From Luteimonas sp. 9C (GTDB lineage Bacteria; Pseudomonadota; Gammaproteobacteria; Xanthomonadales; Xanthomonadaceae): DNA of 64,000 nucleotides. The stretch's first letter is position 1; each line of letters opens with the position of its first letter. The notes under the pieces were generated by a model. That model was not told the DNA's origin. It saw nothing but the letters and a program-made list of their open reading frames with translations, and searched no databases. Below, piece by piece: positions 1 to 64,000 of the stretch. The translations under genes and the position numbers were made by a program. The stretch spans positions 2,308,089-2,372,088 of the forward strand of contig NZ_LR733312.1 of assembly GCF_902506295.1 (NCBI RefSeq), written 5' to 3'.

Positions 1-402
1 ATCGTCGAGATAGCGGTCGACGGTGTAGCTGCCGGTGTCGGGATCGAAGAAATAGCGGTCCTCGACCATCATCTGCGCGTGCACGAAGTTGCGCTGCGCC
101 CACTGCAGGTCCGGGTGCCGGTAGTTCGTATCGTCGTAGCCGATGCGCACGAGATGCTCGCGGCGCCAGTCGCGCAGTTCGGCCAGCCAGTCCTGCGCGC
201 TGTCGTTGGCATCGATCATCCAGTCGCCGATGTCGGCGAACGGCCAGCCGGGCGCCTTGCCCGGCGTCGGCAGATACCGCCCGGTCGTGACGTGGGAGAA
301 CTTGTATTCGGTGCGGCGCGGCGCCGGGCCGTAGTCGGCGTCGACGGACGCGCCGTCGCCGGGCTGGTCCTCATCGAGCGTGCGGTAGGGGGACGGACTC
401 AT
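1..402 (-). CDS. Unidentified protein, C-terminus cut by window edge
   Basis: Reading leftward from an ATG at 402, the frame stays open for 134 codons to the window edge, so only the N-terminal part is seen. It begins MSPSPYRTLDEDQPGDG, has no signal peptide, and is rich in Trp, Tyr and Asp (for example HPDLQWAQRNFVHAQMM near residue 100). It starts 25 bp after the ribokinase stop on the same strand, so it is probably the last or next gene of the TonB receptor - serine hydrolase - ribokinase run. I do not recognise the family. The company of a ribokinase suggests carbohydrate or nucleoside catabolism, which is inference only. Confidence 0.6.
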   Translation of the reverse strand, partial: MSPSPYRTLDEDQPGDGASVDADYGPAPRRTEYKFSHVTTGRYLPTPGKAPGWPFADIGDWMIDANDSAQDWLAELRDWRREHLVRIGYDDTNYRHPDLQWAQRNFVHAQMMVEDRYFFDPDTGSYTVDRYLDD

Positions 403-427
403 GGGGGGACTCTCGAAGAAGAACGGA

Positions 428-1372
428 TCAGGCGGCCGACGAGGCACACCGCGCAGCGAGTGCATCGAGGCCTGCGCGGTCGGTATCGCCACGCAGCAGC
501 GCGTCGACGTCGGCGCGCGCAGGCACGCTCGACTGTGCACCGAGCGCGGTGCACGCGAGCGCCGAAGCCGCCGCGGCAGCGCGTAGCCCGGCCACCAGCG
601 TCTCGCCGCGGGCGAGCGCGGCCACCAGCACGCCGCAGAAAGTATCGCCCGCGGCGGTGGTGTCCAACGCCACGACCGGGAATGCGGGCTGCAGATGCAG
701 CGCCGTGCCCTCGCGGGCGATGCAGCCCGCCGCACCGAGGGTGACGACGACGGTTGGCACCGGCACGCGTTTCAGGGCATTGATCAGATCGTCGGCTTTG
801 CGGATGAGCGTCGCCAGCTCGCCCTCGTTGACGATCAGCACGTCGACCTGGCGCAGCAACGCATCGGGCAGTACGCGCGCCGGCGCGGCATTGAGCACGA
901 CGCGCACGCCGGTCTCGCGCGCACGCGTGGCCCAGGCGGTGACCGCGTCGATCGGGGTTTCCAGCTGCAGCAGCAGGGTATCGATACCGGCGAGATCGGG
1001 CAGGTCGTCCACGACCAGGCCGGCGTTGGCGCCCGGCGCGACGGTGATGGCGTTCTCCGCGCCATCGGCCAGGCAGATGAAGGCGACACCCGTCGCATGC
1101 GTGGGCTGCCGGCGGATGTCGAGCGCCACGCCCGCCTCGCGCAGCGAGGCTTCGACCGGTACGGCGTATGCGTCATCGCCAAGGGCGAGCAGCATCCGGG
1201 TGTCTGCGCCGCCCGCGCGCGCGGCGGCAACGGCCTGGTTGGCACCCTTGCCGCCCGGGAACGTCTGGAACTCGCGGCCCAGCACGGTTTCGCCGGGCGC
1301 GGGGATGTGCGCCGCGCGCACGACGAAATCCAGATTCGCCGAACCGGCGACGAGCACGCGACCGGCCCTCAT
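428..1372 (-). CDS. rbsK: Ribokinase (PfkB-family sugar kinase)
   Basis: Cytoplasmic kinase expected to phosphorylate D-ribose to ribose 5-phosphate with ATP. The 314 residues match the usual ribokinase length. The N-terminal PfkB signature GGKGANQA lies at residues 40-47, and the C-terminal signature DTTAAGDTF at 237-245 carries the catalytic base Asp243 and the anion-hole glycine. NEGE near residue 182 fits the Mg/phosphate motif NxxE. The start overlaps the stop of the upstream serine hydrolase by 4 nt (ATGA), so the two are translationally coupled. With the TonB receptor upstream it probably belongs to a sugar or nucleoside uptake and use operon. Another PfkB sugar specificity cannot be excluded. 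Confidence 0.88.
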   Translation of the reverse strand: MRAGRVLVAGSANLDFVVRAAHIPAPGETVLGREFQTFPGGKGANQAVAAARAGGADTRMLLALGDDAYAVPVEASLREAGVALDIRRQPTHATGVAFICLADGAENAITVAPGANAGLVVDDLPDLAGIDTLLLQLETPIDAVTAWATRARETGVRVVLNAAPARVLPDALLRQVDVLIVNEGELATLIRKADDLINALKRVPVPTVVVTLGAAGCIAREGTALHLQPAFPVVALDTTAAGDTFCGVLVAALARGETLVAGLRAAAAASALACTALGAQSSVPARADVDALLRGDTDRAGLDALAARCASSAA

Positions 1373-2673
1373 GGCGCAGCGCCTTGCTGGACGAGGTTGT
1401 AGAACGGCGTCGCCAGCCGCGATGGATCGCCGGCCACGTCGCGCGGCAGATGCTGGGCGAGCAGGATCGCGACGAGGCCGCGCGCCGGATCGATCGTGAA
1501 ATACGTCGACGCCGCGCCCGACCAGCCCACCTGCCCCGGCGCGCCGAGACGTCCGCGTGCGGCGGGATCGAGCTGCACCGACACTCCCAGACCGAAGCCC
1601 TCGAACGGACTGAAACTCGTATGCGGCGCGTCCAGAAAATCGAGCTGGTTGCGCAGCATCATCGCAACGGTGTCCTCGCGCAGGTACCGCGCGCCGTCGA
1701 GCGTGCCGCGCCCGAGCAACATGCGCGCGAACCGCAGATAGTCCGCCGCGGTCGAGTACAGCCCACCCGCGCCGCTCGCGTAGGGATTGAGCGCCGTGCC
1801 CGGCGTCGTCGCGCTGGGACCGTCGGCGATGCGCAGGCGGCCGTCGTCGCCGGTCGTGGTGATGTCGACCACGCGTCCCCGCTGCGCCGGCGGCACCGAG
1901 AACCCGGTATCGACCATGCCCAGCGGCTCGAACAGGCGCGCGCGCAGGAACGCGTACAGCGATTCGCCGGATGCCACCTCGACGAGCCGCGAGAGCACGT
2001 TGGTCGCCGCGCCGTCGTAGGCGAACACCGTGCCGGGATCGTGCTGCAGCGGCACCGTGGCGAGGCGTCGCACGTAGACGTCCAGATCGGACGCCGCGTC
2101 GAGACCCGCGGCCTCGCGCAGTTGCAGGGCCGCGCCCGCGCCGTTGGCGATGCCGGAGGTGTGGGTGAGCAGATGGCGGACCGTCAGCGCACGCGCCGGT
2201 GCGCGCAGCCGCCCGTCCTCGTCGAGGACACGCAACTGCGCGAACGCCGGCAGGTGCGTCGCGATGTCGTCGTCGAGTCCGATGCGACCGCGCTCGACCA
2301 GCATGAGCACCGCGACTGACACGATCGGTTTCGTCATCGAGTAGACGCGGAAGATCGCGTCGTCGGTCATCGGCGCGGTGCCGGCGAGGTCGCGCGTGCC
2401 GGCGACGTGCATGTGCGGCGCCTGACCGTCCTGCCAGACCGACGCCACGGCGCCGGTGTAGCCGCCGGGACCCACCGCGCCGTCGACGAACGCGTCGAGT
2501 GCCTGCCAGCGCGCTGCCGGTACAGCCGTTGCTGTGGATTCGATGGCGTGCGCAGGGATCGCCGGCGCCAGCCAGGCGCAGGCGAACAACGCGACAAGTG
2601 GCAGAGACGCGCGCAGCCGTCGCCCGTCACCGTTCGCGCGACGCGGTCGCGTCCTGTCTGCTGCCTGCACCTG
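1369..2673 (-). CDS. Exported serine hydrolase, class C beta-lactamase / esterase family
   Basis: Penicillin-binding-like serine hydrolase. The SMTK tetrad (SxxK, nucleophile Ser112 and Lys115 from the chosen start) is followed by a tyrosine motif AYDGAATN near residue 219 and HTSG near residue 171, the layout of class C beta-lactamase-like esterases and D-aminopeptidases. A basic stretch and a hydrophobic segment ending PAIPAHA form a signal peptide, so it acts in the periplasm or outside. The frame could start as far up as 2733, but a 9-bp-arm hairpin (2696-2716) lies there; the ATG at 2673 beyond it is preferred, though no start has a good ribosome site. It lies between a TonB receptor and ribokinase. 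Substrate unknown. Confidence 0.8.
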   Translation of the reverse strand, partial: QVQAADRTRPRRANGDGRRLRASLPLVALFACAWLAPAIPAHAIESTATAVPAARWQALDAFVDGAVGPGGYTGAVASVWQDGQAPHMHVAGTRDLAGTAPMTDDAIFRVYSMTKPIVSVAVLMLVERGRIGLDDDIATHLPAFAQLRVLDEDGRLRAPARALTVRHLLTHTSGIANGAGAALQLREAAGLDAASDLDVYVRRLATVPLQHDPGTVFAYDGAATNVLSRLVEVASGESLYAFLRARLFEPLGMVDTGFSVPPAQRGRVVDITTTGDDGRLRIADGPSATTPGTALNPYASGAGGLYSTAADYLRFARMLLGRGTLDGARYLREDTVAMMLRNQLDFLDAPHTSFSPFEGFGLGVSVQLDPAARGRLGAPGQVGWSGAASTYFTIDPARGLVAILLAQHLPRDVAGDPSRLATPFYNLVQQGAAP

Positions 2674-2695
2674 CATCTCCCGCACCCCGCACGCA

Positions 2696-2716
2696 GGCCC
2701 CGCACCATGCGGGGCC
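2696..2716 (-). terminator. Hairpin just after the TonB receptor gene
   Basis: Perfect 9-bp arms (GGCCCCGCA / TGCGGGGCC) with a 3-nt loop start 20 nt after the TonB receptor stop codon. No T-run follows on the minus strand, so it may attenuate or stabilise the receptor mRNA rather than end transcription. Confidence 0.4.
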
Positions 2717-2736
2717 ATCTCATCCGATCGCATCGA

Positions 2737-4962
2737 TCAGAACGTGATCGTGTGCGTCAACGACACCATCCGCCCGCGGCCGGCCCAGTAATTCTGGAAA
2801 CCGGGCACCTGCGACCAGCTGAGGATGTACTGCTTGTCGAGCAGGTTCTCGATGCCGACCGTCAGCTTGCCGTAGCGGCCGGTGTCATAGTTCACGCCCA
2901 GATCGAACAGCGTGTAGCCCTCGGTATTCTCGACGTAGCTGAAGCTGCGGTCGTCGAATTCGCGCACGTCGCTGCCCGAGAGGTCACGATCGAGGAGCGT
3001 CGTCGCACCGAGCGTGACGTTGGCGGTCGGCATGAAATTCCAGGTGACCGACACGGCGATCTTGTCCGGATTGACGTCGAGCACGCCCAGCGGCTTGTTC
3101 AGTTCGCCGGCCTCGTAGTCGCCGTTCGGCGCCGACGACCAGAACGCGGTCTTGCCGCGGATCCGCGAGTAGATGCCCGACACCTTCCACTGCTCGTTGA
3201 AACGGAACTCGCCGTTGGCCTCGAAGCCCTTGATGCGTACCGGCGCGCGCGCCAGCACGAAGTCGTTGGTCACCGGGTCGATCGACAGCGAGGTACCGAA
3301 CGGGGAGCGCGAGTCGTAGTACGACGCGCCGAAGGACGCATCGGCGCCGGCCCAGTTGAAGCCCACTTCACGGTTGGTGACGATGATCGGGTCGAGATCG
3401 GCGATGCGATCGACCGACTGGTTCGGCACGCTGATGTTGCGCAGTGGAATGCCGATGTTCGCGAGGCCGAAACCTTCGCCGTAGCTGACGAAGGTGGAGA
3501 ACCCGTCGGTGATGCGCCAGATCGCGCCGATGTTCTTCATCGTCTCCGAGTATTCGAGGCCGCCGCCCTGCACGAACACGCTGTTGCGGAACGGCGTAGT
3601 GGTGTAGCTGTCGACGTCGAGCTTGCCGTCCTCGTGACGCACACCGCCGCTGACGGTGACCGGTCCCACATCCCAGCTCAACTGCGCGTACGGTGCGACG
3701 CTCGAGTACTGCATCGGCGGCACCCACAGGCGGTTGGTGATCGCGAGCCGCTGCGCGGCTTCGTCCTCCACCAGGTCGATACCCGTGCGCAACTGCAGCC
3801 CTTCGACCGCGAACAGGTCACCACGCGTCCACGAGGTACGCAGGCCGCGCTTCTTGGACACGATCTCGGACTGGTCGAAGATACGGTCGGCCTCGTCGAA
3901 GTCGTCGTCCACCTTGACCAGCTGGCGGTCGTCGCCGTCCTCGGGCAGGTAGCGCATCGCCTGGTCCGCCCAGTAGATGTCGGCGGTGAAGGTGCCTCCG
4001 AACAGGTCGCCGTGGCTGTAGTTCAATGCGGCCTGGCGGAAATCGTTGATCTCGGCCAATGCGCCGGCGATCGAACCACGCTCGGACGTGTTCGTGCTCG
4101 GCACCGGACATTCGACCGGATCGAAACGGCAGCCTTCCACCTGGATGTAGTTCGCCTTGCCTTCGATCTTGAAGTCGCTGTAACTGAACTGCAGGCGTTG
4201 CTCCAGACTCTCGCCGAAGTTCATGCCGCCCTTGAAGTACAGATTCCGCGCTTCGGAGTCGGACACCGAACCGCTGGTGTTCATGCCGACCCGTCGCCCG
4301 TTGCCGTCGTAGGAGATGCCGCGGTCGATGTAGGACGCGCTGGCCAGCATGTCGAAGGTGTCGCCCTTGTAGGCATGGTTCACGCCGACCTTCCAGCCGC
4401 TGCTGTCGGTGCCGAATTGCGTCGAGTAGCGCGTGGTCAGCTGGGTTTCGTGGCCTTCGACCGTCGGCACCTTGGAGATGTAGTTGATGATGCCGCCGGC
4501 GGCACCGATGCCCTCCGATGCCGACGGTCCGTTGATCACCTCGATGCGGCCGACCAGACCCATGTCGGTGAACGTGCCGTTGCGCCCACCCTCGCGCAGC
4601 GGCGAGCCCTGCGGGATGCCGTCGAACAGGCGGAGCGCGATGCGACCACGCAAGGTCTCACCGGTGTTGCTCATCGCCTGCGAGGACTCCGCATAGCCGG
4701 GCACGGTACGCGCCAGCACGGCGGTCGCGTCCTCGGTCAACGCCAGCGTGTGCGCGACCTGCTCCTGCGACACGAGACTGATGGCGCCGGGAATCTTGTC
4801 GATCGACGTCGCCACGCGCGTGCCGGTGACGACCATGCGGTCGAGGGTCTTGGCATCGCGGCGCGCGGCGGCGTCGGTCTCGCTGTCGGCCTGCTGCGCG
4901 TGTCCGGCGCCGGCGGCGGCCAGCAGGATGCAACCGATCGCGGCGGAAAGCGGCTTGATCAT
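2737..4962 (-). CDS. TonB-dependent outer-membrane receptor
   Basis: Outer-membrane beta-barrel that imports a ligand using TonB energy. A signal peptide ending AGAGHA is followed by a TonB-box-like stretch and RMVVTGTR, the usual start of the plug domain (about residues 40-165, including the plug motif RIEVINGPSA). The remaining 570 residues are alternating strands typical of the barrel, ending in the aromatic terminus THTITF recognised by the Bam complex. The length of 741 aa suits siderophore- or small-molecule-type receptors rather than the longer polysaccharide SusC-like ones. It is the first gene of a minus-strand run with a serine hydrolase and ribokinase. An AGAG stretch precedes the ATG. 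The ligand is not determinable from sequence. Confidence 0.92.
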   Translation of the reverse strand: MIKPLSAAIGCILLAAAGAGHAQQADSETDAAARRDAKTLDRMVVTGTRVATSIDKIPGAISLVSQEQVAHTLALTEDATAVLARTVPGYAESSQAMSNTGETLRGRIALRLFDGIPQGSPLREGGRNGTFTDMGLVGRIEVINGPSASEGIGAAGGIINYISKVPTVEGHETQLTTRYSTQFGTDSSGWKVGVNHAYKGDTFDMLASASYIDRGISYDGNGRRVGMNTSGSVSDSEARNLYFKGGMNFGESLEQRLQFSYSDFKIEGKANYIQVEGCRFDPVECPVPSTNTSERGSIAGALAEINDFRQAALNYSHGDLFGGTFTADIYWADQAMRYLPEDGDDRQLVKVDDDFDEADRIFDQSEIVSKKRGLRTSWTRGDLFAVEGLQLRTGIDLVEDEAAQRLAITNRLWVPPMQYSSVAPYAQLSWDVGPVTVSGGVRHEDGKLDVDSYTTTPFRNSVFVQGGGLEYSETMKNIGAIWRITDGFSTFVSYGEGFGLANIGIPLRNISVPNQSVDRIADLDPIIVTNREVGFNWAGADASFGASYYDSRSPFGTSLSIDPVTNDFVLARAPVRIKGFEANGEFRFNEQWKVSGIYSRIRGKTAFWSSAPNGDYEAGELNKPLGVLDVNPDKIAVSVTWNFMPTANVTLGATTLLDRDLSGSDVREFDDRSFSYVENTEGYTLFDLGVNYDTGRYGKLTVGIENLLDKQYILSWSQVPGFQNYWAGRGRMVSLTHTITF

Positions 4963-5220
4963 GGTGTGTTCTCTTCGGGCGGTGCGATGCGTGGGCCCCC
5001 GGTGACGGGGTGCGGACGGCCGGCAGGCGTGGCGATGTGATCGCGCTGGTGAGCGGCAGGACGGGTTCGCATGGAACGGCGCCTCCCCACGCGCGTGTCC
5101 GGTACGTTGCGCCGAAGATTAGGTGCGCGCGGAGTGCGGATGAACCGCCTGCACCTATGTTCAAACGACAGTTTTTATTGCCTGCGATCACACAAAATGT
5201 TTGCTGCGATGCAGCATCGG

Positions 5221-6120
5221 TCACTCGCGCATCGCGGCCTCGTCGACATGCCGGCGCGCGGTGGCGCGGCACTCCTCGCGCAGAGCCGCCACGAGTCGAC
5301 TGCGCACGCTGGCATTCGACCAGACGATGCCGATGCGGCGCGGCTCTGCCGGCTCGGGCAACGGGATGCGTGCAAGCCGCACGCCTGCCGGCCAGGGCTG
5401 CGCCCAGTCGGGTACCAGTGACACGCCGAGCCCGCGATCGACCATGACCGCGATCGCGTTGAGCGCGTTGAGCTCGAAGCGCTCGCGCGGCGCGATGCCG
5501 ACGCGGCGCAGGTAGTCGTCGGCCTGGCGGCCGCCCCACTGGTGACGGTCGTAGCGGATCAGCGGTTCGCTGGCGAGCAGTTCGTGCGGATCGCGATGCG
5601 CCATGTGCTGCGGTGCCAGGACCACCAGCGGCTCTTCGCGCAGCACCTCCCAGTTGCAGGTCTTGGGCAGGGCGAACGGCGCCTGCAGCACGATCGCCGC
5701 ATCGAGATTGCCCTGCTCCACTTCGGTGTAGAGCTCGGCCGAATAACCGGGTTTGATGAAGACGTTGATCTGCGGCAGCGTGGTGACCATGCGCGCGAGC
5801 ACATCGGGCAGCATGCCCGCCAGCGCCGTCGGACACGCGCCGAGCCGCAGTTCGCCGGCGACCGCGCGATCGTTGGCGACGCTGCGCAGGTCCGAGACGT
5901 CGCGCAGCAGATCGCGGGTGCGCTGCAGGATGCGGGCGCCCTCTTCGGTCACGCAGACGGTGCGCCCGGCGCGCGCGATCAACGCGACGCCGAGTTCGCG
6001 CTCCAGGGTGCGGATCTGCTGGGCCACCGCTGCCGGGGTGATGTTGAGAAAGCGTGCCGCGGCGGCCATCGAGCCCCGGTCGACGACGTTGACGAAGGTG
6101 TAGAGGAACTGGGTGTCCAA
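5221..6120 (-). CDS. LysR-family transcriptional regulator
   Basis: DNA-binding regulator of 299 aa. Residues 1-60 form the winged helix-turn-helix (FLYTFVNVVDRGSMAAAARF then ITPAAVAQQIRTLERELG), and about 90-290 form the periplasmic-binding-protein-like effector domain. I place the start at a TTG at 6120 because GGAG lies 7 nt upstream and the protein then begins right at the conserved HTH; a longer frame to 6162 would add an unconserved Arg-rich lead. It lies between the symporter gene and the TonB receptor, all on the same strand, so it may control either. The effector is unknown. Confidence 0.9.
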   Translation of the reverse strand: MDTQFLYTFVNVVDRGSMAAAARFLNITPAAVAQQIRTLERELGVALIARAGRTVCVTEEGARILQRTRDLLRDVSDLRSVANDRAVAGELRLGACPTALAGMLPDVLARMVTTLPQINVFIKPGYSAELYTEVEQGNLDAAIVLQAPFALPKTCNWEVLREEPLVVLAPQHMAHRDPHELLASEPLIRYDRHQWGGRQADDYLRRVGIAPRERFELNALNAIAVMVDRGLGVSLVPDWAQPWPAGVRLARIPLPEPAEPRRIGIVWSNASVRSRLVAALREECRATARRHVDEAAMRE

Positions 6121-6265
6121 AGAGCGTCTCCGTGCGGGGCAGGCCGCGCGCCCTCGCAGCAAATGGCGGTGCGCGGCGGGCCGTCCGTGGACGACCCCGA
6201 CCGGGCGTGACGCACAGTAGCCCGGGCGGTGACGCCGCGCCCCTGCCGGACGGCAGGGGCACCGG

Positions 6266-8677
6266 CTATGCGGCGTCCTGCGGCGCCTTGCGGTCGTGGA
6301 TCGTCAGGCCCTCGAGCGAACGCTGCGTGGCCGGGAACAGCAGGCTGGCGCAATAGCCGATCACGATGCACAACATGATCGAGATGCCCAGATAGAAGTA
6401 GGGATGCACCAGATCGAACCACCACGCGAGCGTGGTCAGCACGATGGCGGACGCCACGCCGATCGCCACCCCCGGCGAGTTTGCCCGCCGGGTGAACATG
6501 CCCAGCGTATAGGCACCGGCGAAGCCGCCACCAAGCAGCCCGGCCAGTTCGATCGACACGTCGAACAGCGAATGGATGTCGAAGCGCGACAGCAGCAGTG
6601 CCAGACCGATGCCGACCAGGCCGACCACCACCGTCATCCATTCCGCGAAGCGCACGCTGCCGCGCTCGGTCGGCGCTTTCGCGAGACGGTCGTAGAAATC
6701 GACCGACAGCAGCGTCGCCACGCTGTTGATGATGCTCGACAGCGTCGACATGGCGGCGGCGAAAATGCCGGCGATGATGAGGCCGGTCACGCCCACCGGC
6801 AGCTCGGCGGCGATGAAGAGCGGGAACGTCGCATCGATAGGCAACAGCGGATCGAGTCGTTCGGGATTCTGCCGGTAGTACATCCACAACGCGGTACCGA
6901 TGGAATAGAACACGAAGCCACCGGGGATCATGATGGCGGCGAACACCCAGATCGAACGGCCGGCTTCCTTGTCGGATTTGGTGGCCAGCGTGCGCTGCAT
7001 GAGCACCTGGTCCTTGGGGAAGGTCAGCACCACGTCGAAGACCACGAGGAAGATGAAACCCCAGACGGTGGCTTTGGTCAGGTCGAAGCTGAAATCGAGC
7101 AGCTTGGTCTTCTCGTCCAGCACGACCGCTTCACGCACGGCGTCGAAATCGCTGCCCAGCGAATAGAAGATGAAACCGATCGCAAAGATCGCGCCACCCA
7201 TCTTGACGAAGACCTGCACGAAATCGGTCCACACCACTGCGCGCATGCCGCCCATCACCGTGTAGATGATGGTGAACACGCCCATGATGAGGATGCTCCA
7301 CACCACATCGATGCCGGTAATCGTCGCAATCGCGAGCGCCGGCAAGAACAGGATGACGCTGAGCCGGCTGCCGATCTGCATCAGGATGGCGAGTGCACTG
7401 GCGAGCATGCGGATTGCCGGGTGGAACCGGGTTTCCAGATACGAGAACACCGACATCAGGTCGAGCCTGCGCAACAGCGGTACGATCCACACCGCGACGA
7501 ACATCAGGCCCAGCACCGCGACCAGGTTGTTGGTCAGATATTGCCAGTTGGTCTCGTACGCCTTCGCGGGAATGGCGATGAAGCTGATCGAACTGGTGTT
7601 GGTGGCATACAGGCTGACGCCGGCGGCCCAGAACGGGATGCTGCGCCCACCCATGAAGAACTCGGCCTCCGACCCTTTCTGGTCGCGCAGATAGAAATAG
7701 CCGCCGATGCCGAGCATCGCGGCCAGGTACACCACGATCACCAGCCAGTCGAGCCAGTGCAGAAGATGCTGGCCCGATCGCAGCGTCTCGCTGTGCAGGC
7801 GCAATGCCGCGCCATCGCCGTCCGCCCACACGAGGCCATTCCGCCAGCCCGCGGCCACGCGTGGATTGCCTGCGAGCGTGGTTGGCAGCGAGGCCCACGA
7901 ATCGGTGATGGTATGGAACAGCCGCAGGTCTGCCGCCGCGCCCGGCGCGCCGCGCACGAGATAGAGGATGTGCGCCTGGCCGATGGATCGACTCACGCCT
8001 GCCTGGACGGCGCCCGGCGTCCGGCCGCGATCGCTCCAGCCCCCGTCGGCCAGCCAGCGGCGCATATGTCCGTCCGCGCTGGCGAGATAGAGACCTGCCC
8101 GCTGCGCAGTGAGGCTCAGCGGCGCCGCGCCGCCCGGCCACACGTCCATCGCCTGCCAACGCGTGGTGTCCGAAGCCCCGGCCTGCGCCAGGGACACGAT
8201 GCGCGCACTGCCGTCGGCGACAAGACCGGCAACATAGAGCGTGTCGCCCAGGACCGCAGCCTGCGGTTGTCGCAACGTTTCGGGCATCTCGGCGAGAGGC
8301 TGCGCGACGAGCATGTCCCCGCGCCACGCCAGCGCGAATGGACGCGCGATGCGTCCATCTGCCGCGACCATCAGGAATGCCCGGCCCGCGCCGTTGGTGC
8401 TCGACACGATCGAAGCACCTGCGAGCGCGTCGGGCAGCGCGACCATGCGCCAAGCGCGCTCGTCGTCCGCGAGAACCCAGGCACGATCCGTGGCGAGCAC
8501 CAGCGGCCGATCGTCCAGTACGAGCAGCGTCCGCACGTTCGCCGCCGTTGGCAGGGCAGGCAGCGCGCGGGTGTCGACGGTGGTGAGACCATCGGCCTGC
8601 GCCGCCACTGGCGCGAACAGCGCCAGGCACAGCAGGGCCGCGGCATGCAGCAGGCGGCGCAACCACCGACTGCGCAT
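6266..8677 (-). CDS. Sodium/solute symporter with N-terminal propeller-like periplasmic domain
   Basis: Inner-membrane transporter of the SSS family, fused to an exported domain. The start at 8677 has GAGG 5 nt upstream and opens a clean signal peptide (LLHAAALLCLALFAPVAAQA). Residues about 30-320 are beta-rich with repeated W and G-L blocks resembling Kelch/propeller blades. Then about 13 membrane segments carry SSS hallmarks, including GGRSIPFWAAGVSLYATNTS, GGMRAVVWTDFVQ and AGIFAAAMSTLSSIINS. Similar fusions are known next to sialic-acid genes, but no sialic-acid catabolism genes are seen here. The alternative start at 8743 overlaps the stop of the CitE-like gene by 4 nt. Co-transcribed with that gene; substrate unknown. 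Confidence 0.88.
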   Translation of the reverse strand: MRSRWLRRLLHAAALLCLALFAPVAAQADGLTTVDTRALPALPTAANVRTLLVLDDRPLVLATDRAWVLADDERAWRMVALPDALAGASIVSSTNGAGRAFLMVAADGRIARPFALAWRGDMLVAQPLAEMPETLRQPQAAVLGDTLYVAGLVADGSARIVSLAQAGASDTTRWQAMDVWPGGAAPLSLTAQRAGLYLASADGHMRRWLADGGWSDRGRTPGAVQAGVSRSIGQAHILYLVRGAPGAAADLRLFHTITDSWASLPTTLAGNPRVAAGWRNGLVWADGDGAALRLHSETLRSGQHLLHWLDWLVIVVYLAAMLGIGGYFYLRDQKGSEAEFFMGGRSIPFWAAGVSLYATNTSSISFIAIPAKAYETNWQYLTNNLVAVLGLMFVAVWIVPLLRRLDLMSVFSYLETRFHPAIRMLASALAILMQIGSRLSVILFLPALAIATITGIDVVWSILIMGVFTIIYTVMGGMRAVVWTDFVQVFVKMGGAIFAIGFIFYSLGSDFDAVREAVVLDEKTKLLDFSFDLTKATVWGFIFLVVFDVVLTFPKDQVLMQRTLATKSDKEAGRSIWVFAAIMIPGGFVFYSIGTALWMYYRQNPERLDPLLPIDATFPLFIAAELPVGVTGLIIAGIFAAAMSTLSSIINSVATLLSVDFYDRLAKAPTERGSVRFAEWMTVVVGLVGIGLALLLSRFDIHSLFDVSIELAGLLGGGFAGAYTLGMFTRRANSPGVAIGVASAIVLTTLAWWFDLVHPYFYLGISIMLCIVIGYCASLLFPATQRSLEGLTIHDRKAPQDAA

Positions 8678-8739
8678 CCGCGCCTCGCTGGCCGCGCATA
8701 TACGCGTTGCACCCGGGCTTGGGATCTGTGGGCGCAGAT

Positions 8740-9621
8740 TCATGACTGCGGTGCACCACGGGCAGACGCATCACGGCTTGCGTGGTCCAGCAGGCGTTCG
8801 GCGCGACGCAGATAGGGGGCATCGATCATCCGGCCATCGACGACGCAGACCGCGCGCCCGTCGCCACGCGCCTGGGCTGCGCCATCGACGATGCGCTGGG
8901 CGCGGGCCAGCTCTTCGGAATCGACGGCGAACACGGCGTGCGCCAGGGGCACCTGTCGCGGATGGATGCAGCTCTTGCCGACGAAGCCGAGCTGCCGTGC
9001 GAGGCGCGCTTCGCGCTCGAAGCCGGCGTCGTCGCCGAGATGGGCCCACGCGCCATCGCAGGCGAACACACCGGCTTCGGCCGCGGCCAGCGCGACCTGC
9101 AGCATCACCGCCTGCACGTGCGCCGGCACATCGCGGCGGATGCCGCAGGGTTCGAACAGGTCGCCGAGTCCCAGCTGCAGCCCTGCGACACGTGGATGCG
9201 CGGCTGCGATGTCGGCTGCATTGCGCAGCGCACGCGGGGTCTCGATGTTGAGCAGCAGTCCGGCCGATGGTGCGAGGCCGAGCGCGGCTTCCTGCGCTTC
9301 GATCCGCGCGATCGCGGCGCGTACGACATCGGCGCTGTCGGTCTTGGGCAGGTTGATCAGGTCAGGCGCAGCCGGCAACACCGCCACGAGGTCGGCTTCG
9401 TATTCGGGCGAGTCCGGTGCATTGGTCCGCACGATCGCCAATGGCGCCCCCGCGCCGCGCGTCTGCGCCTGCAGGAAGGCGGCGACATTGACGCGCGCTT
9501 CGGCCTTGCGCGCGTCGGCGACGGCGTCCTCGAGATCGAACGAGACCGCGTCGGCCTGGCCGTTCCAGGCCTTGTCGAACAGGTCCGGGCGCACGCCCGG
9601 CACGAACAGTTTGCTGCGCAT
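8740..9621 (-). CDS. CitE-like HpcH/HpaI aldolase (CoA-ester lyase)
   Basis: Cytoplasmic TIM-barrel lyase of the CitE / malyl-CoA / citramalyl-CoA group, 293 aa as usual for the family. It starts MRSKLFVPGVRPDLFDKAW, with the family FDLEDAV motif around residue 30. The metal-binding Glu lies in LLLNIETPRAL and the Asp in GLQLGLGDLFEP, and KSCIHPRQVPLAH is the conserved C-terminal motif. The ATG at 9621 has GGGAGGG just upstream. Its stop overlaps the farther possible start of the symporter by 4 nt. The pair suggests uptake and cleavage of an organic acid or its CoA ester; the exact substrate is not visible. Confidence 0.85.
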   Translation of the reverse strand: MRSKLFVPGVRPDLFDKAWNGQADAVSFDLEDAVADARKAEARVNVAAFLQAQTRGAGAPLAIVRTNAPDSPEYEADLVAVLPAAPDLINLPKTDSADVVRAAIARIEAQEAALGLAPSAGLLLNIETPRALRNAADIAAAHPRVAGLQLGLGDLFEPCGIRRDVPAHVQAVMLQVALAAAEAGVFACDGAWAHLGDDAGFEREARLARQLGFVGKSCIHPRQVPLAHAVFAVDSEELARAQRIVDGAAQARGDGRAVCVVDGRMIDAPYLRRAERLLDHASRDASARGAPQS

Positions 9622-9903
9622 CGGCCCTCCCGAGTGGCGGGAAGCAGTGTGCGGGATGGACCCTGCGGAAAAAGTCGCCGCCTCGGGTTTCAGACGATAG
9701 TTTTCCTGCGGTCCGAAACGGCTTCCCGCCGCGCATCCGGCGCACGGACTGCTACCGGCCCCTGCGCGGCGCGGTGGTCGAGCACCCGCTGCGACACGGC
9801 CCCATCCCGGCGGCAACGGCTTTTCGGTGAGTCCCCCGTCATGCGCCCCCCCGGCGAAGCGGGTAATCTATGCGGCTCCTTTGCCAGATCCGGCGCCCAG
9901 CCC

Positions 9904-10920
9904 ATGCTCTTCAAGAACGTCGCCATCGCCGGCCTCGCCCATGTCGATGCGCCGAACCGCGTGACCAGCGACGACATCAACGCAAGGCTGAAGCCCACCA
10001 TCGACCGCCTCGGCATCAAGACCGACGTGCTCAAGGACATCGCCGGCATCCACGCCCGGCGCCTGTGGGACGATGAGGTCCAGGCCTCGGACGCGGCGAC
10101 GATGGCCGGCCGCAAGGCGCTCGACGATGCCGGCATCGACGTCGGCAGGCTCGGCTTGCTGGTCAACACCTCGGTGAGCCGTGATTTCCTCGAACCGTCC
10201 ACCGCCAGCATCGTCGGCGGCAACCTCGGCATTCCGGACACCTGCCAGAACTACGATCTGGCCAATGCCTGCCTCGCGTTCGTCAACGGCATGGATGTCG
10301 CCAGCCGCATGATCGAGCTGGGCGAGATCGACTACGCGCTGATCGTCGACGGCGAGACCGCGAACCTCGCCTACGAGAAGACCATCGAGCGTCTGCTGCG
10401 CCCCGAAACGACGGAAGAGGATTTCCGCAACGAGCTGGCCACGCTGACGCTCGGCTGCGGCTCGGCAGCGATGGTGCTCGCACGCGCCGACCTGCTGCCC
10501 GACGCCCCGCGCTACAAGGGCGGCGTGACGCGTTCGGCGACCGAATGGAACACCCTGTGCCGCGGCAACCTCGACCGCATGGTCACCGACACGCGCATGC
10601 TGCTGATGGAAGGCATGAAGCTGGCGCAGAAGACCTTCGGCGCAGCGCGCGAGGCGATGGGCTGGGTGGTCGACGAGCTGGACCAGTTCGTGATCCACCA
10701 GGTCAGCAAGGTGCACACCGGCGCGTTCGTGCAGTCGTTCGGCATCGATCCGAGCAAGGTCCACACGATCTTCGGCGAGCACGGCAACATCGGCCCGGCG
10801 TCGGTGCCGATCGTGCTGAGCAAGCTCAAGGAACTCGGCCGCCTGAAGAAGGGCGACCGCATCGCGCTGCTGGGCATCGGTTCCGGCCTGAACTGCACGA
10901 TGGCCGAGGTGGAGTGGTAA
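9904..10920 (+). CDS. oleA: OleA, beta-ketoacid-forming acyl-CoA condensing enzyme of olefin synthesis
   Basis: Thiolase-fold enzyme that joins two fatty acyl-CoAs head to head to a beta-keto acid, the first step of long-chain olefin synthesis. The 338 residues follow the X. campestris OleA pattern throughout. The catalytic Cys123 (NACLAF), Glu97 (DFLEPST), His265 (FVIHQVS) and Asn295 (GEHGNIGPAS) fall exactly where C143, E117, H285 and N315 of the tagged crystal structure do. The family signature GLNC is near the C-terminus. This distinguishes it from FabH. An intrinsic terminator follows. oleB lies 2.6 kb downstream rather than adjacent. Confidence 0.95.
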   Translation: MLFKNVAIAGLAHVDAPNRVTSDDINARLKPTIDRLGIKTDVLKDIAGIHARRLWDDEVQASDAATMAGRKALDDAGIDVGRLGLLVNTSVSRDFLEPSTASIVGGNLGIPDTCQNYDLANACLAFVNGMDVASRMIELGEIDYALIVDGETANLAYEKTIERLLRPETTEEDFRNELATLTLGCGSAAMVLARADLLPDAPRYKGGVTRSATEWNTLCRGNLDRMVTDTRMLLMEGMKLAQKTFGAAREAMGWVVDELDQFVIHQVSKVHTGAFVQSFGIDPSKVHTIFGEHGNIGPASVPIVLSKLKELGRLKKGDRIALLGIGSGLNCTMAEVEW

Positions 10921-10986
10921 GCGGCCTGTTTCGCTGAGCCGTCGCCGACGGCCTGCCGCCCGCCTGGGCGTGCTGGTGTACCGCAA

Positions 10987-11016
10987 GAAAAAAGCGCCCG
11001 AGGGCGCTTTTTTTTT
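10987..11016. terminator. Bidirectional intrinsic terminator between oleA and bphP
   Basis: Stem AAAGCGCCC / GGGCGCTTT with a short GA loop, an A-run on the left and nine Ts on the right. It sits between the convergent oleA (+) and bphP (-) genes, so it can end transcription from both sides. Confidence 0.92.
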
Positions 11017-11038
11017 GTTGGTGCGCACTCCGCCCCGG

Positions 11039-12763
11039 CTAGTCGGCGTTCGCCACGTTCGAGATGCCGATCATCGACTGCAGGTCACGTTCGAGCTTGT
11101 TGATCCGATCCGACAGCTGCGTGGCTTCCTGCGGGCTGACGTGCACCAGCCCTTCGAGCAGTTCCGACAGCTGCAGCAATCGCGTCTTCTGCTCGCGGAC
11201 ATCCAGGCGGACGCGCCTGGCCCGCAGGTCGCCGAGCTCGGCGTGCAGCGCGCCGCGACGATAGCGCTCACGCAGCATGACGTGCAGGCGCCCGGCGACG
11301 CGGTGGTCGGCATCGCTCCAGGGCGAGCCACTGCCCCGCACGGTCTCATGCCAGGCGGAGAAGCTCGCGCGCGGGCCAATCTTGCTGCCGTCATGGTCGA
11401 TCAGGAACGGCTCGTCCGGACGTCCCGCCCAGCGCACTTCCTCCACCTGTTCGCAGCGGAAGAAGAACAGCCACTCGTCGCGCGCCAGATCCAGCGGAAG
11501 CGCGAGCACGCCGGCGATCCCGTCGGCATGTTCCGGGTCGCGGGTATTCCAGTCGGCGGTGCGATTCGTGCTGACCGCGCCGGCGCCCGTATTGGCACGC
11601 CGCAGCCAGTCGATCAGCAGCGGCAGGCTTGCGGCGTCGGGTGCGCGGCCGGCGCTGTACCAGTGGCCGGCCTGCACCAGACCCACACCGTCGCTTTCGA
11701 CCGCGCGGTGCAGCAGGTCCAGTTCGCCCTGCAACGCGAGGCGGGGATCGGAGGCGTTGTCGAGGCGCAGCGCAAGGGTGTCGCGGGCGCTGCGCGCGCG
11801 ATCTTCGAGCAGCACGGCGTCCTGCTGCTCGCGCGAGGCGATGCGCATCGACACGAACAGGCCGAACATGTCGGCCGCAGCGCGCACGCCCGGCGGCACG
11901 CGACGCGGCGTGCGGTGGTGACAGGCGATCAGGCCCCACAGCCGTCCGCCCGACACGATCGAGATCGACATCGATGCGACCACGCCCATGTTGGCGAGAT
12001 ATTCCAGATGCACCGGCGACACGCTGCGCAGGGCCATCTGGGCGAGATCGAGCGGGCCGCCGTGGCTGTCGCGATCGGGCAGGATCGGCACCGGCACGTA
12101 GGTCGCGTCGGGAATCACGCGGATGCGGTTGCGCAGATACAGCATGCGGGCCTGCACCGGAATGTCGGACTGCGGATAGCGCAGGCCCAGATACGCCGGC
12201 AACGCCGCGTCGCGGGATTCGGCCACCACCTCGCCCGAGTCGTCCGGACGGAAACGGTAGACCATCACGCGGTCGTAGCCGGTCAACAGGCGGACCTGCT
12301 CGGCGACGCGCTGGTTGAAATCGTCGATGTCGTCGCTGCCGGCGACGCGCGCGATCATCGTCTGCGCGACCACGGTGGGCGAGCGCTCGCCGGTGCTGCG
12401 CGGCTGCGGCTCGACTTCGATGTGCACCAGGCCATCGGCGACGTGCACGCTGATGTCGCAAAGATCGGCCATCGGTCCGATGTTGCCAACGGCGGCGCGC
12501 TGCGGCGGGGCGCCGGGTTCACCGAACCCGATCGTCTCGGCGATCGCCTGGATCAGATCGTCGGTCAGGAACTCGCGCAGCGAGTGCCGCAACATGTGTT
12601 CCGGGGCGGCGCCGGTCAGCGTTTCGACATTCGCCGAGACGTGACGGATCGTCCAGTCGGGCAACTGACAGCTGATGAGATACCCGTGGGGCTGGATCGC
12701 GCCCGACAGATGGATGGGTTCGTTGGCGCAGTCCTGCAATGCGCGATCAAGCGCTGGATTCAT
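11039..12763 (-). CDS. bphP: Bacteriophytochrome photosensory module without kinase domain
   Basis: Red/far-red photoreceptor binding biliverdin. Domains in order: PAS (about 10-120) with the chromophore-attaching Cys12, GAF (about 130-315) with PQSDIP at 197-202 and Asp200, and PHY (about 325-500) with the tongue motif PRASF at 464-468. After PHY there are only about 75 helical residues that look like a coiled coil. There is no histidine-kinase H-box or ATPase, and no PAS9, GGDEF or other output domain, so the light signal must pass through this helix to a partner. The start overlaps the bphO stop by 4 nt, so the chromophore-making enzyme and apoprotein are coupled. Confidence 0.93.
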   Translation of the reverse strand: MNPALDRALQDCANEPIHLSGAIQPHGYLISCQLPDWTIRHVSANVETLTGAAPEHMLRHSLREFLTDDLIQAIAETIGFGEPGAPPQRAAVGNIGPMADLCDISVHVADGLVHIEVEPQPRSTGERSPTVVAQTMIARVAGSDDIDDFNQRVAEQVRLLTGYDRVMVYRFRPDDSGEVVAESRDAALPAYLGLRYPQSDIPVQARMLYLRNRIRVIPDATYVPVPILPDRDSHGGPLDLAQMALRSVSPVHLEYLANMGVVASMSISIVSGGRLWGLIACHHRTPRRVPPGVRAAADMFGLFVSMRIASREQQDAVLLEDRARSARDTLALRLDNASDPRLALQGELDLLHRAVESDGVGLVQAGHWYSAGRAPDAASLPLLIDWLRRANTGAGAVSTNRTADWNTRDPEHADGIAGVLALPLDLARDEWLFFFRCEQVEEVRWAGRPDEPFLIDHDGSKIGPRASFSAWHETVRGSGSPWSDADHRVAGRLHVMLRERYRRGALHAELGDLRARRVRLDVREQKTRLLQLSELLEGLVHVSPQEATQLSDRINKLERDLQSMIGISNVANAD

Positions 12764-13347
12764 GCAACGGGCTCCTTTCGGGGGGCGGGCATCGCATCGA
12801 AGCTCCGCTGGAAACAGGACTCGACCAGCAGGAACGCATCGCGTGCGCCCTGCAACAGATGTGTACGCGGCCGATCGACCTGCGCTGCGCGCGCCGTGAG
12901 GCGTTCGAGCACATTGCGCCAGGTTTCGCCGCCGGCATGTCGGGCGAGGAACCGTGCACCGGTCTGCGCGTCGTGGCCCAGCGTCTGCACGCCCCGCAAC
13001 AGGTGCCGCGCGCCCAGACTGCTGCCCGCCATCACGTATTCCCAGCCCAGACGCTCATCCGCGTCGTCGGCGAATCCACGCACACCGCTGGGCGGCAACG
13101 GCGCCAACGCCAGATCGTGCAGATCGCCGGCCAGCCAATAGGACGCACGCGGCACCGCACCGATCACGATCTCGAAATCGGAAGCGAACCGGTGCATGCC
13201 GACGACGTAACGCCCATAGGCGAGCGGCGTGCCCAGTCCTTCGAGGAAACAGGCGTCGACGCGCGCATGCAGGTCCGAGGTCCCGGCACGCAGGAAGTGA
13301 CGCAGATCCTGGGTGTCTGGCACCCGGTTGCGCAGTTGCGTATTCAT
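12760..13347 (-). CDS. bphO: Heme oxygenase (biliverdin-forming)
   Basis: Cleaves heme to biliverdin IX-alpha, CO and iron, supplying the chromophore of the adjacent phytochrome. The 195 aa include a plausible proximal heme ligand His27 in TSDLHARVDACF. The distal-helix glycine region appears as YVMAGSSLGARHL, matching the family G-S-x-L-G motif. The start at 13347 is chosen because it gives the usual N-terminus; the longer frame to 13395 adds unconserved residues. bphO and bphP form a two-gene operon divergent from oleB. Confidence 0.9.
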   Translation of the reverse strand: MNTQLRNRVPDTQDLRHFLRAGTSDLHARVDACFLEGLGTPLAYGRYVVGMHRFASDFEIVIGAVPRASYWLAGDLHDLALAPLPPSGVRGFADDADERLGWEYVMAGSSLGARHLLRGVQTLGHDAQTGARFLARHAGGETWRNVLERLTARAAQVDRPRTHLLQGARDAFLLVESCFQRSFDAMPAPRKEPVA

Positions 13348-13464
13348 ATTTCCAGCATACGCCGATGCCTTTTCGACCACCGTCTTTCGCCGCACATAGG
13401 CGTACGCGCTTCAGCACTGTGAAGACGGGAATTCACGATTTCAGGCGGCTGCCGGTGCGCCGCT

Positions 13465-13470
13465 TACAAT
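13465..13470 (+). promoter_or_regulatory. oleB: Candidate sigma-70 -10 box for oleB
   Basis: TACAAT, one base from consensus, lies 36 nt before the preferred oleB start. The -35 region is weak. The region 13348-13506 is the divergent promoter area of bphO and oleB, so light-sensor and olefin genes share it. Confidence 0.4.
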
Positions 13471-13506
13471 GTGACGCATTCATCGCAACCTTCGGTATGC
13501 CCAGCC

Positions 13507-14409
13507 GTGCAGCTTCCTGACTATCCATTCAGCGGCCACCAGTTCGAAGCGCGACCCGGCGTGCGGATGCATTATCTCGACGAGGGTCCGCGCGACGGCG
13601 AGGTCGTACTCATGCTGCACGGGAATCCCTCGTGGAGCTACTACTGGCGGCACCTCGTGCTCGGCCTGCGCGACCGGTATCGCTGCATCGTGCCCGACCA
13701 CGTCGGCATGGGATTCTCCGACAAGCCCGACGACGCGCCCGGCGCGTCTCCGCGCTACGACTACACCCTGTCCTCGCGTGTGGCGGACATCGGCGCGCTG
13801 CTCGCGCACCTGCAGATCGACGGGCCGGTGACGCTGGCGGTGCACGACTGGGGCGGCATGATCGGCTTCGGCTGGGCGCTCGCGCACATGCCGCAGGTCC
13901 AGCGCCTGGTGATCACCAACACCGCCGCGTTCCCGCTGCCCACCGACAAGCCGATGCCGTGGCAGATCGCGCTCGGTCGCGACTACACCGTCGGCGAGTG
14001 GATCATCCGCGGCTTCAACGCGTTTTCCGGTGGCGCGTCGTGGCTGGGCGTCGAGACGCGCATGCCCGCCGCGGTGCGCCGTGCCTACGTCGCGCCCTAC
14101 GACACCTGGGCCAACCGCATCAGCACCGTGCGGTTCATGCAGGACATTCCGCTCGGTCCGAAGGACCGCGCATGGCCCTTGCTCGAAGCCGCTGGACAGC
14201 GTCTGCCCGACTACGCCGATCGTCCGGCGTTCATCGGCTGGGGTCTCCGGGACTTCGTGTTCGACCACCACTTCCTCGCCGGCTTCCGCGCGGCGCTGCC
14301 GCAGGCCGAGGTCATGGCGTTCGAGGATGCGGGGCATTACGTGCTCGAGGACAAGCACGCCGTGCTGGTGCCGGCCATCCGCAGGTTCCTGGACGCGCAT
14401 CCACTCTGA
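13507..14409 (+). CDS. oleB: OleB, alpha/beta-hydrolase beta-lactone decarboxylase
   Basis: Haloalkane-dehalogenase-like alpha/beta hydrolase that converts the beta-lactone made by OleC into the final olefin plus CO2. The oxyanion-side motif HGNPSWSYYWR, the nucleophile elbow VHDWGG with Asp nucleophile, and the C-terminal catalytic His in DAGHYVLED are all present. About 300 aa fits the family. A start at GTG 13507 is preferred because an upstream in-frame GTG at 13471 lies immediately behind a TACAAT box and would be near the transcript start. It is separated from oleA by bphO-bphP, and oleC and oleD do not follow. Confidence 0.9.
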   Translation: MQLPDYPFSGHQFEARPGVRMHYLDEGPRDGEVVLMLHGNPSWSYYWRHLVLGLRDRYRCIVPDHVGMGFSDKPDDAPGASPRYDYTLSSRVADIGALLAHLQIDGPVTLAVHDWGGMIGFGWALAHMPQVQRLVITNTAAFPLPTDKPMPWQIALGRDYTVGEWIIRGFNAFSGGASWLGVETRMPAAVRRAYVAPYDTWANRISTVRFMQDIPLGPKDRAWPLLEAAGQRLPDYADRPAFIGWGLRDFVFDHHFLAGFRAALPQAEVMAFEDAGHYVLEDKHAVLVPAIRRFLDAHPL

Positions 14410-14439
14410 GCGTCGGGCGCCGGCCCGCCGCGGCCGGGC

Positions 14440-14853
14440 TCAGGGCACCGGCGCGGCGTCGCCGGCCGGCAACGCGGCGGCGTGCGCATCGACCAGCACC
14501 ATCGCGATCGCCGGTATCCAGTCCGATGCACGCAAGGCCGGCAGCCCGTGTGCGGCGCGCGCCCGGTCGCACTGCGGGCTCGCCTCGCCCGACTCCCAGG
14601 ACGCCTGCACATCACGGCAGGCCTGCGGCCGGACCGCATGGATCGTGCATCGGGAGAACGTGCCGATCTCGGCATCGAGCGCGATGCAGCGCGGCCGCGA
14701 TTCCCAGGTCCCGCGCATCACCACCTGATGCGGCCCGAAGGCCTCGGTCAGCGTCTGCGGCACGACACCGCCCGACGCATCGGTGTCCATCCAGTGCATG
14801 GACACCCGGTACTGGCTGCAGCAGGCCCCACAGGTCATACACGGATGGCGCAT
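14440..14853 (-). CDS. YkgJ-family cysteine-cluster protein
   Basis: Small 137-aa protein starting MRHPCMTCGACCSQYRVS, the CxxCxxCC zinc- or iron-binding signature of the YkgJ/CxxCxxCC family. A further Cys in PRCIALD, CTIHAVRP and CRDVQ completes the usual eight-cysteine pattern. Metal binding is expected from the family; the cellular role is unknown. It is monocistronic, convergent with oleB, with 30 bp between the stops. Confidence 0.85.
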   Translation of the reverse strand: MRHPCMTCGACCSQYRVSMHWMDTDASGGVVPQTLTEAFGPHQVVMRGTWESRPRCIALDAEIGTFSRCTIHAVRPQACRDVQASWESGEASPQCDRARAAHGLPALRASDWIPAIAMVLVDAHAAALPAGDAAPVP

Positions 14854-15119
14854 GGGACGACCCCGGGGATCGCGGCGGTGGGAGAGGAGCGCGGATTCTT
14901 GGCATCGACGGTGTCGCGCGCAAGTGCCTGGCGCGCCACGGTCCGGTTCCGGCCGACGGCCGGCGCTTCCCCGGGCGAACGCGTGGGACGCGCAGCGCCG
15001 ACACGCGGCGAGCGCAGGTGTGCCGGCACGGGCCCGAAGGACAGGATGCGGACGTTCTGCGCAAAACCCCGGGCACCCAGGAAACGGCGCGCGGCGCATG
15101 GCCGCGCCCGGGCGATCGC

Positions 15120-15590
15120 CTAGGCGTCGGCCGCCGAGCGCCGGATGGCCACGTATCGCGCCTGCATCTCGGTGGCGGTGCTGCCGTCGGGCAAGGCGAT
15201 CCGCGCGGTGAGCGCGACACGCGCGCGGCCGCGCTCGCGCAGCGTGCGCGCGAACGTCGACCAGTCACCGGCGTCGTCGAGCGTGGCCTCGGCTTCCAGA
15301 TCGCCGAGCAACGGCGCGCGATAGCGGACCGTCGAGTCGGCGACGTAGACCTCGGCGTCCAGACCGGCCTGCTCCACGCGCAGGGTCACCAGACCCCAGG
15401 CGGCGAGCGTCATCACCGAGACCAGACTGCCGCCGAATGCGGAGCCCTTGTCGTTGACGTGCGAGGACAGCGGCGCGTGCAGGCGCAGGGAGTCGCCGTC
15501 GTAACCGGCAACGGAGACGTCCATCGCGGCGACCGGCGGCATCGAGCCGTAATACGCCTCGAGGGCGCGGAGCGAATCATCGAGCGTCAT
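15120..15590 (-). CDS. YiiD-C-type hotdog thioesterase
   Basis: 156-aa hotdog-fold protein. The central motif NDKGSAFGGSLVSVMTLAAW is the catalytic helix region of the YiiD C-terminal thioesterase family, which hydrolyses acyl-CoA or acyl-ACP thioesters. Start at 15590 is supported by AGGA 6 nt upstream. It is divergent from hemD with 66 bp between. A link to the nearby acyl-CoA-using OleA is possible but unproven. The 266 bp to the YkgJ gene hold no convincing gene. Confidence 0.82.
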   Translation of the reverse strand: MTLDDSLRALEAYYGSMPPVAAMDVSVAGYDGDSLRLHAPLSSHVNDKGSAFGGSLVSVMTLAAWGLVTLRVEQAGLDAEVYVADSTVRYRAPLLGDLEAEATLDDAGDWSTFARTLRERGRARVALTARIALPDGSTATEMQARYVAIRRSAADA

Positions 15591-15656
15591 GCGGGATCCT
15601 GTGGGGGTGCGGTCGTCCGGCTTGCGCCGCACCACCGCAGCCACCAAGCTTGGCGC

Positions 15657-16433
15657 ATGCATGCCGCGCCGGCTTTCCCGCATCTGGCGGGATACTACGT
15701 CATCTCGCTACGGCCGGCCGGTGCACATGGGGGCCTGCGCCGCGAAGCCGCGCGCCTCGGCGCACGCACGTTCGCGCTCTCGCCCTGGCGCATCGCCTGC
15801 CGCGACGACGACGCCGCCCGCGCGGCGCTGCGCCACGCACTGGCCGCCGACATCGTGCTCTTCACCAGTCCATCGGCGGTCGCCGCCGCCTCTGCGCTGA
15901 CGCCCCTCGTCGCACGCGACGCACAGGCATGGCTCGCGGTCGGCGCGGGCACCGCCCGCGCGCTCGGGCGGGCCGGGATCGTCGGGGTGCGCGCGCCCAC
16001 GCGCATGGACAGTGAAGGCATGCTGGCGCTGCCGGAACTGGATACGGTCCACGGTCGCAGTGTCGGCCTGGTGACCGCGCCGGGCGGGCGCGGCGTGATC
16101 GCGCAGGCGCTCACCGATGCAGGCGCTGGACTCCGCCGCGCCGACGTCTACGACAGGCTGCCGACGCCACCAGCGCCGGGACGTATCGCCCGGCTGATGG
16201 CCTTGCCGGCGCCCTGGGTGCTGCCGCTGAGCAGTGGCGACGCCCTGCAGCGCACCGTGGATGCACTGCCGCCCGAGGCAGCGGCACGTCTGCGCGAGGC
16301 GCAGGTCTCCGCCGCCAGCGCGCGACTCGCCGGAGTCGCCCGGACGCTGGGGTTCGCGCAGATCGCGCAGGCCGCGGATGCGCGTCCCGCATCGTTGCTG
16401 GCGGCCGCGCTGGAGGCGTCCGCTGTCAGCTGA
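15657..16433 (+). CDS. hemD: Uroporphyrinogen-III synthase
   Basis: Cyclises hydroxymethylbilane to uroporphyrinogen III in heme synthesis. The 258 aa show the two-lobe HemD pattern: an N-terminal YVISLRPAGAHGGLRREAARLG, then VLFTSPSAV, WLAVGAGTARALGRAG, VGLVTAPGGRG, and a late VLPLSSGDALQ. Sequence conservation is always low in HemD, but these landmarks plus hemY immediately downstream make the call firm. hemC is not in the window. The hemX gene that often sits between hemD and hemY is missing here; only 85 bp separate them. Confidence 0.85.
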   Translation: MHAAPAFPHLAGYYVISLRPAGAHGGLRREAARLGARTFALSPWRIACRDDDAARAALRHALAADIVLFTSPSAVAAASALTPLVARDAQAWLAVGAGTARALGRAGIVGVRAPTRMDSEGMLALPELDTVHGRSVGLVTAPGGRGVIAQALTDAGAGLRRADVYDRLPTPPAPGRIARLMALPAPWVLPLSSGDALQRTVDALPPEAAARLREAQVSAASARLAGVARTLGFAQIAQAADARPASLLAAALEASAVS

Positions 16434-16518
16434 ATGGATGCCCGGACCCGCGACGGAACCGTCACGACGGCCTCTGGCACCGTAACGCTCTTCTCCCGCG
16501 CCATCCGGAAAATCCGCC

Positions 16519-17802
16519 ATGTCCCTGCTCCGTGCCCTGCTGGTCTGGACCGTCATCGCCCTCCTGGGCGCGCTGGCCGCGCAACTCCTGATGTCGGGCG
16601 ACCCCGGCTATGTCCTGGTGCGTCGCGGTGGCGTGGATTACACGACGACGGTCATCAATGCGATCGCGATGCTGCTCGGCGCGATGGTGGTGGTGTGGCT
16701 GGTGATCACGCTGCTCCTGCTGCCGTTCCGCAGCTGGGGCCGCTATCGCGAGACCAAGGCGCAGAGCCGCATCGGCGAGGGCCTCGACGCCCTGCACCAG
16801 GGCCACTACGCCCGCGCCGAGAAGCTGCTGGCGCAGTCCGCCGACGAGAACCCGCATTACGAGCCTGCCGCGCGCATTGCCGCAACCCAGGCCGCGATCG
16901 GACGGGGCGACGGTGCTGGTGCCCGGACGCATCTCGACAAGTTCGGCGAGCGCCATCCGGCCACGCGTGCGATCGCGCTCGCGGAACTCGCCCTGCTCGA
17001 CGAGCGCCCGATCGACGCGTTGACCGCGCTCGACGCACCCGCCGCGCAGCCGCTGCCGCCGCGCGGGCTCGCGCTGCGCGCCGATGCCTGGGCGATGACC
17101 GGTCATGCCGCCGAAGCCTATGGACTGCTGGGCGCCCTGCGTCGCCAGAACGCATTACCCGAGGCGCAGCTCGAACTGCGCGAGATCCGCTGGGCCGCCG
17201 CGTCGCTGCACGAGGCGGCCGATGCCAACGTGCTCGCCGAGCGCTGGGAAGCGCTGCCCAAGCACATCCGCACCGAGACCCCGGTGGTGCTGGCCTACGC
17301 CGACCGTGCGGTCGCGCTGGGCTGGCACGACGCCGCGCTGAAGAGTCTGGAAACCGCGCTCGATGCGCGTTGGGACGAGCGTGTCGCGGCGCGTTACGCA
17401 TCGCTGGAAGTCGGCGATCCGGCGCACCGCCAGTCGCGCATGGAGCGTTGGCTCAATGCGCATCCGTCGAGCCCGGGCGTCATGCTCGGTCTGGCGCGTC
17501 TGCACCTGATGCAGCGTGACTGGCCGAACGCCCGCGATTACCTGCAGCGCGCGATCGACCAGGGGGCGGGCAGCGAGGCGTGGGTGCAGCTGGGCGACGG
17601 CTACGCGGCCGATGGCGATGATCGCAATGCACGCCTGTGTTACGCGAATGCCCTGCGCGCGGCACGCAACGAACCGGTCGTCGCGCTCGCACCGTCGCCG
17701 GTGGCGCAGCGCGACGACCTGATCGAGCCCGACACACGGGACGCGCACGGCCTGCCGTACGTGCACGGCGAGGCACCGTCGCATCCGACCGACCGGTTCT
17801 GA
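16519..17802 (+). CDS. hemY: HemY-like TPR membrane protein
   Basis: Inner-membrane protein of the proteobacterial HemY family (not protoporphyrinogen oxidase). Two N-terminal membrane segments at about residues 5-26 and 44-66 are followed by PFRSWGRYRETKAQSR and about 340 residues of tetratricopeptide-like helices. 427 aa is the normal length. It follows hemD and probably acts late in the heme pathway as an assembly factor, which is family-level inference. Start ATG 16519 is the only sensible one. Confidence 0.88.
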   Translation: MSLLRALLVWTVIALLGALAAQLLMSGDPGYVLVRRGGVDYTTTVINAIAMLLGAMVVVWLVITLLLLPFRSWGRYRETKAQSRIGEGLDALHQGHYARAEKLLAQSADENPHYEPAARIAATQAAIGRGDGAGARTHLDKFGERHPATRAIALAELALLDERPIDALTALDAPAAQPLPPRGLALRADAWAMTGHAAEAYGLLGALRRQNALPEAQLELREIRWAAASLHEAADANVLAERWEALPKHIRTETPVVLAYADRAVALGWHDAALKSLETALDARWDERVAARYASLEVGDPAHRQSRMERWLNAHPSSPGVMLGLARLHLMQRDWPNARDYLQRAIDQGAGSEAWVQLGDGYAADGDDRNARLCYANALRAARNEPVVALAPSPVAQRDDLIEPDTRDAHGLPYVHGEAPSHPTDRF

Positions 17803-17815
17803 TCTGCAGTGTCCG

Positions 17816-17838
17816 GCGCTCGCTGCAGCAGCGAGCGC
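17816..17838. terminator. Strong hairpin after hemY
   Basis: Perfect 10-bp arms GCGCTCGCTG / CAGCGAGCGC around a 3-nt loop, 13 nt past the hemY stop. There is no T-run, so termination is not certain. The rest of 17839-18068 holds two further short GC-rich hairpins and no gene. Confidence 0.45.
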
Positions 17839-18068
17839 GGATCACGGCTCTCACCTGGAAAGCAAGCCTGCCCCGGACCTGATCCGGGACGGATGCGCGC
17901 GGCGCATCAAGCAAGGACGCGATCGTCAGCCGCTGAGCGTGACGCGCCACCTCGGGTGCCCGAGGCGACGCTAGTCAATTCGGGTGCGTTCGCACAGGTC
18001 GGCAAGCTGACCTTGAAAATGGACGCTGCGCACGGCACTGACCGCGCTCCGGGAAGCGCCGCCCACCT

Positions 18069-18644
18069 TCAACGCATCGACCGGTGCACCGACACCGCGC
18101 CATCGACGGCCTGGTCCAGCGTGATCTCCGCCGCGCGCCCGCGCCCATTGCCCGCCAGCGTGACCGTGACCGGCCCGACGATGACCTGCGGGCCGACCGG
18201 ACCGAGCGGCGCATTGCCGTCGAGCACTGCATCCGGGATCGCGACGAAGCCGCCCAGCGCGGCGACCCGCGGATCCTCGACATACATGCCCGCGCGCTGC
18301 ATCTCGGCTGCGGTCAGCGGTGCGGTGTCGACGATGACGATCGCCCCGACTGCAGCGCCGTCTTCCTGCGCACGCCAGGCGCAGCTGATGCCGTAGCTCT
18401 CGGGGCTGTCCTGCCGGGTACCGGCGGCATCGACGACATCGAGCCCCTCGACCAGGTCGCCAAGTGCCGACGCCAGGCGCGGGCAATCCGGCAGCGCATC
18501 GCGCGGCGGTGGTGCCGAAACCAGTTGCGGACCGGACGCCGTCGGCTGCGGCGTCGCGGCCGCGTCGTCCTTGCCGCATGCGGCGAACGCGCACACGGCG
18601 ACGGCGAGCAGGCCGAGACGGCCCGGAATAGGGAGGCTGGACAT
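18069..18644 (-). CDS. Putative lipoprotein of unknown function
   Basis: 191-aa exported protein. The N-terminus MSSLPIPGRLGLLAVAVCAF AAC carries a lipobox with Cys at residue 23 followed by GKDD, so it should be lipid-anchored. The mature part has two further cysteines (DCPR and ISCAW), likely disulfide-bonded, and no recognised domain. Start 18644 lies 18 nt after the thiolase stop on the same strand, so it may be co-transcribed with it. Confidence 0.75.
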   Translation of the reverse strand: MSSLPIPGRLGLLAVAVCAFAACGKDDAAATPQPTASGPQLVSAPPPRDALPDCPRLASALGDLVEGLDVVDAAGTRQDSPESYGISCAWRAQEDGAAVGAIVIVDTAPLTAAEMQRAGMYVEDPRVAALGGFVAIPDAVLDGNAPLGPVGPQVIVGPVTVTLAGNGRGRAAEITLDQAVDGAVSVHRSMR

Positions 18645-18661
18645 GAGGGTACGCCCTGCGA

Positions 18662-19939
18662 TCAGCGTTCGAGAATCGCGACGACGCCCATGCCGCCGGC
18701 GGTGCAGATCGAGATCAGCGCGCGGCCACCGCCGCGTTCCTGGAGCTGCTTGGCCGCGGTGGCGACGACGCGCGCACCGGTCGCCGCGAACGGATGACCC
18801 GCGGCCAGCGAGGAGCCGACCGGATTGAGCTTCGCCGCATCGATGCGGCCGAGCGGCGCGTCCAGACCGAGGCGCGTGCGGCAGTAGTCCTCGCTCTCCC
18901 ACGCCCGCAGCGTGCACAGCACCTGCGCGGCGAAGGCTTCGTGGATCTCGTAGAGGTCGAAGTCCTGCAGCGTGAGATTGTTGCGCGCGAGCATTTCGGC
19001 CACGGCGACGGTCGGCGCCATCAGCAGGCCTTCGCCGTGCACGAAATCGACCGCCGACACGTGCGCATCGCGGATGTGGCACAGCACCTCGTGCCCGTGC
19101 GCCGCGGCCCATTCGTCGCTGGCCAGCAGGCACGCGGAGGCGCCGTCGGTCAGCGGCGTGGAATTGGCCGCGGTCAGGGTGCCGCGGCCCGACACCTTGT
19201 CGAACGCCGGCTTGAGCGTCGCCAGCTTCGCCAGCGAGGTGTCGGGGCGCAGGATGTTGTCGCGCGAGACGCCGCGGAAACTCACCACCAGATCGTCGAA
19301 GAAGCCGCGCTCGTAGGCGGCGGCCAGCTTGTGGTGCGAGGCGACGGCGAGTTCGTCCTGCGAATCGCGGGCGATGTTCCATTCCTTCGCCATGTCCTCG
19401 CAGTGCTCGCCCATCGACTTGCCGGTGCGCGGCTCGGCCACGCCCGGGAAGTCCGGCTTGAGCTCGCGCAGTCGGAAGCCCTTGAACGCGGCCAGCTTGT
19501 CCTTCGGCGTCTTGGCGGCATTCGCCGCCAGCAGGCGACGGCGCAGCGCGCGACCGTAGACGATCGGCACGTCGGACGTGGTGTCCGAGCCGCCGCCGAT
19601 GCCCGATTCGATCTGGCCGGCGGCGATCTTGTTGCCGATGGTGATGATCGAATCCAGCGACGTCCCACAGGCGCGCTGCAGGGTGATGCCCGGCGTCAAC
19701 GCCGACAGGCCCGACGACAGCGCAGCCTCGCGGCCGAGGTTCCAGTCGCTGGAATGCTTGATCACCGCGCCCATCGCGACTTCGCCGAGCTGCTGGCCAT
19801 GCAGGCCGAACTTCTCGACCAGTGCACCGAGCGTGCGCACCGACATCCCGAGATTGCCGACGTCCGCGTAGGCGGTGTTCTGGCGGCAGAACGGAATGCG
19901 CACACCACCGAGCACGGCGACGGGACGACCTAGCAGCAT
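18662..19939 (-). CDS. fadI: FadI-like acetyl-CoA C-acyltransferase (thiolase)
   Basis: Degradative thiolase of the FadI / trifunctional beta type, 425 aa. Nucleophile Cys in LQRACGTSLDS, the catalytic His in EIHEAFAAQVL, another in NPVGSSLAAGHPFAATGARV, and the second catalytic Cys in ICTAGGMGV. The start at 19939 has GAGG 8 nt upstream, and the longer frame to 20032 is discarded. The expected role is the last step of fatty-acid beta-oxidation. Its usual partner FadJ is not adjacent. Divergent from the hypothetical gene at 20032. Confidence 0.88.
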   Translation of the reverse strand: MLLGRPVAVLGGVRIPFCRQNTAYADVGNLGMSVRTLGALVEKFGLHGQQLGEVAMGAVIKHSSDWNLGREAALSSGLSALTPGITLQRACGTSLDSIITIGNKIAAGQIESGIGGGSDTTSDVPIVYGRALRRRLLAANAAKTPKDKLAAFKGFRLRELKPDFPGVAEPRTGKSMGEHCEDMAKEWNIARDSQDELAVASHHKLAAAYERGFFDDLVVSFRGVSRDNILRPDTSLAKLATLKPAFDKVSGRGTLTAANSTPLTDGASACLLASDEWAAAHGHEVLCHIRDAHVSAVDFVHGEGLLMAPTVAVAEMLARNNLTLQDFDLYEIHEAFAAQVLCTLRAWESEDYCRTRLGLDAPLGRIDAAKLNPVGSSLAAGHPFAATGARVVATAAKQLQERGGGRALISICTAGGMGVVAILER

Positions 19940-20031
19940 CGGAATGACCTCGAAATGGGGGGCGTGGCAATGTCCCGGATACGGGACGGGCATAATGTGA
20001 ATGAGTCTATCGCTGACCATGTGCACGGCCA

Positions 20032-20931
20032 ATGACCGCAGATCCCGACATTTCCCGACAAATTCCCGCCCCCCAGGTGCTCGGCGTCTTCGCGCTGGAA
20101 CTCAGTGACGATTCCACGCCTGCGCGCGACGCGCTCGACCCGCAGACCGCCGGTGAACTCGCCCGTCTGCTGGGCCGCGACCTCGGTGCCCTGGTGCCCG
20201 GCGCACGCGCGCTCGACCTGACCCTCGCCGCGGCGCATTTCGACCCCGCCGAACTGCTGCGCCCCGGCTGGCCGGTGCATCGCCGCCTCGACGAACTGCG
20301 CGCCCGCGCACCGCAAGGCGGACAGGGGCCACGCATCATCGCCTTCGGCGCCGATGCCAGCGGCGCGGTGCCGCTGCCGTTCCAGTCCGATCCGCAACTC
20401 GCCGGCGGTCGCCTGCGCGTGCTGCCGTATCTGTTCACCGGCGCCGCCGAGGCCACCGAGACGGTCGCGGCGCAGATGGAGTCGGCGCTGCTCGATCTGG
20501 GCATGGCCCAAGCCGATACCGCGCTGTGCGCGCAGGATGCCTTCGGTGCGCGGATCGAACACGCGCGCTATCTCACCCTGCACGACCTGCTGGCGATGAC
20601 CGCGCTGCAGTACCGCAACCAGGGCCTCGACCCGTTGTGGGATGTGCTGGAAACCGCGCTGCTCGCGCCCGAGGCGGAGGCCTGGCTGGACGCGCCGCCG
20701 GAACCGCTGCTGCGGCACGTGGACGGCGAGGTGCGCATCGCAATGCTGTCGCCCGACGACTGGCGCTTGCGCTGCGCGCCGGGCGAATCGGACGACGGCC
20801 GACTGGCGCAGGGCTTCGCGATGTACGAAGCGCGGCAGCGTCAGCTGTCGGCGGTGCTGCAGGCGCACGGCGTGCCGGTGGTGCTCGTGCATGTGGCGCC
20901 GGGGCAGGAACCGACTGCGGCTTTGCGCTGA
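20032..20931 (+). CDS. Conserved-looking hypothetical protein
   Basis: 299-aa cytoplasmic protein beginning MTADPDISRQIPAPQVLGVF. No signal peptide, membrane segment or recognisable catalytic motif. The composition is Leu/Ala-rich with normal high-GC codon usage, so it is a real gene of the host type. The start lies 92 bp from the divergent thiolase; CATAAT at 19991 is a possible -10 element. I do not recognise the family. Confidence 0.7.
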   Translation: MTADPDISRQIPAPQVLGVFALELSDDSTPARDALDPQTAGELARLLGRDLGALVPGARALDLTLAAAHFDPAELLRPGWPVHRRLDELRARAPQGGQGPRIIAFGADASGAVPLPFQSDPQLAGGRLRVLPYLFTGAAEATETVAAQMESALLDLGMAQADTALCAQDAFGARIEHARYLTLHDLLAMTALQYRNQGLDPLWDVLETALLAPEAEAWLDAPPEPLLRHVDGEVRIAMLSPDDWRLRCAPGESDDGRLAQGFAMYEARQRQLSAVLQAHGVPVVLVHVAPGQEPTAALR

Positions 20932-20990
20932 GACACGGCCGGCCGTCGCCACGAACGTTCTGGGCAATTTCCGGTGCTCGAATCGCCGCC

Positions 20991-21030
20991 CCTTCCCCCG
21001 CGCGTGGGGGAAGGCTGGGATGGGGGCGAA
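20991..21030 (+). repeat. REP-like hairpin element, copy 1
   Basis: CCTTCCCCC / GGGGGAAGG arms around GCGCGT, followed by CTGGGATGGGGGCGAA. It is one of a family of hairpin repeats in this window with the tail TTGGGATGGGGGC. The 362-bp gap 20932-21293 contains this copy and the inverted copy 2, and no gene. Confidence 0.8.
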
Positions 21031-21101
21031 TCATCCGACTGCGAAGGGTCCCGAACACAGGGATATCGCACGGGATACGCGCTCACGACACCTGACGAAT
21101 T

Positions 21102-21137
21102 GCCCCCACCCAACCCTCCCCCGCGTGCGGGGGAGGG
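21102..21137 (-). repeat. REP-like hairpin element, copy 2, inverted
   Basis: GCCCCCACCCAACCCTCCCCC followed by a loop and GGGGGAGGG. It is the same element as at 20991 but in opposite orientation, so the two form a head-to-head pair downstream of the hypothetical gene. Confidence 0.8.
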
Positions 21138-21293
21138 CGTCTGGCCGTCCGCTGCCGACGCTGCAGGATTGAAGCGAGTTGTCTCGTGCGATCACTTGCG
21201 CATGCATCTGCAGATCGCCCATGAAAAACGCCCGCCTCCTGCATCAGGAGACGGGCGCCGGATACCGAGTTGCTGCGCGAGCGCGGCGGGCGC

Positions 21294-21917
21294 TCAGCCC
21301 GCCTGGATCACGCCGCAGGCCAGACGGTCGCCGGCATTGCCGGTGGGCTGCGTCGCATAGTCATCCGCGTCCTGGTGGACGATCACGCCCTTGCCCACGA
21401 TGTCGGTCGCAGCGCCGTCGCCGATCGTCGCGCCGTCGAGCCAGCCACTGACCTGGGCGGTGCCGTCGGCGCCGGCGGTGATGTTGTCGCTGTCGCCCGC
21501 GTGGTGCGCGCCCTGGCCGACGCGGCCGTGATCGGTGCTGCCCGGGTTGAAATGACCGCCCGCGCTGGTGCCGTCCGGGGCGCTGCAGTCGCCGGTCTCG
21601 TGCACATGGAAGCCGTGCGCGCCGCCGGCCGGCAGTCCGGTCACGGTGCCGCTGACCTCGATGCGGCCGTCGACCATGGCGAAGCGCAGTTCGCCCGCGG
21701 TCTCGTTGCCTTCGGTCGGCGCCAGGGTGGCCATGGCGGTCGCGGCGGCAGCCGTCGCGGGTGCCTGGGTCATCGCGGGCGACGTCGCGGTACCGGTCTG
21801 GGCGGCACGGTCGGCTTCGGCGGCGGCGTTGTCGCCGGTGTCGGTCGCACCGCCACAGGCAGCCAGTGCCAGCGCAAGCGCGGCGGGGATCGGCATCAGG
21901 AAGGTACGGGTGCGCAT
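21294..21917 (-). CDS. sodC: Cu/Zn superoxide dismutase, lipoprotein
   Basis: Periplasmic Cu,Zn-SOD converting superoxide to oxygen and peroxide. The 207-aa precursor has a lipobox LALAAC with Cys21. Copper ligands lie in HGFHVHETGDCS, the bridging His in GGHFNPGSTDHG, and the last copper His in VIVHQDADD; the disulfide cysteines are in GDCSAP and LACGVI. Between lipobox and enzyme is an Ala/Thr-rich linker of about 50 residues. Start 21917 has GAGGAGAG upstream. It lies 101 bp downstream of a related but degenerate gene on the same strand. Confidence 0.93.
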   Translation of the reverse strand: MRTRTFLMPIPAALALALAACGGATDTGDNAAAEADRAAQTGTATSPAMTQAPATAAAATAMATLAPTEGNETAGELRFAMVDGRIEVSGTVTGLPAGGAHGFHVHETGDCSAPDGTSAGGHFNPGSTDHGRVGQGAHHAGDSDNITAGADGTAQVSGWLDGATIGDGAATDIVGKGVIVHQDADDYATQPTGNAGDRLACGVIQAG

Positions 21918-22018
21918 GGGGCTCTCCTCGGAATCGAATGGGGCGCGTCTGGCGCGCGGTGTTTCGCCCATCAGCATCCCCGCGGCCGGGTCTCGGTCGC
22001 GTGAGTGGCGCGCGGAAC

Positions 22019-22570
22019 CTACGGGATCTGGACGGTGCCGCAGGCCACGCGGGCACCGATCGCGCCGGGCGTCGCGCCCAGGATCAGCAGCGCGCGACCG
22101 ACGATGTCGTTGGCCGCGCCGCCGCCCAGCACCGCACCGGGCAACAGCAGATCGAGCGTCGCGACGCCGCCGCCATCGGCGACGATGCGGCCGCGCTCGC
22201 CGGTGTCCGGCTGCCGGTAGGGCATGCCGTGCTGGGCGTCGAATTCGGGGCCGGCGCTGGTGGCGTCGACCGCGCTGCAATCGCCGCGCGTGTGCAGGCG
22301 CAGGTTGTGGGTGCCGTTGCGGACCAGGCCGCCGACTTCGCCGCGCACGCGCACGCCGCCGACATCGGGCGACAGCACCAGCCGGCCGCTGACCAGCGAC
22401 CCGGACGCGGACGCGAGATTGGCGATCGCGCCTTGCGCGGTGCCGGTGCTGGCAATCGCCGTCACGGCAGGCGGCGCGGTCTGCGCGGTGGGACGGGGCG
22501 CGCTGGCGCAGCCGGCGAGCAGGGACGCGGCCGCGGCCGCGAGGATCGGGAGTCGGGTCATGCGATTCAT
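22019..22570 (-). CDS. SodC-like lipoprotein with metal ligands lost
   Basis: 183-aa lipoprotein (lipobox LLAGC, Cys21) with the Cu/Zn-SOD fold: the cysteine pair GDCSAVDATSAG and VACGTVQIP and the overall spacing are kept. The copper motif HxHxH-type HGFHVH has become HNLRLH, the bridging-His segment GGHFNP has become GPEFDA, and the C-terminal copper His segment is LLILGATPG. It is therefore unlikely to be an active SOD. Start choice among 22579, 22570 and 22561 is uncertain. It is upstream of sodC, probably an ancient duplicate with a structural or binding role. Confidence 0.78.
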   Translation of the reverse strand: MNRMTRLPILAAAAASLLAGCASAPRPTAQTAPPAVTAIASTGTAQGAIANLASASGSLVSGRLVLSPDVGGVRVRGEVGGLVRNGTHNLRLHTRGDCSAVDATSAGPEFDAQHGMPYRQPDTGERGRIVADGGGVATLDLLLPGAVLGGGAANDIVGRALLILGATPGAIGARVACGTVQIP

Positions 22571-22615
22571 GGCGGCCACTCTAGTGCGCGCACGCGGCGC
22601 GTCGATGAAGGGGAT

Positions 22616-24027
<1,412 letters not shown>

Positions 24028-24031
<4 letters not shown>

Positions 24032-25113
24032 GCGGCAGGCGCCTCCGGCGCATCGGCAGTGACGGGGGCGGTCGGCGTCTCCTCGACGGGAAACGGCAGC
24101 TGCAGGGTGAACACGGTGTGCCCGGGGCGCGAGCGGTAGACCAGCGCGCCACGGTGTTCGCGGGCGACCTGCTGCGCCATCGCCAGTCCAAGACCGCTGC
24201 CGTCGGGACGTCCCGACACCAGCGGCAGGAAGATCTGCTCGACCATGTCCTCGGGCACGCCGCGGCCGTCGTCGATGACCTCCAGCCGCAGCACCATCGC
24301 GTGCACCTCGTCGCCGATCCGCACGCCGAGCGCGGCACGGGTGCGCAGGGTGATGTTGGCGGCGCCGGCCTGGATCGCGTTGCGGACGAGGTTCCAGACG
24401 GTCTGGGTGAGGCGGTCGGGATCGCCCGAGAGTTCCGGCAGACTGGGGTCGTAATCGCGGATCATGCGCACCGCCCAGCCGGCATCGGCCTCGGCCAGAC
24501 GCAGCACCTGTTCCAGCACGCCATGGATGTTGAGCGCGCGATGCGGCGTGGGCGCGCGCGGCGAGAGCAGCTGGTCGACCAGCGCACCCAGACGCGCGAC
24601 TTCGGTATCGACCAGGGCCACCAGCTCGCGCGATTCGCCGTCGCTGACCCGGCGCGCCAGCAGCTGCGCCGCGCCCTTGAGGCCGGCCAGCGGATTGCGC
24701 AGTTCGTGCGCCAGCCCGCGCAGCGCCGCCGACAGCGCGAGCGGCATCGCGAGTGTCGGATCGGCGCCGGGGAATTCGTCGACCGGATGCGCTTCGAGCA
24801 GCAACCCGCCGTCGGCCTCGCGCGACAGCCAGGCATCGGCGAAACGCGGCTCGCCGCCGAGGAAGGCCAGCACCAGCCGGCGCACGCGCATCGGGCCATC
24901 GGCGGGATCGCCGGGCGTACGCAGGGCGAGGCGCAGGACGTCGCCGTCCACTTCCAGCGCTGCCAGCGGCTGGTCGATCAGGCGCTTGCGCCCCACCCCC
25001 AGCCAGCGCGCGAACGCCACGTTGCAGGTGCGGATGCGCCCGTCCGCGCCGGCCCAGAGCAGCGGCGTGGTCAGTGCATCGAAGGGCTGCGGCGGTGGGG
25101 TTTCGTCGGCCAT
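24028..25113 (-). CDS. glnL: NtrB nitrogen sensor histidine kinase
   Basis: 361-aa cytoplasmic kinase without membrane segments. A PAS domain at about 10-110 is followed by the H-box GLAHELRNPLAGLKG, with the phosphorylated His at about residue 136, and an ATPase domain with N-box NLVRNAIQAG, DDGRGVP and GSGLGLAMAQ. It phosphorylates and dephosphorylates NtrC according to PII state. A longer GTG start at 25155 exists with GCAGG upstream; if that one is used the NtrC-type site lies inside the coding region. Confidence 0.94.
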
Positions 25114-25129
25114 GCACCAATGTAGTGCA
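25113..25129. promoter_or_regulatory. NtrC-binding site overlapping the ntrB start
   Basis: TGCACC-N5-AGTGCA, one mismatch from the NtrC consensus TGCACC-N5-GGTGCA. Its end coincides with the A of the ntrB ATG at 25113. This position fits autoregulation of ntrBC by NtrC, as known for the E. coli glnL promoter. Confidence 0.65.
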
Positions 25130-25171
25130 TCGGACACCGGCGCCGACAGATGCACGGCGCCTGCTTTCGGG

Positions 25172-25200
25172 CCCTCCCCCGTTCACGGGGGAGGGTTGGG
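25172..25200 (+). repeat. REP-like hairpin element supplying a start region
   Basis: CCCTCCCCC / GGGGGAGGG arms around GTTCAC, then TTGGG. It lies between divergent ntrB and the large gene at 25200. Its right arm GGGGGAGGG is also the only ribosome-site-like sequence for the GTG at 25200. Confidence 0.8.
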
Positions 25201-27737
25201 TGCCCACCCTCGAGGTGCTGCGGCAGGTCGATCCGACGACGACCGGCCGTGCGCTCGATGCGATGACGCCCGAGCAGCAGGCCGCGTTGACCGAGGACGT
25301 GGCGGGCCTGAGCGTCACCGACCGCACCGATCTGTTGAACGGACTCGCGTCGCAGCTCGACGCCGGCCAGATGCAGCGGCTGGAGCCGGTGTTCGGCGCC
25401 GATGCGGTGCTGTCCGCGGTGCAGACCCGCAGTCCGGCCGCGGTGCGCGAGACCTACGAGCAACAGGCCGGCGCCGGCCCCGCCGTCACGACCGCCGAGC
25501 CGTCGGGCCGCACATCGACCCAGCAGGTGGCCGACGCCGCCAACGACTACGCCGGGCGTGTCGAAGGCCAGGGCATCATGGCGCAGCACGCGCTGGGCGA
25601 TCTGATGGCCGCCAACGCCGGCGACCCGGCCTATCTCGCCGAACTGGTGCGCCTGGCCAAGGACGACGGCGTGCTCGCACAGGTGGTCAGCCCGATGTAC
25701 GGCGGGCTGTTCGAACGCGACGACAGCGGCTACGTCGTGACCAACGCCAACGCCTCCTTCGATGCCGATGCGCGCCGCGAGGGATTCGCGCTGGCGATCG
25801 GCGCGGCGGTCGACCGCGGCGTACTGTCGGAGACCGACGTGCGCGCGCTCGGCAACCAGCAGGCCGGCTGGACCGACGTGGCCGGCCGCGCCGGCATCGG
25901 CCAGGTCGGCGCCACCGACGCGACCCGCGCCACGGCGAGCGATCTGGGCAACGTACTCGACACCTATACCGACGCGGCCGACGACGTCGCCAAGCTCGAC
26001 GAGCAGCTCGGCGGACTGCTGGCCCAGGCTGGCCCGATGACGCCCGAGCAGCAGGCGGCCTTCGTCACCGCCTTCCGCACCGATCCGGAGAACGTCGGCA
26101 CCTATACGCGTCTGACCGAGGCCACGGCCGCGCTGGCCGACCACGTCTCGCAGAACACCGACGCCGTGCTCGACGCCGCCGTGCGCGATCCCGCCGTCGC
26201 CCAGCAGGTCGTCGAGGCGATGACCGGGCTGGCGCAGGACGGCCGCGGCGAGGAAGTCATCGCCCTGCTGACCCAAATCAACGCCGGCGGGCCGACCTCG
26301 GCGCTGGCGGAAGCCTTCGCCGGTTTCGAGGAACTCTCGGGCCCGGTGCTCGAGGACGCGGCGTCCTCGGCGATGGCACAACTGCTCGAGCGCAACAACG
26401 GCGACGTGTCGGCGGCTTCGGCGCAGTTCCAGACCGCATTCCAGAGCCTCGTGCAGGCGTGGCCGGCGAAGGCCGGCGTCGACGATTTCCGCATCGGCTC
26501 GCAGCTGCTCAACGCCGCCGCCGGCGGCGATGTCAGCGCGATGCAGGGCTATCTCAACCAGTACCAGACCGTCTCGCCGATCATGCGCGCCGTCGCCGGT
26601 GCGGGCGTGGTGCTGGGCGCCGTCGGCGCGGTCAATGCCGGTACCCACGAGGACTACGTCAACATGGTCGCCGGCTTCGCCCAGTCGGGCGAGAACGCGG
26701 CCCGTCTGGTCGCCGGCACCATGGGCGGCATGGCCGCGGTCGGCGAGGCCGCGCAGGCCGCCGGACGCTTCGCGGGCGCGGCCGGCTTCGCCGCCAAGCT
26801 CGCGCCGGGCCTGGGCCTGATCGCCAATTCCGCGTCGCTGGCCAACAGCTTCAGCCATGCCGCCGATGGCAATGCCGGCTATGCGATCGCGATGGTCGGC
26901 GATGTGATCGGGGTGCTGGGCAGCGCGCTGGAATTCACCCCGGCCGCGCCTGCCGGCTTCCTGCTGTCGGGCATCGGTGCGGTGATCTCGGCCGCGGGTT
27001 CGTTCGCCGGCGAGATCATCAACGGCCACGAGCGCCGCGAGACGCTGGAGAAGTACCTGACCGCCGCGGGCGTGGATCCGGAGATCATCGACGAGATGAT
27101 CAGCGCCTCGTCGCAGCTGTTCGACATGGCCGAGACACTCGATCTCACCCCCGAGCAGGTGCAATCGCTGCTGGTGGCGCATCCCGATATCGGCGGCGCG
27201 CCGGGTCTGGCCGGCAAGTTCACCGACGTGGCCGCGGCCGCCGGCATCAGCGGCAGCGATGTGCAGGACTTCGCCGCCGCGCTCGCCGCCGACAATCCGA
27301 ACTTCGCCTGGGACCTGATGGGCATTGCCTCCTACGCACCCAGCCATCCGGGCGAGGCCGCGACGTTCTATCGCGACTACCTCGAAAGCAGCTATCCGCA
27401 AGCGACCACGCTGGCGGAATCGCTGTCGCCGGATCTGTTCGGCGATGCCGCGCAGGCGCGCGAACTGGCGCTGGCCGATTACAACCGCAGCGGCAGTTCG
27501 TCCACCTGGGAAATGGACCTCGGCAACCTGCTGAAGAACAACGACGATCCGGCCTATCGCGCCGAGGTGCTGCGCCTGCTTGCCGCGGACGGCGACCAGC
27601 GACTGGAGATGTTCGCGCAGATGACCGGCGGTTACGGCGACACCTGGTCCGGCGCGGTGCGCGATTCGGTCGCCGATGCGGTCGAAGCCGGCACGCTGTC
27701 CCAGTCGCAGGCCGACCTGGTGCTGGGCTACTTCTGA
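25200..27737 (+). CDS. Large Ala/Gly-rich helical protein, effector-like, unknown
   Basis: 845 codons from a GTG at 25200, placed 5 nt after GGGAGG inside a repeat element; a later ATG at 25263 is possible, and the true N-terminus may have been replaced by the repeat. The protein is almost wholly helical, without signal peptide. Hydrophobic stretches at about 461-481 and a long pair at about 560-606 resemble a helical hairpin. DPAYLAELVRLAKDDG at 142-157 recurs as DPAYRAEVLRLLAADG at 783-798, and the last 22 residues resemble a segment of the 584-aa protein at 38684. No known domain was recognised. A secreted toxin or pore-former is speculation. Confidence 0.75.
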   Translation: MPTLEVLRQVDPTTTGRALDAMTPEQQAALTEDVAGLSVTDRTDLLNGLASQLDAGQMQRLEPVFGADAVLSAVQTRSPAAVRETYEQQAGAGPAVTTAEPSGRTSTQQVADAANDYAGRVEGQGIMAQHALGDLMAANAGDPAYLAELVRLAKDDGVLAQVVSPMYGGLFERDDSGYVVTNANASFDADARREGFALAIGAAVDRGVLSETDVRALGNQQAGWTDVAGRAGIGQVGATDATRATASDLGNVLDTYTDAADDVAKLDEQLGGLLAQAGPMTPEQQAAFVTAFRTDPENVGTYTRLTEATAALADHVSQNTDAVLDAAVRDPAVAQQVVEAMTGLAQDGRGEEVIALLTQINAGGPTSALAEAFAGFEELSGPVLEDAASSAMAQLLERNNGDVSAASAQFQTAFQSLVQAWPAKAGVDDFRIGSQLLNAAAGGDVSAMQGYLNQYQTVSPIMRAVAGAGVVLGAVGAVNAGTHEDYVNMVAGFAQSGENAARLVAGTMGGMAAVGEAAQAAGRFAGAAGFAAKLAPGLGLIANSASLANSFSHAADGNAGYAIAMVGDVIGVLGSALEFTPAAPAGFLLSGIGAVISAAGSFAGEIINGHERRETLEKYLTAAGVDPEIIDEMISASSQLFDMAETLDLTPEQVQSLLVAHPDIGGAPGLAGKFTDVAAAAGISGSDVQDFAAALAADNPNFAWDLMGIASYAPSHPGEAATFYRDYLESSYPQATTLAESLSPDLFGDAAQARELALADYNRSGSSSTWEMDLGNLLKNNDDPAYRAEVLRLLAADGDQRLEMFAQMTGGYGDTWSGAVRDSVADAVEAGTLSQSQADLVLGYF

Positions 27738-27835
27738 TTCCGACGCGCCGGCGCGCGTAGACGCGGGCGACGTCGAGGGACGTCGACCCGCGCGCGATCT
27801 CACGCAGCGAGAGCGCGCTCCTGCATCATGGTGCG

Positions 27836-30800
27836 ATGCCCGACGCCGCACCCGACTTCCGTCTCTACCATTCCAATGCACTGGAAGTGCTGGCGGGCCT
27901 GATGGCGCATGCGCTGCGCACGCCGGCGCCGGGGCAGTCGTTGCTGGCGCCGGACGTGGTGCTGATTCCGCAGGTCGCGATGCGGCGCTGGCTGCAGGCC
28001 GCGCTCGCCGCGGAACACGGCGTCGCCGCGAATCTGGAGTTCGTGACGCCCGGCGAATTCGTCGGCAAGGCGCTGTCGGCGAATCTCGGTCCACCGACCG
28101 ACGAACCCGACGCCGCCGCGCTGCGCTGGCATCTGTATGCCGCGCTGATCGATCCGGCCTTCCTCGCCCAGCCCGCGCTGGCCGCGTTGCGCGCGCATGT
28201 CGACAGCGTCGATCCGCTGCGGCCATGGGCGCTGGCCGGCGAGCTCGCCTCGGTGTTCGAGAAGTATCAGGCCTGGCGCCGCGACTGGCTGCTGCGTTGG
28301 GAAGCGGGCGCGGATGCCGACGATCCGCAGGCGATCCTGTGGCGGCGCATCGCGCGCGGTCGCCAGCATCGCGCGCGGCGCATCCAGCAATATCTCGACC
28401 GCTTCGAAAGCGCCGACGCCCCGCTGCCCGTCGGCCTGCCGCCACGGCTGTTCGCGTTCGCCACGCTCAACGTTTCGCCCGACGTGCTGCGCGTGCTGGC
28501 CACGCAGGCGCGCGTCGGCACGCTGCATTTCTATGTGCCCTCGCCGAGTCGCGATTACTGGGGCGATCTGCAGCGCGTGCGCGCCGGTGGCGCCGAGGCC
28601 GCGCGTACCGAGAATCCATTGCTGCAGGCCTGGGGCCACGCCGGTCGCGATTTCATGGCCGTGCTCGGCAGCTACGAAGTCGTACATCCGGATGTCGAAC
28701 TGCGCAGCGATGCCGATCCCGGTGAAGGCGGCGGCGAACTGCACGGCAGCCTGCTGCGGCGCCTGCAGTCGGATCTGTTCCAGCGGCTGCCGTCACCGCC
28801 GCTGACGCCGGCCGCCGACGATCCGCGCACGCGTTTGCCCGCCTTGCGACGCGACGATCCCAGCCTGCAGGTCCACGCCTGCCACACGCGCCTGCGCGAA
28901 CTGCAGGTGCTGCACGACCAGCTGCGCGCCTTGTTCGAGGATCCGCGTTTCGATCCGCCGCTGCAGCCGCGCGACATCGCGGTGCTGGCGCCCGACATCG
29001 ATCCCTACATCCCGTATCTGGATGCGGTGTTCGGCGGTCGCGGTAGAGAAGACTCGATTCCGTATGCGTTGGCCGATGCCAGCCCGCTCGCCGGCGAACC
29101 GCTGGCCGATGTCTTCCTGCGCCTGCTGGCGCTGCCGGTCGCACGTTTCGGACTGGAGGAAACGCTGGACCTGCTGGCGAGTCCGCCGCTGGCCGAATCC
29201 GCCGGGCTCGATGCCGGTGCGTTCGCGCGGTTGCATGCCTGGCTGTTCGCGGCCGGTGCGCGCTGGGGCATCGACGCTGCGCATCGCGCGCGCCTCGATG
29301 CGCCGGCCGATGACGCCTACACCTGGGCGTTCGCGCTCGACCGTCTGCTGCTCGGCCACGCCAGCGGCAGCGATGCACCGATCGCGACGGCATCAGGCCA
29401 GCTCATCGCTCCCTTGCCCGAACTCGAAGGCAGCGCGCTCGATGCGCTCGACACGCTGGTCCGCCTGCTGCGCGTGCTCGCACGTCATGCCGACCTGCTC
29501 GGCGAGGCGATGCCGCCCGAGGCCTGGCGCGATCGCCTGCTGCGCCTGCTCGACGCGCTGCTGCCGAAGCCGCCGTCTGCGCCCGCCACCCAGCGCGCAC
29601 TCGATCGCCTGCGCAGCCTGATCGACGCCTTCGCCGCCGACGCCACGCGCGCCGGCTTCGATGCACCGGTGCCATCGGAGGCCGTGCGTGCGCATTTCGC
29701 CGCCGTGCTCGGCGAAGCGGATACGCGCGCGCCACTGCTGACCGGCGGCGTCAGCGTCGGTCGCATGGTGCCGATGCGCCTGCTGCCGTTCCGTGCGATC
29801 TGCCTGCTCGGCATGGACGACGGCGACTTCCCGCGTCGCGATTCCGCGGCAGGGCTCAATCGCCTGACCGCCGAACTCGGCACCGATCGCCGCCAGGTCG
29901 GCGACCGCAGCACGCGCGACGACGACCGCTTCCTGTTCCTGCAGCTGTTCGCCGCCGCGCAGGACGTGTTCTACGTCAGCTACCAGGGCGCGGACCCGCG
30001 CGACGGCAGCGTGCGCGAGCCCTCGGTGCTGGTGACCGAACTGCTGGCCGCCGCCGATGCACAGCACGCGCCGGACGCGCATGCGGCGGACGACCTCGTC
30101 GTGCATCACCCGCTGCAGCCGTTCGCGCCCGCCGCATTCGGCGCCGGTGACGAGCCGCGCCGGTTCTCGTACCGCCAGCAGTGGTGGCAGGCCGCGTCGC
30201 AGCCCGCGCAGCGTCGTGTCGCGCTGCCGGCGTGGTTCGACGGCACGCCGCTGCCGCCGATCGAAGAAGCGGACGATGCGCTGTCGCTCGATGCGCTGCG
30301 GCGCTTCCTGCAGGCACCGGCGGAGACCTTCCTGCGCCAGCGGCTCGGCATGCGGCTGGCCGAGGTCGACACGCTCGAAGGCGACGTCGAACCGTTGCTC
30401 GCGCCTGGCCGCGGCCTCGCGAAACAACAGCTGCAGCGCGCGGTGTTCGAAGCGCGACTGCGCGGCGACGACGATGCGACCACGCAGGCTCTGCTGCGCG
30501 CACGCGGGCTGTTGCCGTCGGGGCCACTGGGGCGTCGCACGCTCGATGCGGCGCGACGCGAGGTCGACGGTTACGCCGAGGCGTTCCGTGCCTGGCGTGG
30601 TGATGCGGTGGCCGAATCCCCTCGCATCGAGGCCGAGATCGACGGTGTGCGCCTGCACGGGCGGCTCGGCGACGTGTATCCGCACGGCATCGCGCGCATC
30701 CGCTTCGATGCGCCGAACGGGAATTCCGCGATCCGCGACGGCCTCGACTGGCTGCTCGCCAGCGCGGCCGGACGCGACACACCGCTGGTGCAGTTCCATG

Positions 30801-31216
30801 ACGGCGGCGATGCGGGCGTTGGTCCGCACACACGCGCCACGCTCGCACCGCACGAGGCCCGCGCCCTGCTCGCGCAGCTGATGGCCCTGCGCGCCCAGGG
30901 CCTGCGCGCGCCACTGCCGTTCGCACCCTACAGCGGCTGGGAACTGTTCAACGCGCCGACACTCGAACGCGGTCTTTCGAGCGCGGCGAAGAAGTGGCAC
31001 GGCAGCGACCGCAGCTGGGGCGAAGGCAATACCGAAGCGCTGCGCCTCGCGCTGCGCGGACGCGATCCGTTTACCGACGAGGCCACGCAGGTCGCGTTCG
31101 TCGATCAGGCACTGACGGTCTTCAGCGCGGTCGTCTCCGGCATGGTCTACGGCGGCACCGATCTCGACGCGCTGCGCGCGATCGCCGCGGCACTCGACGT
31201 GGAGGACTCGGAATGA
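27836..31216 (+). CDS. recC: RecC subunit of exonuclease V
   Basis: 1126-aa gamma chain of RecBCD, the helicase-nuclease that processes double-strand DNA ends and recognises Chi. It begins with FRLYHSNALEVLAGLMAH, the RecC N-terminal signature. Later landmarks are VLAPDIDPYIPYLDAVFG, PMRLLPFRAICLLGMDDGDFPRRD and the C-terminal GWELFNAPTLERGL. It overlaps recB by 4 nt. A hairpin region (27767-27790) separates it from the previous gene. Complete in length. Confidence 0.95.
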   Translation: MPDAAPDFRLYHSNALEVLAGLMAHALRTPAPGQSLLAPDVVLIPQVAMRRWLQAALAAEHGVAANLEFVTPGEFVGKALSANLGPPTDEPDAAALRWHLYAALIDPAFLAQPALAALRAHVDSVDPLRPWALAGELASVFEKYQAWRRDWLLRWEAGADADDPQAILWRRIARGRQHRARRIQQYLDRFESADAPLPVGLPPRLFAFATLNVSPDVLRVLATQARVGTLHFYVPSPSRDYWGDLQRVRAGGAEAARTENPLLQAWGHAGRDFMAVLGSYEVVHPDVELRSDADPGEGGGELHGSLLRRLQSDLFQRLPSPPLTPAADDPRTRLPALRRDDPSLQVHACHTRLRELQVLHDQLRALFEDPRFDPPLQPRDIAVLAPDIDPYIPYLDAVFGGRGREDSIPYALADASPLAGEPLADVFLRLLALPVARFGLEETLDLLASPPLAESAGLDAGAFARLHAWLFAAGARWGIDAAHRARLDAPADDAYTWAFALDRLLLGHASGSDAPIATASGQLIAPLPELEGSALDALDTLVRLLRVLARHADLLGEAMPPEAWRDRLLRLLDALLPKPPSAPATQRALDRLRSLIDAFAADATRAGFDAPVPSEAVRAHFAAVLGEADTRAPLLTGGVSVGRMVPMRLLPFRAICLLGMDDGDFPRRDSAAGLNRLTAELGTDRRQVGDRSTRDDDRFLFLQLFAAAQDVFYVSYQGADPRDGSVREPSVLVTELLAAADAQHAPDAHAADDLVVHHPLQPFAPAAFGAGDEPRRFSYRQQWWQAASQPAQRRVALPAWFDGTPLPPIEEADDALSLDALRRFLQAPAETFLRQRLGMRLAEVDTLEGDVEPLLAPGRGLAKQQLQRAVFEARLRGDDDATTQALLRARGLLPSGPLGRRTLDAARREVDGYAEAFRAWRGDAVAESPRIEAEIDGVRLHGRLGDVYPHGIARIRFDAPNGNSAIRDGLDWLLASAAGRDTPLVQFHDGGDAGVGPHTRATLAPHEARALLAQLMALRAQGLRAPLPFAPYSGWELFNAPTLERGLSSAAKKWHGSDRSWGEGNTEALRLALRGRDPFTDEATQVAFVDQALTVFSAVVSGMVYGGTDLDALRAIAAALDVEDSE

Positions 31217-34200
31217 CCGGCACCGATCCCTACCTGCTGCTGCCGCTCGACGGCGTGCGCGCCATCGAGGCCTCGGCCGGTACCGGCAAGACGTTCACGC
31301 TGGCGACGCTGGTCGTGCGCCTCGTCGTCGAAGGCGGTCTGCGCGTCGGCGAAATTCTCGCCGTGACCTTCACCGAGGCCGCGACCCAGGAACTGCGCAG
31401 CCGCATCCACAAACGTCTGAAGATGGCCGAGGCGCTGGTCGAGGTCGACATCGGCGACGACGCCTCGCCCGAGACCGTGCTGACCAGTGCCGTCCTCACC
31501 CAGCATCTCGCGCGCGGCGAGGAAAGCGCCGATGCGCTGCGGCGTCGCCTGCGCGCGGCGGCCGACGAGACCGATCTCGCGGCGATCTTCACCATCCACG
31601 GCTTCTGCGCACGCGCGCTGCGCGAACACGCGCTGGAAGCCGGGCAGGGTTTCGACGCGCCGGAGTTGATGGCCAGCGACACCGCGTTGCGCGAGGCCAT
31701 CGCTGCCGATCTGTGGCGCTCGCACGGCGTCGAACCCGATGCCGCCGACGATCTGCTGAGCCTGTGGTCCGGCGGCCCGATCGCGCTCGCCGGCGATCTG
31801 TCGCCGCTGGTGCGCGAACGCTTATTGCGACCCGCACTGGCCGAACTTCCGGACGATCCCGCGCCGCGTGTGCGCGCTGCCGGTGCCGCGCTCGCGCATG
31901 CCTTCCACGCGCATGGCGACGACTTCCGCGCGTCGCTGATCGCGGCCGTCGACAACAAGATCCTGCATGGCGCCAGCTACAAGGCCGACTGGATCACCGC
32001 GCTGTTCAATGATCTGCGCACCTGGTGCGCAGCCGGCGATCACGACGCGCCCTTCCAGCACGCCAAGCTGCCGCAGCTGCGCCGTGACCGGTTGATCGAG
32101 AAAACCAACAAGACCGCCAAGGGGCCGACGCCGGACTCGCCGGTGTGCGACGCGATTCCCGCGTATCTCGATGCGCTCGACGAGATCGCCGAGTGGCAGG
32201 ACGTGCGCCGCGTCGAACTGCTGCACCGCCTGCGCGACGACGCGCGCGCCCGTGTCGAGCGCTTCAAGCAGCAGCAGCGCGTGCAGACCTACGACGATCT
32301 GATCGACCGCGTCGCCGACGCCGTCGACGGGCCGCAGGCCGACGCGCTGATCGCGCAGCTGCGCGCGCAGTACCGGGTCGCGCTGGTCGACGAATTCCAG
32401 GACACCGATCCACGCCAGTGGCGGATCTTCGAACGTGTGTTCGGCGTCGCCAGTGGCGCACCGGCGCTGTTCGTCATCGGCGATCCCAAGCAGGCGATCT
32501 ACGGCTTCCGCGGTGGCGACGTCGAAACCTATCTCGCCGCGCAGGCCTCGGCCGAGCGCGCGCCGCCGCTCGCGCTGAACTTCCGCTCGCGCCCCGGCGT
32601 ACTGCGCGCGGTGGCGGCGCTGTACGCACAGGCCGATGCGAGCGGCCATCCGCCATTCGTCGACGCCCGCATCGCGTTTCGCGAGGTCGCACCCGGCGGC
32701 GTGCGGCGCGACGACGACTATCTGCGTGGCGGCGTGCCTGCGCCCGCGCTCACGCTGTGGCAGGCGCCCGATCCGCCGCCCGACCACAAGGGCAAGGTCA
32801 AACCCTGGAGCGCCGGCCGCTCGCGCGAACTCGCGACGCAGGCCTGCGTCGCCGAGATCCATCGCGTCCTCACCGAGGCGCGCGCGGGCACGGCGCTGAT
32901 TGAAGGCCGGCCGGTGCAGCCCGGCGACATCGCGGTGCTGGTGCGCTCGCACAGCGAGGCCACGCGCATCCGCGCCGCGCTGGCGATGGTCGGCATTCCG
33001 GCGGTCGCCGCCGGCAAGCAGAGCCTGTTCGCGACCGCGGAAGCGCGCGACGTGCATGCCCTGCTGCTCGCACTGCTGCACGGCGCCGACGACGGCCGTC
33101 TGCGCATGGCGCTGTCGACGGTGCTGATCGGCGAGGACGCGACGCAGGTTGCCGCGCTCGATGCGGACGGCGATGCGCTGCGCGCGTGGCAGCTGGCCGC
33201 GCTCGGCTGGCGCGACCGTCTGCAGCGCGGCGGACCGCTGGCCCTGATCACCGACCTGTGCGCCGCGCACGCGGGCCGTCTGCTCGGCCTGCTCGATGGC
33301 GAGCGTCGCCTGACCAACTACCTGCAGCTCGCCGAACTGCTGCAGGAAGCGCAGGCGCATGCGCTGGGCCTGCATGGTCTGGTCGACTGGCTGTCGCGCG
33401 CGATCGCATCCGCCAGCAGTGACGACGACAGCCAGCTGCTGCGCCTCGAATCCGACGCGCGCCGGGTACAGGTGGTCACGCTGCACAAGAGCAAGGGCCT
33501 GGAATATCCGCTGGTCTTCCTGCCGTTCGCCGGCATCGGCGGCAAGCCGCGCGATGCCGGTCGCCATGTCGCCGTGGCCGACGACGCGGGCCGTGCCCTG
33601 CACTGGAAACTGCTGCCGTCGCGCTCGGGCTGGAACGACGCGAAGCAGCGCTGGCAGGACGGCCAGCGCGCCGAAGACGCGCGCCTGCTCTACGTCGGCC
33701 TGACCCGCGCGCGGCATGCGCTGTGGATCGCCGGCGGCGCGTTGTACGAGTACGGCAAGGCCGCGATCGCGCACATGATCGCCGCCCCCGACGCGCTCGC
33801 CGAGACGCTGGGCACTGCCGTCCGCGTCGACACGCAGCCGTCGCCCGCAGCGCTGCCGTGGCTGCCGCCCGAATCCGAAGAGACCGTGCCGGCCGCGCGC
33901 ATCGCGACGCGCTCGCTGCTGAGCGACTGGTGGGTCTACAGCTTCACCCAGCTGGCGAATGCCGAATCCGGCCACGACGCATCGAGCGCATCCACGCAGG
34001 CCGCGCCCGGTGGTCTGGACGAACCTGCTGTCGATCCCGACGCCGCGCCCGATCCCACGGCTGGCGTCGACGACTACGACCCACGCTTCGCCGGCGCGCG
34101 CTTCGGCGTCGTGCTGCACGACGTGCTGGAACGCAGCGACTTCGCGCAGTGGGCCACGTGGACACCCGGCACGCCCGCGCCCGCCAGCGAGACGCACGTC

Positions 34201-34830
34201 ATCGACGCGCGCCTGCGCGCGGCCGGTTACGCGGATGCCGATCTTGACGACGGCATCGATGTGCTGACGCCACTGGTCGGCCAGACGCTGACCGTCACCC
34301 TGCCCGAAGGCGTGCGCCTCGCCGATGTGCCGTCCGACGCGCGTCGCCCGGAAATCGAATTCCAGTTCGCCCTCGCACCCACGCGCATCGAGGCCCTGCT
34401 CGCGCTGCTGCACGGCCACGACGTGCTGCGTGCCCGCAGCGGCTTCGGCACGCGCCGCCAGCTCGAAGGCCTGATGACCGGCCTGATCGATCTGACCTAC
34501 GCGCACGACGGTCGCTGGTACGTGCTCGACTACAAGACCAACCGTTTGCCTGGCTACGGCCCCGCGCAACTCGACGCCGCGATGGCGCACAGCGAATACG
34601 ACCTGCAGGCGCTGATCTACACCGTCGCGCTGCACCGCTGGCTGCGCTTCCGCCTGGGCGACGGCTACGACTACGCGCGTGACTTCGGTGGCGTGCGGTA
34701 TCTGTTTTGTCGCGGCTTGGATGCCACGCGCGACGATGCGCCGGGCGTGCAGGCGTGGCGGTTCGCGCCGGAACTGGTGGATGCGCTGGATGCGTTGTTT
34801 GCGGGGCGGGATGTGGGGGTGGCGGCGTGA
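31213..34830 (+). CDS. recB: RecB subunit of exonuclease V
   Basis: 1205-aa UvrD-type 3'-5' helicase plus nuclease. Walker A ASAGTGKT lies at 20-27, motif II DEFQDTDP near 392, GDPKQAIYGFRGGD as motif III, and VTLHKSKGLEYPLV as motif V. The C-terminal RecB nuclease has DYKTNRLPGYG near residue 1106. Start ATG 31213 overlaps the recC stop, so the two subunits are translationally coupled. Complete. The recD gene follows only after 526 bp of repeats. Confidence 0.96.
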   Translation: MTGTDPYLLLPLDGVRAIEASAGTGKTFTLATLVVRLVVEGGLRVGEILAVTFTEAATQELRSRIHKRLKMAEALVEVDIGDDASPETVLTSAVLTQHLARGEESADALRRRLRAAADETDLAAIFTIHGFCARALREHALEAGQGFDAPELMASDTALREAIAADLWRSHGVEPDAADDLLSLWSGGPIALAGDLSPLVRERLLRPALAELPDDPAPRVRAAGAALAHAFHAHGDDFRASLIAAVDNKILHGASYKADWITALFNDLRTWCAAGDHDAPFQHAKLPQLRRDRLIEKTNKTAKGPTPDSPVCDAIPAYLDALDEIAEWQDVRRVELLHRLRDDARARVERFKQQQRVQTYDDLIDRVADAVDGPQADALIAQLRAQYRVALVDEFQDTDPRQWRIFERVFGVASGAPALFVIGDPKQAIYGFRGGDVETYLAAQASAERAPPLALNFRSRPGVLRAVAALYAQADASGHPPFVDARIAFREVAPGGVRRDDDYLRGGVPAPALTLWQAPDPPPDHKGKVKPWSAGRSRELATQACVAEIHRVLTEARAGTALIEGRPVQPGDIAVLVRSHSEATRIRAALAMVGIPAVAAGKQSLFATAEARDVHALLLALLHGADDGRLRMALSTVLIGEDATQVAALDADGDALRAWQLAALGWRDRLQRGGPLALITDLCAAHAGRLLGLLDGERRLTNYLQLAELLQEAQAHALGLHGLVDWLSRAIASASSDDDSQLLRLESDARRVQVVTLHKSKGLEYPLVFLPFAGIGGKPRDAGRHVAVADDAGRALHWKLLPSRSGWNDAKQRWQDGQRAEDARLLYVGLTRARHALWIAGGALYEYGKAAIAHMIAAPDALAETLGTAVRVDTQPSPAALPWLPPESEETVPAARIATRSLLSDWWVYSFTQLANAESGHDASSASTQAAPGGLDEPAVDPDAAPDPTAGVDDYDPRFAGARFGVVLHDVLERSDFAQWATWTPGTPAPASETHVIDARLRAAGYADADLDDGIDVLTPLVGQTLTVTLPEGVRLADVPSDARRPEIEFQFALAPTRIEALLALLHGHDVLRARSGFGTRRQLEGLMTGLIDLTYAHDGRWYVLDYKTNRLPGYGPAQLDAAMAHSEYDLQALIYTVALHRWLRFRLGDGYDYARDFGGVRYLFCRGLDATRDDAPGVQAWRFAPELVDALDALFAGRDVGVAA

Positions 34831-35356
34831 ATGCCGGACGCTCAATCTATTTCGAGCACGCGCAGGATCAGAGCTATCCCCCGCACGCGGGGGGTGAGAG
34901 CGATCCGTGTGCGCGGCACTGCCGCGCGGATCGATCGAACGACCGGCGCGCTGCGCCGGGCCGGACGGGTTGGGTGGGGGCAGACCATCAGCGCATGGAA
35001 GCGTTCATCGCGCGACAAACCTTCATGCCTGAGCTCTCTCCATCCGTGACCGGACCCTTCGCCCCCATCCCAACCTTCCCCCGCAGGCGGGGGAAGGCGC
35101 TGTGTTCTCGCTCAATTGAGCTGATCGCGCAGCGCGCTGCGCCGGGCCGGACGGGTTGGGCCGATCAAAGCCCTCCCCCGCTTGCGGGGGAGGGTTGGAT
35201 GGGGGCGAACCGTCAGCGCATGGAAGCGTTCATCGCGCGACCAACCTTCATGCCTGAGCTTTCTCCATCCGCAATCGGACCCTTCGCCCCCATCCCAACC
35301 TCCCTCCGCACGCGGGGGACTGGGCGGTTCGCCGCTATCTGTCCGGCTGTCGCCCC
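34831..35356. repeat. Repeat cluster between recB and recD
   Basis: No gene. A first hairpin copy lies near 34878-34895. A unit starting GCGCTGCGCCGGGCCGGACG occurs at 34946 and again near 35131, and both copies share GCGCATGGAAGCGTTCATCG (34991 and 35215), CTTCATGCCTGAGCT, CCATCC and CGCCCCCATCCCAACC. Hairpins of the CCCCCGC..GCGGGGG family occur near 35078, 35172 and 35310. It is thus an imperfect tandem duplication built from the same REP-like elements seen at 20991, 21102 and 25172. Confidence 0.85.
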
Positions 35357-37297
35357 ATGAGCACCCCCGCCCTCCTCAAAAGTCTCCGCGACGCCGGCGC
35401 CCTGCGCACGCTCGACAACGCGCTCGCGCAGTCGCTGCGTCGGCTCGATCCCGCCACGCCCGACAGCGTGCTCGCCGCCGCCGCGCTGGCATCGCTCGCG
35501 GTCGCCAACGGCCATGCGGGATTCGATCCCGCCGCGCCGCAGCGTCTGGTCGAGGCCGACATCGACTGGCCCGCAGCCGACATCTGGCGCGCCGACCTCG
35601 ATGCCTCGCCGTGGATCTCGCAACCCGACGAGGCCGACGCCGAATCCATCGCCGACACGCCACTGGTCTTCGAACACGGCCTGCTCTACCTGCGTCGCTA
35701 TCGCGAATACGAACGCCAGCTCGCGCTGGGCCTGCGCCGTATCGGCGCGCACAGGCCGAAAGGCGGCGACCTTGACGCACTTGCGCCGCTGTTCGCGCAG
35801 CTGTTTCCCGATGCGCGCACCGGCGACGACCTGCAGGCCCGCGCTGCGGCGGTCGCGCTCCGCCATAACCTGGTCCTCGTGACCGGTGGCCCGGGCACCG
35901 GCAAGACCACGACGATCACCCGTCTGCTGGCCTTGCTCGCCGCGCTGGCGCTGCAGGCCGGACACCCCGCGCCGCGCATCGCGCTGGCCGCGCCGACCGG
36001 CCGCGCCGCCGAGCGCATGGCCGAAAGCGTGCGCAAGGCCGTGCAGGCGCTCGCCGCAGCCGGTGTCGATGCCGCCCTGCTCGAGGTGCTGCCCACCGCC
36101 GGCACCACGCTGCACCGCCTGCTCGGCACGATTCCCGACAGCCCGCGCTTCCGCCACCACGCCGACAATCCGCTGCCGTTCGATGTCGTTGTCGTCGACG
36201 AAGCGTCGATGATCGATCTGCCGCTGATGGCCAAACTGGTCGACGCCGTCGCCGATGGCGCGCGGCTCGTGCTGCTCGGCGATCCCGACCAGTTGCCGTC
36301 GGTCGAGGCCGGCGACGTGCTCAGCGGCATCCTGCGTGCGGCCGGGGATGGCACCGGCATCGCCGATGACGACGACGCTGCATTGCAGGCACTGCTCGGT
36401 GCATCCGGGCATCGCCCCGGCGACGACCGGGAACCGGCGACTGCCGCAACCGATGCGCGCGCATTCCCCGGCCGCCGCATCCACCTGCAACGCGGCTACC
36501 GCCAGAGCGCCGCCCTCGATCTCGCGCCGCTCGCCACGGCCGTGCGCGAAGGTGATGCCGAGACCGCGCTGTCGCTGCTGCGCACCGGTGAACTCGCCGG
36601 CGTGCACTTCCACGAAGGCCAGTCCGACCCCCTCGCCGCGCACCGCGACCAGCTGCTCGCGCACTGGATCGCACTCGCCGACACCCGCGATCCCGCCGAA
36701 GCGCTCGCACGTGCCGGTCGCCTGCGCATCCTCACCGCGGTGCGCGAAGGGCCACAGGGCGCGCGCGGGCTCAATGCGCGCATCGAAGAGCTGCTCGGCG
36801 GCACCACGCGACGCGGCGCCGGGCCGGGGTATTTCCACGGCAGACTGTTGCTGGTGACCGAGAACAGCTACCGCCACCGCCTGTTCAACGGCGACATCGG
36901 CATCTGTCTGGCCGATCACAGCGGTGTCGTGATGGCCTGGTTTCCGGGCGACGACCCACGGCATCCGCGGCCGTTCCACCCCGCCGCGTTGCCGGCGCAC
37001 GACAGCGCGTTCGCGATGACCGTGCACAAGGCGCAGGGCAGCGAATTCGACACCGTGTGGCTGGTGCTGCCGGACCGGTTCAATCGCGTGCTGTCGCGCG
37101 AACTCGTCTACACCGGCATGACCCGCGCGCGCAGCGGCCTGCATGTCGTGACGGGCGCGCCGATCCTGCGCCACGCACTCGCCCGCCATGCAGGCCGCTG
37201 GTCGGGACTGGGCTGGCGGCTGGGCGCACCGGATGCGGTGTCGCCGCCGGCGCCGCGCGCGTCCGATGCACCACCGCACCAGGGCGCGCTGTTCTGA
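35357..37297 (+). CDS. recD: RecD subunit of exonuclease V
   Basis: 646-aa 5'-3' superfamily-1B helicase subunit of RecBCD. Walker A GGPGTGKTTT near residues 177-186, AAPTGRAAERM as motif Ia, VVVDEASMIDLPLM as motif II, GDPDQLPSVEAGDV as motif III, and AMTVHKAQGSEFD as motif V. Complete. It is separated from recB by the repeat cluster, so it may depend partly on its own promoter. The ATG at 35357 has no clear ribosome-binding site. Confidence 0.95.
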   Translation: MSTPALLKSLRDAGALRTLDNALAQSLRRLDPATPDSVLAAAALASLAVANGHAGFDPAAPQRLVEADIDWPAADIWRADLDASPWISQPDEADAESIADTPLVFEHGLLYLRRYREYERQLALGLRRIGAHRPKGGDLDALAPLFAQLFPDARTGDDLQARAAAVALRHNLVLVTGGPGTGKTTTITRLLALLAALALQAGHPAPRIALAAPTGRAAERMAESVRKAVQALAAAGVDAALLEVLPTAGTTLHRLLGTIPDSPRFRHHADNPLPFDVVVVDEASMIDLPLMAKLVDAVADGARLVLLGDPDQLPSVEAGDVLSGILRAAGDGTGIADDDDAALQALLGASGHRPGDDREPATAATDARAFPGRRIHLQRGYRQSAALDLAPLATAVREGDAETALSLLRTGELAGVHFHEGQSDPLAAHRDQLLAHWIALADTRDPAEALARAGRLRILTAVREGPQGARGLNARIEELLGGTTRRGAGPGYFHGRLLLVTENSYRHRLFNGDIGICLADHSGVVMAWFPGDDPRHPRPFHPAALPAHDSAFAMTVHKAQGSEFDTVWLVLPDRFNRVLSRELVYTGMTRARSGLHVVTGAPILRHALARHAGRWSGLGWRLGAPDAVSPPAPRASDAPPHQGALF

Positions 37298-37389
37298 TCA
37301 CGCGCCCATGCGCGCATCGGGACGCACGCGCCTGACCGGTGCGATACATGCGGATCGGACACGCCTGCCCCCGGGTACGTCGCGGTCGC

Positions 37390-37407
37390 GCTAGGGGCAG
37401 CCCTAGC
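37390..37407 (+). promoter_or_regulatory. Inverted-repeat operator-like site upstream of DUF4329 gene
   Basis: GCTAGGG-GCAG-CCCTAGC, perfect 7-bp arms. The core CTAGGGGCAGCCC is repeated as CTAGGGCCAGCCC in front of the gene starting at 40438, in the same orientation relative to the gene. It ends about 60 nt before the ATG at 37466. Confidence 0.5.
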
Positions 37408-37465
37408 TTGTCCGGCCACGCCGGCCCGGACACGCTGCAGGCAATATCGGCTGAGGTTGGACCCC

Positions 37466-38185
37466 ATGCACATCGACTCCTTCGGCGGCGGCGCTGCCGC
37501 CGCGATCCGGGACATCGCCGCCGCGCAGGCGGTCACGGCGCGCGACAACCCGCGCTACGAGCAGGTCGTGAACACCCTGGTGTCTTCCGACGCCACGCAG
37601 GCGCAGCGCGACCACGCCTACGACCTCGTCGCCGGTATCGAAACCACCGACCAGGTCTGCTACACAGACGAAGCACTCACCGAACGCGCCGCCGGCGCGA
37701 TCGCCGACGACCGAACCGTGCCGGTCAACATCGCCGAAGTCGCGCCGCTGGTGCCGCCGGGCACCGTGCTCGGCCCGTTCGACACCGGCGACGCCGCGGC
37801 CGTCGCGATGATGGAATATTCGAACCCGCTGTCGATCCAGGCCAACCTGGAGAACGGCGGCCTCGTGTTCCGCGATCCCGACAGCGGCCAGTATTTCGTG
37901 TCCACGCCGATGGGCGGCACGCTCGACGGCTTCGATCCGAGCCAGGTGCCGCAGCCCGACGGCATGGAGCTGCACGCCTGCTATCACGGCCATGCGGACT
38001 ACTCGAAAGCCGATGGCACCCGCACCGATCTGGCCGGCGACGAGTTCAACAGCGACCAGTTCTCCAGCCAGGACAAGCGCGTCGCCGACGGCGGTTACTG
38101 GGGCTCGGTGATCTACGTCTCCACACCGGGTGGCGACTTCCGAAAGTATGATTCGGCCACGCGCCAGGACACGGTGATCAACTGA
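37466..38185 (+). CDS. DUF4329-domain protein, toxin-like
   Basis: 239 aa. The C-terminal half matches the DUF4329 layout known from polymorphic toxins (Rhs, T6SS and related effectors): ELHACYHGHADYS, then FNSDQFSSQDKR, a glycine turn, and VIYVSTPGGDFRKYD. The N-terminal 80 residues are helical with no signal peptide. The ATG at 37466 has GAGG 9 nt upstream; a TTG at 37457 is less likely. It is followed after 52 bp by a small exported protein, which may be its partner. Enzymatic activity is not established for this domain. Confidence 0.75.
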   Translation: MHIDSFGGGAAAAIRDIAAAQAVTARDNPRYEQVVNTLVSSDATQAQRDHAYDLVAGIETTDQVCYTDEALTERAAGAIADDRTVPVNIAEVAPLVPPGTVLGPFDTGDAAAVAMMEYSNPLSIQANLENGGLVFRDPDSGQYFVSTPMGGTLDGFDPSQVPQPDGMELHACYHGHADYSKADGTRTDLAGDEFNSDQFSSQDKRVADGGYWGSVIYVSTPGGDFRKYDSATRQDTVIN

Positions 38186-38237
38186 TGGCGCAGCGTCGCC
38201 CGCCGGGCGCCGCTCCCTTTGCACCGGAGGTCACTCC

Positions 38238-38585
38238 ATGGTCTTCCACAGGATCCTGCTCATGAGCACGCTCGCCTTCTCCGCCCTCGCCGCACAGGCG
38301 GCCCAGGGCACCACGCCCACGCCGGTCGAACTCGATGGCGCACGCGCCGCTGCCCTCGCCGCCGCCGTGCCGGTGTTCCACGACAAGCAGCCCGATGCCG
38401 ATCTCGCGCAGTTCCACGTGCACGTGCATCCCGCCGCGGACGGCACGTTCCAGGTGGTGTTCGAGCCCCGTCAGGCCAGTGACGCCGCGCCGACGCTGGG
38501 CGGCCGCACGTCGCACGGGCGCGAACTCAACGTGTGGATCAAGGCCGCCGACAACACGCTCGAGCGGATCGCGTTCGCACGCTGA
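38238..38585 (+). CDS. Small exported protein, possible partner of the DUF4329 protein
   Basis: 115-aa precursor with a signal peptide ending ALAAQAAQG, so periplasmic. The mature part has a short HVHVHPAADG strand and FQVVFEPRQ, and resembles no family I can name. GGAGG lies 7 nt before the ATG. Its position directly behind a toxin-like gene and its export make an immunity or chaperone role possible, but this is inferred only from context. Confidence 0.7.
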   Translation: MVFHRILLMSTLAFSALAAQAAQGTTPTPVELDGARAAALAAAVPVFHDKQPDADLAQFHVHVHPAADGTFQVVFEPRQASDAAPTLGGRTSHGRELNVWIKAADNTLERIAFAR

Positions 38586-38639
38586 TCCGAGCCGGCAACG
38601 GCGCCGCTGCCAGGCGGCTCTGCAGATGTCATCCCCCCG

Positions 38640-38663
38640 ATGCCCCGGCCCATGCCGGGGCAT
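38640..38663. terminator. Hairpin between convergent genes
   Basis: ATGCCCCGGC / GCCGGGGCAT, 10-bp perfect arms with a 4-nt loop. It is placed between the small exported protein (+) and the 584-aa protein (-). The T-tract is poor (CGTCGTT). Confidence 0.6.
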
Positions 38664-38683
38664 CGTCGTTCCGGGCCTCGCGA

Positions 38684-40438
38684 TCAGGCCTTCACCAGCT
38701 GGGAGGCCTCCTTCACGATGTCAGAGCGGATGCCCACATTGCCGTCGCCGTCCAGGCCGCGCAGCAGCTGGTCCTCGATGAAGCTGTTGGCGTTCTCGCG
38801 GAATTCCGCCAGATACTGGTCCTGATAGTCCGACTTGCCCAGCAGCTCGACCATCTTGTCCTTGAACACATCGACGCTGTTCTCGTCGATCACCCCGCTC
38901 ACGGAGTCGGACGCGCTGTCGAAGATCTTGGTCACGCCGCTGTTCTCGCCGAAGACCTTGGTGATGCCGGACTTGAGGTTGTCGGTGAACACGCCGCCCG
39001 GCGACGGCACCATGCCGACGAAGAAGTTGAGCATCTTCATCATGTCGGCCTGGCGTGCGGCGTCGTCTTCGGCCTTGTCGGCGAATCCGTTGAGCACCGC
39101 CTGCTCGGTCGAGGCGACCGCATGGGTCAGCCGGAGTTCGTTGACGCGCATGCGGTCGTCGTTGTTGTCCTCGCGTGCGGTCACGAAATCCTTGGCCCAG
39201 CCGTCCGACAGCTTGGTCAGCGATTGCAGCACATCGGGCGCGGCGTCGTTGGTCGGTGACAGGCCGGTCAGCCGCGTCAGATTGGCCATCGTCTGCACGT
39301 TGCGCTCGGTATTGGTGATGTTGCTGCCGTCGTGGATGCCCGACTCACCCAGCCCGTTGAACTCGAAGATCTCGCCGGCCTTCTTCGTCACCAGTTCGTT
39401 CACCGCCTCCTGCCGGCCGGCCTTGGGAATGTTCTGGTCGTCGAAGAAGCCGTTGTCGCCCCAGGGGTTGTTCTCGGACTGGTCGAGGATCACCTCGGCC
39501 AGATCCGCCGCGTGGCTGCGCGAGTCACCGGCATACACACTGGACGGGTCGTTCGCCACGGCGCGGATGATGATCTCCATCGGATCGCGGTTGTAACTGT
39601 CGGGCAGATGGCTGTCCTCGCGGTCGAGCCACGCATTGTCGGTGGTGACCTTGCTGAAGTTCTCGCTGACATCCTGGATGGCCTGCGCGCGCTTTTCGCT
39701 GTCCACGCCGTGCAGGATGTTGTTCACCACCTCGTGCTTGTCACCGGCGTGGTCGGCTGCATTGAGCAGCAGGCCAAGGTAATCGCCACGGTCGTCGCTG
39801 CCGGTCTTCGTCGAGCCGACCGTGCCCGCCTGCAGCTGGTCGATGGTGAACGTCTCGATGAAATCCGCGAATGCGCTGCTGCGCGTATCGCTCTCGCCCA
39901 GGCCGTTGAGGAAGCGTTCCAGCACCTCGCCGGACGTGTTGTTGTTCTCCACGCGACCGCCGCCCAGGCTGATGAGGCGCTCACTGCCCTTCATCTCCAC
40001 CTCGCCACTGACGCCGTCCATTTCCATGAAGCGCCAGGTGTTTTCGGTGTCCGCCTTGCCGGCGGTATACGCCGCGCCGAACGCCTCGAGCACCTGCTGG
40101 CGCTGCGCGGTGGTGATGTCGCCGTTGTCGACGAGCTTGTCCAGACGGCCGCCCTGCAGCCAGGAATCCGATCGCGTGGCGCCGGGATCGTTCTCGAGAA
40201 TCGCGCCGATGAAACGGCCGCGGTCCTCCACGCTCATGTCGGGCAGGAAATCGTTCGCCAGCGCGGTCAGGCGCTTGTCGTAGTCGTCCTTGCCCTTGCG
40301 GTCGCCGACCGCGTGCAGTTCCTTCGCCATGTCCTGCAGCTCGGACTGGTCGGGCGATGCCTGCTCGGGCAGGCCGCCGGCGGCGGCGATCTCCCGCAAC
40401 TGGTTGACGATGCTGATCGGATCGAGAACGTTGGCCAT
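38684..40438 (-). CDS. 584-aa helical protein, effector-like, unknown
   Basis: Starts MANVLDPISIVNQLREIAAA behind a strong AAGGAG site. No signal peptide; charged, Asp/Asn-rich and helical, unlike the Arg/Ala-rich housekeeping proteins around it. Residues 99-120 (GRLDKLVDNGDITTAQRQQV region) resemble the C-terminal 22 residues of the large protein at 25200. A mildly hydrophobic segment MMKMLNFFVGMVPSPGG lies near residue 475. Together with the shared upstream motif and the nearby DUF4329 gene this suggests a small set of co-regulated effector-like genes. No domain was recognised. Confidence 0.75.
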   Translation of the reverse strand: MANVLDPISIVNQLREIAAAGGLPEQASPDQSELQDMAKELHAVGDRKGKDDYDKRLTALANDFLPDMSVEDRGRFIGAILENDPGATRSDSWLQGGRLDKLVDNGDITTAQRQQVLEAFGAAYTAGKADTENTWRFMEMDGVSGEVEMKGSERLISLGGGRVENNNTSGEVLERFLNGLGESDTRSSAFADFIETFTIDQLQAGTVGSTKTGSDDRGDYLGLLLNAADHAGDKHEVVNNILHGVDSEKRAQAIQDVSENFSKVTTDNAWLDREDSHLPDSYNRDPMEIIIRAVANDPSSVYAGDSRSHAADLAEVILDQSENNPWGDNGFFDDQNIPKAGRQEAVNELVTKKAGEIFEFNGLGESGIHDGSNITNTERNVQTMANLTRLTGLSPTNDAAPDVLQSLTKLSDGWAKDFVTAREDNNDDRMRVNELRLTHAVASTEQAVLNGFADKAEDDAARQADMMKMLNFFVGMVPSPGGVFTDNLKSGITKVFGENSGVTKIFDSASDSVSGVIDENSVDVFKDKMVELLGKSDYQDQYLAEFRENANSFIEDQLLRGLDGDGNVGIRSDIVKEASQLVKA

Positions 40439-40515
40439 GTGACGGCTCCTTGTATGACGACGGGTGCGTGCATGTACGGGTTCGACTGTCGCCGCACGCC
40501 CCGACGCCCGATACC

Positions 40516-40528
40516 GGGCTGGCCCTAG
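40516..40528 (-). promoter_or_regulatory. Second copy of CTAGGG(G/C)CAGCCC motif
   Basis: On the minus strand this reads CTAGGGCCAGCCC, differing in one base from 37391-37403. It lies 77 nt before the ATG at 40438. Only these two copies were noticed in the window, both in front of effector-like genes. Confidence 0.5.
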
Positions 40529-40685
40529 GGCACACACCCCGTGTTCCGTTGCCCGCAAGGAACATGGCTGCGGGGTGTCACTCGATTGACCACACGCGGT
40601 GCAGGCATGCGCGCGCCGCGCCTGTGACCGCTTTCACAGCTTCGCCCTTCGCGCTAAGGTCAGCCGCAGGGGAAGGGGGATTCGC

Positions 40686-41519
40686 ATGGGACGCGGACGT
40701 CGTGGGTTTTTCGACGACTTGATCAAACTGCCGTGGTCGGTCGCACTGGTCGTCGGCGGTATCGGCTATGCCGTCATCCGGCACGGCGTGCCCGCGTTCT
40801 TCGCGCGGCAGGACGGGCCGTTCGCGCAAGGACTGGCGAATGCAAGTGCATCGCTCGCGCCGCTTGCGTGGATGTTCCTTGCCGTCTGCGCGCTCTGTGC
40901 ATTGGCCGCATTCGCCAACGCACGCAAACGGCGCCGCCTGCTCGACACACGCACTGGGCTCGACAGCCTCGCCGCCATCGGCTGGCGCGATTTCGAACGC
41001 CTCGTCGGCGAGGCGTTCCGTCGTCAGGGCTACAGCGTCGAGGAAACCGGCCTGGGCGGCGCCGACGGCGGCATCGATCTGATCCTGCGCAAGGGCGGCC
41101 GAGCCACGCTGGTGCAGTGCAAGCAATGGCGCCGCGAACAGGTACCGGTGAATATCGTGCGCGAGATGTACAGCCTGCTCGCCCACCACGGCGCACACGC
41201 CGTACGCATCGCGACCGTCGGCGGCTTCACCCAGGACGCCGCGCGCTTCGCACACGGCAAGCCGATCGAACTGATCGACGGCGCCACCCTGCTGGCGATG
41301 ATCCGCGGCGTGCAGACCGCTGATCGCGCGCCCGGGTCAACACCGGCGCCGGCGCCCCCACCCCGGATTGAACCCGCTTTCGCCGCCGCCACGCCGGTCA
41401 TTGCAGCGACACCCGACTGCCCACGCTGCGGCAGCGCGATGGTCGAACGCACCAACCGCCGCGCCAACACCATCTTCTGGGGCTGCACCACATTTCCCGC
41501 ATGCCGCGGCACGCGATGA
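40686..41519 (+). CDS. Membrane-anchored Mrr-type restriction endonuclease with zinc finger
   Basis: 277 aa. Two membrane segments at about 14-30 and 56-77. The Mrr/PD-(D/E)xK nuclease domain at about 95-200 has GYSVEETGLGGADGGIDLIL and LVQCKQW (Asp and QxK of the active site). The C-terminal topoisomerase-type zinc finger has CPRCGSAMV and GCTTFPACRGTR. AAGGGGG precedes the ATG. It may cleave foreign or modified DNA, or act in DNA repair at the membrane. The codon usage is GC-rich like the host, so it lies outside the AT-rich island that follows. Confidence 0.87.
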   Translation: MGRGRRGFFDDLIKLPWSVALVVGGIGYAVIRHGVPAFFARQDGPFAQGLANASASLAPLAWMFLAVCALCALAAFANARKRRRLLDTRTGLDSLAAIGWRDFERLVGEAFRRQGYSVEETGLGGADGGIDLILRKGGRATLVQCKQWRREQVPVNIVREMYSLLAHHGAHAVRIATVGGFTQDAARFAHGKPIELIDGATLLAMIRGVQTADRAPGSTPAPAPPPRIEPAFAAATPVIAATPDCPRCGSAMVERTNRRANTIFWGCTTFPACRGTR

Positions 41520-41574
41520 GCTTTACCCGCGGTGATAGCTGTCTCCCTCCGCCACCCACCAGGCAGAACCCGCC

Positions 41575-41868
41575 ATGCGCTATCTGATCGTGCTGCTGCT
41601 CATCGCCGCCGCGTGGGGCGGCTATCGCCACCTCCATGCACCGGAACCTGTGGCGATCACACCGATCGCCGCGACCGCCACGCCATCACGCGCCGCCGCG
41701 ACGCGCGTATTGCCGGCGCCAACCCAGCGCTTCAGCTGCGACGGACGCCAGCACTGCGCGCAGATGCGGTCATGCGAGGAAGCGACGTTCTTTAGCCGCA
41801 ATTGCCCGGACACGAAGATGGATGGGGATGAAGACGGGGTGCCGTGCGAGACGCAGTGGTGTGGTTAG
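41575..41868 (+). CDS. Excalibur calcium-binding-domain protein
   Basis: 97 aa. A single N-terminal membrane or signal segment MRYLIVLLLIAAAWGGYRHL, a Pro/Ala linker, then the Excalibur domain: FSCDGRQHCAQMRSC, the calcium-loop DGDEDGVPCE and a final CETQWC. Extracytoplasmic. Such domains are often near surface nucleases; here it follows an Mrr nuclease by 55 bp. It is the last GC-rich gene before the AT-rich island. Confidence 0.85.
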   Translation: MRYLIVLLLIAAAWGGYRHLHAPEPVAITPIAATATPSRAAATRVLPAPTQRFSCDGRQHCAQMRSCEEATFFSRNCPDTKMDGDEDGVPCETQWCG

Positions 41869-42144
41869 AAAAGAGCATGGCACCGTTCGCTCCCGTTCGC
41901 TGCAATGCAACATTCCGGTGCGAAGCAGACGATTGCGGCGTCTCGATCAAACTGAGGGCGGCGGTGATGGCGTTTGAAGATTTGCCGAAGTGAATCTGCC
42001 ACCGTTGACTGGTATTTGGGCCTGGATAGGAGAATTGAAGAATATGAAAATGCAATTGCACTCTGCCTCACTACGAGATAGCATCGCAACGCCTGGGCGA
42101 ATCGCTCAGCCATCGCGGTCAGTAATTTTCAAGTCGCAAGCATT

Positions 42145-42174
42145 GCCCGAAAGGGCGCCAGCATTTGCTGGCAT
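42145..42174 (+). ncRNA. Two adjacent hairpins upstream of the retron RT
   Basis: GCCC-GAAA-GGGC followed directly by GCCAGCA-TT-TGCTGGC. Both are short, perfect stems in the 467-bp non-coding stretch before the reverse transcriptase. They could belong to a longer msr-msd transcript or its leader. Confidence 0.4.
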
Positions 42175-42231
42175 TGGGGACCAGATTTACCTTCCCCCCG
42201 CGTCCGCAAAAGATGGAGCGTGGTGTAACAA

Positions 42232-42327
42232 CAAGCCTAGCCAGGCGATGAGAGGCAGCAGTTCGCGACTTGCTGGCCCAAGATGGACCTCATCGCTAAG
42301 CCCTATAGCATGGGTTGGCTAGGCTTG
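42232..42327 (+). ncRNA. Candidate retron non-coding RNA (msr-msd) closed by a1/a2 repeats
   Basis: CAAGCCTAGCCA (42232-42243) pairs perfectly with TGGCTAGGCTTG (42316-42327), which ends 8 nt before the reverse transcriptase ATG. Inside are a long stem GCGATGAG (42245) / CTCATCGC (42289), a nested CAGCA / TGCTG stem, and a weak CCC / GGG stem near the 3' side. The CCTA-GC context at the left arm resembles the a1 end and branching G of known retrons. At about 96 nt it is shorter than typical msr-msd regions, so the exact borders are uncertain. Confidence 0.5.
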
Positions 42328-42335
42328 GATTCACC

Positions 42336-43538
42336 ATGAAATCGAAGCCTTACAGCTCCATGCGCGGCTCTAACGGTCCTATTAGGAACCTGGATCACCT
42401 GTGCACCATCCTCGATGTCGAGAGGCGTGTGCTCGATCGAGTTCTTGCGATGCCGGGCAGCCAACGCTATGCGCTTGCTCGCAGTCGTGCGGCCAAGTCA
42501 GACGGATCGGCGCGGGAAGTCTTTAATCCTTGCCGCGAGGTTCGGCGAATTCAACTCAAGATTGTAAAGCGAATTCTAAAAGTGCCCGGCGCCGTACGAT
42601 GGCATGACTTTCTTTACGGCTCCATGCCTAATCAGATTGACGCCCATGGGAATGAGTTAAAAAAAGACTACGTGACCTGTGCCGCTCAACACTGCGACGC
42701 CAGAAGCGTTTTGAAGATAGATATTAAAGATTTTTTCGGAAATATTCATTCCGACACTATCATGCGCATCTGGACCGAGCTTTTTGGCTATCCAGGCGAT
42801 GTAGCCTTTGTGCTTACAAATCTCTGCCTTAAAGACGACAACCTGCCGCAGGGCGGGATAACGTCTAGCTATCTAGCCATGCTTTGTTTATTCGATTTAG
42901 AAGCGAAGACTGTCGCGACCCTGCGCCTAAAGGGACTTCGCTATACCCGTTATGTAGATGATATTACAATCTCATCGCCGTTAAGCAATTATGACTTCGA
43001 ACTTGCTTTAGCTCTCGTCCGGGCAATGCTGATTTCTAGAGCCTTGCCAATAAATGAGAGCAAAGTAAAGCGAGTTTCTTTGAGCACAGAAGCGATTACG
43101 GTCCATGGACTTAGAGTCAACTTCGAAACTCCCAGATTACCGGCTGCAGAGGTCGGCAGAATTCGAGCCTCAGTGAAGACCATCGAGCTTCTTGCGGCAG
43201 ATACCTCATTTTCGTCTACGCCCGGCTTTAGAAAAAGCTTTAATAAGTGCATGGGTCGCGTAAATAAACTAAAAAGAGTCGGTCATTCGCAGCACAGCAA
43301 GCTCCTGAAAAGACTCCAAGCAGTTCGCCCGCTTCCTTCTCGCCGAGACATTAAGAAAGCCGTGGCTTCAATCCGAACTCTGAGCGCAGAATTTCATAGT
43401 CGCGGAAATACGTTTGGCTATAGAAAAAGATACTACATTTTGATGGAAAGGCTAAATTTGATTGCCCGTAGCCACAAAGAGCTTGCGGCCATGCTGCGCG
43501 CCCATGTCAAAAGGATTAAGCCCTCTTATGTTGACTAA
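42336..43538 (+). CDS. Retron-type reverse transcriptase
   Basis: 400-aa RNA-directed DNA polymerase. RT motifs in order: VLKIDIKDFFGNIHSD (about 126-140), NLPQGGITSSYLA (169-181), and the catalytic YVDD at 206-209. Just before the first Asp motif, CAAQH (115-119) occupies the place of the retron X motif NAxxH, and VHGLRVN (256-262) that of the Y motif VTGLVVN, both with single substitutions. The thumb-like C-terminus is basic. The ATG at 42336 is chosen over a TTG at 42315 because the latter would lie in the a2 repeat. AT-rich codon usage marks it as acquired. The following two-membrane-segment gene points to the Ec48-type retron. Confidence 0.85.
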   Translation: MKSKPYSSMRGSNGPIRNLDHLCTILDVERRVLDRVLAMPGSQRYALARSRAAKSDGSAREVFNPCREVRRIQLKIVKRILKVPGAVRWHDFLYGSMPNQIDAHGNELKKDYVTCAAQHCDARSVLKIDIKDFFGNIHSDTIMRIWTELFGYPGDVAFVLTNLCLKDDNLPQGGITSSYLAMLCLFDLEAKTVATLRLKGLRYTRYVDDITISSPLSNYDFELALALVRAMLISRALPINESKVKRVSLSTEAITVHGLRVNFETPRLPAAEVGRIRASVKTIELLAADTSFSSTPGFRKSFNKCMGRVNKLKRVGHSQHSKLLKRLQAVRPLPSRRDIKKAVASIRTLSAEFHSRGNTFGYRKRYYILMERLNLIARSHKELAAMLRAHVKRIKPSYVD

Positions 43539-44274
43539 AGCTGCCAAAGGCCTCACTAAGAAATTTACAACAAATATGTTTCTTTGGTCGTTGGTCGTGG
43601 CCCTTGCGATATGCGGCACCCTCGGAATTATCATCTCACTAGCATCGTGGTACGTGACGAAAAGCGAACTTCCAGTTCGAATTGAACTCTGCCTGCATTC
43701 GGGCTGCATCGCCTATGCAAAGAAGATATTCCTCGGCCCGTTGTCGCTACTGAATATAACTGCACAAGCAATGGTGGTCATCGCGACTGTCGGCGGAATA
43801 ATTGTTGCGTTGTTTAGCTTTTTCCACACATCACGAGTGAGCGCGTTTGGTAACCACGTATCCCATATCTCTGTTTTCAGTGCGTATCTTTCTTATGAAA
43901 TCTCCAAACGCGATAAAATTGCTACAGAATCCATCGACATCTATGGGCTCTACTCGTTAATGTTTTCCAAATCCAGGGGCGGCTCAATGGACTTATCAGA
44001 TGAATTCATTGATAAGCTAAACGGCGTCGCAGATATTATTTCCGAGTCAAATTTGATATATCTTTCAACAGGCGGCTCGGTTTTCAACCTAAGAGTCCAC
44101 CAAGCAAAATTGAAGAAGTCCCTCGATTTGCTAGGTATAAAATGTGAGATCACTAGACATCGAATGGATTTTTTAGAGATTGAGGCGCAGATTTTTGACC
44201 TAATAGATTCAATAGTCGTTGTTTTCTGCTCCGATAAAAGGGTTTCTCGACTACCCTCCAGACGTTATGTTTAG
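43528..44274 (+). CDS. Two-transmembrane retron effector (Ec48-type)
   Basis: 248 aa. TM1 at about 17-43, a short extracytoplasmic loop with two cysteines (ELCLHSGC), TM2 at about 73-99, then a 150-residue cytoplasmic domain rich in Lys and Ser. It overlaps the RT stop by 11 nt and shares its low-GC codon usage. In Ec48-type retrons the 2TM protein is the toxic effector that damages the inner membrane when the retron is triggered. Assignment rests on topology and on the RT pairing. Confidence 0.78.
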   Translation: MLTKAAKGLTKKFTTNMFLWSLVVALAICGTLGIIISLASWYVTKSELPVRIELCLHSGCIAYAKKIFLGPLSLLNITAQAMVVIATVGGIIVALFSFFHTSRVSAFGNHVSHISVFSAYLSYEISKRDKIATESIDIYGLYSLMFSKSRGGSMDLSDEFIDKLNGVADIISESNLIYLSTGGSVFNLRVHQAKLKKSLDLLGIKCEITRHRMDFLEIEAQIFDLIDSIVVVFCSDKRVSRLPSRRYV

Positions 44275-44345
44275 CAACTTCCGGCACCGAGTTAAGAACG
44301 AAGCTAGAATTGCGAATTACGGTTTATTTCTAGTGAATAAATTAG

Positions 44346-45281
44346 ATGCCAGACACGCCTCCCCCTTATCTCTATAAGTTTCGATCGTTTAATCCACACT
44401 TGATAGCCGAGCTTTGCAATAGCGAGATTTATTTTGCAAGTCCAATTACGCTCAATGACCCGCTTGATTCAAAGCCGAGCATCATCTTAGACCTCCCATT
44501 GGAGCGACTAGAGGAACTTTTTTGTCGAACTATGGAGGAGTCTCCTAAGAGCGGGGACCCAGCTCGCGAACTAGCTATTTGCCGCTATAACGCCACCGAA
44601 GGAACTTCTGATGCGCTGGCTATCCAACAAAGATACAAGCTATCTGTAGAGCTAAAGATTCATCAGATGCTGCTTAATTGGATTGGGTCTACCGGCGTAT
44701 TGAGCCTAGCCTCTAACTGGGACTGCCCTCTCATGTGGAGCCATTATGGCGCTCAACACACAGGTGTCTGTCTCGAATACTCGACTCGAGATCATGTAGC
44801 GAAAAACTTGCTGATGGTTAGATATGACGCGCCTAGGTCAGTCAGTCTTCAAGATCTTTACGACTGGAAATTGAAAGGCGATTTCGCTGCACGAAAACGC
44901 GTGTTGGAGACATCATTCTTAGCGAAAGCTCCAGCTTGGTCTTATGAAGAAGAATGGAGATGTCTAGCGAGGTCAAGTGGGCCGCATTCAGTCCCTTTCG
45001 ATCTCGCTGCGATTTATTTCGGTGAGCGCTGTAATTCGAGCGTTCGGACTGCGATCGTCAAGACAATGCACGACAGATCCAAACCACTACATTTCTATGA
45101 TGTCTCGTTCAGCCAGGACAACTTCGCCCTTCGGCGCGACGAAGTAGATTTAGAAGAGGTACTGCAAGTCGGACTGCGACCTTCCCCAGCACTTTTGTTC
45201 GGAAGAGTTCCGCTCTCTGACGAATGGGCATCGAAGATTCCTATTCCGCCGGAACAAGAATCAGATCCAAAACTCTACTGA
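44346..45281 (+). CDS. DUF2971-domain protein in the defence island
   Basis: 311 aa. DUF2971 landmarks: PYLYKFRSF at the N-terminus, IYFASPITLNDPLD, the core MWSHYGAQHTGVCLEYS, and WSYEEEWRCLAR. Function unproven; the family is often found in mobile or defence regions. It starts 71 bp after the 2TM gene on the same strand with the same AT-rich codon usage, so it was probably acquired with the retron, either as a third component or as an independent cargo gene. Confidence 0.85.
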   Translation: MPDTPPPYLYKFRSFNPHLIAELCNSEIYFASPITLNDPLDSKPSIILDLPLERLEELFCRTMEESPKSGDPARELAICRYNATEGTSDALAIQQRYKLSVELKIHQMLLNWIGSTGVLSLASNWDCPLMWSHYGAQHTGVCLEYSTRDHVAKNLLMVRYDAPRSVSLQDLYDWKLKGDFAARKRVLETSFLAKAPAWSYEEEWRCLARSSGPHSVPFDLAAIYFGERCNSSVRTAIVKTMHDRSKPLHFYDVSFSQDNFALRRDEVDLEEVLQVGLRPSPALLFGRVPLSDEWASKIPIPPEQESDPKLY

Positions 45282-45312
45282 GATGGATAAAAGGCGCGAA
45301 TAACGGAATAAC

Positions 45313-45331
45313 GGGGTCAGGTTCACTTACC
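45313..45331 (+). repeat. Short interspersed repeat, copy 1
   Basis: GGGGTCAGGTTCACTTACC. Variants follow at 45545-45563, 45602-45619 and 46642-46660. It marks the right edge of the AT-rich island. The stretch 45282-45658 holds these repeats and one gene remnant, and no intact gene. Confidence 0.8.
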
Positions 45332-45347
45332 CGCACGGACGGCGCGC

Positions 45348-45446
45348 CTGGCATTCGGCCTCGGCTTGGGCGAGCTCTATGAGCTTGACTCGCGCTCGTG
45401 GTCCGACTTGCGCAGCGACCGCGCTTCCTTGATCACTTCCTGCAGT
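45348..45446 (-). pseudogene. Remnant of the 3' part of the gene at 46685
   Basis: This stretch is an imperfect copy of 46685-46783: ATTCGGCCTCGG, then GAGCTTGA, TTGCGCAGCGA and CTTCCTTGATCACTTCCTGC occur in the same order. The copy has lost its reading frame. With the flanking GGGGTCAGGTT repeat, 45311-45446 duplicates 46640-46783. Confidence 0.7.
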
Positions 45447-45544
45447 GAACAGCGCTAGGTTCACATAAAGCAGCGTGCCTGGTGTGCTCGCTTGGCGTAC
45501 TGACGAGGCTTGCAGTGGACCTCGTCCTCTTCCATTACGATAAC

Positions 45545-45563
45545 GGTGCCAGGTTCACTTACC
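45545..45563 (+). repeat. Short interspersed repeat, copy 2
   Basis: GGTGCCAGGTTCACTTACC, two mismatches from copy 1. Confidence 0.65.
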
Positions 45564-45601
45564 GCGCGGCATGCGCCTCAGCGCGCCGGCGAACAACTAT
45601 C

Positions 45602-45619
45602 GGTGTCAGGTTCGCTTCC
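45602..45619 (+). repeat. Short interspersed repeat, copy 3
   Basis: GGTGTCAGGTTCGCTTCC, a more diverged copy 40 bp before the next gene. Confidence 0.6.
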
Positions 45620-45658
45620 GGCGTAGCCTTCGAGGGCCCCGCCCGACATGGAGGTCGA

Positions 45659-46033
45659 ATGCGTCATCTGTGCTTACTGATCGGGCTTTTCGCGCCCACG
45701 CTGGTATGTGCGCAGTCCGGCCGCTACGGCGATGTCAGCTATAGCCAGCCACACGACTGCAGCGTCATCACCCGCGATCAGCGCGCCAATCCTTACGCGC
45801 ATCTGTTCCGCACCATGTGCGAGCAGAGCGATGCGCCGACGAAGCAGAGCGTGGCACGGATCATGGGTCGCCCGCAGCCGTCGACCCGCGTATTGACGGT
45901 GCCGGCGCATGGCACCGATGACGCAAAGCGTTACGGTGTCGCGTGCATGGGTGGTCTGGTGATGCTGCGACTGCCGAACGGCTGGCAGCAGGCGCTCGAT
46001 GCGGAGCATCGCTATCTGACGTGCCGCAGCTGA
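45659..46033 (+). CDS. Small secreted cysteine-containing protein
   Basis: 124-aa precursor; signal peptide MRHLCLLIGLFAPTLVCAQ. The mature domain has four cysteines (HDCSVI, MCEQS, VACMGG, YLTCRS) likely forming two disulfides. GGAGG lies 4 nt before ATG 45659; a longer open frame from 45482 would cross the repeats and is discarded. No known family. It and the next lipoprotein are GC-rich host-type genes lying between the two direct duplications. Confidence 0.72.
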   Translation: MRHLCLLIGLFAPTLVCAQSGRYGDVSYSQPHDCSVITRDQRANPYAHLFRTMCEQSDAPTKQSVARIMGRPQPSTRVLTVPAHGTDDAKRYGVACMGGLVMLRLPNGWQQALDAEHRYLTCRS

Positions 46034-46090
46034 TCCCCGCGCGCACTGCGCCACGGAAGAATCCATCCAGATGACAGGAGCCCACACACG

Positions 46091-46627
46091 ATGCAGCTGA
46101 CACACTCCCTCGCCCGCGTCCTGGCAGCGTTGTCGCTGACGGCGCTGCTCGCCGCCTGCAGTACCCGTGGCGACGTTGTCTCCCAGGAATACATGACGCT
46201 CGAACTGGATGGGCGGAGTCTTGTACTGCCGGTGTCCGTCACCGCGCTGGCGTTCGGCTCGGCGCGACGTGTGGACACACTCTCGATCGGCGCACGCGAG
46301 CGGGAAAACCTGCGATCGCAAGGCTTCTTCTTCCAGATCAACGGCCGCGATCTTCGTCCCGGTACGTACAGCATTGGCGACGGCGTGGTGCACGTGAATT
46401 ACCACGGCGACACGCGCGGGGACGCAGATCTTGTCGTGTATGCGGCGAATCAATCGCTCGGCATGCCCTTCACCGTGACGCTGACCGCGATCGGCAGGGA
46501 CGGCGTGGAAGGCACGTTCTCGGGCACGCTCTTGCGCAGCGGCGATGGCCCCGAACCCGAATTCATGACGGTGTCGAACGGGCGGTTTGCCGCCCGCTAT
46601 CACCGCGATACAAACGGCGATCGCTAG
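46091..46627 (+). CDS. Putative lipoprotein
   Basis: 178 aa with lipobox ALLAAC (Cys at residue 23). The mature part is beta-rich (YMTLELDGRSLVLPVSV, VVHVNYHGDTRGDADLVVYA, GVEGTFSGTLL), suggestive of a small beta-sandwich. AGGAG lies 10 nt before the ATG. 57 bp after the secreted protein, so probably co-transcribed. Family unknown. Confidence 0.75.
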   Translation: MQLTHSLARVLAALSLTALLAACSTRGDVVSQEYMTLELDGRSLVLPVSVTALAFGSARRVDTLSIGARERENLRSQGFFFQINGRDLRPGTYSIGDGVVHVNYHGDTRGDADLVVYAANQSLGMPFTVTLTAIGRDGVEGTFSGTLLRSGDGPEPEFMTVSNGRFAARYHRDTNGDR

Positions 46628-46641
46628 CGACGCCGGCAAGC

Positions 46642-46660
46642 GGGGTCAGGTTCGCTTACT
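46642..46660 (+). repeat. Short interspersed repeat, copy 4
   Basis: GGGGTCAGGTTCGCTTACT, part of the longer duplicated block 46640-46783. Confidence 0.75.
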
Positions 46661-46684
46661 CGCGAATCACCGCTGACGACGCGT

Positions 46685-46924
46685 CTAGAATTCGGCCTCG
46701 GCCCTGGCGAGTTCCTTGAGCTTGAGTTCGCGCTGCTGCTCGGCCTTGCGCAGCGAATCGCGCGCTTCCTTGATCACTTCCTGCGCGAGGCTGTGGCTGG
46801 TGTGGTGCCGCTTCATGTCGATGGCCGAGGCCAGGCGCTCATGGGCGAGGCGGACGGCCCGGTCGACGCGGAACAGGGGCGCGTTGGAGTTCTCGGTCAG
46901 CGGCGGATCGTAGGTCTTCTTCAT
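46685..46924 (-). CDS. Small coiled-coil hypothetical protein
   Basis: 79 aa, MKKTYDPPLTENSNAPLF, then a Lys/Glu/Arg-rich helix (EVIKEARDSLRKAEQQRELK) likely a coiled coil. No signal peptide. The 3' half was duplicated to 45348-45446. Role unknown. Confidence 0.65.
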   Translation of the reverse strand: MKKTYDPPLTENSNAPLFRVDRAVRLAHERLASAIDMKRHHTSHSLAQEVIKEARDSLRKAEQQRELKLKELARAEAEF

Positions 46925-46986
46925 GGGGCATCTGCGTGATCAGGACGGCACGATAACCGGCTTGCACCGGCGCCGCATTACGCGGT

Positions 46987-48666
46987 TCACCGCTGCAGCT
47001 TTGGTTGCTGGTGAGCTTTCAGCCAAGCCAGCGCGCGATTCCAATGCTGATCGCGGGCGTAACGCAGAAATCCGCTGCCGTTGTCATCCATCTGCCAGTC
47101 CGATCCGTGCTGAAGCAACAGGAGCGCGATGTCTTCGTTTGTAGCGCCTCCCAGCGCGGGGAGATCGAACTCTCCAAGCGCGTTGACATCGAACTCCTGG
47201 TTCAGCAAAAAGCGTACGAACTCGATGTCTCCCGCTTTAACTGCGATGTGCAGAAGCGTCGTTCGGCTTGCGCCACGTGCCTTGAGGTCGACCCCGCGGG
47301 CGGCCAGCCATTGCGCAATCCGCAGGCCTTCCCAGCGTTCGTCTCCGTAACGACGTGCGAGCAGAAACGTGACGGGCACGTCTTTCGTCATCTGATCGGG
47401 TTTTTCCGTGAAGAACAGTGCCGGCTGGACGCCGTGCCCGCCTTGATCCCAGATGGCCTGTACAGCCGCAAGCCTGCCTCCTCGGATCGCAGCCTGGAAT
47501 GCGGAATCCAATTTGTGTGGATCGAGTGCGCCTTGCGTCTTCAATGCCCCACGCTCGATCAGTGGCGACACCAGCAACAGGCGATGATTCTCCAATGCCC
47601 TGTCCAGCAGGGACGGCTCAGCAGTCGCTGTCTGTAGCCCATTCGACGTTCCGTCTTGAAGAGGAGCGCCGTATTCGATCAGCAGGAGCATGGCCTCCTC
47701 GTCTTGGCCCGCCTCGTTTTCGACTGCCCGCGCGAGCAGATCTCCCGCGGCTGGCGAGCGAAAATCGAAGCCCTCCTGCTGCAGTCGGTCAACTGCTGCG
47801 ACGGACAGGCGGGTCCACGCTTCCACTTGGCCAACTTTGTCCACGTGCGCCTGGAACTCCCGGATATCACGCGGCATACCAACCATGACGCCCGCGTAGT
47901 CGTCGATCCGATGTACGTGCTCCCCCATGCGCAGCGTCAGCACGTGCGTCGGGTTGTCAGTGATTGGCGTGCGATAGCTGGTGTCCATCGACCACAAGTT
48001 CCTGCGCGTCATGTCGGCAACCAGCAATGCCACCTGACTTGGCGGAATCTCGTAGCGATGCACGCCCTCGACGTCGACCCAGCCATGTCCGTCGTACGTG
48101 ACAGCACCGTTGCCCTGGATCTCGACGCTGTAGGCAGGACACGATCCAAAGCAGCCAGTGCGACGAAGTGAAATCGTGACCTGATCGAGCTGGACACCAG
48201 GGGGCGACCGATGCGTGTGCGGGAGCCGCTGTTCGTACACCTGCTCGCGGACGGTGGCGGGAACCGCCGCGCCTTCCTGCAGAAACGGCTCGAAGCGCCA
48301 TGTCCGCATTCCACGTAGTAGCGCGCGGCGCTCGTTGGTCATGGGCTGCGGGTCCCCGAATTCATCTTCCGCCCTATAGCAGGTGACTGCGCCTGAACTG
48401 TCCACCTGCAGAACGAGTGTCAGCCCCCAAATACGCTCGGGGTCATGCGGCTCCGCAATGGTCAGTAGCGGAACGTCGTATTGACGATGCGCGGCGATCT
48501 CTGATGCCGTCGGTGCGATACCGGCAGGCTGACCTTCAACGCACGCCGGAACTTGGGCATGCGATGCGTCCAGGGGCTGGCCTGGGGTCGTCTCGCTGCA
48601 TCCGAGCAATACCGTCGTGGCGAGCGCAGACAACGAAGGGAATCCAAGCAGATTGCCGATCTTCAA
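46987..48666 (-). CDS. Lipoprotein with DUF6438 and ankyrin repeats
   Basis: 559 aa. A signal segment with lipobox TVLLGC near residue 23 anchors it in the envelope. About residues 155-270 match DUF6438 (TISLRRTGCFGSCPAYSVEI, then GAVTYDGHGWVDVEG). The second half has ankyrin-like repeats (TTLLHIAVKAGDIEFVRFLL). The start is a TTG at 48666 with GGAGG 7 nt upstream. Probably a protein-protein interaction module in the periplasm. The 317 bp upstream hold a terminator for the next gene and nothing else evident. Confidence 0.82.
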   Translation of the reverse strand: MKIGNLLGFPSLSALATTVLLGCSETTPGQPLDASHAQVPACVEGQPAGIAPTASEIAAHRQYDVPLLTIAEPHDPERIWGLTLVLQVDSSGAVTCYRAEDEFGDPQPMTNERRALLRGMRTWRFEPFLQEGAAVPATVREQVYEQRLPHTHRSPPGVQLDQVTISLRRTGCFGSCPAYSVEIQGNGAVTYDGHGWVDVEGVHRYEIPPSQVALLVADMTRRNLWSMDTSYRTPITDNPTHVLTLRMGEHVHRIDDYAGVMVGMPRDIREFQAHVDKVGQVEAWTRLSVAAVDRLQQEGFDFRSPAAGDLLARAVENEAGQDEEAMLLLIEYGAPLQDGTSNGLQTATAEPSLLDRALENHRLLLVSPLIERGALKTQGALDPHKLDSAFQAAIRGGRLAAVQAIWDQGGHGVQPALFFTEKPDQMTKDVPVTFLLARRYGDERWEGLRIAQWLAARGVDLKARGASRTTLLHIAVKAGDIEFVRFLLNQEFDVNALGEFDLPALGGATNEDIALLLLQHGSDWQMDDNGSGFLRYARDQHWNRALAWLKAHQQPKLQR

Positions 48667-48941
48667 GTCGATGCCTCCTGGCCAGGTTGTCCATTGCTCT
48701 GCCTAGACTCGGCGGCTCCGGCCGTCGGGTCACGCTGCAGGGTTCGATGATGTCAGCGTTGTAGGCAATTGCCGCGGATGACGCCGCAGTGGAATCCCGC
48801 AGAACCGCATTCTGCTTGGAGTTTTCGTGCCTGTCTTCGGAGATCGCGTCGTCGGGTTCACCCCAGCCTCGCCACGTGCTGCGTGCACAGCGCGCGACCC
48901 TGCACTCGAGCGCTTCGCACAGCAGATCGCAGACAGCAGAA

Positions 48942-48971
48942 AGCCGGCAGCCGATGTCTCGGCTGCCGGCT
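48942..48971 (-). terminator. Terminator of the 350-aa membrane protein gene
   Basis: AGCCGGCAGCCGA / TCGGCTGCCGGCT, 13-bp arms, starting 13 nt past the stop at 48984. On the minus strand TTTCTGCTG follows. Confidence 0.75.
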
Positions 48972-48983
48972 CTGGATTCAACC

Positions 48984-50036
48984 TCAGTACGCCGCGTGCA
49001 GCATGCGGCGACGGAAGCCGATGGCGCCGGCGAACCAGCTGATGGCGGCGCCGAGGATCAGCAGCACGACGGCCGTCCAGGCCGCCTTGGACACGCCGCG
49101 GGCGGCGGCGTCGCTGGCTTCGCGGGCCTTCTGCTCGGCTTCGGCCTTCAGCGTGTCGATGCGCGCGACCATGGCCTGCGCCTGCTGCTGATAGCGGGCG
49201 ACGATCTGCTCGGCTTCGGCGCGGGGCTTGCCGGTGCGGGCGACGACGATATTGACCAGCGCCTCGCGGTCGGCGGCTTCCAGCGTGGTGCGGCCTTCGC
49301 GGCGGGCGCGGTCGAACCACTCGCCCAGGGCATCACCGGACTGCGTGGGGTCTTCGAGCGCCTGGCGGGCGCTCTGCTCGCCGTCAGTGCCGACCGCCTC
49401 GGCCTTCTGTTCGATCGCCTCGGGCGCGAGTTCCGCCTTGCCGGACTGCGCGAGCAGCGTTTCGAACTCACCACGCAGATCGTCCCAGTCCAGGTCCACG
49501 CCGCGCTCGCGCAGTTCGTCGCCGACCTGCGACGCGATGCCGGGCGATGCCGCGGCGACGCCCTGCCCGGCCAGCGACAGGCCCTTGCCGACCACGCCGA
49601 ACGCGGTGCCGACGAGGCCGCTCGCCGCCGAAGCCAGCAGGAACGTCGTGACCAGCGTGGTCACCGACCAGCTCAGCACGCCGTGCAGGCCGCCCTGCGC
49701 CGGGGCCGAGCGGCCCGCGACCAGCGCACCCACGCAGATGGCGATGAGGGTCGACATCACCAGCCAGATGCCGGCGCCGGTGCCGAAGCCGCTCAGCGGA
49801 TTGGCATCGCCGGTGGGATCGACGGCGCTGGCGCCGACGGCGGTGCCGAGGATGCTCAGGAACAGATAGGCGACCAGCGACAGCACGCAGCCGGAGAACA
49901 CGGCCGCCCAGGAAATGGCGGGCGCGGGCCGGAGGCGGGCGGCCTCGACGCGGGCCTCACGCGTGCCGGGCGGGCGCGCCTCGCCGGGTTGCACCCGGGC
50001 CGCGAGCGGGTCGTTGGGATTCAGTGTGGAAGTCAT
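48984..50036 (-). CDS. Membrane protein with long cytoplasmic or periplasmic loop
   Basis: 350 aa. TM segments at about 42-68, 88-108 and 120-150, then a 150-residue charged helical loop (DLDWDDLRGEFETLLAQS, EAEQIVARYQQQAQAMVARI) and a last TM near 320-340. No catalytic motif. It is divergent from the PAS-LuxR regulator gene across 253 bp containing an inverted-repeat site, so it may be a target of that regulator. A stress-related role is suggested only by the CsbD gene nearby. Confidence 0.78.
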   Translation of the reverse strand: MTSTLNPNDPLAARVQPGEARPPGTREARVEAARLRPAPAISWAAVFSGCVLSLVAYLFLSILGTAVGASAVDPTGDANPLSGFGTGAGIWLVMSTLIAICVGALVAGRSAPAQGGLHGVLSWSVTTLVTTFLLASAASGLVGTAFGVVGKGLSLAGQGVAAASPGIASQVGDELRERGVDLDWDDLRGEFETLLAQSGKAELAPEAIEQKAEAVGTDGEQSARQALEDPTQSGDALGEWFDRARREGRTTLEAADREALVNIVVARTGKPRAEAEQIVARYQQQAQAMVARIDTLKAEAEQKAREASDAAARGVSKAAWTAVVLLILGAAISWFAGAIGFRRRMLHAAY

Positions 50037-50137
50037 GTCGGTCTCACCATCTCGTCTGTGGGGAGCGGGCACTGCAGGACGCACTGCCCGGGTGGCGCGC
50101 AGTGTCCGGATGCACGGGGCGGGTGTCTGCGTGCATA

Positions 50138-50158
50138 TGCACCAGCGGGGTTAGTGCA
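50138..50158. promoter_or_regulatory. Inverted-repeat site A between membrane protein and PAS-LuxR genes
   Basis: TGCACCAG-N5-TTAGTGCA. The left arm is identical, and the right arm nearly so, to the site in front of csbD (51813-51833). Arm spacing differs from NtrC sites by 4 bp, so it is not an NtrC site; a LuxR-type binding site is likely. Confidence 0.6.
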
Positions 50159-50289
50159 TGCGGACGACGGGCGGGCGGCAGGCGCGACCGATGGCACGAA
50201 CCCGGGGCGCTGTCCGGCGGCGCGACGCGGACGCCACAATACGGGCCTCCCCGACGACCGCGCCCAGGCGCAGCCACGAGACGCCACCG

Positions 50290-51789
50290 ATGACCGACGA
50301 CGCCACCCTGGGCACGCAGACCAACCGCAAGCAGCTGCAGCAGATCATCACCGGCCTGAGCGAAGGCGTGATCCTCGTGGAACCCGACCACCGCATCGTG
50401 TGGGCGAACGAATCGGCGCTGCAGCTGCACGGCGTGGAGACAGTGGAAGATCTGGGCGCCGACGTGGACGCCTACCGCGAGCGCTTCGCGCTGCGCTATC
50501 GCAACAACCACCGTCTGCAGGCGGGCAACTATCCGATCGACCGGGTGATCGCGGGCGAGACCTTCAGCGACGTCATCGTCGAGGTCATTCCGGCGGCCGA
50601 CCCCGACCGCTGCTGGGTGCACCGCGTGCGCAGCCTGGTGCTGACCGATGCGCGCGGCGAACCCGACTGCCTGGTGCTGATCATCGCCGACATCACCGAG
50701 TGGGCCAGCGCGGAACAGCGTTTCGAGAAGACCTTCAATGCCAATCCCGCCCCGGCGGTGATCTGCCGGCTCGACGACCTGCGCTACATCAAGGTCAACC
50801 AGGGCTTCATGGAGATGACCGGCTACGGGCGCGATGACGTGATCGGACGCTCGGTGTACGAGCTGGATGTGTTCGAAGGTGCCGAAGCGCGCAAGGCCGC
50901 GATCGAGAAACTCGGCGAGGGCGTGACGATTCCGCAGATGCAGGCCGAACTCAGCCTGCCGGCGGGCGGCACCAAGCTGGTGATCGTGGCCGGCCAGCCG
51001 ATCGAGGTGGGCGAAGAGGACTGCATGCTGTTCTCCTTCATGGATCTGGAGCCGCGCCGCAAGGCCGAGGATGCGCTGCGCCAGAGCGAAGAACGCTTCG
51101 CCAAGGCGTTCCAGATGACGCCGGTGCCCACCCTGGTCTGCAGCGCGGACACGTTGCGGGTGATGGAGGTCAACGAGGCGTTCGTGACGACGACGGGTCT
51201 GGCATCGGAGGAACTGCTGGGCCGGTCGCTGGACGAGATCGGCCTGTTCGAGGACCGCAGTGCGCATGCGCGCATCCAGGACGCGTTGCGCGACAGCGGC
51301 GTGCTGCGCAGCACCGAGTTCCGCATCCATCGCAAGCACGGCGAACTGCTCGACTGCCTGCTGTCGGCGGAGTCGTTCTCGATCCACGGCCAGCCCTGCC
51401 ATCTGATGGCGCTGCTCGACATCACCGACCGCAAGCGCTCGGAACTGGAACTGGTGGGCGCGATCGAGACGGTGATGCAGGACGCGTCGTGGTTCAGCCA
51501 GACGCTCATCGAGAAGCTCGCCAACGTGCGCCGTGGCAATGCGCCGGGCGCCGAAGCGGTCGCGCTGGCCGACCTCACCGCGCGCGAGCGCGACGCGCTC
51601 GGGCTGATGTGCGAAGGCCTGTCGGACAAGGAGATCGCCACGCGCCTCGGGCTGGCCACGAATACGGTGCGCAACCACGTCGCGTCGCTGTACTCGAAGA
51701 TCGACGTGCACAGCCGCGCCGAGGCGATCGTGTGGGCGCGCGAGCGTGGCTATTTCGGCAGCGGCGCGTCTTCGCACAAGAACGGCTGA
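50290..51789 (+). CDS. Three-PAS LuxR-type transcription factor
   Basis: 499 aa. PAS 1 at about 15-140 (GVILVEPDHRIVWANESALQ), PAS 2 at about 150-270 (RYIKVNQGFMEMTGYGRDDV), PAS 3 at about 280-400 (VMEVNEAFVTTTGLASEELL), a helical linker, then a LuxR HTH at about 435-495 (LTARERDALGLMCEGLSDKE). There is no receiver or kinase domain; a sensed ligand, redox state or light through PAS would act directly on DNA binding. No strong ribosome site. The next gene is csbD, with an operator-like palindrome between. Confidence 0.9.
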   Translation: MTDDATLGTQTNRKQLQQIITGLSEGVILVEPDHRIVWANESALQLHGVETVEDLGADVDAYRERFALRYRNNHRLQAGNYPIDRVIAGETFSDVIVEVIPAADPDRCWVHRVRSLVLTDARGEPDCLVLIIADITEWASAEQRFEKTFNANPAPAVICRLDDLRYIKVNQGFMEMTGYGRDDVIGRSVYELDVFEGAEARKAAIEKLGEGVTIPQMQAELSLPAGGTKLVIVAGQPIEVGEEDCMLFSFMDLEPRRKAEDALRQSEERFAKAFQMTPVPTLVCSADTLRVMEVNEAFVTTTGLASEELLGRSLDEIGLFEDRSAHARIQDALRDSGVLRSTEFRIHRKHGELLDCLLSAESFSIHGQPCHLMALLDITDRKRSELELVGAIETVMQDASWFSQTLIEKLANVRRGNAPGAEAVALADLTARERDALGLMCEGLSDKEIATRLGLATNTVRNHVASLYSKIDVHSRAEAIVWARERGYFGSGASSHKNG

Positions 51790-51805
51790 ACGACGCGCGG
51801 CACTG

Positions 51806-51840
51806 CTGCAGATGCACCAGTGCCGCTGGTGCATTTGCAG
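51806..51840. promoter_or_regulatory. Large palindrome (site B) in front of csbD
   Basis: Fifteen-base arms with one mismatch around 5 nt; the core is TGCACCAG-TGCCG-CTGGTGCA (51813-51833). It lies 17 nt after the regulator stop and 93 nt before the csbD ATG. No T-run follows, so an operator is more likely than a terminator. Confidence 0.65.
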
Positions 51841-51933
51841 CTGTCGGCGCGGACCCGCGGCGGGCAACCTGTCTCCACCGGCGACGCACGTCCTGTACGG
51901 CCCGTCCGGTTTCCTTTCCCCCAGGAGACACCC

Positions 51934-52116
51934 ATGGACAAGAACCGCATCGAAGGCACCACCAAGCAGATCAAGGGCTCGGTGAAGGAAGCCATCGGCA
52001 AGCTGACCGGCGACCGCAAGACCGAGGCCGAGGGCGCGGCGGAGAAGACCGTCGGAAAGGCGCAGCGCAAGGTCGGCGAAGTGGCCGACAAGGTGCGCGA
52101 CAAGACCGGCGGCTGA
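51934..52116 (+). CDS. CsbD-family stress protein
   Basis: 60 aa, MDKNRIEGTTKQIKGSVKEA, with the family repeat GKLTGDRKTEAEGAAEK. A small hydrophilic helical protein strongly induced by general stress in many bacteria; molecular role unknown. AGGAG lies 6 nt before the ATG. Its promoter region carries site B, suggesting control by the PAS-LuxR protein. A good intrinsic terminator follows. Confidence 0.93.
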   Translation: MDKNRIEGTTKQIKGSVKEAIGKLTGDRKTEAEGAAEKTVGKAQRKVGEVADKVRDKTGG

Positions 52117-52166
52117 TCGACGCCCCACCTCTTGCACCACTTGGCCGCCGCCCTGTGCGGCGGCGT

Positions 52167-52204
52167 GGCGGGATCCCGCGTCGGGCGGATCCCGCCCTTT
52201 TTTT
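52167..52204 (+). terminator. Intrinsic terminator of csbD
   Basis: GGCGGGATCC / GGATCCCGCC perfect arms followed by seven Ts at 52198-52204. Confidence 0.92.
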
Positions 52205-52339
52205 GCGCGCGTGCCCGGCCCGCGCGGCCGGACCTCGCAACGCGCGTCCCACGAAGGCCGGCGCAGCGGGCGCCTTCGGCGTGATCCAGCCGGCCCCTTG
52301 CGCCGTAGACCCTGCAGACCGATCGAAGGAGCGTCTGCA

Positions 52340-53212
52340 ATGCACGTCGTGATCCGGAGTGTGGTGGTGCTGGTGGCGGGCCTGTGGCTGGCCGGGTGCG
52401 CGACGGGCTTTCCACGGGCGGCGGCGCCGTATGCGGCCGCGGACGGACTGGATGGCACCGCCGTGCTGGCGCGCAGCGTGGCGGCGCACGGCGGTGACCT
52501 GCGCACGCGCAGCGGCGATTTGAATTACGCGAGCGACGGGCGCTGGGAGTCGCTGATCCAGCGCATCCAGCCGGTGGTCACGGATGCGGGCTACCGGGTC
52601 ACGGCGGAGACGCGTTATGCGCCGTCGAGCGGCGTGCATGCGATCCGCTACCAGGGGCCGAAGGGCACCAAGCAGGTGCTGCGCACGCGCGGCGGCATCG
52701 AGGTGTACTACGACGGCGTGCGCGCCACCGACACCGGGACGCTGCAGGCCGCGGCGATGACCACCGATGCGTTCGAGCTGTTCCACTTCGGCCCGACCTT
52801 CCTGGCCGCGCGCGCGACCCAGGTCACGCGCATGGCCGATGCGGACGAAGGCGGCGCGCGCTACCAGCGCGTGCGGGTGGAGATTGCGCCGGGCTTCGGC
52901 GAGGCGGCGAACGACACGGTGATCGCATGGTTCGATGCGCAAACGCATCTGCTGCACCGCGTGCACCTGACCTTGAACGGTTTCCCGACCACGCAGGGCG
53001 CGCACGTGGACACGACGATGACCGGCTACCGCGCGTTCGACGGCGTGATGCTGCCGACGCGCTTCCATGAACGCGTACGCGGCCCGCTGCGCATCGATGC
53101 GCACACCTGGTGGGTGACGGGCTTCGATACCGGTCGCGGCTGGGAGCCCGGGGATGTGGCCAACGGCACGTTCACCGGTGCCGCGGCGCGGCCCGCGACG
53201 GTGTTGCCGTAA
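52340..53212 (+). CDS. Putative lipoprotein, outer-membrane carrier-like
   Basis: 290 aa. Lipobox LWLAGC at about residue 17. The mature part is beta-rich with DGRWESLIQRIQPVVTDAG, VYYDGVRATDTG and NGFPTTQGAHVDTTMTGYRA, similar in style to periplasmic lipoproteins that bind hydrophobic ligands. AAGGAG lies 8 nt before the ATG. Single gene. No firm family. Confidence 0.75.
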   Translation: MHVVIRSVVVLVAGLWLAGCATGFPRAAAPYAAADGLDGTAVLARSVAAHGGDLRTRSGDLNYASDGRWESLIQRIQPVVTDAGYRVTAETRYAPSSGVHAIRYQGPKGTKQVLRTRGGIEVYYDGVRATDTGTLQAAAMTTDAFELFHFGPTFLAARATQVTRMADADEGGARYQRVRVEIAPGFGEAANDTVIAWFDAQTHLLHRVHLTLNGFPTTQGAHVDTTMTGYRAFDGVMLPTRFHERVRGPLRIDAHTWWVTGFDTGRGWEPGDVANGTFTGAAARPATVLP

Positions 53213-53395
53213 GCGCGGACTGACACCGCCCTCGTCGCAACGCCAGGCAGGAGGCGCTTTGACTGGCCGGCTGCAGACGATCCGGACGGGCGCTCCGGCG
53301 CGCAGGGGTCCGCGCCTCGCCCGGCGACCCGCCATCCGCCCGGAACGGCGGCCCGGCGGGGATTGAAGGCACAACTGCGCGCGAATTGTTGCTGT

Positions 53396-53414
53396 AAATG
53401 AGAGTAATTCGCAT
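53396..53414. promoter_or_regulatory. Fur box
   Basis: AAATGAGAGTAATTCGCAT, close to the AAATGAGAATGATTCTCAT pattern of Fur sites. It ends 13 nt before the PepSY gene start. Iron repression of the operon that includes a siderophore receptor is expected. Confidence 0.75.
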
Positions 53415-53427
53415 GTAAGATCCGCGC

Positions 53428-54594
53428 ATGCAAAACCGCTCGATCCGTGCCTGGGCATGGGTGCACAAGTGGACGAGCCTCGTCTGCACCCTGTTCCTGC
53501 TGATGCTGTGCCTCACCGGACTGCCGTTGATCTTCCATGACGAGATCGACCTGCTGACCGAGGGCGCACCGCAGTTCCGTTTGCCCGGCGTGGGATCGTC
53601 GAGCGACGCCGCGGGCCTGCGCCCGCTGGACGACATGCTGGCCCGTGCACTGGCGGAACGCCCCGGCGAGGTGCCGGTGTTCATGGCGTTCGACAACGAC
53701 CAGCCCTCGATGACCGTCACCACGGCGCCGCGTCCGGATTCGCCCGCCAGCGACATGACCATCCTGCAGCTGGACCGCTCGACCGGCGAGATCTTCGCGG
53801 CCGAGAGCGACGGCGAAGGCGTGATGCATTTCATCCTACAGCTGCACACCGACATGTTCCTCGGCCTGCCGGGCATGCTGTTCCTGGGCGCGATGGGGCT
53901 GCTGTTCGCGGCGGCCGTGGTCTCGGGCGTGGTGCTGTATGTGCCGTTCACCCGCAAGCTGCCATTCGGCACGCTGCGCTATTCCCGCAGCACGCGCGCG
54001 AAGTGGCTCGACTACCACAACCTGCTGGGCGTGGTGACCGTCGCCTGGGTGCTGGTGGTCGGCCTCACCGGCACCATCCACACGCTGGCCGACCCCATCA
54101 ACCAGGCCTGGCAGCGCAGCGAGCTGGGCGAGATGACCCGCGCCTACGCAGGGCGCGAGGCGCTGCCGCCGGCGCGCTACGGCTCGCTCGACGTTGCCAT
54201 GGCGCGTGCCCGCGAGGCGCTGCCCGGCAACAATCCGCAGTTCATCGCGTTTCCGGGCGGCAAGTTCAGCTCGAAGCATCATTACGCGGTGTTCTTCCAG
54301 GGCGACACGCCGCTGACCGAGCGGCTGCTCACCCCCGCGCTGATCGATGCCGAAACCGGTGCGTTTACCGATGCGCGCCCGATGCCCTGGTACTACAAGG
54401 CGCTCTCGCTCTCGCGCCCGCTGCACTTCGGCGACTACGGCGGGCTGCCGCTCAAGCTGCTGTGGGCGGTCCTCGATGTGCTGACGATCGTCGTGCTGGT
54501 GACCGGCCTGTACCTGTGGCTCGGCAAACGCCGCGCGCCCGGTCCCGCGCCTGCCTCCTCCATGCCGTCGCCGAGCGCGCGGCGCGCCGGATGA
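53428..54594 (+). CDS. PepSY-associated inner-membrane iron-uptake protein
   Basis: 388 aa with four membrane segments: AWVHKWTSLVCTLFLLMLCL at about 8-30, then FLGAMGLLFAAAVVSGVVLY, LLGVVTVAWVLVVGLTG and VLDVLTIVVLVTGLYLWLG. The conserved WHxxHR-like His/Lys positions appear as VHKW and YHNLLG. The family is linked to ferrisiderophore reduction in the inner membrane. First gene of a Fur-boxed operon; stop overlaps the next start by 4 nt. Confidence 0.88.
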   Translation: MQNRSIRAWAWVHKWTSLVCTLFLLMLCLTGLPLIFHDEIDLLTEGAPQFRLPGVGSSSDAAGLRPLDDMLARALAERPGEVPVFMAFDNDQPSMTVTTAPRPDSPASDMTILQLDRSTGEIFAAESDGEGVMHFILQLHTDMFLGLPGMLFLGAMGLLFAAAVVSGVVLYVPFTRKLPFGTLRYSRSTRAKWLDYHNLLGVVTVAWVLVVGLTGTIHTLADPINQAWQRSELGEMTRAYAGREALPPARYGSLDVAMARAREALPGNNPQFIAFPGGKFSSKHHYAVFFQGDTPLTERLLTPALIDAETGAFTDARPMPWYYKALSLSRPLHFGDYGGLPLKLLWAVLDVLTIVVLVTGLYLWLGKRRAPGPAPASSMPSPSARRAG

Positions 54595-54785
54595 AGCCGC
54601 ATTCGATGCAGCAGCACCGCACGCTCCGCCACATCTTCGCCGTACCGGCGGCCATTGCCGTGGCGGGAATCGTCGGCCTGGTCAGCGCGCTCACCGGCGA
54701 CGGCTGGCGCGACGGCCTTGCATGGCTGGGCCTGGCGGCGCCCGTGGCGGCGGTGCTGTGGGCACGCGCAGCCCGGCGTTCCTGA
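54591..54785 (+). CDS. Small membrane protein of the iron operon
   Basis: 64 aa, MKPHSMQQHRTLRHIFAVPA, with two membrane segments (AIAVAGIVGLVSALTGD and GLAWLGLAAPVAAVLWA). The ATG overlaps the PepSY gene stop (ATGA), and 53 bp later the receptor starts. Probably an accessory of siderophore uptake; family not certain. Confidence 0.8.
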   Translation: MKPHSMQQHRTLRHIFAVPAAIAVAGIVGLVSALTGDGWRDGLAWLGLAAPVAAVLWARAARRS

Positions 54786-54838
54786 TCCGCCCACCTCTCC
54801 CTGTCCGATCTGCGTGCTTTTTCTTTCCGGAGTTGACC

Positions 54839-57046
54839 ATGTCCCACCCCCATCCGCGCCGCCGCCATCTGGCCGTGTTGATCGCAGCATCGCTGTCCGC
54901 ACCCTGCGCATTCGCCCAGGACGCGCCGTCCCCGAATGCCACTGACGATGCGCGCATGCTCGACCGCGTGCTCGTCACTGCGCAGCGCGGCAACCAGACC
55001 GGCGTCAGCCGCGCCGGCGGCGTGGGCGTGCTCGGCGAGCAGGCGGCGGAGGACGTGCCGTTCGGCATCCGCAGCTTCAACGCGGCGTTGATCCTCAACC
55101 AGCAGCCGCAGACGCTGGGGCAGGTGCTCGAGAACGATCCGTCGGTGCGCACCACCTACGGTTTCGGCAATGCGGCCGAGCAGTTCGTCGTGCGGGGCTT
55201 CGCGCTGGCCGGTGACGACATCGGCTACGACGGCCTGTACGGCATCCTGCCGCGCCAGCTGGTCGCGCCGGAACTCTACGAATCCGTGCAGGTGCTCAAC
55301 GGCGCCAGCGCATTCCTCAACGGCGCCGCGCCGGGCGGCTCCGGCATCGGCGGCAGCGTGAACCTGGTGCCCAAGCGGGCCGGGGACATGCCGCTCAACC
55401 GAGTCACGCTGGGCTTCACCTCGCCGGGCCATTCGGGCGCGAGTTTCGACGTTGCACGGCGCGGCGGCAGCGACGCGGCATGGGGACTGCGCATCAACGG
55501 CGCCACGCGCGGCGGCGATGTGGCGATCGACGACGAGGACCGCCAGTCCGATGTGCTGGGCCTGGCGCTGGATTACACCGGCGACGGATTCCGCGCGTCG
55601 CTGGACCTGGCCTACCAGGATATCCGCGTCGAGCGCCTGCGCCCGAAGGTGACGGTCAACGGCGTGGTGCCGCGGGTGCCGGATGCGGACCTCAATTACG
55701 GGCAGCCGTGGCAGTACACCGAACTGCGCGACGTGTTCGGCCAGCTGCGCGCGGAATGGGACCTCGGCGAACACACGCTGCTCTACGGCGCACTCGGCGC
55801 GCGCGACGGCCGCGAGGACGGGTTCTACAGCTCGCTCACGCTGCTGGATGCGGACACCGGCGCTGCCAGCGTCAGCGGTTCCTTCATTCCGCGCACCGAC
55901 AACAACGAGGCCGCGACCGTCGGCCTGCGCACGCAGCTGCAGACCGGCCCGGTGAGCCACGCACTCAATGTCGGCGTGTCGGCCAACTGGCTGACCAATC
56001 GCAACGCGTTCGAGTTCTACGCCGACGCATTGCCGACCAATCTGTACGACCCGGTGGACACCGTGCGGCCGTCGACCGTGTCGTTCGTCGGTGGCGACCT
56101 GTCCGATCCGTTCCCGATCTCGAAGACGCGCCTGACCAGTGCGTTCGTGTCGGACACTCTCGGCGTTCTCGACGACCGCGTGCTGCTGACCGCCGGCGCG
56201 CGGTTGCAGAAGATCAACGTGCGCTCGTACTCCAACGTGACCGGTGCGCTGACCACGGAATACGACGAGCAGGACGTCACGCCGGTGTTCGGCGTCGTCT
56301 ACAAGCCCGTCGATGGCGTCTCGCTGTATGCCAATCGCATCGAGTCGCTGGTCCAGGGCGGGACCGCGCCGGTCAGCGGCGCCAACCCCGGCGGCGGCGC
56401 ACCGTTGCCGGTCAGCAATGCCGGCGAGGTGCTGAAGCCGTACGTCTCCCGCCAGACCGAAGTCGGCGTCAAGTTCGGCCACGCGCGCCTCGCCGCGGGC
56501 GTCGCGCTGTTCCAGACGGACCGCGAGACCGCATTCCTGCAGCCCGACGGCGCCACCCCGGACACCCTGCGCTTCGGCCCGTTCGGCGAACAGCGCAATC
56601 GCGGCATCGAATTCAGCGCCGAAGCCACGCCGGTCGACGGGCTGCGCATGATCGGTGGCGTCTCGATTCTCGACGCCGAGTTGCGCCGCACCCAGGGCGG
56701 TCTGAACCAGGGCAACGACGCCGTCGGCGTGCCCGATTTGCTGGTCAACGCCAACGTCGAGTGGGACGTGCCGGCCCTGCCCGCACTGACTCTGACCGGC
56801 CGCGCGGTCCACACCGGCGAGCAGGCGGCCAACCTCGCCAACACCACGCAGCTCGACAGCTGGACGCGATTCGACCTGGGCGCGCGTTACGTCACGCTGG
56901 TCCGCGATCGTCCGCTGACGCTGCGCTTCAACATCGACAACGTCACCGACGCACGCTACTGGGCATCGGCGTTCGACAGCTTCCGTCCGGATCTGCTGCA
57001 GGGCGCGCCACGCACCTTCAAGCTGTCGGCGTCGATCGACTTCTGA
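54839..57046 (+). CDS. TonB-dependent siderophore receptor
   Basis: 735 aa. Signal peptide ending SAPCAFAQ, a plug domain at about 45-190 (NQQPQTLGQVLENDPSVRTT, FVVRGF, YESVQVLNGAS, GGSGIGGSVNLVPKRA), then a 22-strand barrel ending FKLSASIDF. The plug motifs are of the FhuE/FpvA ferric-siderophore group. CGGAG lies 6 nt before the ATG. It shares the Fur-controlled operon with the PepSY protein. Confidence 0.93.
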   Translation: MSHPHPRRRHLAVLIAASLSAPCAFAQDAPSPNATDDARMLDRVLVTAQRGNQTGVSRAGGVGVLGEQAAEDVPFGIRSFNAALILNQQPQTLGQVLENDPSVRTTYGFGNAAEQFVVRGFALAGDDIGYDGLYGILPRQLVAPELYESVQVLNGASAFLNGAAPGGSGIGGSVNLVPKRAGDMPLNRVTLGFTSPGHSGASFDVARRGGSDAAWGLRINGATRGGDVAIDDEDRQSDVLGLALDYTGDGFRASLDLAYQDIRVERLRPKVTVNGVVPRVPDADLNYGQPWQYTELRDVFGQLRAEWDLGEHTLLYGALGARDGREDGFYSSLTLLDADTGAASVSGSFIPRTDNNEAATVGLRTQLQTGPVSHALNVGVSANWLTNRNAFEFYADALPTNLYDPVDTVRPSTVSFVGGDLSDPFPISKTRLTSAFVSDTLGVLDDRVLLTAGARLQKINVRSYSNVTGALTTEYDEQDVTPVFGVVYKPVDGVSLYANRIESLVQGGTAPVSGANPGGGAPLPVSNAGEVLKPYVSRQTEVGVKFGHARLAAGVALFQTDRETAFLQPDGATPDTLRFGPFGEQRNRGIEFSAEATPVDGLRMIGGVSILDAELRRTQGGLNQGNDAVGVPDLLVNANVEWDVPALPALTLTGRAVHTGEQAANLANTTQLDSWTRFDLGARYVTLVRDRPLTLRFNIDNVTDARYWASAFDSFRPDLLQGAPRTFKLSASIDF

Positions 57047-57214
57047 CGGGGCGCCGGCGGCGCAGGTTCGGCGACATCCCGGCACCGGACCATCCGGTCG
57101 GTGTGTCGACGCCTGCGTCCCCTACAGTTGCAGGTGCGCGGCGCCGAAGCCGGCGCGGCTGGCCGGCGCGGGCACCCGTCGCGGACGCGGCGGGGGGGGT
57201 TCGCCGCGCCGGAC

Positions 57215-58300
57215 TCAACGCCGCATGCAGCGTTCCCAGCGTTCCTGCACCCGGTTCGCGAACCACGCGGTGGTCAGGGTGCGGGTGATCTTCGGGCTCT
57301 CCAGCACGATGCCCGGCAGCACGGCGCGCGGCAGCGGCGTACCGGCGGCGGCATCGGCGAGTTCGAACACACGCGCATGGAGCGTGCTGTCCTCGAACTC
57401 GAGGGCGTCGCCCTGTTCCAGCGCGCGGCGGATCTGCGCGTCGTCCATGCCGATGCGGCCGCCGAGTGCGCGCACGGCGCGCTCGGTGGCGCCCGGATTG
57501 TCGAGGTTCGCGCCGGGCAGCAGCAGGTCGCCATCGAGCGCGAGGTCGATGCCCGAAGCCCGGGTCACCGCATTCTGGAAGGCGGCGTTGCGGCTGGCAT
57601 ACCAGCCGGCGTTGAAATCGGCGAAGCGGTACAGCGGCGTGTCGTAATTCGCCTGGTACCCCAGCAGATGCGTCGTGCCGAAATACAGGCCGCCGCGCCG
57701 GGTGAACACTTCCCGGCGGATGTCGCGCTCGACCGGATATGGATAGCCGCGTGCGTGCGATTCCGCGAAGTCGATGCGCACCTGCATCGGCCCACCGGTG
57801 CGCACCGGGTTGAGGCCGCCGAACAGACGTCCGCCCAGCGGCACGATGCCGATGAAGTCTTCGTAGAGTTCGCTGAGCTCGCGCTCGGTGCGCACGCGGT
57901 CCAGGCGCTGCGCGTAGGTGCGGCCGTCGGGCGAATCCAGCCGCAGCGCGGCATTGAGCAGGAAGCCCGGCACGTGCAGCGCCGCGGCGCGGCGTTCGAT
58001 CTCGGTGCGCGCGATCTTCGGCAGGCCCGCCACCGCGGGATCGGCGGTGTAGGTGCTTTCCTGTTCGGTCACCGCCAGCACCGCGCACAGATGTTCACTG
58101 CTGGGCGCGATGTCCTGCGCGGTCAGCGCGACGTAGACGTCGTTGGCCCAGTCCGCACGGTCGTCGAGGCCGGCCGGCAGCTTGCGCAGTAGTTCCGCGC
58201 GCACGTCGTCCGGGCTGCGCTGCATCTGCAGCGGCGCCTGCGAGGCGCAGCCGGTGAGCACCAGCAATAGCAACAGCAGGCATGTCGGCAATCGGGTCAT
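57215..58300 (-). CDS. DUF1615 lipoprotein
   Basis: 361 aa with lipobox VLTGC near residue 18. The body matches the DUF1615 family in length and landmarks: AVTEQESTYTADPAVAGLPKI, GGLNPVRTGGPMQVRIDFAE, EVFTRRGGLYFGTTHLLGY. The E-ST segment hints at a lysozyme-like fold, but activity is not shown. Convergent with the siderophore receptor. Confidence 0.85.
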   Translation of the reverse strand: MTRLPTCLLLLLLVLTGCASQAPLQMQRSPDDVRAELLRKLPAGLDDRADWANDVYVALTAQDIAPSSEHLCAVLAVTEQESTYTADPAVAGLPKIARTEIERRAAALHVPGFLLNAALRLDSPDGRTYAQRLDRVRTERELSELYEDFIGIVPLGGRLFGGLNPVRTGGPMQVRIDFAESHARGYPYPVERDIRREVFTRRGGLYFGTTHLLGYQANYDTPLYRFADFNAGWYASRNAAFQNAVTRASGIDLALDGDLLLPGANLDNPGATERAVRALGGRIGMDDAQIRRALEQGDALEFEDSTLHARVFELADAAAGTPLPRAVLPGIVLESPKITRTLTTAWFANRVQERWERCMRR

Positions 58301-58397
58301 GAGCGGCACGGCACGGCAAACGGACCGGCATCGTGCCAGACGCGAGGTGCAGGGCATCGACCGACGGGACGACCGCGGTCCGACGTGCGCACGTGCC

Positions 58398-59135
58398 TCA
58401 GTGTTTCGGCGCGGCCGCCAGGCGTTCGCGGATCCATGCGTAATCGCGCCGCACCGGCGCGGCGAGCACGCCCGGATCGCCGTCGTAGAGATAGCTGGCG
58501 ACGGTGGCGCCGGTGTCGTCGGTCGCGCGCGGATCGGCGCCGGCGGCCATGAGGCGTTTCACCGAGGGAATGTCGTTGACCAGTGCGGCCTGGTGCAGCG
58601 GCGTGGTGCCGGCGCGATCGCGCGCATCCACCTTCGCGCCTGCGGCGAGCAGGCGATCGATGCTGCCCGGCTCGCGTGCGCGCAGCGCATCGAACAGGGC
58701 GGTGCGGCCGTTGCGGGTATTGGGCACGTCGACCGGCACGCCGTGGTCGAGCAGCAGCTCGATCCAGCCGGTGTCCTTCGACATCGCGGCGGCGTGCAGC
58801 GCGGTGCGGCCCCTGGCGTCACCGCGCGTGGGATCGGCGCCGAGGTCGAGCAGCAGGCGCACCGCGTCGCGGTCGCCGCGGCGGATCAACCAGTGCAGAG
58901 CGGGCGTGCCGTCCGCGTCGGTGGCATCGGGATCGGCCCCAGCGGCCAGCAGTTCGCGGGCGCGCGCGGCATCGCCGGCGCGCAACGCGGTCACGAACGG
59001 CGCCTGCGCGGGGTTCTCGAACGGGCGCGCATCCGGGCCCATGCCCTCGTGTCGTTGCGTGCAACCGGAAGCGGCCAGCATCAGCGCGGCCAATGCCAGG
59101 GGGAGCGGGCCGGAACGCCGCGGCACCGCGCGCAC
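58398..59135 (-). CDS. Ankyrin-repeat lipoprotein
   Basis: 245 aa. Lipobox LAASGC near residue 25 after a hydrophobic stretch PLPLALAALM. About five ankyrin repeats follow (GTPALHWLIRRGDRDAVRLL, GRTALHAAAMSKDTGWIELL, GTTPLHQAALVNDIPSVKRL). A GTG at 59135 gives a normal signal peptide; an ATG farther upstream at 59240 is less likely. Probably an envelope protein-interaction or inhibitor-type factor. The stretch 59136-59624 shows no convincing gene. Confidence 0.8.
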   Translation of the reverse strand: MRAVPRRSGPLPLALAALMLAASGCTQRHEGMGPDARPFENPAQAPFVTALRAGDAARARELLAAGADPDATDADGTPALHWLIRRGDRDAVRLLLDLGADPTRGDARGRTALHAAAMSKDTGWIELLLDHGVPVDVPNTRNGRTALFDALRAREPGSIDRLLAAGAKVDARDRAGTTPLHQAALVNDIPSVKRLMAAGADPRATDDTGATVASYLYDGDPGVLAAPVRRDYAWIRERLAAAPKH

Positions 59136-59624
59136 CCTGCCGCAGCGCGCGTGACGCGCGCCGCGGTGATCGGATGCGGACACCGGCAGGCGATGCGATG
59201 CGCCGGCGGCGCGTGGCACGTTGCGTCGAATGCGCAGCATCAGGTGGCCGGGGACATCGCGTCGAGCGCGCACGCGGCGCCGTTGGCCACGTCGCGGGCG
59301 GTCACGCGGCCGGCGGAGACGCGACCAGGCTCGCTCGAGGAAAAGCGCATGCGGAATCCATTCACGGGAACGTGGGCGTGGACGGTAGCCCGCGTCCGCG
59401 CCGCACGACACCCGGGGCGACCCTAGCCGCCGTGCGCTCAGGGCCTCTGTGTTTCGCGATCCTCGACCGCCGCCTCGAGGTGCGCCGCGCGTACGGTGCG
59501 TGCGCGCGCAACCGCGGTGTCGTGGGCCTGCTGCGCGAACGCGGCGATGTCGTCGCGCCGGGCGCTGGCCTGATCGTTCGCGTCGCTGCGCTGCACCGGT
59601 GGCGGCGGTGCCCGCCTGCGGGCC

Positions 59625-60494
59625 TCAGCGATACGGTCCCGGCCCGCGCCAGACCACTTCGCCGCGGCGATACACCCGATGGAAGCCGATGACTTCGCGC
59701 GAATCGCGGATGTTGGCCATCGCCGGATCTTCCGGGGCGAGCATGCGGCAATCGCTGGACTCGCGGCGCAGCGCGGTCTCCAGCGGGCAGACCATGTAGT
59801 CACGGGTGCCGGGCAGCGGAATGAAGAGTTCGGTGACGCCTTCGTCGCGCCACTCGCGCAGGCGGGTTTCGCTGGTGGTGTCGTAGACCACCTGGTAGCC
59901 GCCGACTTCTAGACTGGGCTGGTCGGAGGTGGAATCGCGGCCACGGCCTCGGCCGATCCGCGCGGTGCGTTCGCGGCCGGCGTTCACCGGCGCCGTGGCC
60001 TCGGGCAGCATGCCCGGCGGCTGGCCCCAGGTGCGCGCGCGACGCTGGGCGTCGGGCGGGCTGGCGGCGGCCTGCGACTGCACGGGCTGCGGCGGCGTCG
60101 GCGGGGCCGGCGGCGCGGGACGCGGCGGGCGGACTTCGGTGAGGGCTTCGATCGGCGCGGGTTCGTCGGGCGGCACGGGGTCGGCGGCGTCCTCGACGCG
60201 GGTGGTCACCACGCGCGAGGTCACGGGCGCGGCCTGCGTGGGCGGCGTCTGCGGTGGCGGGCTCGCAATGGGCGCGGTCACCGGCTGCGGCGGGGTGATG
60301 CCGATGTACTCGACCGCCATCGGGCTGCCGGCCGAAGACCCCTGCGGCGGCTTGAAGACGATCGGCTGGGAGGTGAGCAGCAGATACGCGAACAGCACAT
60401 GGAGCACCGCGCTGACGAGCGCGGCGCACCACGGCTGCAGGCGTTCGATGCGGGACGGGGCGCGGCCCTCCGGCCGGCGGAACGCCTGGCTCAT
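59625..60494 (-). CDS. TonB-like inner-membrane protein with proline-rich linker
   Basis: 289 aa. Start at 60494 (MSQAFRRPEGRAPSRIERLQ); one N-terminal membrane helix (PWCAALVSAVLHVLFAYLLL) then a Pro-rich periplasmic linker of about 120 residues, as in TonB. The C-terminal 90 residues (VVYDTTSETRLREWRDEGVT, DYMVCPLETALRRESSDC) do not match the TonB C-terminal domain, so it is not a plain TonB. Function unknown. Confidence 0.72.
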   Translation of the reverse strand: MSQAFRRPEGRAPSRIERLQPWCAALVSAVLHVLFAYLLLTSQPIVFKPPQGSSAGSPMAVEYIGITPPQPVTAPIASPPPQTPPTQAAPVTSRVVTTRVEDAADPVPPDEPAPIEALTEVRPPRPAPPAPPTPPQPVQSQAAASPPDAQRRARTWGQPPGMLPEATAPVNAGRERTARIGRGRGRDSTSDQPSLEVGGYQVVYDTTSETRLREWRDEGVTELFIPLPGTRDYMVCPLETALRRESSDCRMLAPEDPAMANIRDSREVIGFHRVYRRGEVVWRGPGPYR

Positions 60495-60731
60495 GCCGCC
60501 TGCAATGCGTCGGAGATGCGGGCCTTCATGCGGAATCGGCAGGTGCGGCGTGGGGACCGGCATCCTAACGCGCGCAGGTGTCCGAACGCGGTGGTCCGTA
60601 AGCGGCGGTCAAGCCGGCATGCAGGTGCATCGCCGGGCCGCCCTGCGGTGCAGGTATTCACCGCGGGCCGCAACGCGAAGGGCCGGCGCTTTCAGGGCGC
60701 CGGCCCGGAGACATGCGGCAGTTGGACCGGA

Positions 60732-61175
60732 TCAGTCCTTCAGATCGTCCGGCACCTTGCCGCCGTTTTCGGCCAGCTTGCGCATCACCGCGCGGTGCAG
60801 GGCGATGTTCTGCTCGGCGCTGCCGTGGGCGCCGGCGTTGACGTCGAGCTCGGCGGCGAGTTCCTTGCGGGCCTCGAGGCTGGAATCGAGATCGAGCAGC
60901 TTGAGCAGATCGACGATCGAATGGCGCCAGTCGCTGGGGCCGCCGTTCTCGGCAGCGAGGCCGGTCAGCACCGCTTCGACATCCACCGGTGCCGCCGGCT
61001 GCGCCGGCGCGGACGCGGCCGGTGCCGGGTTGTGTGCGGGCGGCGAGACCTTGGGATCGTGCTCGCTGCCGGTGAAGATCACCGCGGCAGGCCTGGCCGG
61101 TGCGGCCGGGGTGGAGGCGGCAGGTGCGTCTTTGCGGCCGAAGATGCGGTCGGCGATTTTCGAGAACAGGCCCAT
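60732..61175 (-). CDS. DUF3597 protein
   Basis: 147 aa, MGLFSKIADRIFGRKDAP, an Ala/Pro linker, and the conserved C-terminal domain (DWRHSIVDLLKLLDLDSSLE, EQNIALHRAVMRKLAENGGK). DUF3597 resembles small helical LysM-neighbour proteins; role unknown. GGAG lies 8 nt before the ATG. Monocistronic. Confidence 0.88.
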   Translation of the reverse strand: MGLFSKIADRIFGRKDAPAASTPAAPARPAAVIFTGSEHDPKVSPPAHNPAPAASAPAQPAAPVDVEAVLTGLAAENGGPSDWRHSIVDLLKLLDLDSSLEARKELAAELDVNAGAHGSAEQNIALHRAVMRKLAENGGKVPDDLKD

Positions 61176-61347
61176 GCGGGTCACTCCGGTGAAGGGAGCG
61201 GCGAGTGTGTGGCGGCGTTCGCAAAGGCCGCATGAAAGAAACGTGCGGTTGTGATGCCACTTCGCAACAGACGTTAGGCTGTGGTCGACGCTGGCGTCCG
61301 CTTCCGGGTCGCGCCGCCACAAATCCATCGATCGAGAGGACATGCGA

Positions 61348-61650
61348 ATGGCGCTGGTGCAATGCAGGGAATGCGGACGCGAGATCAGCGACCGGGCGCT
61401 CGCATGCCCGCAATGTGGCGACCCCAGGCGCATGGCGTCGTCTTCCAGGGGCATCCGGATCCTGCTGGGCGTCCTCGTGGGCGTGCTGGTGCTGATGTTC
61501 GCGGCCGGCATTCTCTTCGCGTGGCTCGCGCCCAAGGCGTCGCATCCGATCGACGTCGAGATGCCACAACGGAGCGACCCGTCGGCTGCGTTGCACATGG
61601 CGTGCAGCCCCCGCGCCGCGTGTGCATCGACGCCGCTCGCGTCCCGCTAG
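61348..61650 (+). CDS. Zinc-ribbon membrane protein
   Basis: 100 aa. N-terminal double zinc ribbon (CRECGREISDRALACPQCG), then one membrane helix (IRILLGVLVGVLVLMFAAGI) and a short tail with two cysteines. An ATG two codons upstream (61342) is also possible; 61348 gives better spacing from AGAGG. Function unknown. Confidence 0.78.
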   Translation: MALVQCRECGREISDRALACPQCGDPRRMASSSRGIRILLGVLVGVLVLMFAAGILFAWLAPKASHPIDVEMPQRSDPSAALHMACSPRAACASTPLASR

Positions 61651-61759
61651 AGCCGCGCGCACCGGATGCCGCGGAACGGCCGCCGCCCGATGCACGGCGG
61701 CGTGACGACCGGGCACCATGGCGCATGAGTCCACCGCCGATGCGCCGAGGCGCCCCCGC

Positions 61760-62983
61760 ATGACCGCCGCGACCGTCGCGCCCCCGTCGCCCGAAGGCCG
61801 CACCCGCACCCTGCTGCTGATGGCGCTGGCGCTGGTGCTGGCGATGTCGCCGTGGTTCTCCGCCAGCGCGGTGCTGGGCCCGCTGCGCACGGCCTGGGGC
61901 TTCGGTGACGCCTTCGGTGCGTGGCTGACGATCGCGGTGCAGCTGGGCTTCGTGGCCGGCGCACTGGGGTCAGCGGCGCTGGGCCTGGCCGACCGGCTGC
62001 CGGCGCGGCGGCTGATCGTGGTCGCGGCGCTGGGCGCGGCGGTGGCCAATGCATTCGTGCTCGCCGCGCAATCGCCGGCGCAACTCCTGCTGGCGCGCAT
62101 GGCCACCGGCGCCTGCCTGGCGCTGGTGTATCCGCCGGCGATGAAGCTCGTGGCGACGTGGTTCGTGCAGGGCCGCGGGCTGGCCCTGGGCGTGCTGATC
62201 GGTGCGATCTCGGTGGGCTCGGCACTGCCGCACCTGGTCAGCGCGCTGGGCGGGGCGCGCTGGCAGGGCGTGATCGTGTGGACCTCGGCGGCGACGGTGG
62301 CCGGCGCGCTGGTGATCGCGCTGGGCGTGCGCGACGGGCCGTATCCGTTCCCGCGCGCGCCGTTCCGGCTGCGCGATGTCGCCGCGATCGTGCGCAACCG
62401 CGGCGTGGTGCTGGCGTCGCTGGGCTACTTCGGCCACATGTGGGAGCTGTACGCGATGTGGGCCTGGTTCGCGACCTTCGCGATGACCGCGGCGGCCGTC
62501 GACGGTGATGCCACGCGTGCGGCGTGGCTGGCGTTCGCGGCGATCGCGGCCGGGCTGGTGGGCTGTGTGCTCGCCGGCGGCCTGGCCGACCGTTTCGGCC
62601 GCGCACGCACGGCGATGGTGGCGCTGCTGATTTCGGGCGCGTGCTGCGTAGCCGCGGGCTGGGCGCATCTGGCGCCGCTGTGGCTGCTGCTCACCCTGGG
62701 CCTGGTCTGGGGCGCCAGCGTGATCGCCGATTCGGCGCAGTTCTCGGCGCTGGTCACCGAGCACGGCGATCCGCACACCGTGGGCACCGCGCTGACGCTG
62801 CAGATGGGCCTGGGCTTCCTGCTGACGGTGGCGACGATCTGGATCGTGCCGCTGCTGGCCGGCGCACTGGGCAGCTGGCGCTGGGTGTTTCTGGTGCTGC
62901 TGCCCGGCCCGGTGCTGGGCATCGCGGCGATGTGGGCACTGCAGCGCCGGCCGATGCCGACGGCCGCACCGCGGGCACCGTAG
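61760..62983 (+). CDS. MFS transporter
   Basis: About 407 aa with 12 membrane segments. It shows the MFS pattern of a GxLaDRxGRR-type loop as ALGLADRLPARR between TM2 and TM3 and GGLADRFGRARTAM between TM8 and TM9. The closest look is the nitrate/oxalate or cyanate-type MFS permeases; substrate not determinable. ATG 61760 has GAGG upstream; ATG 61718 would add 14 residues. Single gene. Confidence 0.88.
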   Translation: MTAATVAPPSPEGRTRTLLLMALALVLAMSPWFSASAVLGPLRTAWGFGDAFGAWLTIAVQLGFVAGALGSAALGLADRLPARRLIVVAALGAAVANAFVLAAQSPAQLLLARMATGACLALVYPPAMKLVATWFVQGRGLALGVLIGAISVGSALPHLVSALGGARWQGVIVWTSAATVAGALVIALGVRDGPYPFPRAPFRLRDVAAIVRNRGVVLASLGYFGHMWELYAMWAWFATFAMTAAAVDGDATRAAWLAFAAIAAGLVGCVLAGGLADRFGRARTAMVALLISGACCVAAGWAHLAPLWLLLTLGLVWGASVIADSAQFSALVTEHGDPHTVGTALTLQMGLGFLLTVATIWIVPLLAGALGSWRWVFLVLLPGPVLGIAAMWALQRRPMPTAAPRAP

Positions 62984-63049
62984 CGCGTGCCCGCGGCACC
63001 CGTGCACACCGCGCACCGGCCCGGTCGCCGGGCCGATGCAGCGCAGGGG

Positions 63050-63688
63050 CTACCAGCGCAGCATGCGCGGCAACGCCAGACGCCCGACGAGGCCGCAGCC
63101 GAGGACCGGCAGGAAATGCCAGATCGCCCAGTGCTCGAAGCCGGTGATCGGGCACGACAGTCCGTAGATGGCGCTGCCGAGCGCGCCCGATGCCAGCCCG
63201 GTATAGAGCCCGGCGCGGGCGGGCGACGCCGGGGCGCCACGTCGCAGCCAGACCACCAGCACCGCGGCAGTGAGCAGACTGCTCACCGAGCCCCAGACCG
63301 CGCACGCCCAGTGGCCCTGTTCGCCGTGGACGGCCGCGTCGCCGAAGCCCGGGACCGCCAGCACGACCAGGCCCGCGACCGGCATCAGCGAGGCCGCCGC
63401 CACCAGCCAGAACGCCGCCGGACGCGCGGTGCGCGACGGCGAGGCCATCGCCACGACCGCCAGCGCGCAGGCCAGTCCCAGGGTCGCCAGGACCAGCTCG
63501 GCCAGCAGGAACCAGCCGCCGCCCGGTGCCAGGGCGAGGCCGGGTTTCAGGCCGAAGCCCAGGTGCACCAGCGCCGCGGTGCCCAGCATCGCCAGCGCCA
63601 GCAGGCCCCAGCCGGCGCGCGGGCGCTGGGGACGGACGGGGCGCAGGTCCGCCGACAGGCGGGCGATCAGGGCGTCGTCTCGGTCCAT
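63050..63688 (-). CDS. NrsF-like anti-sigma factor (DUF1109)
   Basis: 212 aa with six membrane segments after a short cytoplasmic N-terminus ([20 protein letters not shown]) that would hold the sigma factor. The periplasmic-side Cys motifs WACAVWGSV and LSCPITGFEHW and the final GLVGRLALPRML are family landmarks. It overlaps the DoxX gene by 1 nt (TGATG). NrsF proteins hold an ECF sigma factor and release it on metal stress. Confidence 0.85.
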   Translation of the reverse strand: MDRDDALIARLSADLRPVRPQRPRAGWGLLALAMLGTAALVHLGFGLKPGLALAPGGGWFLLAELVLATLGLACALAVVAMASPSRTARPAAFWLVAAASLMPVAGLVVLAVPGFGDAAVHGEQGHWACAVWGSVSSLLTAAVLVVWLRRGAPASPARAGLYTGLASGALGSAIYGLSCPITGFEHWAIWHFLPVLGCGLVGRLALPRMLRW

Positions 63689-64000
63689 CAGGTCATCCTC
63701 GAACGGGTTGCGGCCTCGGCAGTACCGCCGCGGCCGCGCGTGATGCGGGCCAGCACGGCATCCAGCGAAAACAGGCCGCCGCCGCGCGAGATCAGCACCA
63801 GGGCCAGACCGGCCCAGACGAGGTGGACCGGCCAGGCGTCAGGATAGACGAACACCTGGATCACGGCGGTCATCCCGAGCAGACCGGCCGCCGCGAGACG
63901 CGAGCCCAGACCGAGCATCAGCAGGATCGGCAGGCCGAACTCGGCCCAGGTCGCCAGCTGCGCCGCCAGCTCGGGGGGCAGCAGCGGCACGCCGGCGTAC
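63688..64000 (-). CDS. DoxX-family membrane protein, N-terminus outside window
   Basis: The frame is open to the right edge. It shows DoxX features: [20 protein letters not shown] and [20 protein letters not shown], then [20 protein letters not shown], four membrane segments in total expected. In many proteobacteria a DoxX gene of this type lies with DUF692, DUF2063 and DUF2282 genes in copper-stress operons; those would lie beyond 64000 if present. Confidence 0.82.

Follow-up and report, generated by a model that had tools for sequence, protein, structure and literature searches.

The window, i.e., the whole 64,000-nucleotide stretch analysed here, carries two overlapping genes preceded by a structured RNA, and these lie 5 kb downstream of an intact recC-recB-recD operon (Table 1). 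The first gene encodes a reverse transcriptase (RT) of the type IV (Ec48) retron class, and the second an effector with two transmembrane segments (2TM). As claimed in the first-pass annotation of this DNA, they are placed on an AT-rich island: positions 41869-45303 showed 47.9% GC, against 68.6% for the window. The upstream neighbour is an Excalibur gene whose stop is at 41868, and the island start at 41869 proposed in that annotation agreed with the end of homology in four of the seven genus mates compared (41864-41894), but the homology ended earlier in the other three (41334-41520). No exact direct or inverted repeat of 12 nt or more that could represent attachment sites was found between 41700-42120 and 45200-45800. 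A third gene, 44346-45281 (DUF2971, PDC-S31), was considered as part of the retron and rejected, the best tblastn match in the other 17 type IV loci, with flanks of up to about 4 kb, having E = 1.3.

Table 1. Positions of the retron features and of the recBCD genes in the window.
Feature	Position	Strand	Remarks
Weak promoter-like element	42079-42092	+	-10 TAGCAT 42079-42084, TTGCAC 42056-42061, spacer 17; by eye, missing from the consensus scan list
E1, 5' stem-loop	42093-42109	+	CUGGGCG-AAU-CGCUCAG; predicted fold
a1 (putative)	42130-42137	+	CAAGTCGC; partner of a2
Presumed msr stem-loops	42145-42172	+	Tandem pair 42145-42156 and 42157-42172; predicted fold
Presumed msd template	42217-42264	+	48 nt 5' of a2; placed from the Ec48 length and the a2 position
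E4 stem	42232-42327	+	42232-42244/42315-42327; encloses E5 (42244-42252/42289-42297) and E6 (42300-42315)
a2 (putative)	42265-42272	+	GCGACTTG; lies in the E5 apical loop; a pseudoknot if paired with a1
Reverse transcriptase, type IV retron	42336-43538	+	400 aa; ATG 42336, stop 43538
Ec48-family 2TM effector	43528-44274	+	248 aa; 11-nt overlap with the RT gene
recC	27836-31216	+	Presumed guarded complex, outside the retron; TIGR01450 988.8 bits, cut-off 582.9
recB	31222-34830 (approximate start)	+	Presumed guarded complex; TIGR00609 683 bits over 7-1193, just below the cut-off of 696
recD	35357-37297	+	Presumed guarded complex; TIGR01447 548.9 bits, cut-off 310

In profile searches, the RT scored 453.5 bits with the RT_IV model, and the next best, RT_V, gave 206.7 bits. 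Within NCBIfam, where seven families were listed and a DGR model was not among them, the group II RT model reached 44.9 bits, under its cut-off of 300, and the AbiA model 15.3 bits, under its cut-off of 250. The tree placed the 18 type IV RTs in a single group apart from six other retron-like RTs (support 99/99), and the window RT belonged to this clade; the grouping with group II intron, DGR or Abi RTs that the annotation had named as refuting its reading was not found. The sister of the window RT was that of Rudaea sp. 3F27F6 (L001; 100/98, 49% identity), whose effector was 39-40% identical to the one described here, whereas the RTs of Luteimonas suaedae (L006) and Pseudoxanthomonas suwonensis (L004), 37-42% identical, formed a separate branch (100/100). 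Identity to the RT of E. coli Ec48 (Retron-Eco6) was 41% over 99%. Near-copies of Ec48 (L119-L124 and L127, 97.7-100% over 2.2 kb) were dropped, though L119 was retained in the 18-row protein alignments; L125, a stretch that ends before the effector, and L129 and L130, which are not type IV, were also removed, and L073 was left out.

The motifs CAAQH (region X), YVDD and VHGLRVN (region Y) were found in the window RT just as annotated, and CAAQH and VHGL are the type IV form of the retron regions X and Y (CAxxH, VHG). From the Cys for Asn, the His for Thr and the YVDD, a lineage outside the E. coli type had been proposed; this argument did not hold, because Cys and His are also present in Ec48, whose RT has CAKAH and VHGLRVD, and the Asn and Thr-to-His substitutions in Eco6/Ec48 were already pointed out in a 2019 review (PMC6868368). 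Moreover, CAxxH was present in 16 of the 18 type IV RTs and the region Y His in all of them. The sole difference from E. coli Ec48 among the motifs argued was YVDD in place of LVDD, and the catalytic motif over the 18 RTs was YVDD in eight, LVDD in eight and FVDD in two. As judged from the protein sequences, the window lineage is distant from Ec48, though not on account of these motifs.

The effector matched the NCBIfam family retron_Ec48_2TM (NF038235) with 170 bits (cut-off 65) and the 2TM_IV profile with 194 bits; the comparison of both proteins with retron families, suggested in the annotation, thus led to RT_IV and to the Ec48 family, and these scores, along with the RT clade, bore out an Ec48-type retron with a 2TM effector. 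The described overlap with the RT gene and the two transmembrane segments were also confirmed, the latter as two hydrophobic stretches (residues ~14-44 and ~67-102). Identity to the Ec48 effector was 25%, and the PDB sequence search retrieved a single chance-like match (E = 0.045). The RT and effector families were both present in all 18 type IV loci.

Upstream of the RT gene, the RNA at 42090-42340 was predicted to fold with -109.3 kcal/mol (z = -4.8), and none of 200 shuffles was equally stable. A structured region with inverted repeats at its ends had been noticed here; the structure was confirmed, but the repeats, CAAGCCTAGCCAG (42232-42244) and TTGGCTAGGCTTG (42315-42327), with 12 of 13 Watson-Crick pairs (E4), enclose an internal hairpin of 96 nt and do not mark the ends of the whole non-coding region. 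The RNA probably starts at about 42090; promoter and terminator scans gave matches no more numerous than in shuffles. A single RNA plan was common to most of the 18 type IV loci: an E1-like hairpin at the same place was matched by pattern in 16 and placed by eye in the remaining two, and tandem hairpins resembling the presumed msr pair were seen, by eye only, in other loci. In the 17-row alignment, with L072 representing Ec48 and without L076, where there is no clear E4, all 22 consensus pairs of the E4/E5/E6 region had compensatory changes, and paired cells amounted to 85.6%, against 60.2% in shuffles (0/500 as high). When 4227 Rfam families were searched, no match reached the gathering score in the window and 41900-42400 had none with E values of up to 5, while the Ec48 control gave just two chance-like matches, on the opposite strand.

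The pairing that we read as a1/a2 was better with its own arms than with swapped arms over the 18 loci (permutation p = 5e-5), and in the window singly it was weak, being matched by 6 of 60 shuffles. It crosses the 3' hairpin, and this makes the RNA a candidate pseudoknot. The covarying architecture points to an msr-msd RNA with a1/a2 upstream of the RT, in which the a1, a2, msr and msd assignments are putative; the presumed template was given the 48 bases reported for Ec48 (PMC8989520). The E4 stem, of 12 bp, could instead be a1/a2, with msDNA copied just 5' of its 3' arm and another role for the upstream pairing. E4 was the strongest inverted repeat, beating all 60 shuffles in 13 of the 18 loci, and it adjoins the RT gene, which is the usual position of a2. 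However, this assignment leaves an msr of about 25 nt, as reckoned on Ec48, without the two expected msr stem-loops, and gives no function to the hairpin and pairing conserved further upstream; we regard it as unlikely. Much less probable still is a decayed or silent retron. A good promoter match was not found and the DNA is AT-rich and foreign, but both retron genes are open and of full length, the catalytic YVDD is intact, the invariant effector residues are retained, and the 3' hairpin of the RNA has been kept.

The retron is of the ordinary type IV kind, and what sets the locus apart is its nearness to recBCD, in the window and in some relatives. These genes were found within 10 kb of the type IV retron in four of seven genome assemblies (three of six without the window), against 1/49 other RT loci from the same family and 0/14 other retron-like loci; the controls were other RTs only. 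That the 49 control RTs were partly type IV was rejected, their best type IV profile score being 184 bits, against 494-622 for type IV RTs. The L. suaedae and P. suwonensis retrons lie within 10 kb downstream of recD, like that of the window, but are convergent with recD; in L003 the linkage is upstream of recC, so that both operon ends are involved, and displaced recC or recD pieces stand beside the retron in two relatives. The retrons of Rudaea, Salinicola and Acinetobacter had no recBCD within ~9 kb, recB and recC being on other contigs; this distinguishes the Rudaea retron from that of the window. Ec48 itself is sited in the P2-like prophage pro147 (KR073660), and recC was absent from all 11 phage or viral records tested, Ec48 included. 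The seven host genomes all gave recB and recC matches (above the curated cut-off, recB in two and recC in six), but recC was also found in 16/16 control genomes, and the presence of RecBCD alone therefore tells little.

We consider, with a probability of roughly three in four and by analogy with Ec48, that the complete type IV retron at 42090-44274 forms an RT-RNA-msDNA particle that restrains the effector and monitors RecBCD, the infected cell being killed when this complex is inhibited. The structured RNA and both protein genes would be carried on one transcript from ~42090; priming on the RNA, the RT would copy the short template just 5' of a2 to msDNA. The particle would hold back the 2TM effector and monitor RecBCD as reported for Ec48, with which the window retron shares the effector family, the RNA plan and the X and Y motifs. 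Upon RecBCD inhibition by a phage, the effector would damage the inner membrane, with death of the infected cell. Ec48 has been reported not to be tolerated in a recB mutant and to be triggered by Gam or gp5.9 (PMC9836394), and to act by abortive infection (PMC10162544); one study saw no apparent toxicity of the Eco6 effector by itself (PMC8989520). Such a guard may be tolerated only with a working, perhaps cognate, RecBCD, and may thus be kept, and sometimes moved, with rec sequence; the location of the window retron, 5 kb past recCBD, and the recurrent linkage in relatives fit this idea.

A general hot spot is, however, a serious rival to the RecBCD linkage reading: an ordinary type IV retron would lie near recBCD only because this chromosomal spot receives any defence gene, with no functional link, and we give this a little less than an even chance. 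At the same spot after the Excalibur gene, genus mates (compared without L107, L109 and L111) carry a NACHT ATPase, an N6-methylase, a PDC-M28C match and an EcsC gene, RecBCD of S. maltophilia has been described as sharing a defence island with Wadjet I (PMC11680222), and Rudaea, the nearest relative, is without the linkage. Against it stand the rarity of recBCD near other RT loci of the family, the linkage at both operon ends with rec-gene pieces beside two retrons, and the behaviour of DRT3 (Drt3a/Drt3b). Two DRT3 loci, drawn as controls, adjoin recD in Billgrantia and Halomonas (2/4 linked in the sampled set), and this system is reported in a 2026 preprint to be lethal when RecBCD is absent and to have Gam as a trigger (PMC13174585). 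DRT3 is also RT-based, but it has two RTs, a reported repetitive double-stranded DNA product and no 2TM effector, and is not a retron. The linkage as a peculiarity of type IV was set aside, since DRT3 beside recD and the hot spot weakened it, although the preprint partly revived it. We tentatively suggest, as a possible though rather doubtful extension, that RecBCD-dependent RT defence systems (type IV and DRT3) are linked to recBCD as a unit kept together, at times moving with recC or recD pieces, and that the type IV RNA is a pseudoknot with a2 in the loop of a 3' hairpin abutting the RT start, which template copying would open, perhaps coupling the synthesis of msDNA to RT translation.

Ec48 has been cited as a retron sensing RecBCD inhibition (PMC12904381), a retron with this property is cited without its name in a passage of PMC9122126, and the compact prime editor PE6a was developed from the Ec48 RT (PMC10482982). 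New here are the RNA plan of the type IV loci, with its candidate pseudoknot, and the recBCD linkage counts. For type IV retrons, where Rfam release 15 had no match in the window region or on the Ec48 strand, the RNA model supplies testable limits for a1/a2 and the template. With recBCD linkage of a type IV retron in a different bacterial family, a native pair is available for testing RecBCD guarding. If upheld in a full survey, the linkage would allow what a defence system guards to be predicted from sequence only, and closeness to recBCD could, if this is true, serve in the search for further RecBCD guards.

The window RT scored 453.5 bits against the PADLOC model RT_IV (residues 12-396) and far lower, 206.7 bits, against RT_V, and its scores on the group II, Drt2, Drt3a and AbiA models were far under the cut-offs. 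The product of the second gene gave 193.6 bits on 2TM_IV and 170 bits on the NCBIfam model retron_Ec48_2TM (cut-off 65). The first-pass annotation had described a retron RT of the Ec48 type, followed by an overlapping two-transmembrane effector gene on an AT-rich island, and had proposed a search of both proteins against retron profiles; both matched the type IV models, the gene order was as described (see the table), and the island, from the Excalibur-domain gene to ~45303, had 47.9% GC against 68.6% in the window. The window retron is real, and it is a member of an already known type. The host genome (3.35 Mb, two contigs) contained one RT_IV match. The DUF2971 gene of the island corresponds to the PADLOC candidate PDC-S31 (147 bits); the sequence fetched around the 17 other type IV loci contained nothing that matched it, and it is possibly a second defence gene.

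Coordinates of the retron locus, the recBCD genes and the DRT3 pairs
Feature	Coordinates	Strand	Remark
recC	27836-31216	same as RT	window
recB	31222-34830	same as RT	window; putative start
recD	35357-37297	same as RT	window
Excalibur-domain gene	41575-41868		left neighbour of island
RT gene	42336-43538		in island
two-transmembrane gene	43528-44274		overlaps RT gene
DUF2971 gene	44346-45281		same AT-rich island
DRT3 pairs	L148:4397-7812 and L149:12377-15803		Billgrantia and Halomonas

Relatives were collected by protein searches of GTDB contigs, phage records and viral contigs, with near-copies (97.7-100% identical to Ec48) removed beforehand, and the RT and the 2TM protein occurred together in 18 loci, window counted. 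All 18 RTs matched RT_IV and all 18 effectors matched retron_Ec48_2TM. In the tree, these RTs grouped together, apart from the six other retron-like RTs included (support 99/99), with the Rudaea RT as the sister of the window RT (100/98) and those of Pseudoxanthomonas suwonensis (L004) and Luteimonas suaedae (L006) on another branch (100/100). The RT of E. coli phage pro147, 41% identical to the window RT, we infer to be Ec48 itself, because the pro147 effector bears the name retron Ec48 family effector in NC_028896 and because the RT has the LVDD motif; the 2.2-kb Ec48 locus was present in 56 of 5426 E. coli genomes. The variant motifs of the window RT had been taken as a sign of a lineage outside the E. 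coli type, and this claim had to be abandoned: CAxxH was found in 16 of the 18 RTs (SAAKH and AANVH in the other two), region X of E. coli Ec48 reads CAKAH, and the region Y His was invariant. As both features occur across type IV RTs, Ec48 included, they mark the type and not a new lineage. The extract of the review PMC6868368 already names Eco6/Ec48 as deviating at these two positions. The active-site motif was YVDD in eight RTs (the window, six genome-assembly loci and the viral contig L076), LVDD in eight and FVDD in two, these last ten all being from viral contigs, Ec48 (L119) among them. On an Acinetobacter towneri plasmid (L073), an RT gene shorter than its type IV relatives was followed by an IS30-family transposase gene, with a carbapenemase gene nearby.

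The window effector has a Lys-rich N-terminus and hydrophobic stretches at residues ~14-44 and ~67-102. Start aside, F117, Y142, H191, E219 and Y247 were invariant across the 18 effectors. C55 and C60, located between both hydrophobic stretches (window 43690-43707), were kept in 17 of the 18; if the N-terminus is inside, these residues would be periplasmic and could form a disulfide there.

The structured non-coding region proposed 5' of the RT was borne out by covarying helices and by a folding z of -4.8 for the RNA 42090-42340; 42225-42335 gave -4.7. The RNA order common to type IV loci was a 5' hairpin (E1; pattern match in 16/18 loci), ~20 nt, the arm E2, tandem stem-loops, scored by eye, and a long 3' hairpin composed of the outer helix E4, the inner helix E5 and the small E6, whose end adjoins the RT start. 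Most type IV loci shared this plan, the exceptions being L076, with no clear E4 or E2, and L005, where it was weak. The E4 helix was better than all 60 shuffles in 13 of the 18 loci. Moreover, in the arm-swap control the own pairing was better for both E4 and E5 (p = 5e-5 each, the floor of this test with 20,000 permutations), and it exceeded every swapped one in 10/18 loci for E4 and 8/18 for E5. In the alignment of the 3' hairpin (17 rows, L076 omitted), compensatory change was observed at 22 of 22 consensus pairs, and 85.6% of the cells were paired, against 60.2% in shuffles (0/500 as high). Sliding the partners by 1-3 columns brought paired cells down to 32-46%, a comparison biased towards the structure, which was itself derived from the same sequences.

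The partner of E2 was the apical loop of E5, the inferred a2. Because a2 sits in this loop, the E2/E2' pairing crosses E4/E5, and the two would make a pseudoknot if formed together, otherwise alternative states. The arm-swap test for E2/E2' over the 18 loci gave p = 5e-5, and the best E2 arm lay 17-23 nt past E1 in 13 of them; the first call placed a2 within the E5 loop in 15/18, counting L076 with its chance-level helices. At the single-locus level this pairing was weak, and in the window it was equalled by 6 of 60 shuffles and by 1 of 34 swapped pairings. In other retrons, msr stem-loops directly follow a1. Read as a1/a2, E2/E2' would leave two stem-loops directly past a1 and a 48-nt template at 42217-42264. 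No paper on a pseudoknot in retron msr/msd RNA was found in the open-access literature searched.

The window recC-recB-recD genes lie 5 kb upstream of the RT. Seven type IV loci came from genome assemblies and were taken as chromosomal, by assumption for L001, L002 and L005; recBCD was on the same contig, at ≤10 kb, in four of them (window, L004, L006 and the Oceanobacter locus L003), and in the remaining three recB and recC were on contigs other than that of the retron, where the nearest ~9 kb gave no rec match. None of the 11 phage or viral records screened contained recC. In L003, 87 nt separate the effector stop from recC, and the retron is flanked by two copies of the 5' end of recC, each 81 nt long (L003:3504-3584 and 5928-6008; 96.3% identical, three synonymous differences). 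In L006, a decayed recD 3' part begins ~40 nt past the effector stop (L146:5597-6384); it is closer to the recD of L105, from another genome of the genus (84.9% over 535 nt), than to the intact recD 6.5 kb off (80.1% over 513 nt), and thus may have arrived with the retron from elsewhere. No rec-gene copy was found beside the retron in L004 or the window. Judged by the tree and by gene orientation, the retron was probably acquired next to recBCD on at least three separate occasions (window, L004/L006 and L003). Repeats as long as 128 bp, both direct and inverted, are present in the window recB-recD interval (34946-35319). A search covering titles and abstract starts in the open-access literature yielded no report of retron-recBCD linkage.

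A first control set, 16 genomes identified through other RTs, provided 14 loci other than DRT3, and none had recC on the RT's contig (4/7 vs 0/14, Fisher p = 0.006); four of these (L007, L008, L011 and L012) lie within ~5 kb of a contig end, where linkage is possible. Among 49 non-type-IV RT loci with flanks from the window's family, one had recB and recD nearby (L197, its recB 32% identical to the query); 11 of these stretches are below 19.8 kb, with some RTs near the contig start, and a few neighbours may be missed. These 49 included no type IV RT (best 184 bits) and no DRT3. The 395 family genomes held three type IV retrons, window included, all linked (3/3 vs 1/49, p = 2e-4; collapsed to two events, p = 0.002). 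The window had prompted the linkage question, and the tests were repeated without it, giving 3/6 vs 0/14 (p = 0.018) and vs 1/63 (p = 0.0015); all are post hoc tests on small numbers.

The window segment from 41868 to ~45645, past an Mrr-like and Excalibur gene pair, is a variable defence hot spot of the genus, and no two of the five genomes examined had the same cargo there. The island ends on the right with a 27-bp sequence (45304-45330) that is identical in the genus mate L104 past its cargo and has partial matches elsewhere in the genus; it looks like a dispersed repeat. That the place of the retron near recBCD reflects only a chromosomal defence hot spot, with no functional link, is an explanation to which we give slightly less than even odds. 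In genus mates, the post-Excalibur spot carries a NACHT ATPase (L104), an N6-methylase (L106), a PDC-M28C match (L108), an EcsC gene (L110) and an unmatched 1533-aa protein (L105), and recD is directly beside it in L105 and L110; therefore, the hot spot accounts for part of the linkage. In addition, the extract of PMC11680222 counts RecBCD inside an S. maltophilia defence island.

The other two RT loci of the first control set, in Billgrantia and Halomonas, were DRT3a/DRT3b pairs, which are two-RT defence systems and not retrons, ~1 kb from the recD 3' end and convergent with recD. The DRT3-like pairs of L206 and L207 were off the recC contig, giving 2/4 linked, and the two linked hosts were taken as related to each other. 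DRT3 is lethal without RecBCD and triggered by Gam, according to the extract of a 2026 preprint (PMC13174585). Pooled, RecBCD-dependent RT systems were near recBCD in 6/11 cases against 1/63 for other RTs (p = 2e-5; collapsed to 4/9, p = 6e-4), a test that mixes the hypothesis with data suggesting it, DRT3 having been drawn as a control and made a case after the preprint; had all four DRT3 pairs stayed controls, 3/67 controls would be near recBCD.

As to an abortive-infection retron monitoring RecBCD, the published extracts state that Ec48 is activated by Gam or gp5.9 and is not tolerated when recB is lost (PMC9836394), and that it acts by abortive infection (PMC10162544). Its RT-DNA is reported to have 48 bases, or three fewer in a later study, with an end point dependent on RNase H1, and no toxicity was seen for the Eco6 effector by itself (PMC8989520). 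By analogy, RecBCD inhibition would be the trigger and abortive infection the outcome at the window locus, and expression and the later steps would likewise follow the Ec48 scheme. What was unexpected here was the shared RNA plan with its crossing pairing, together with the linkage to recBCD.
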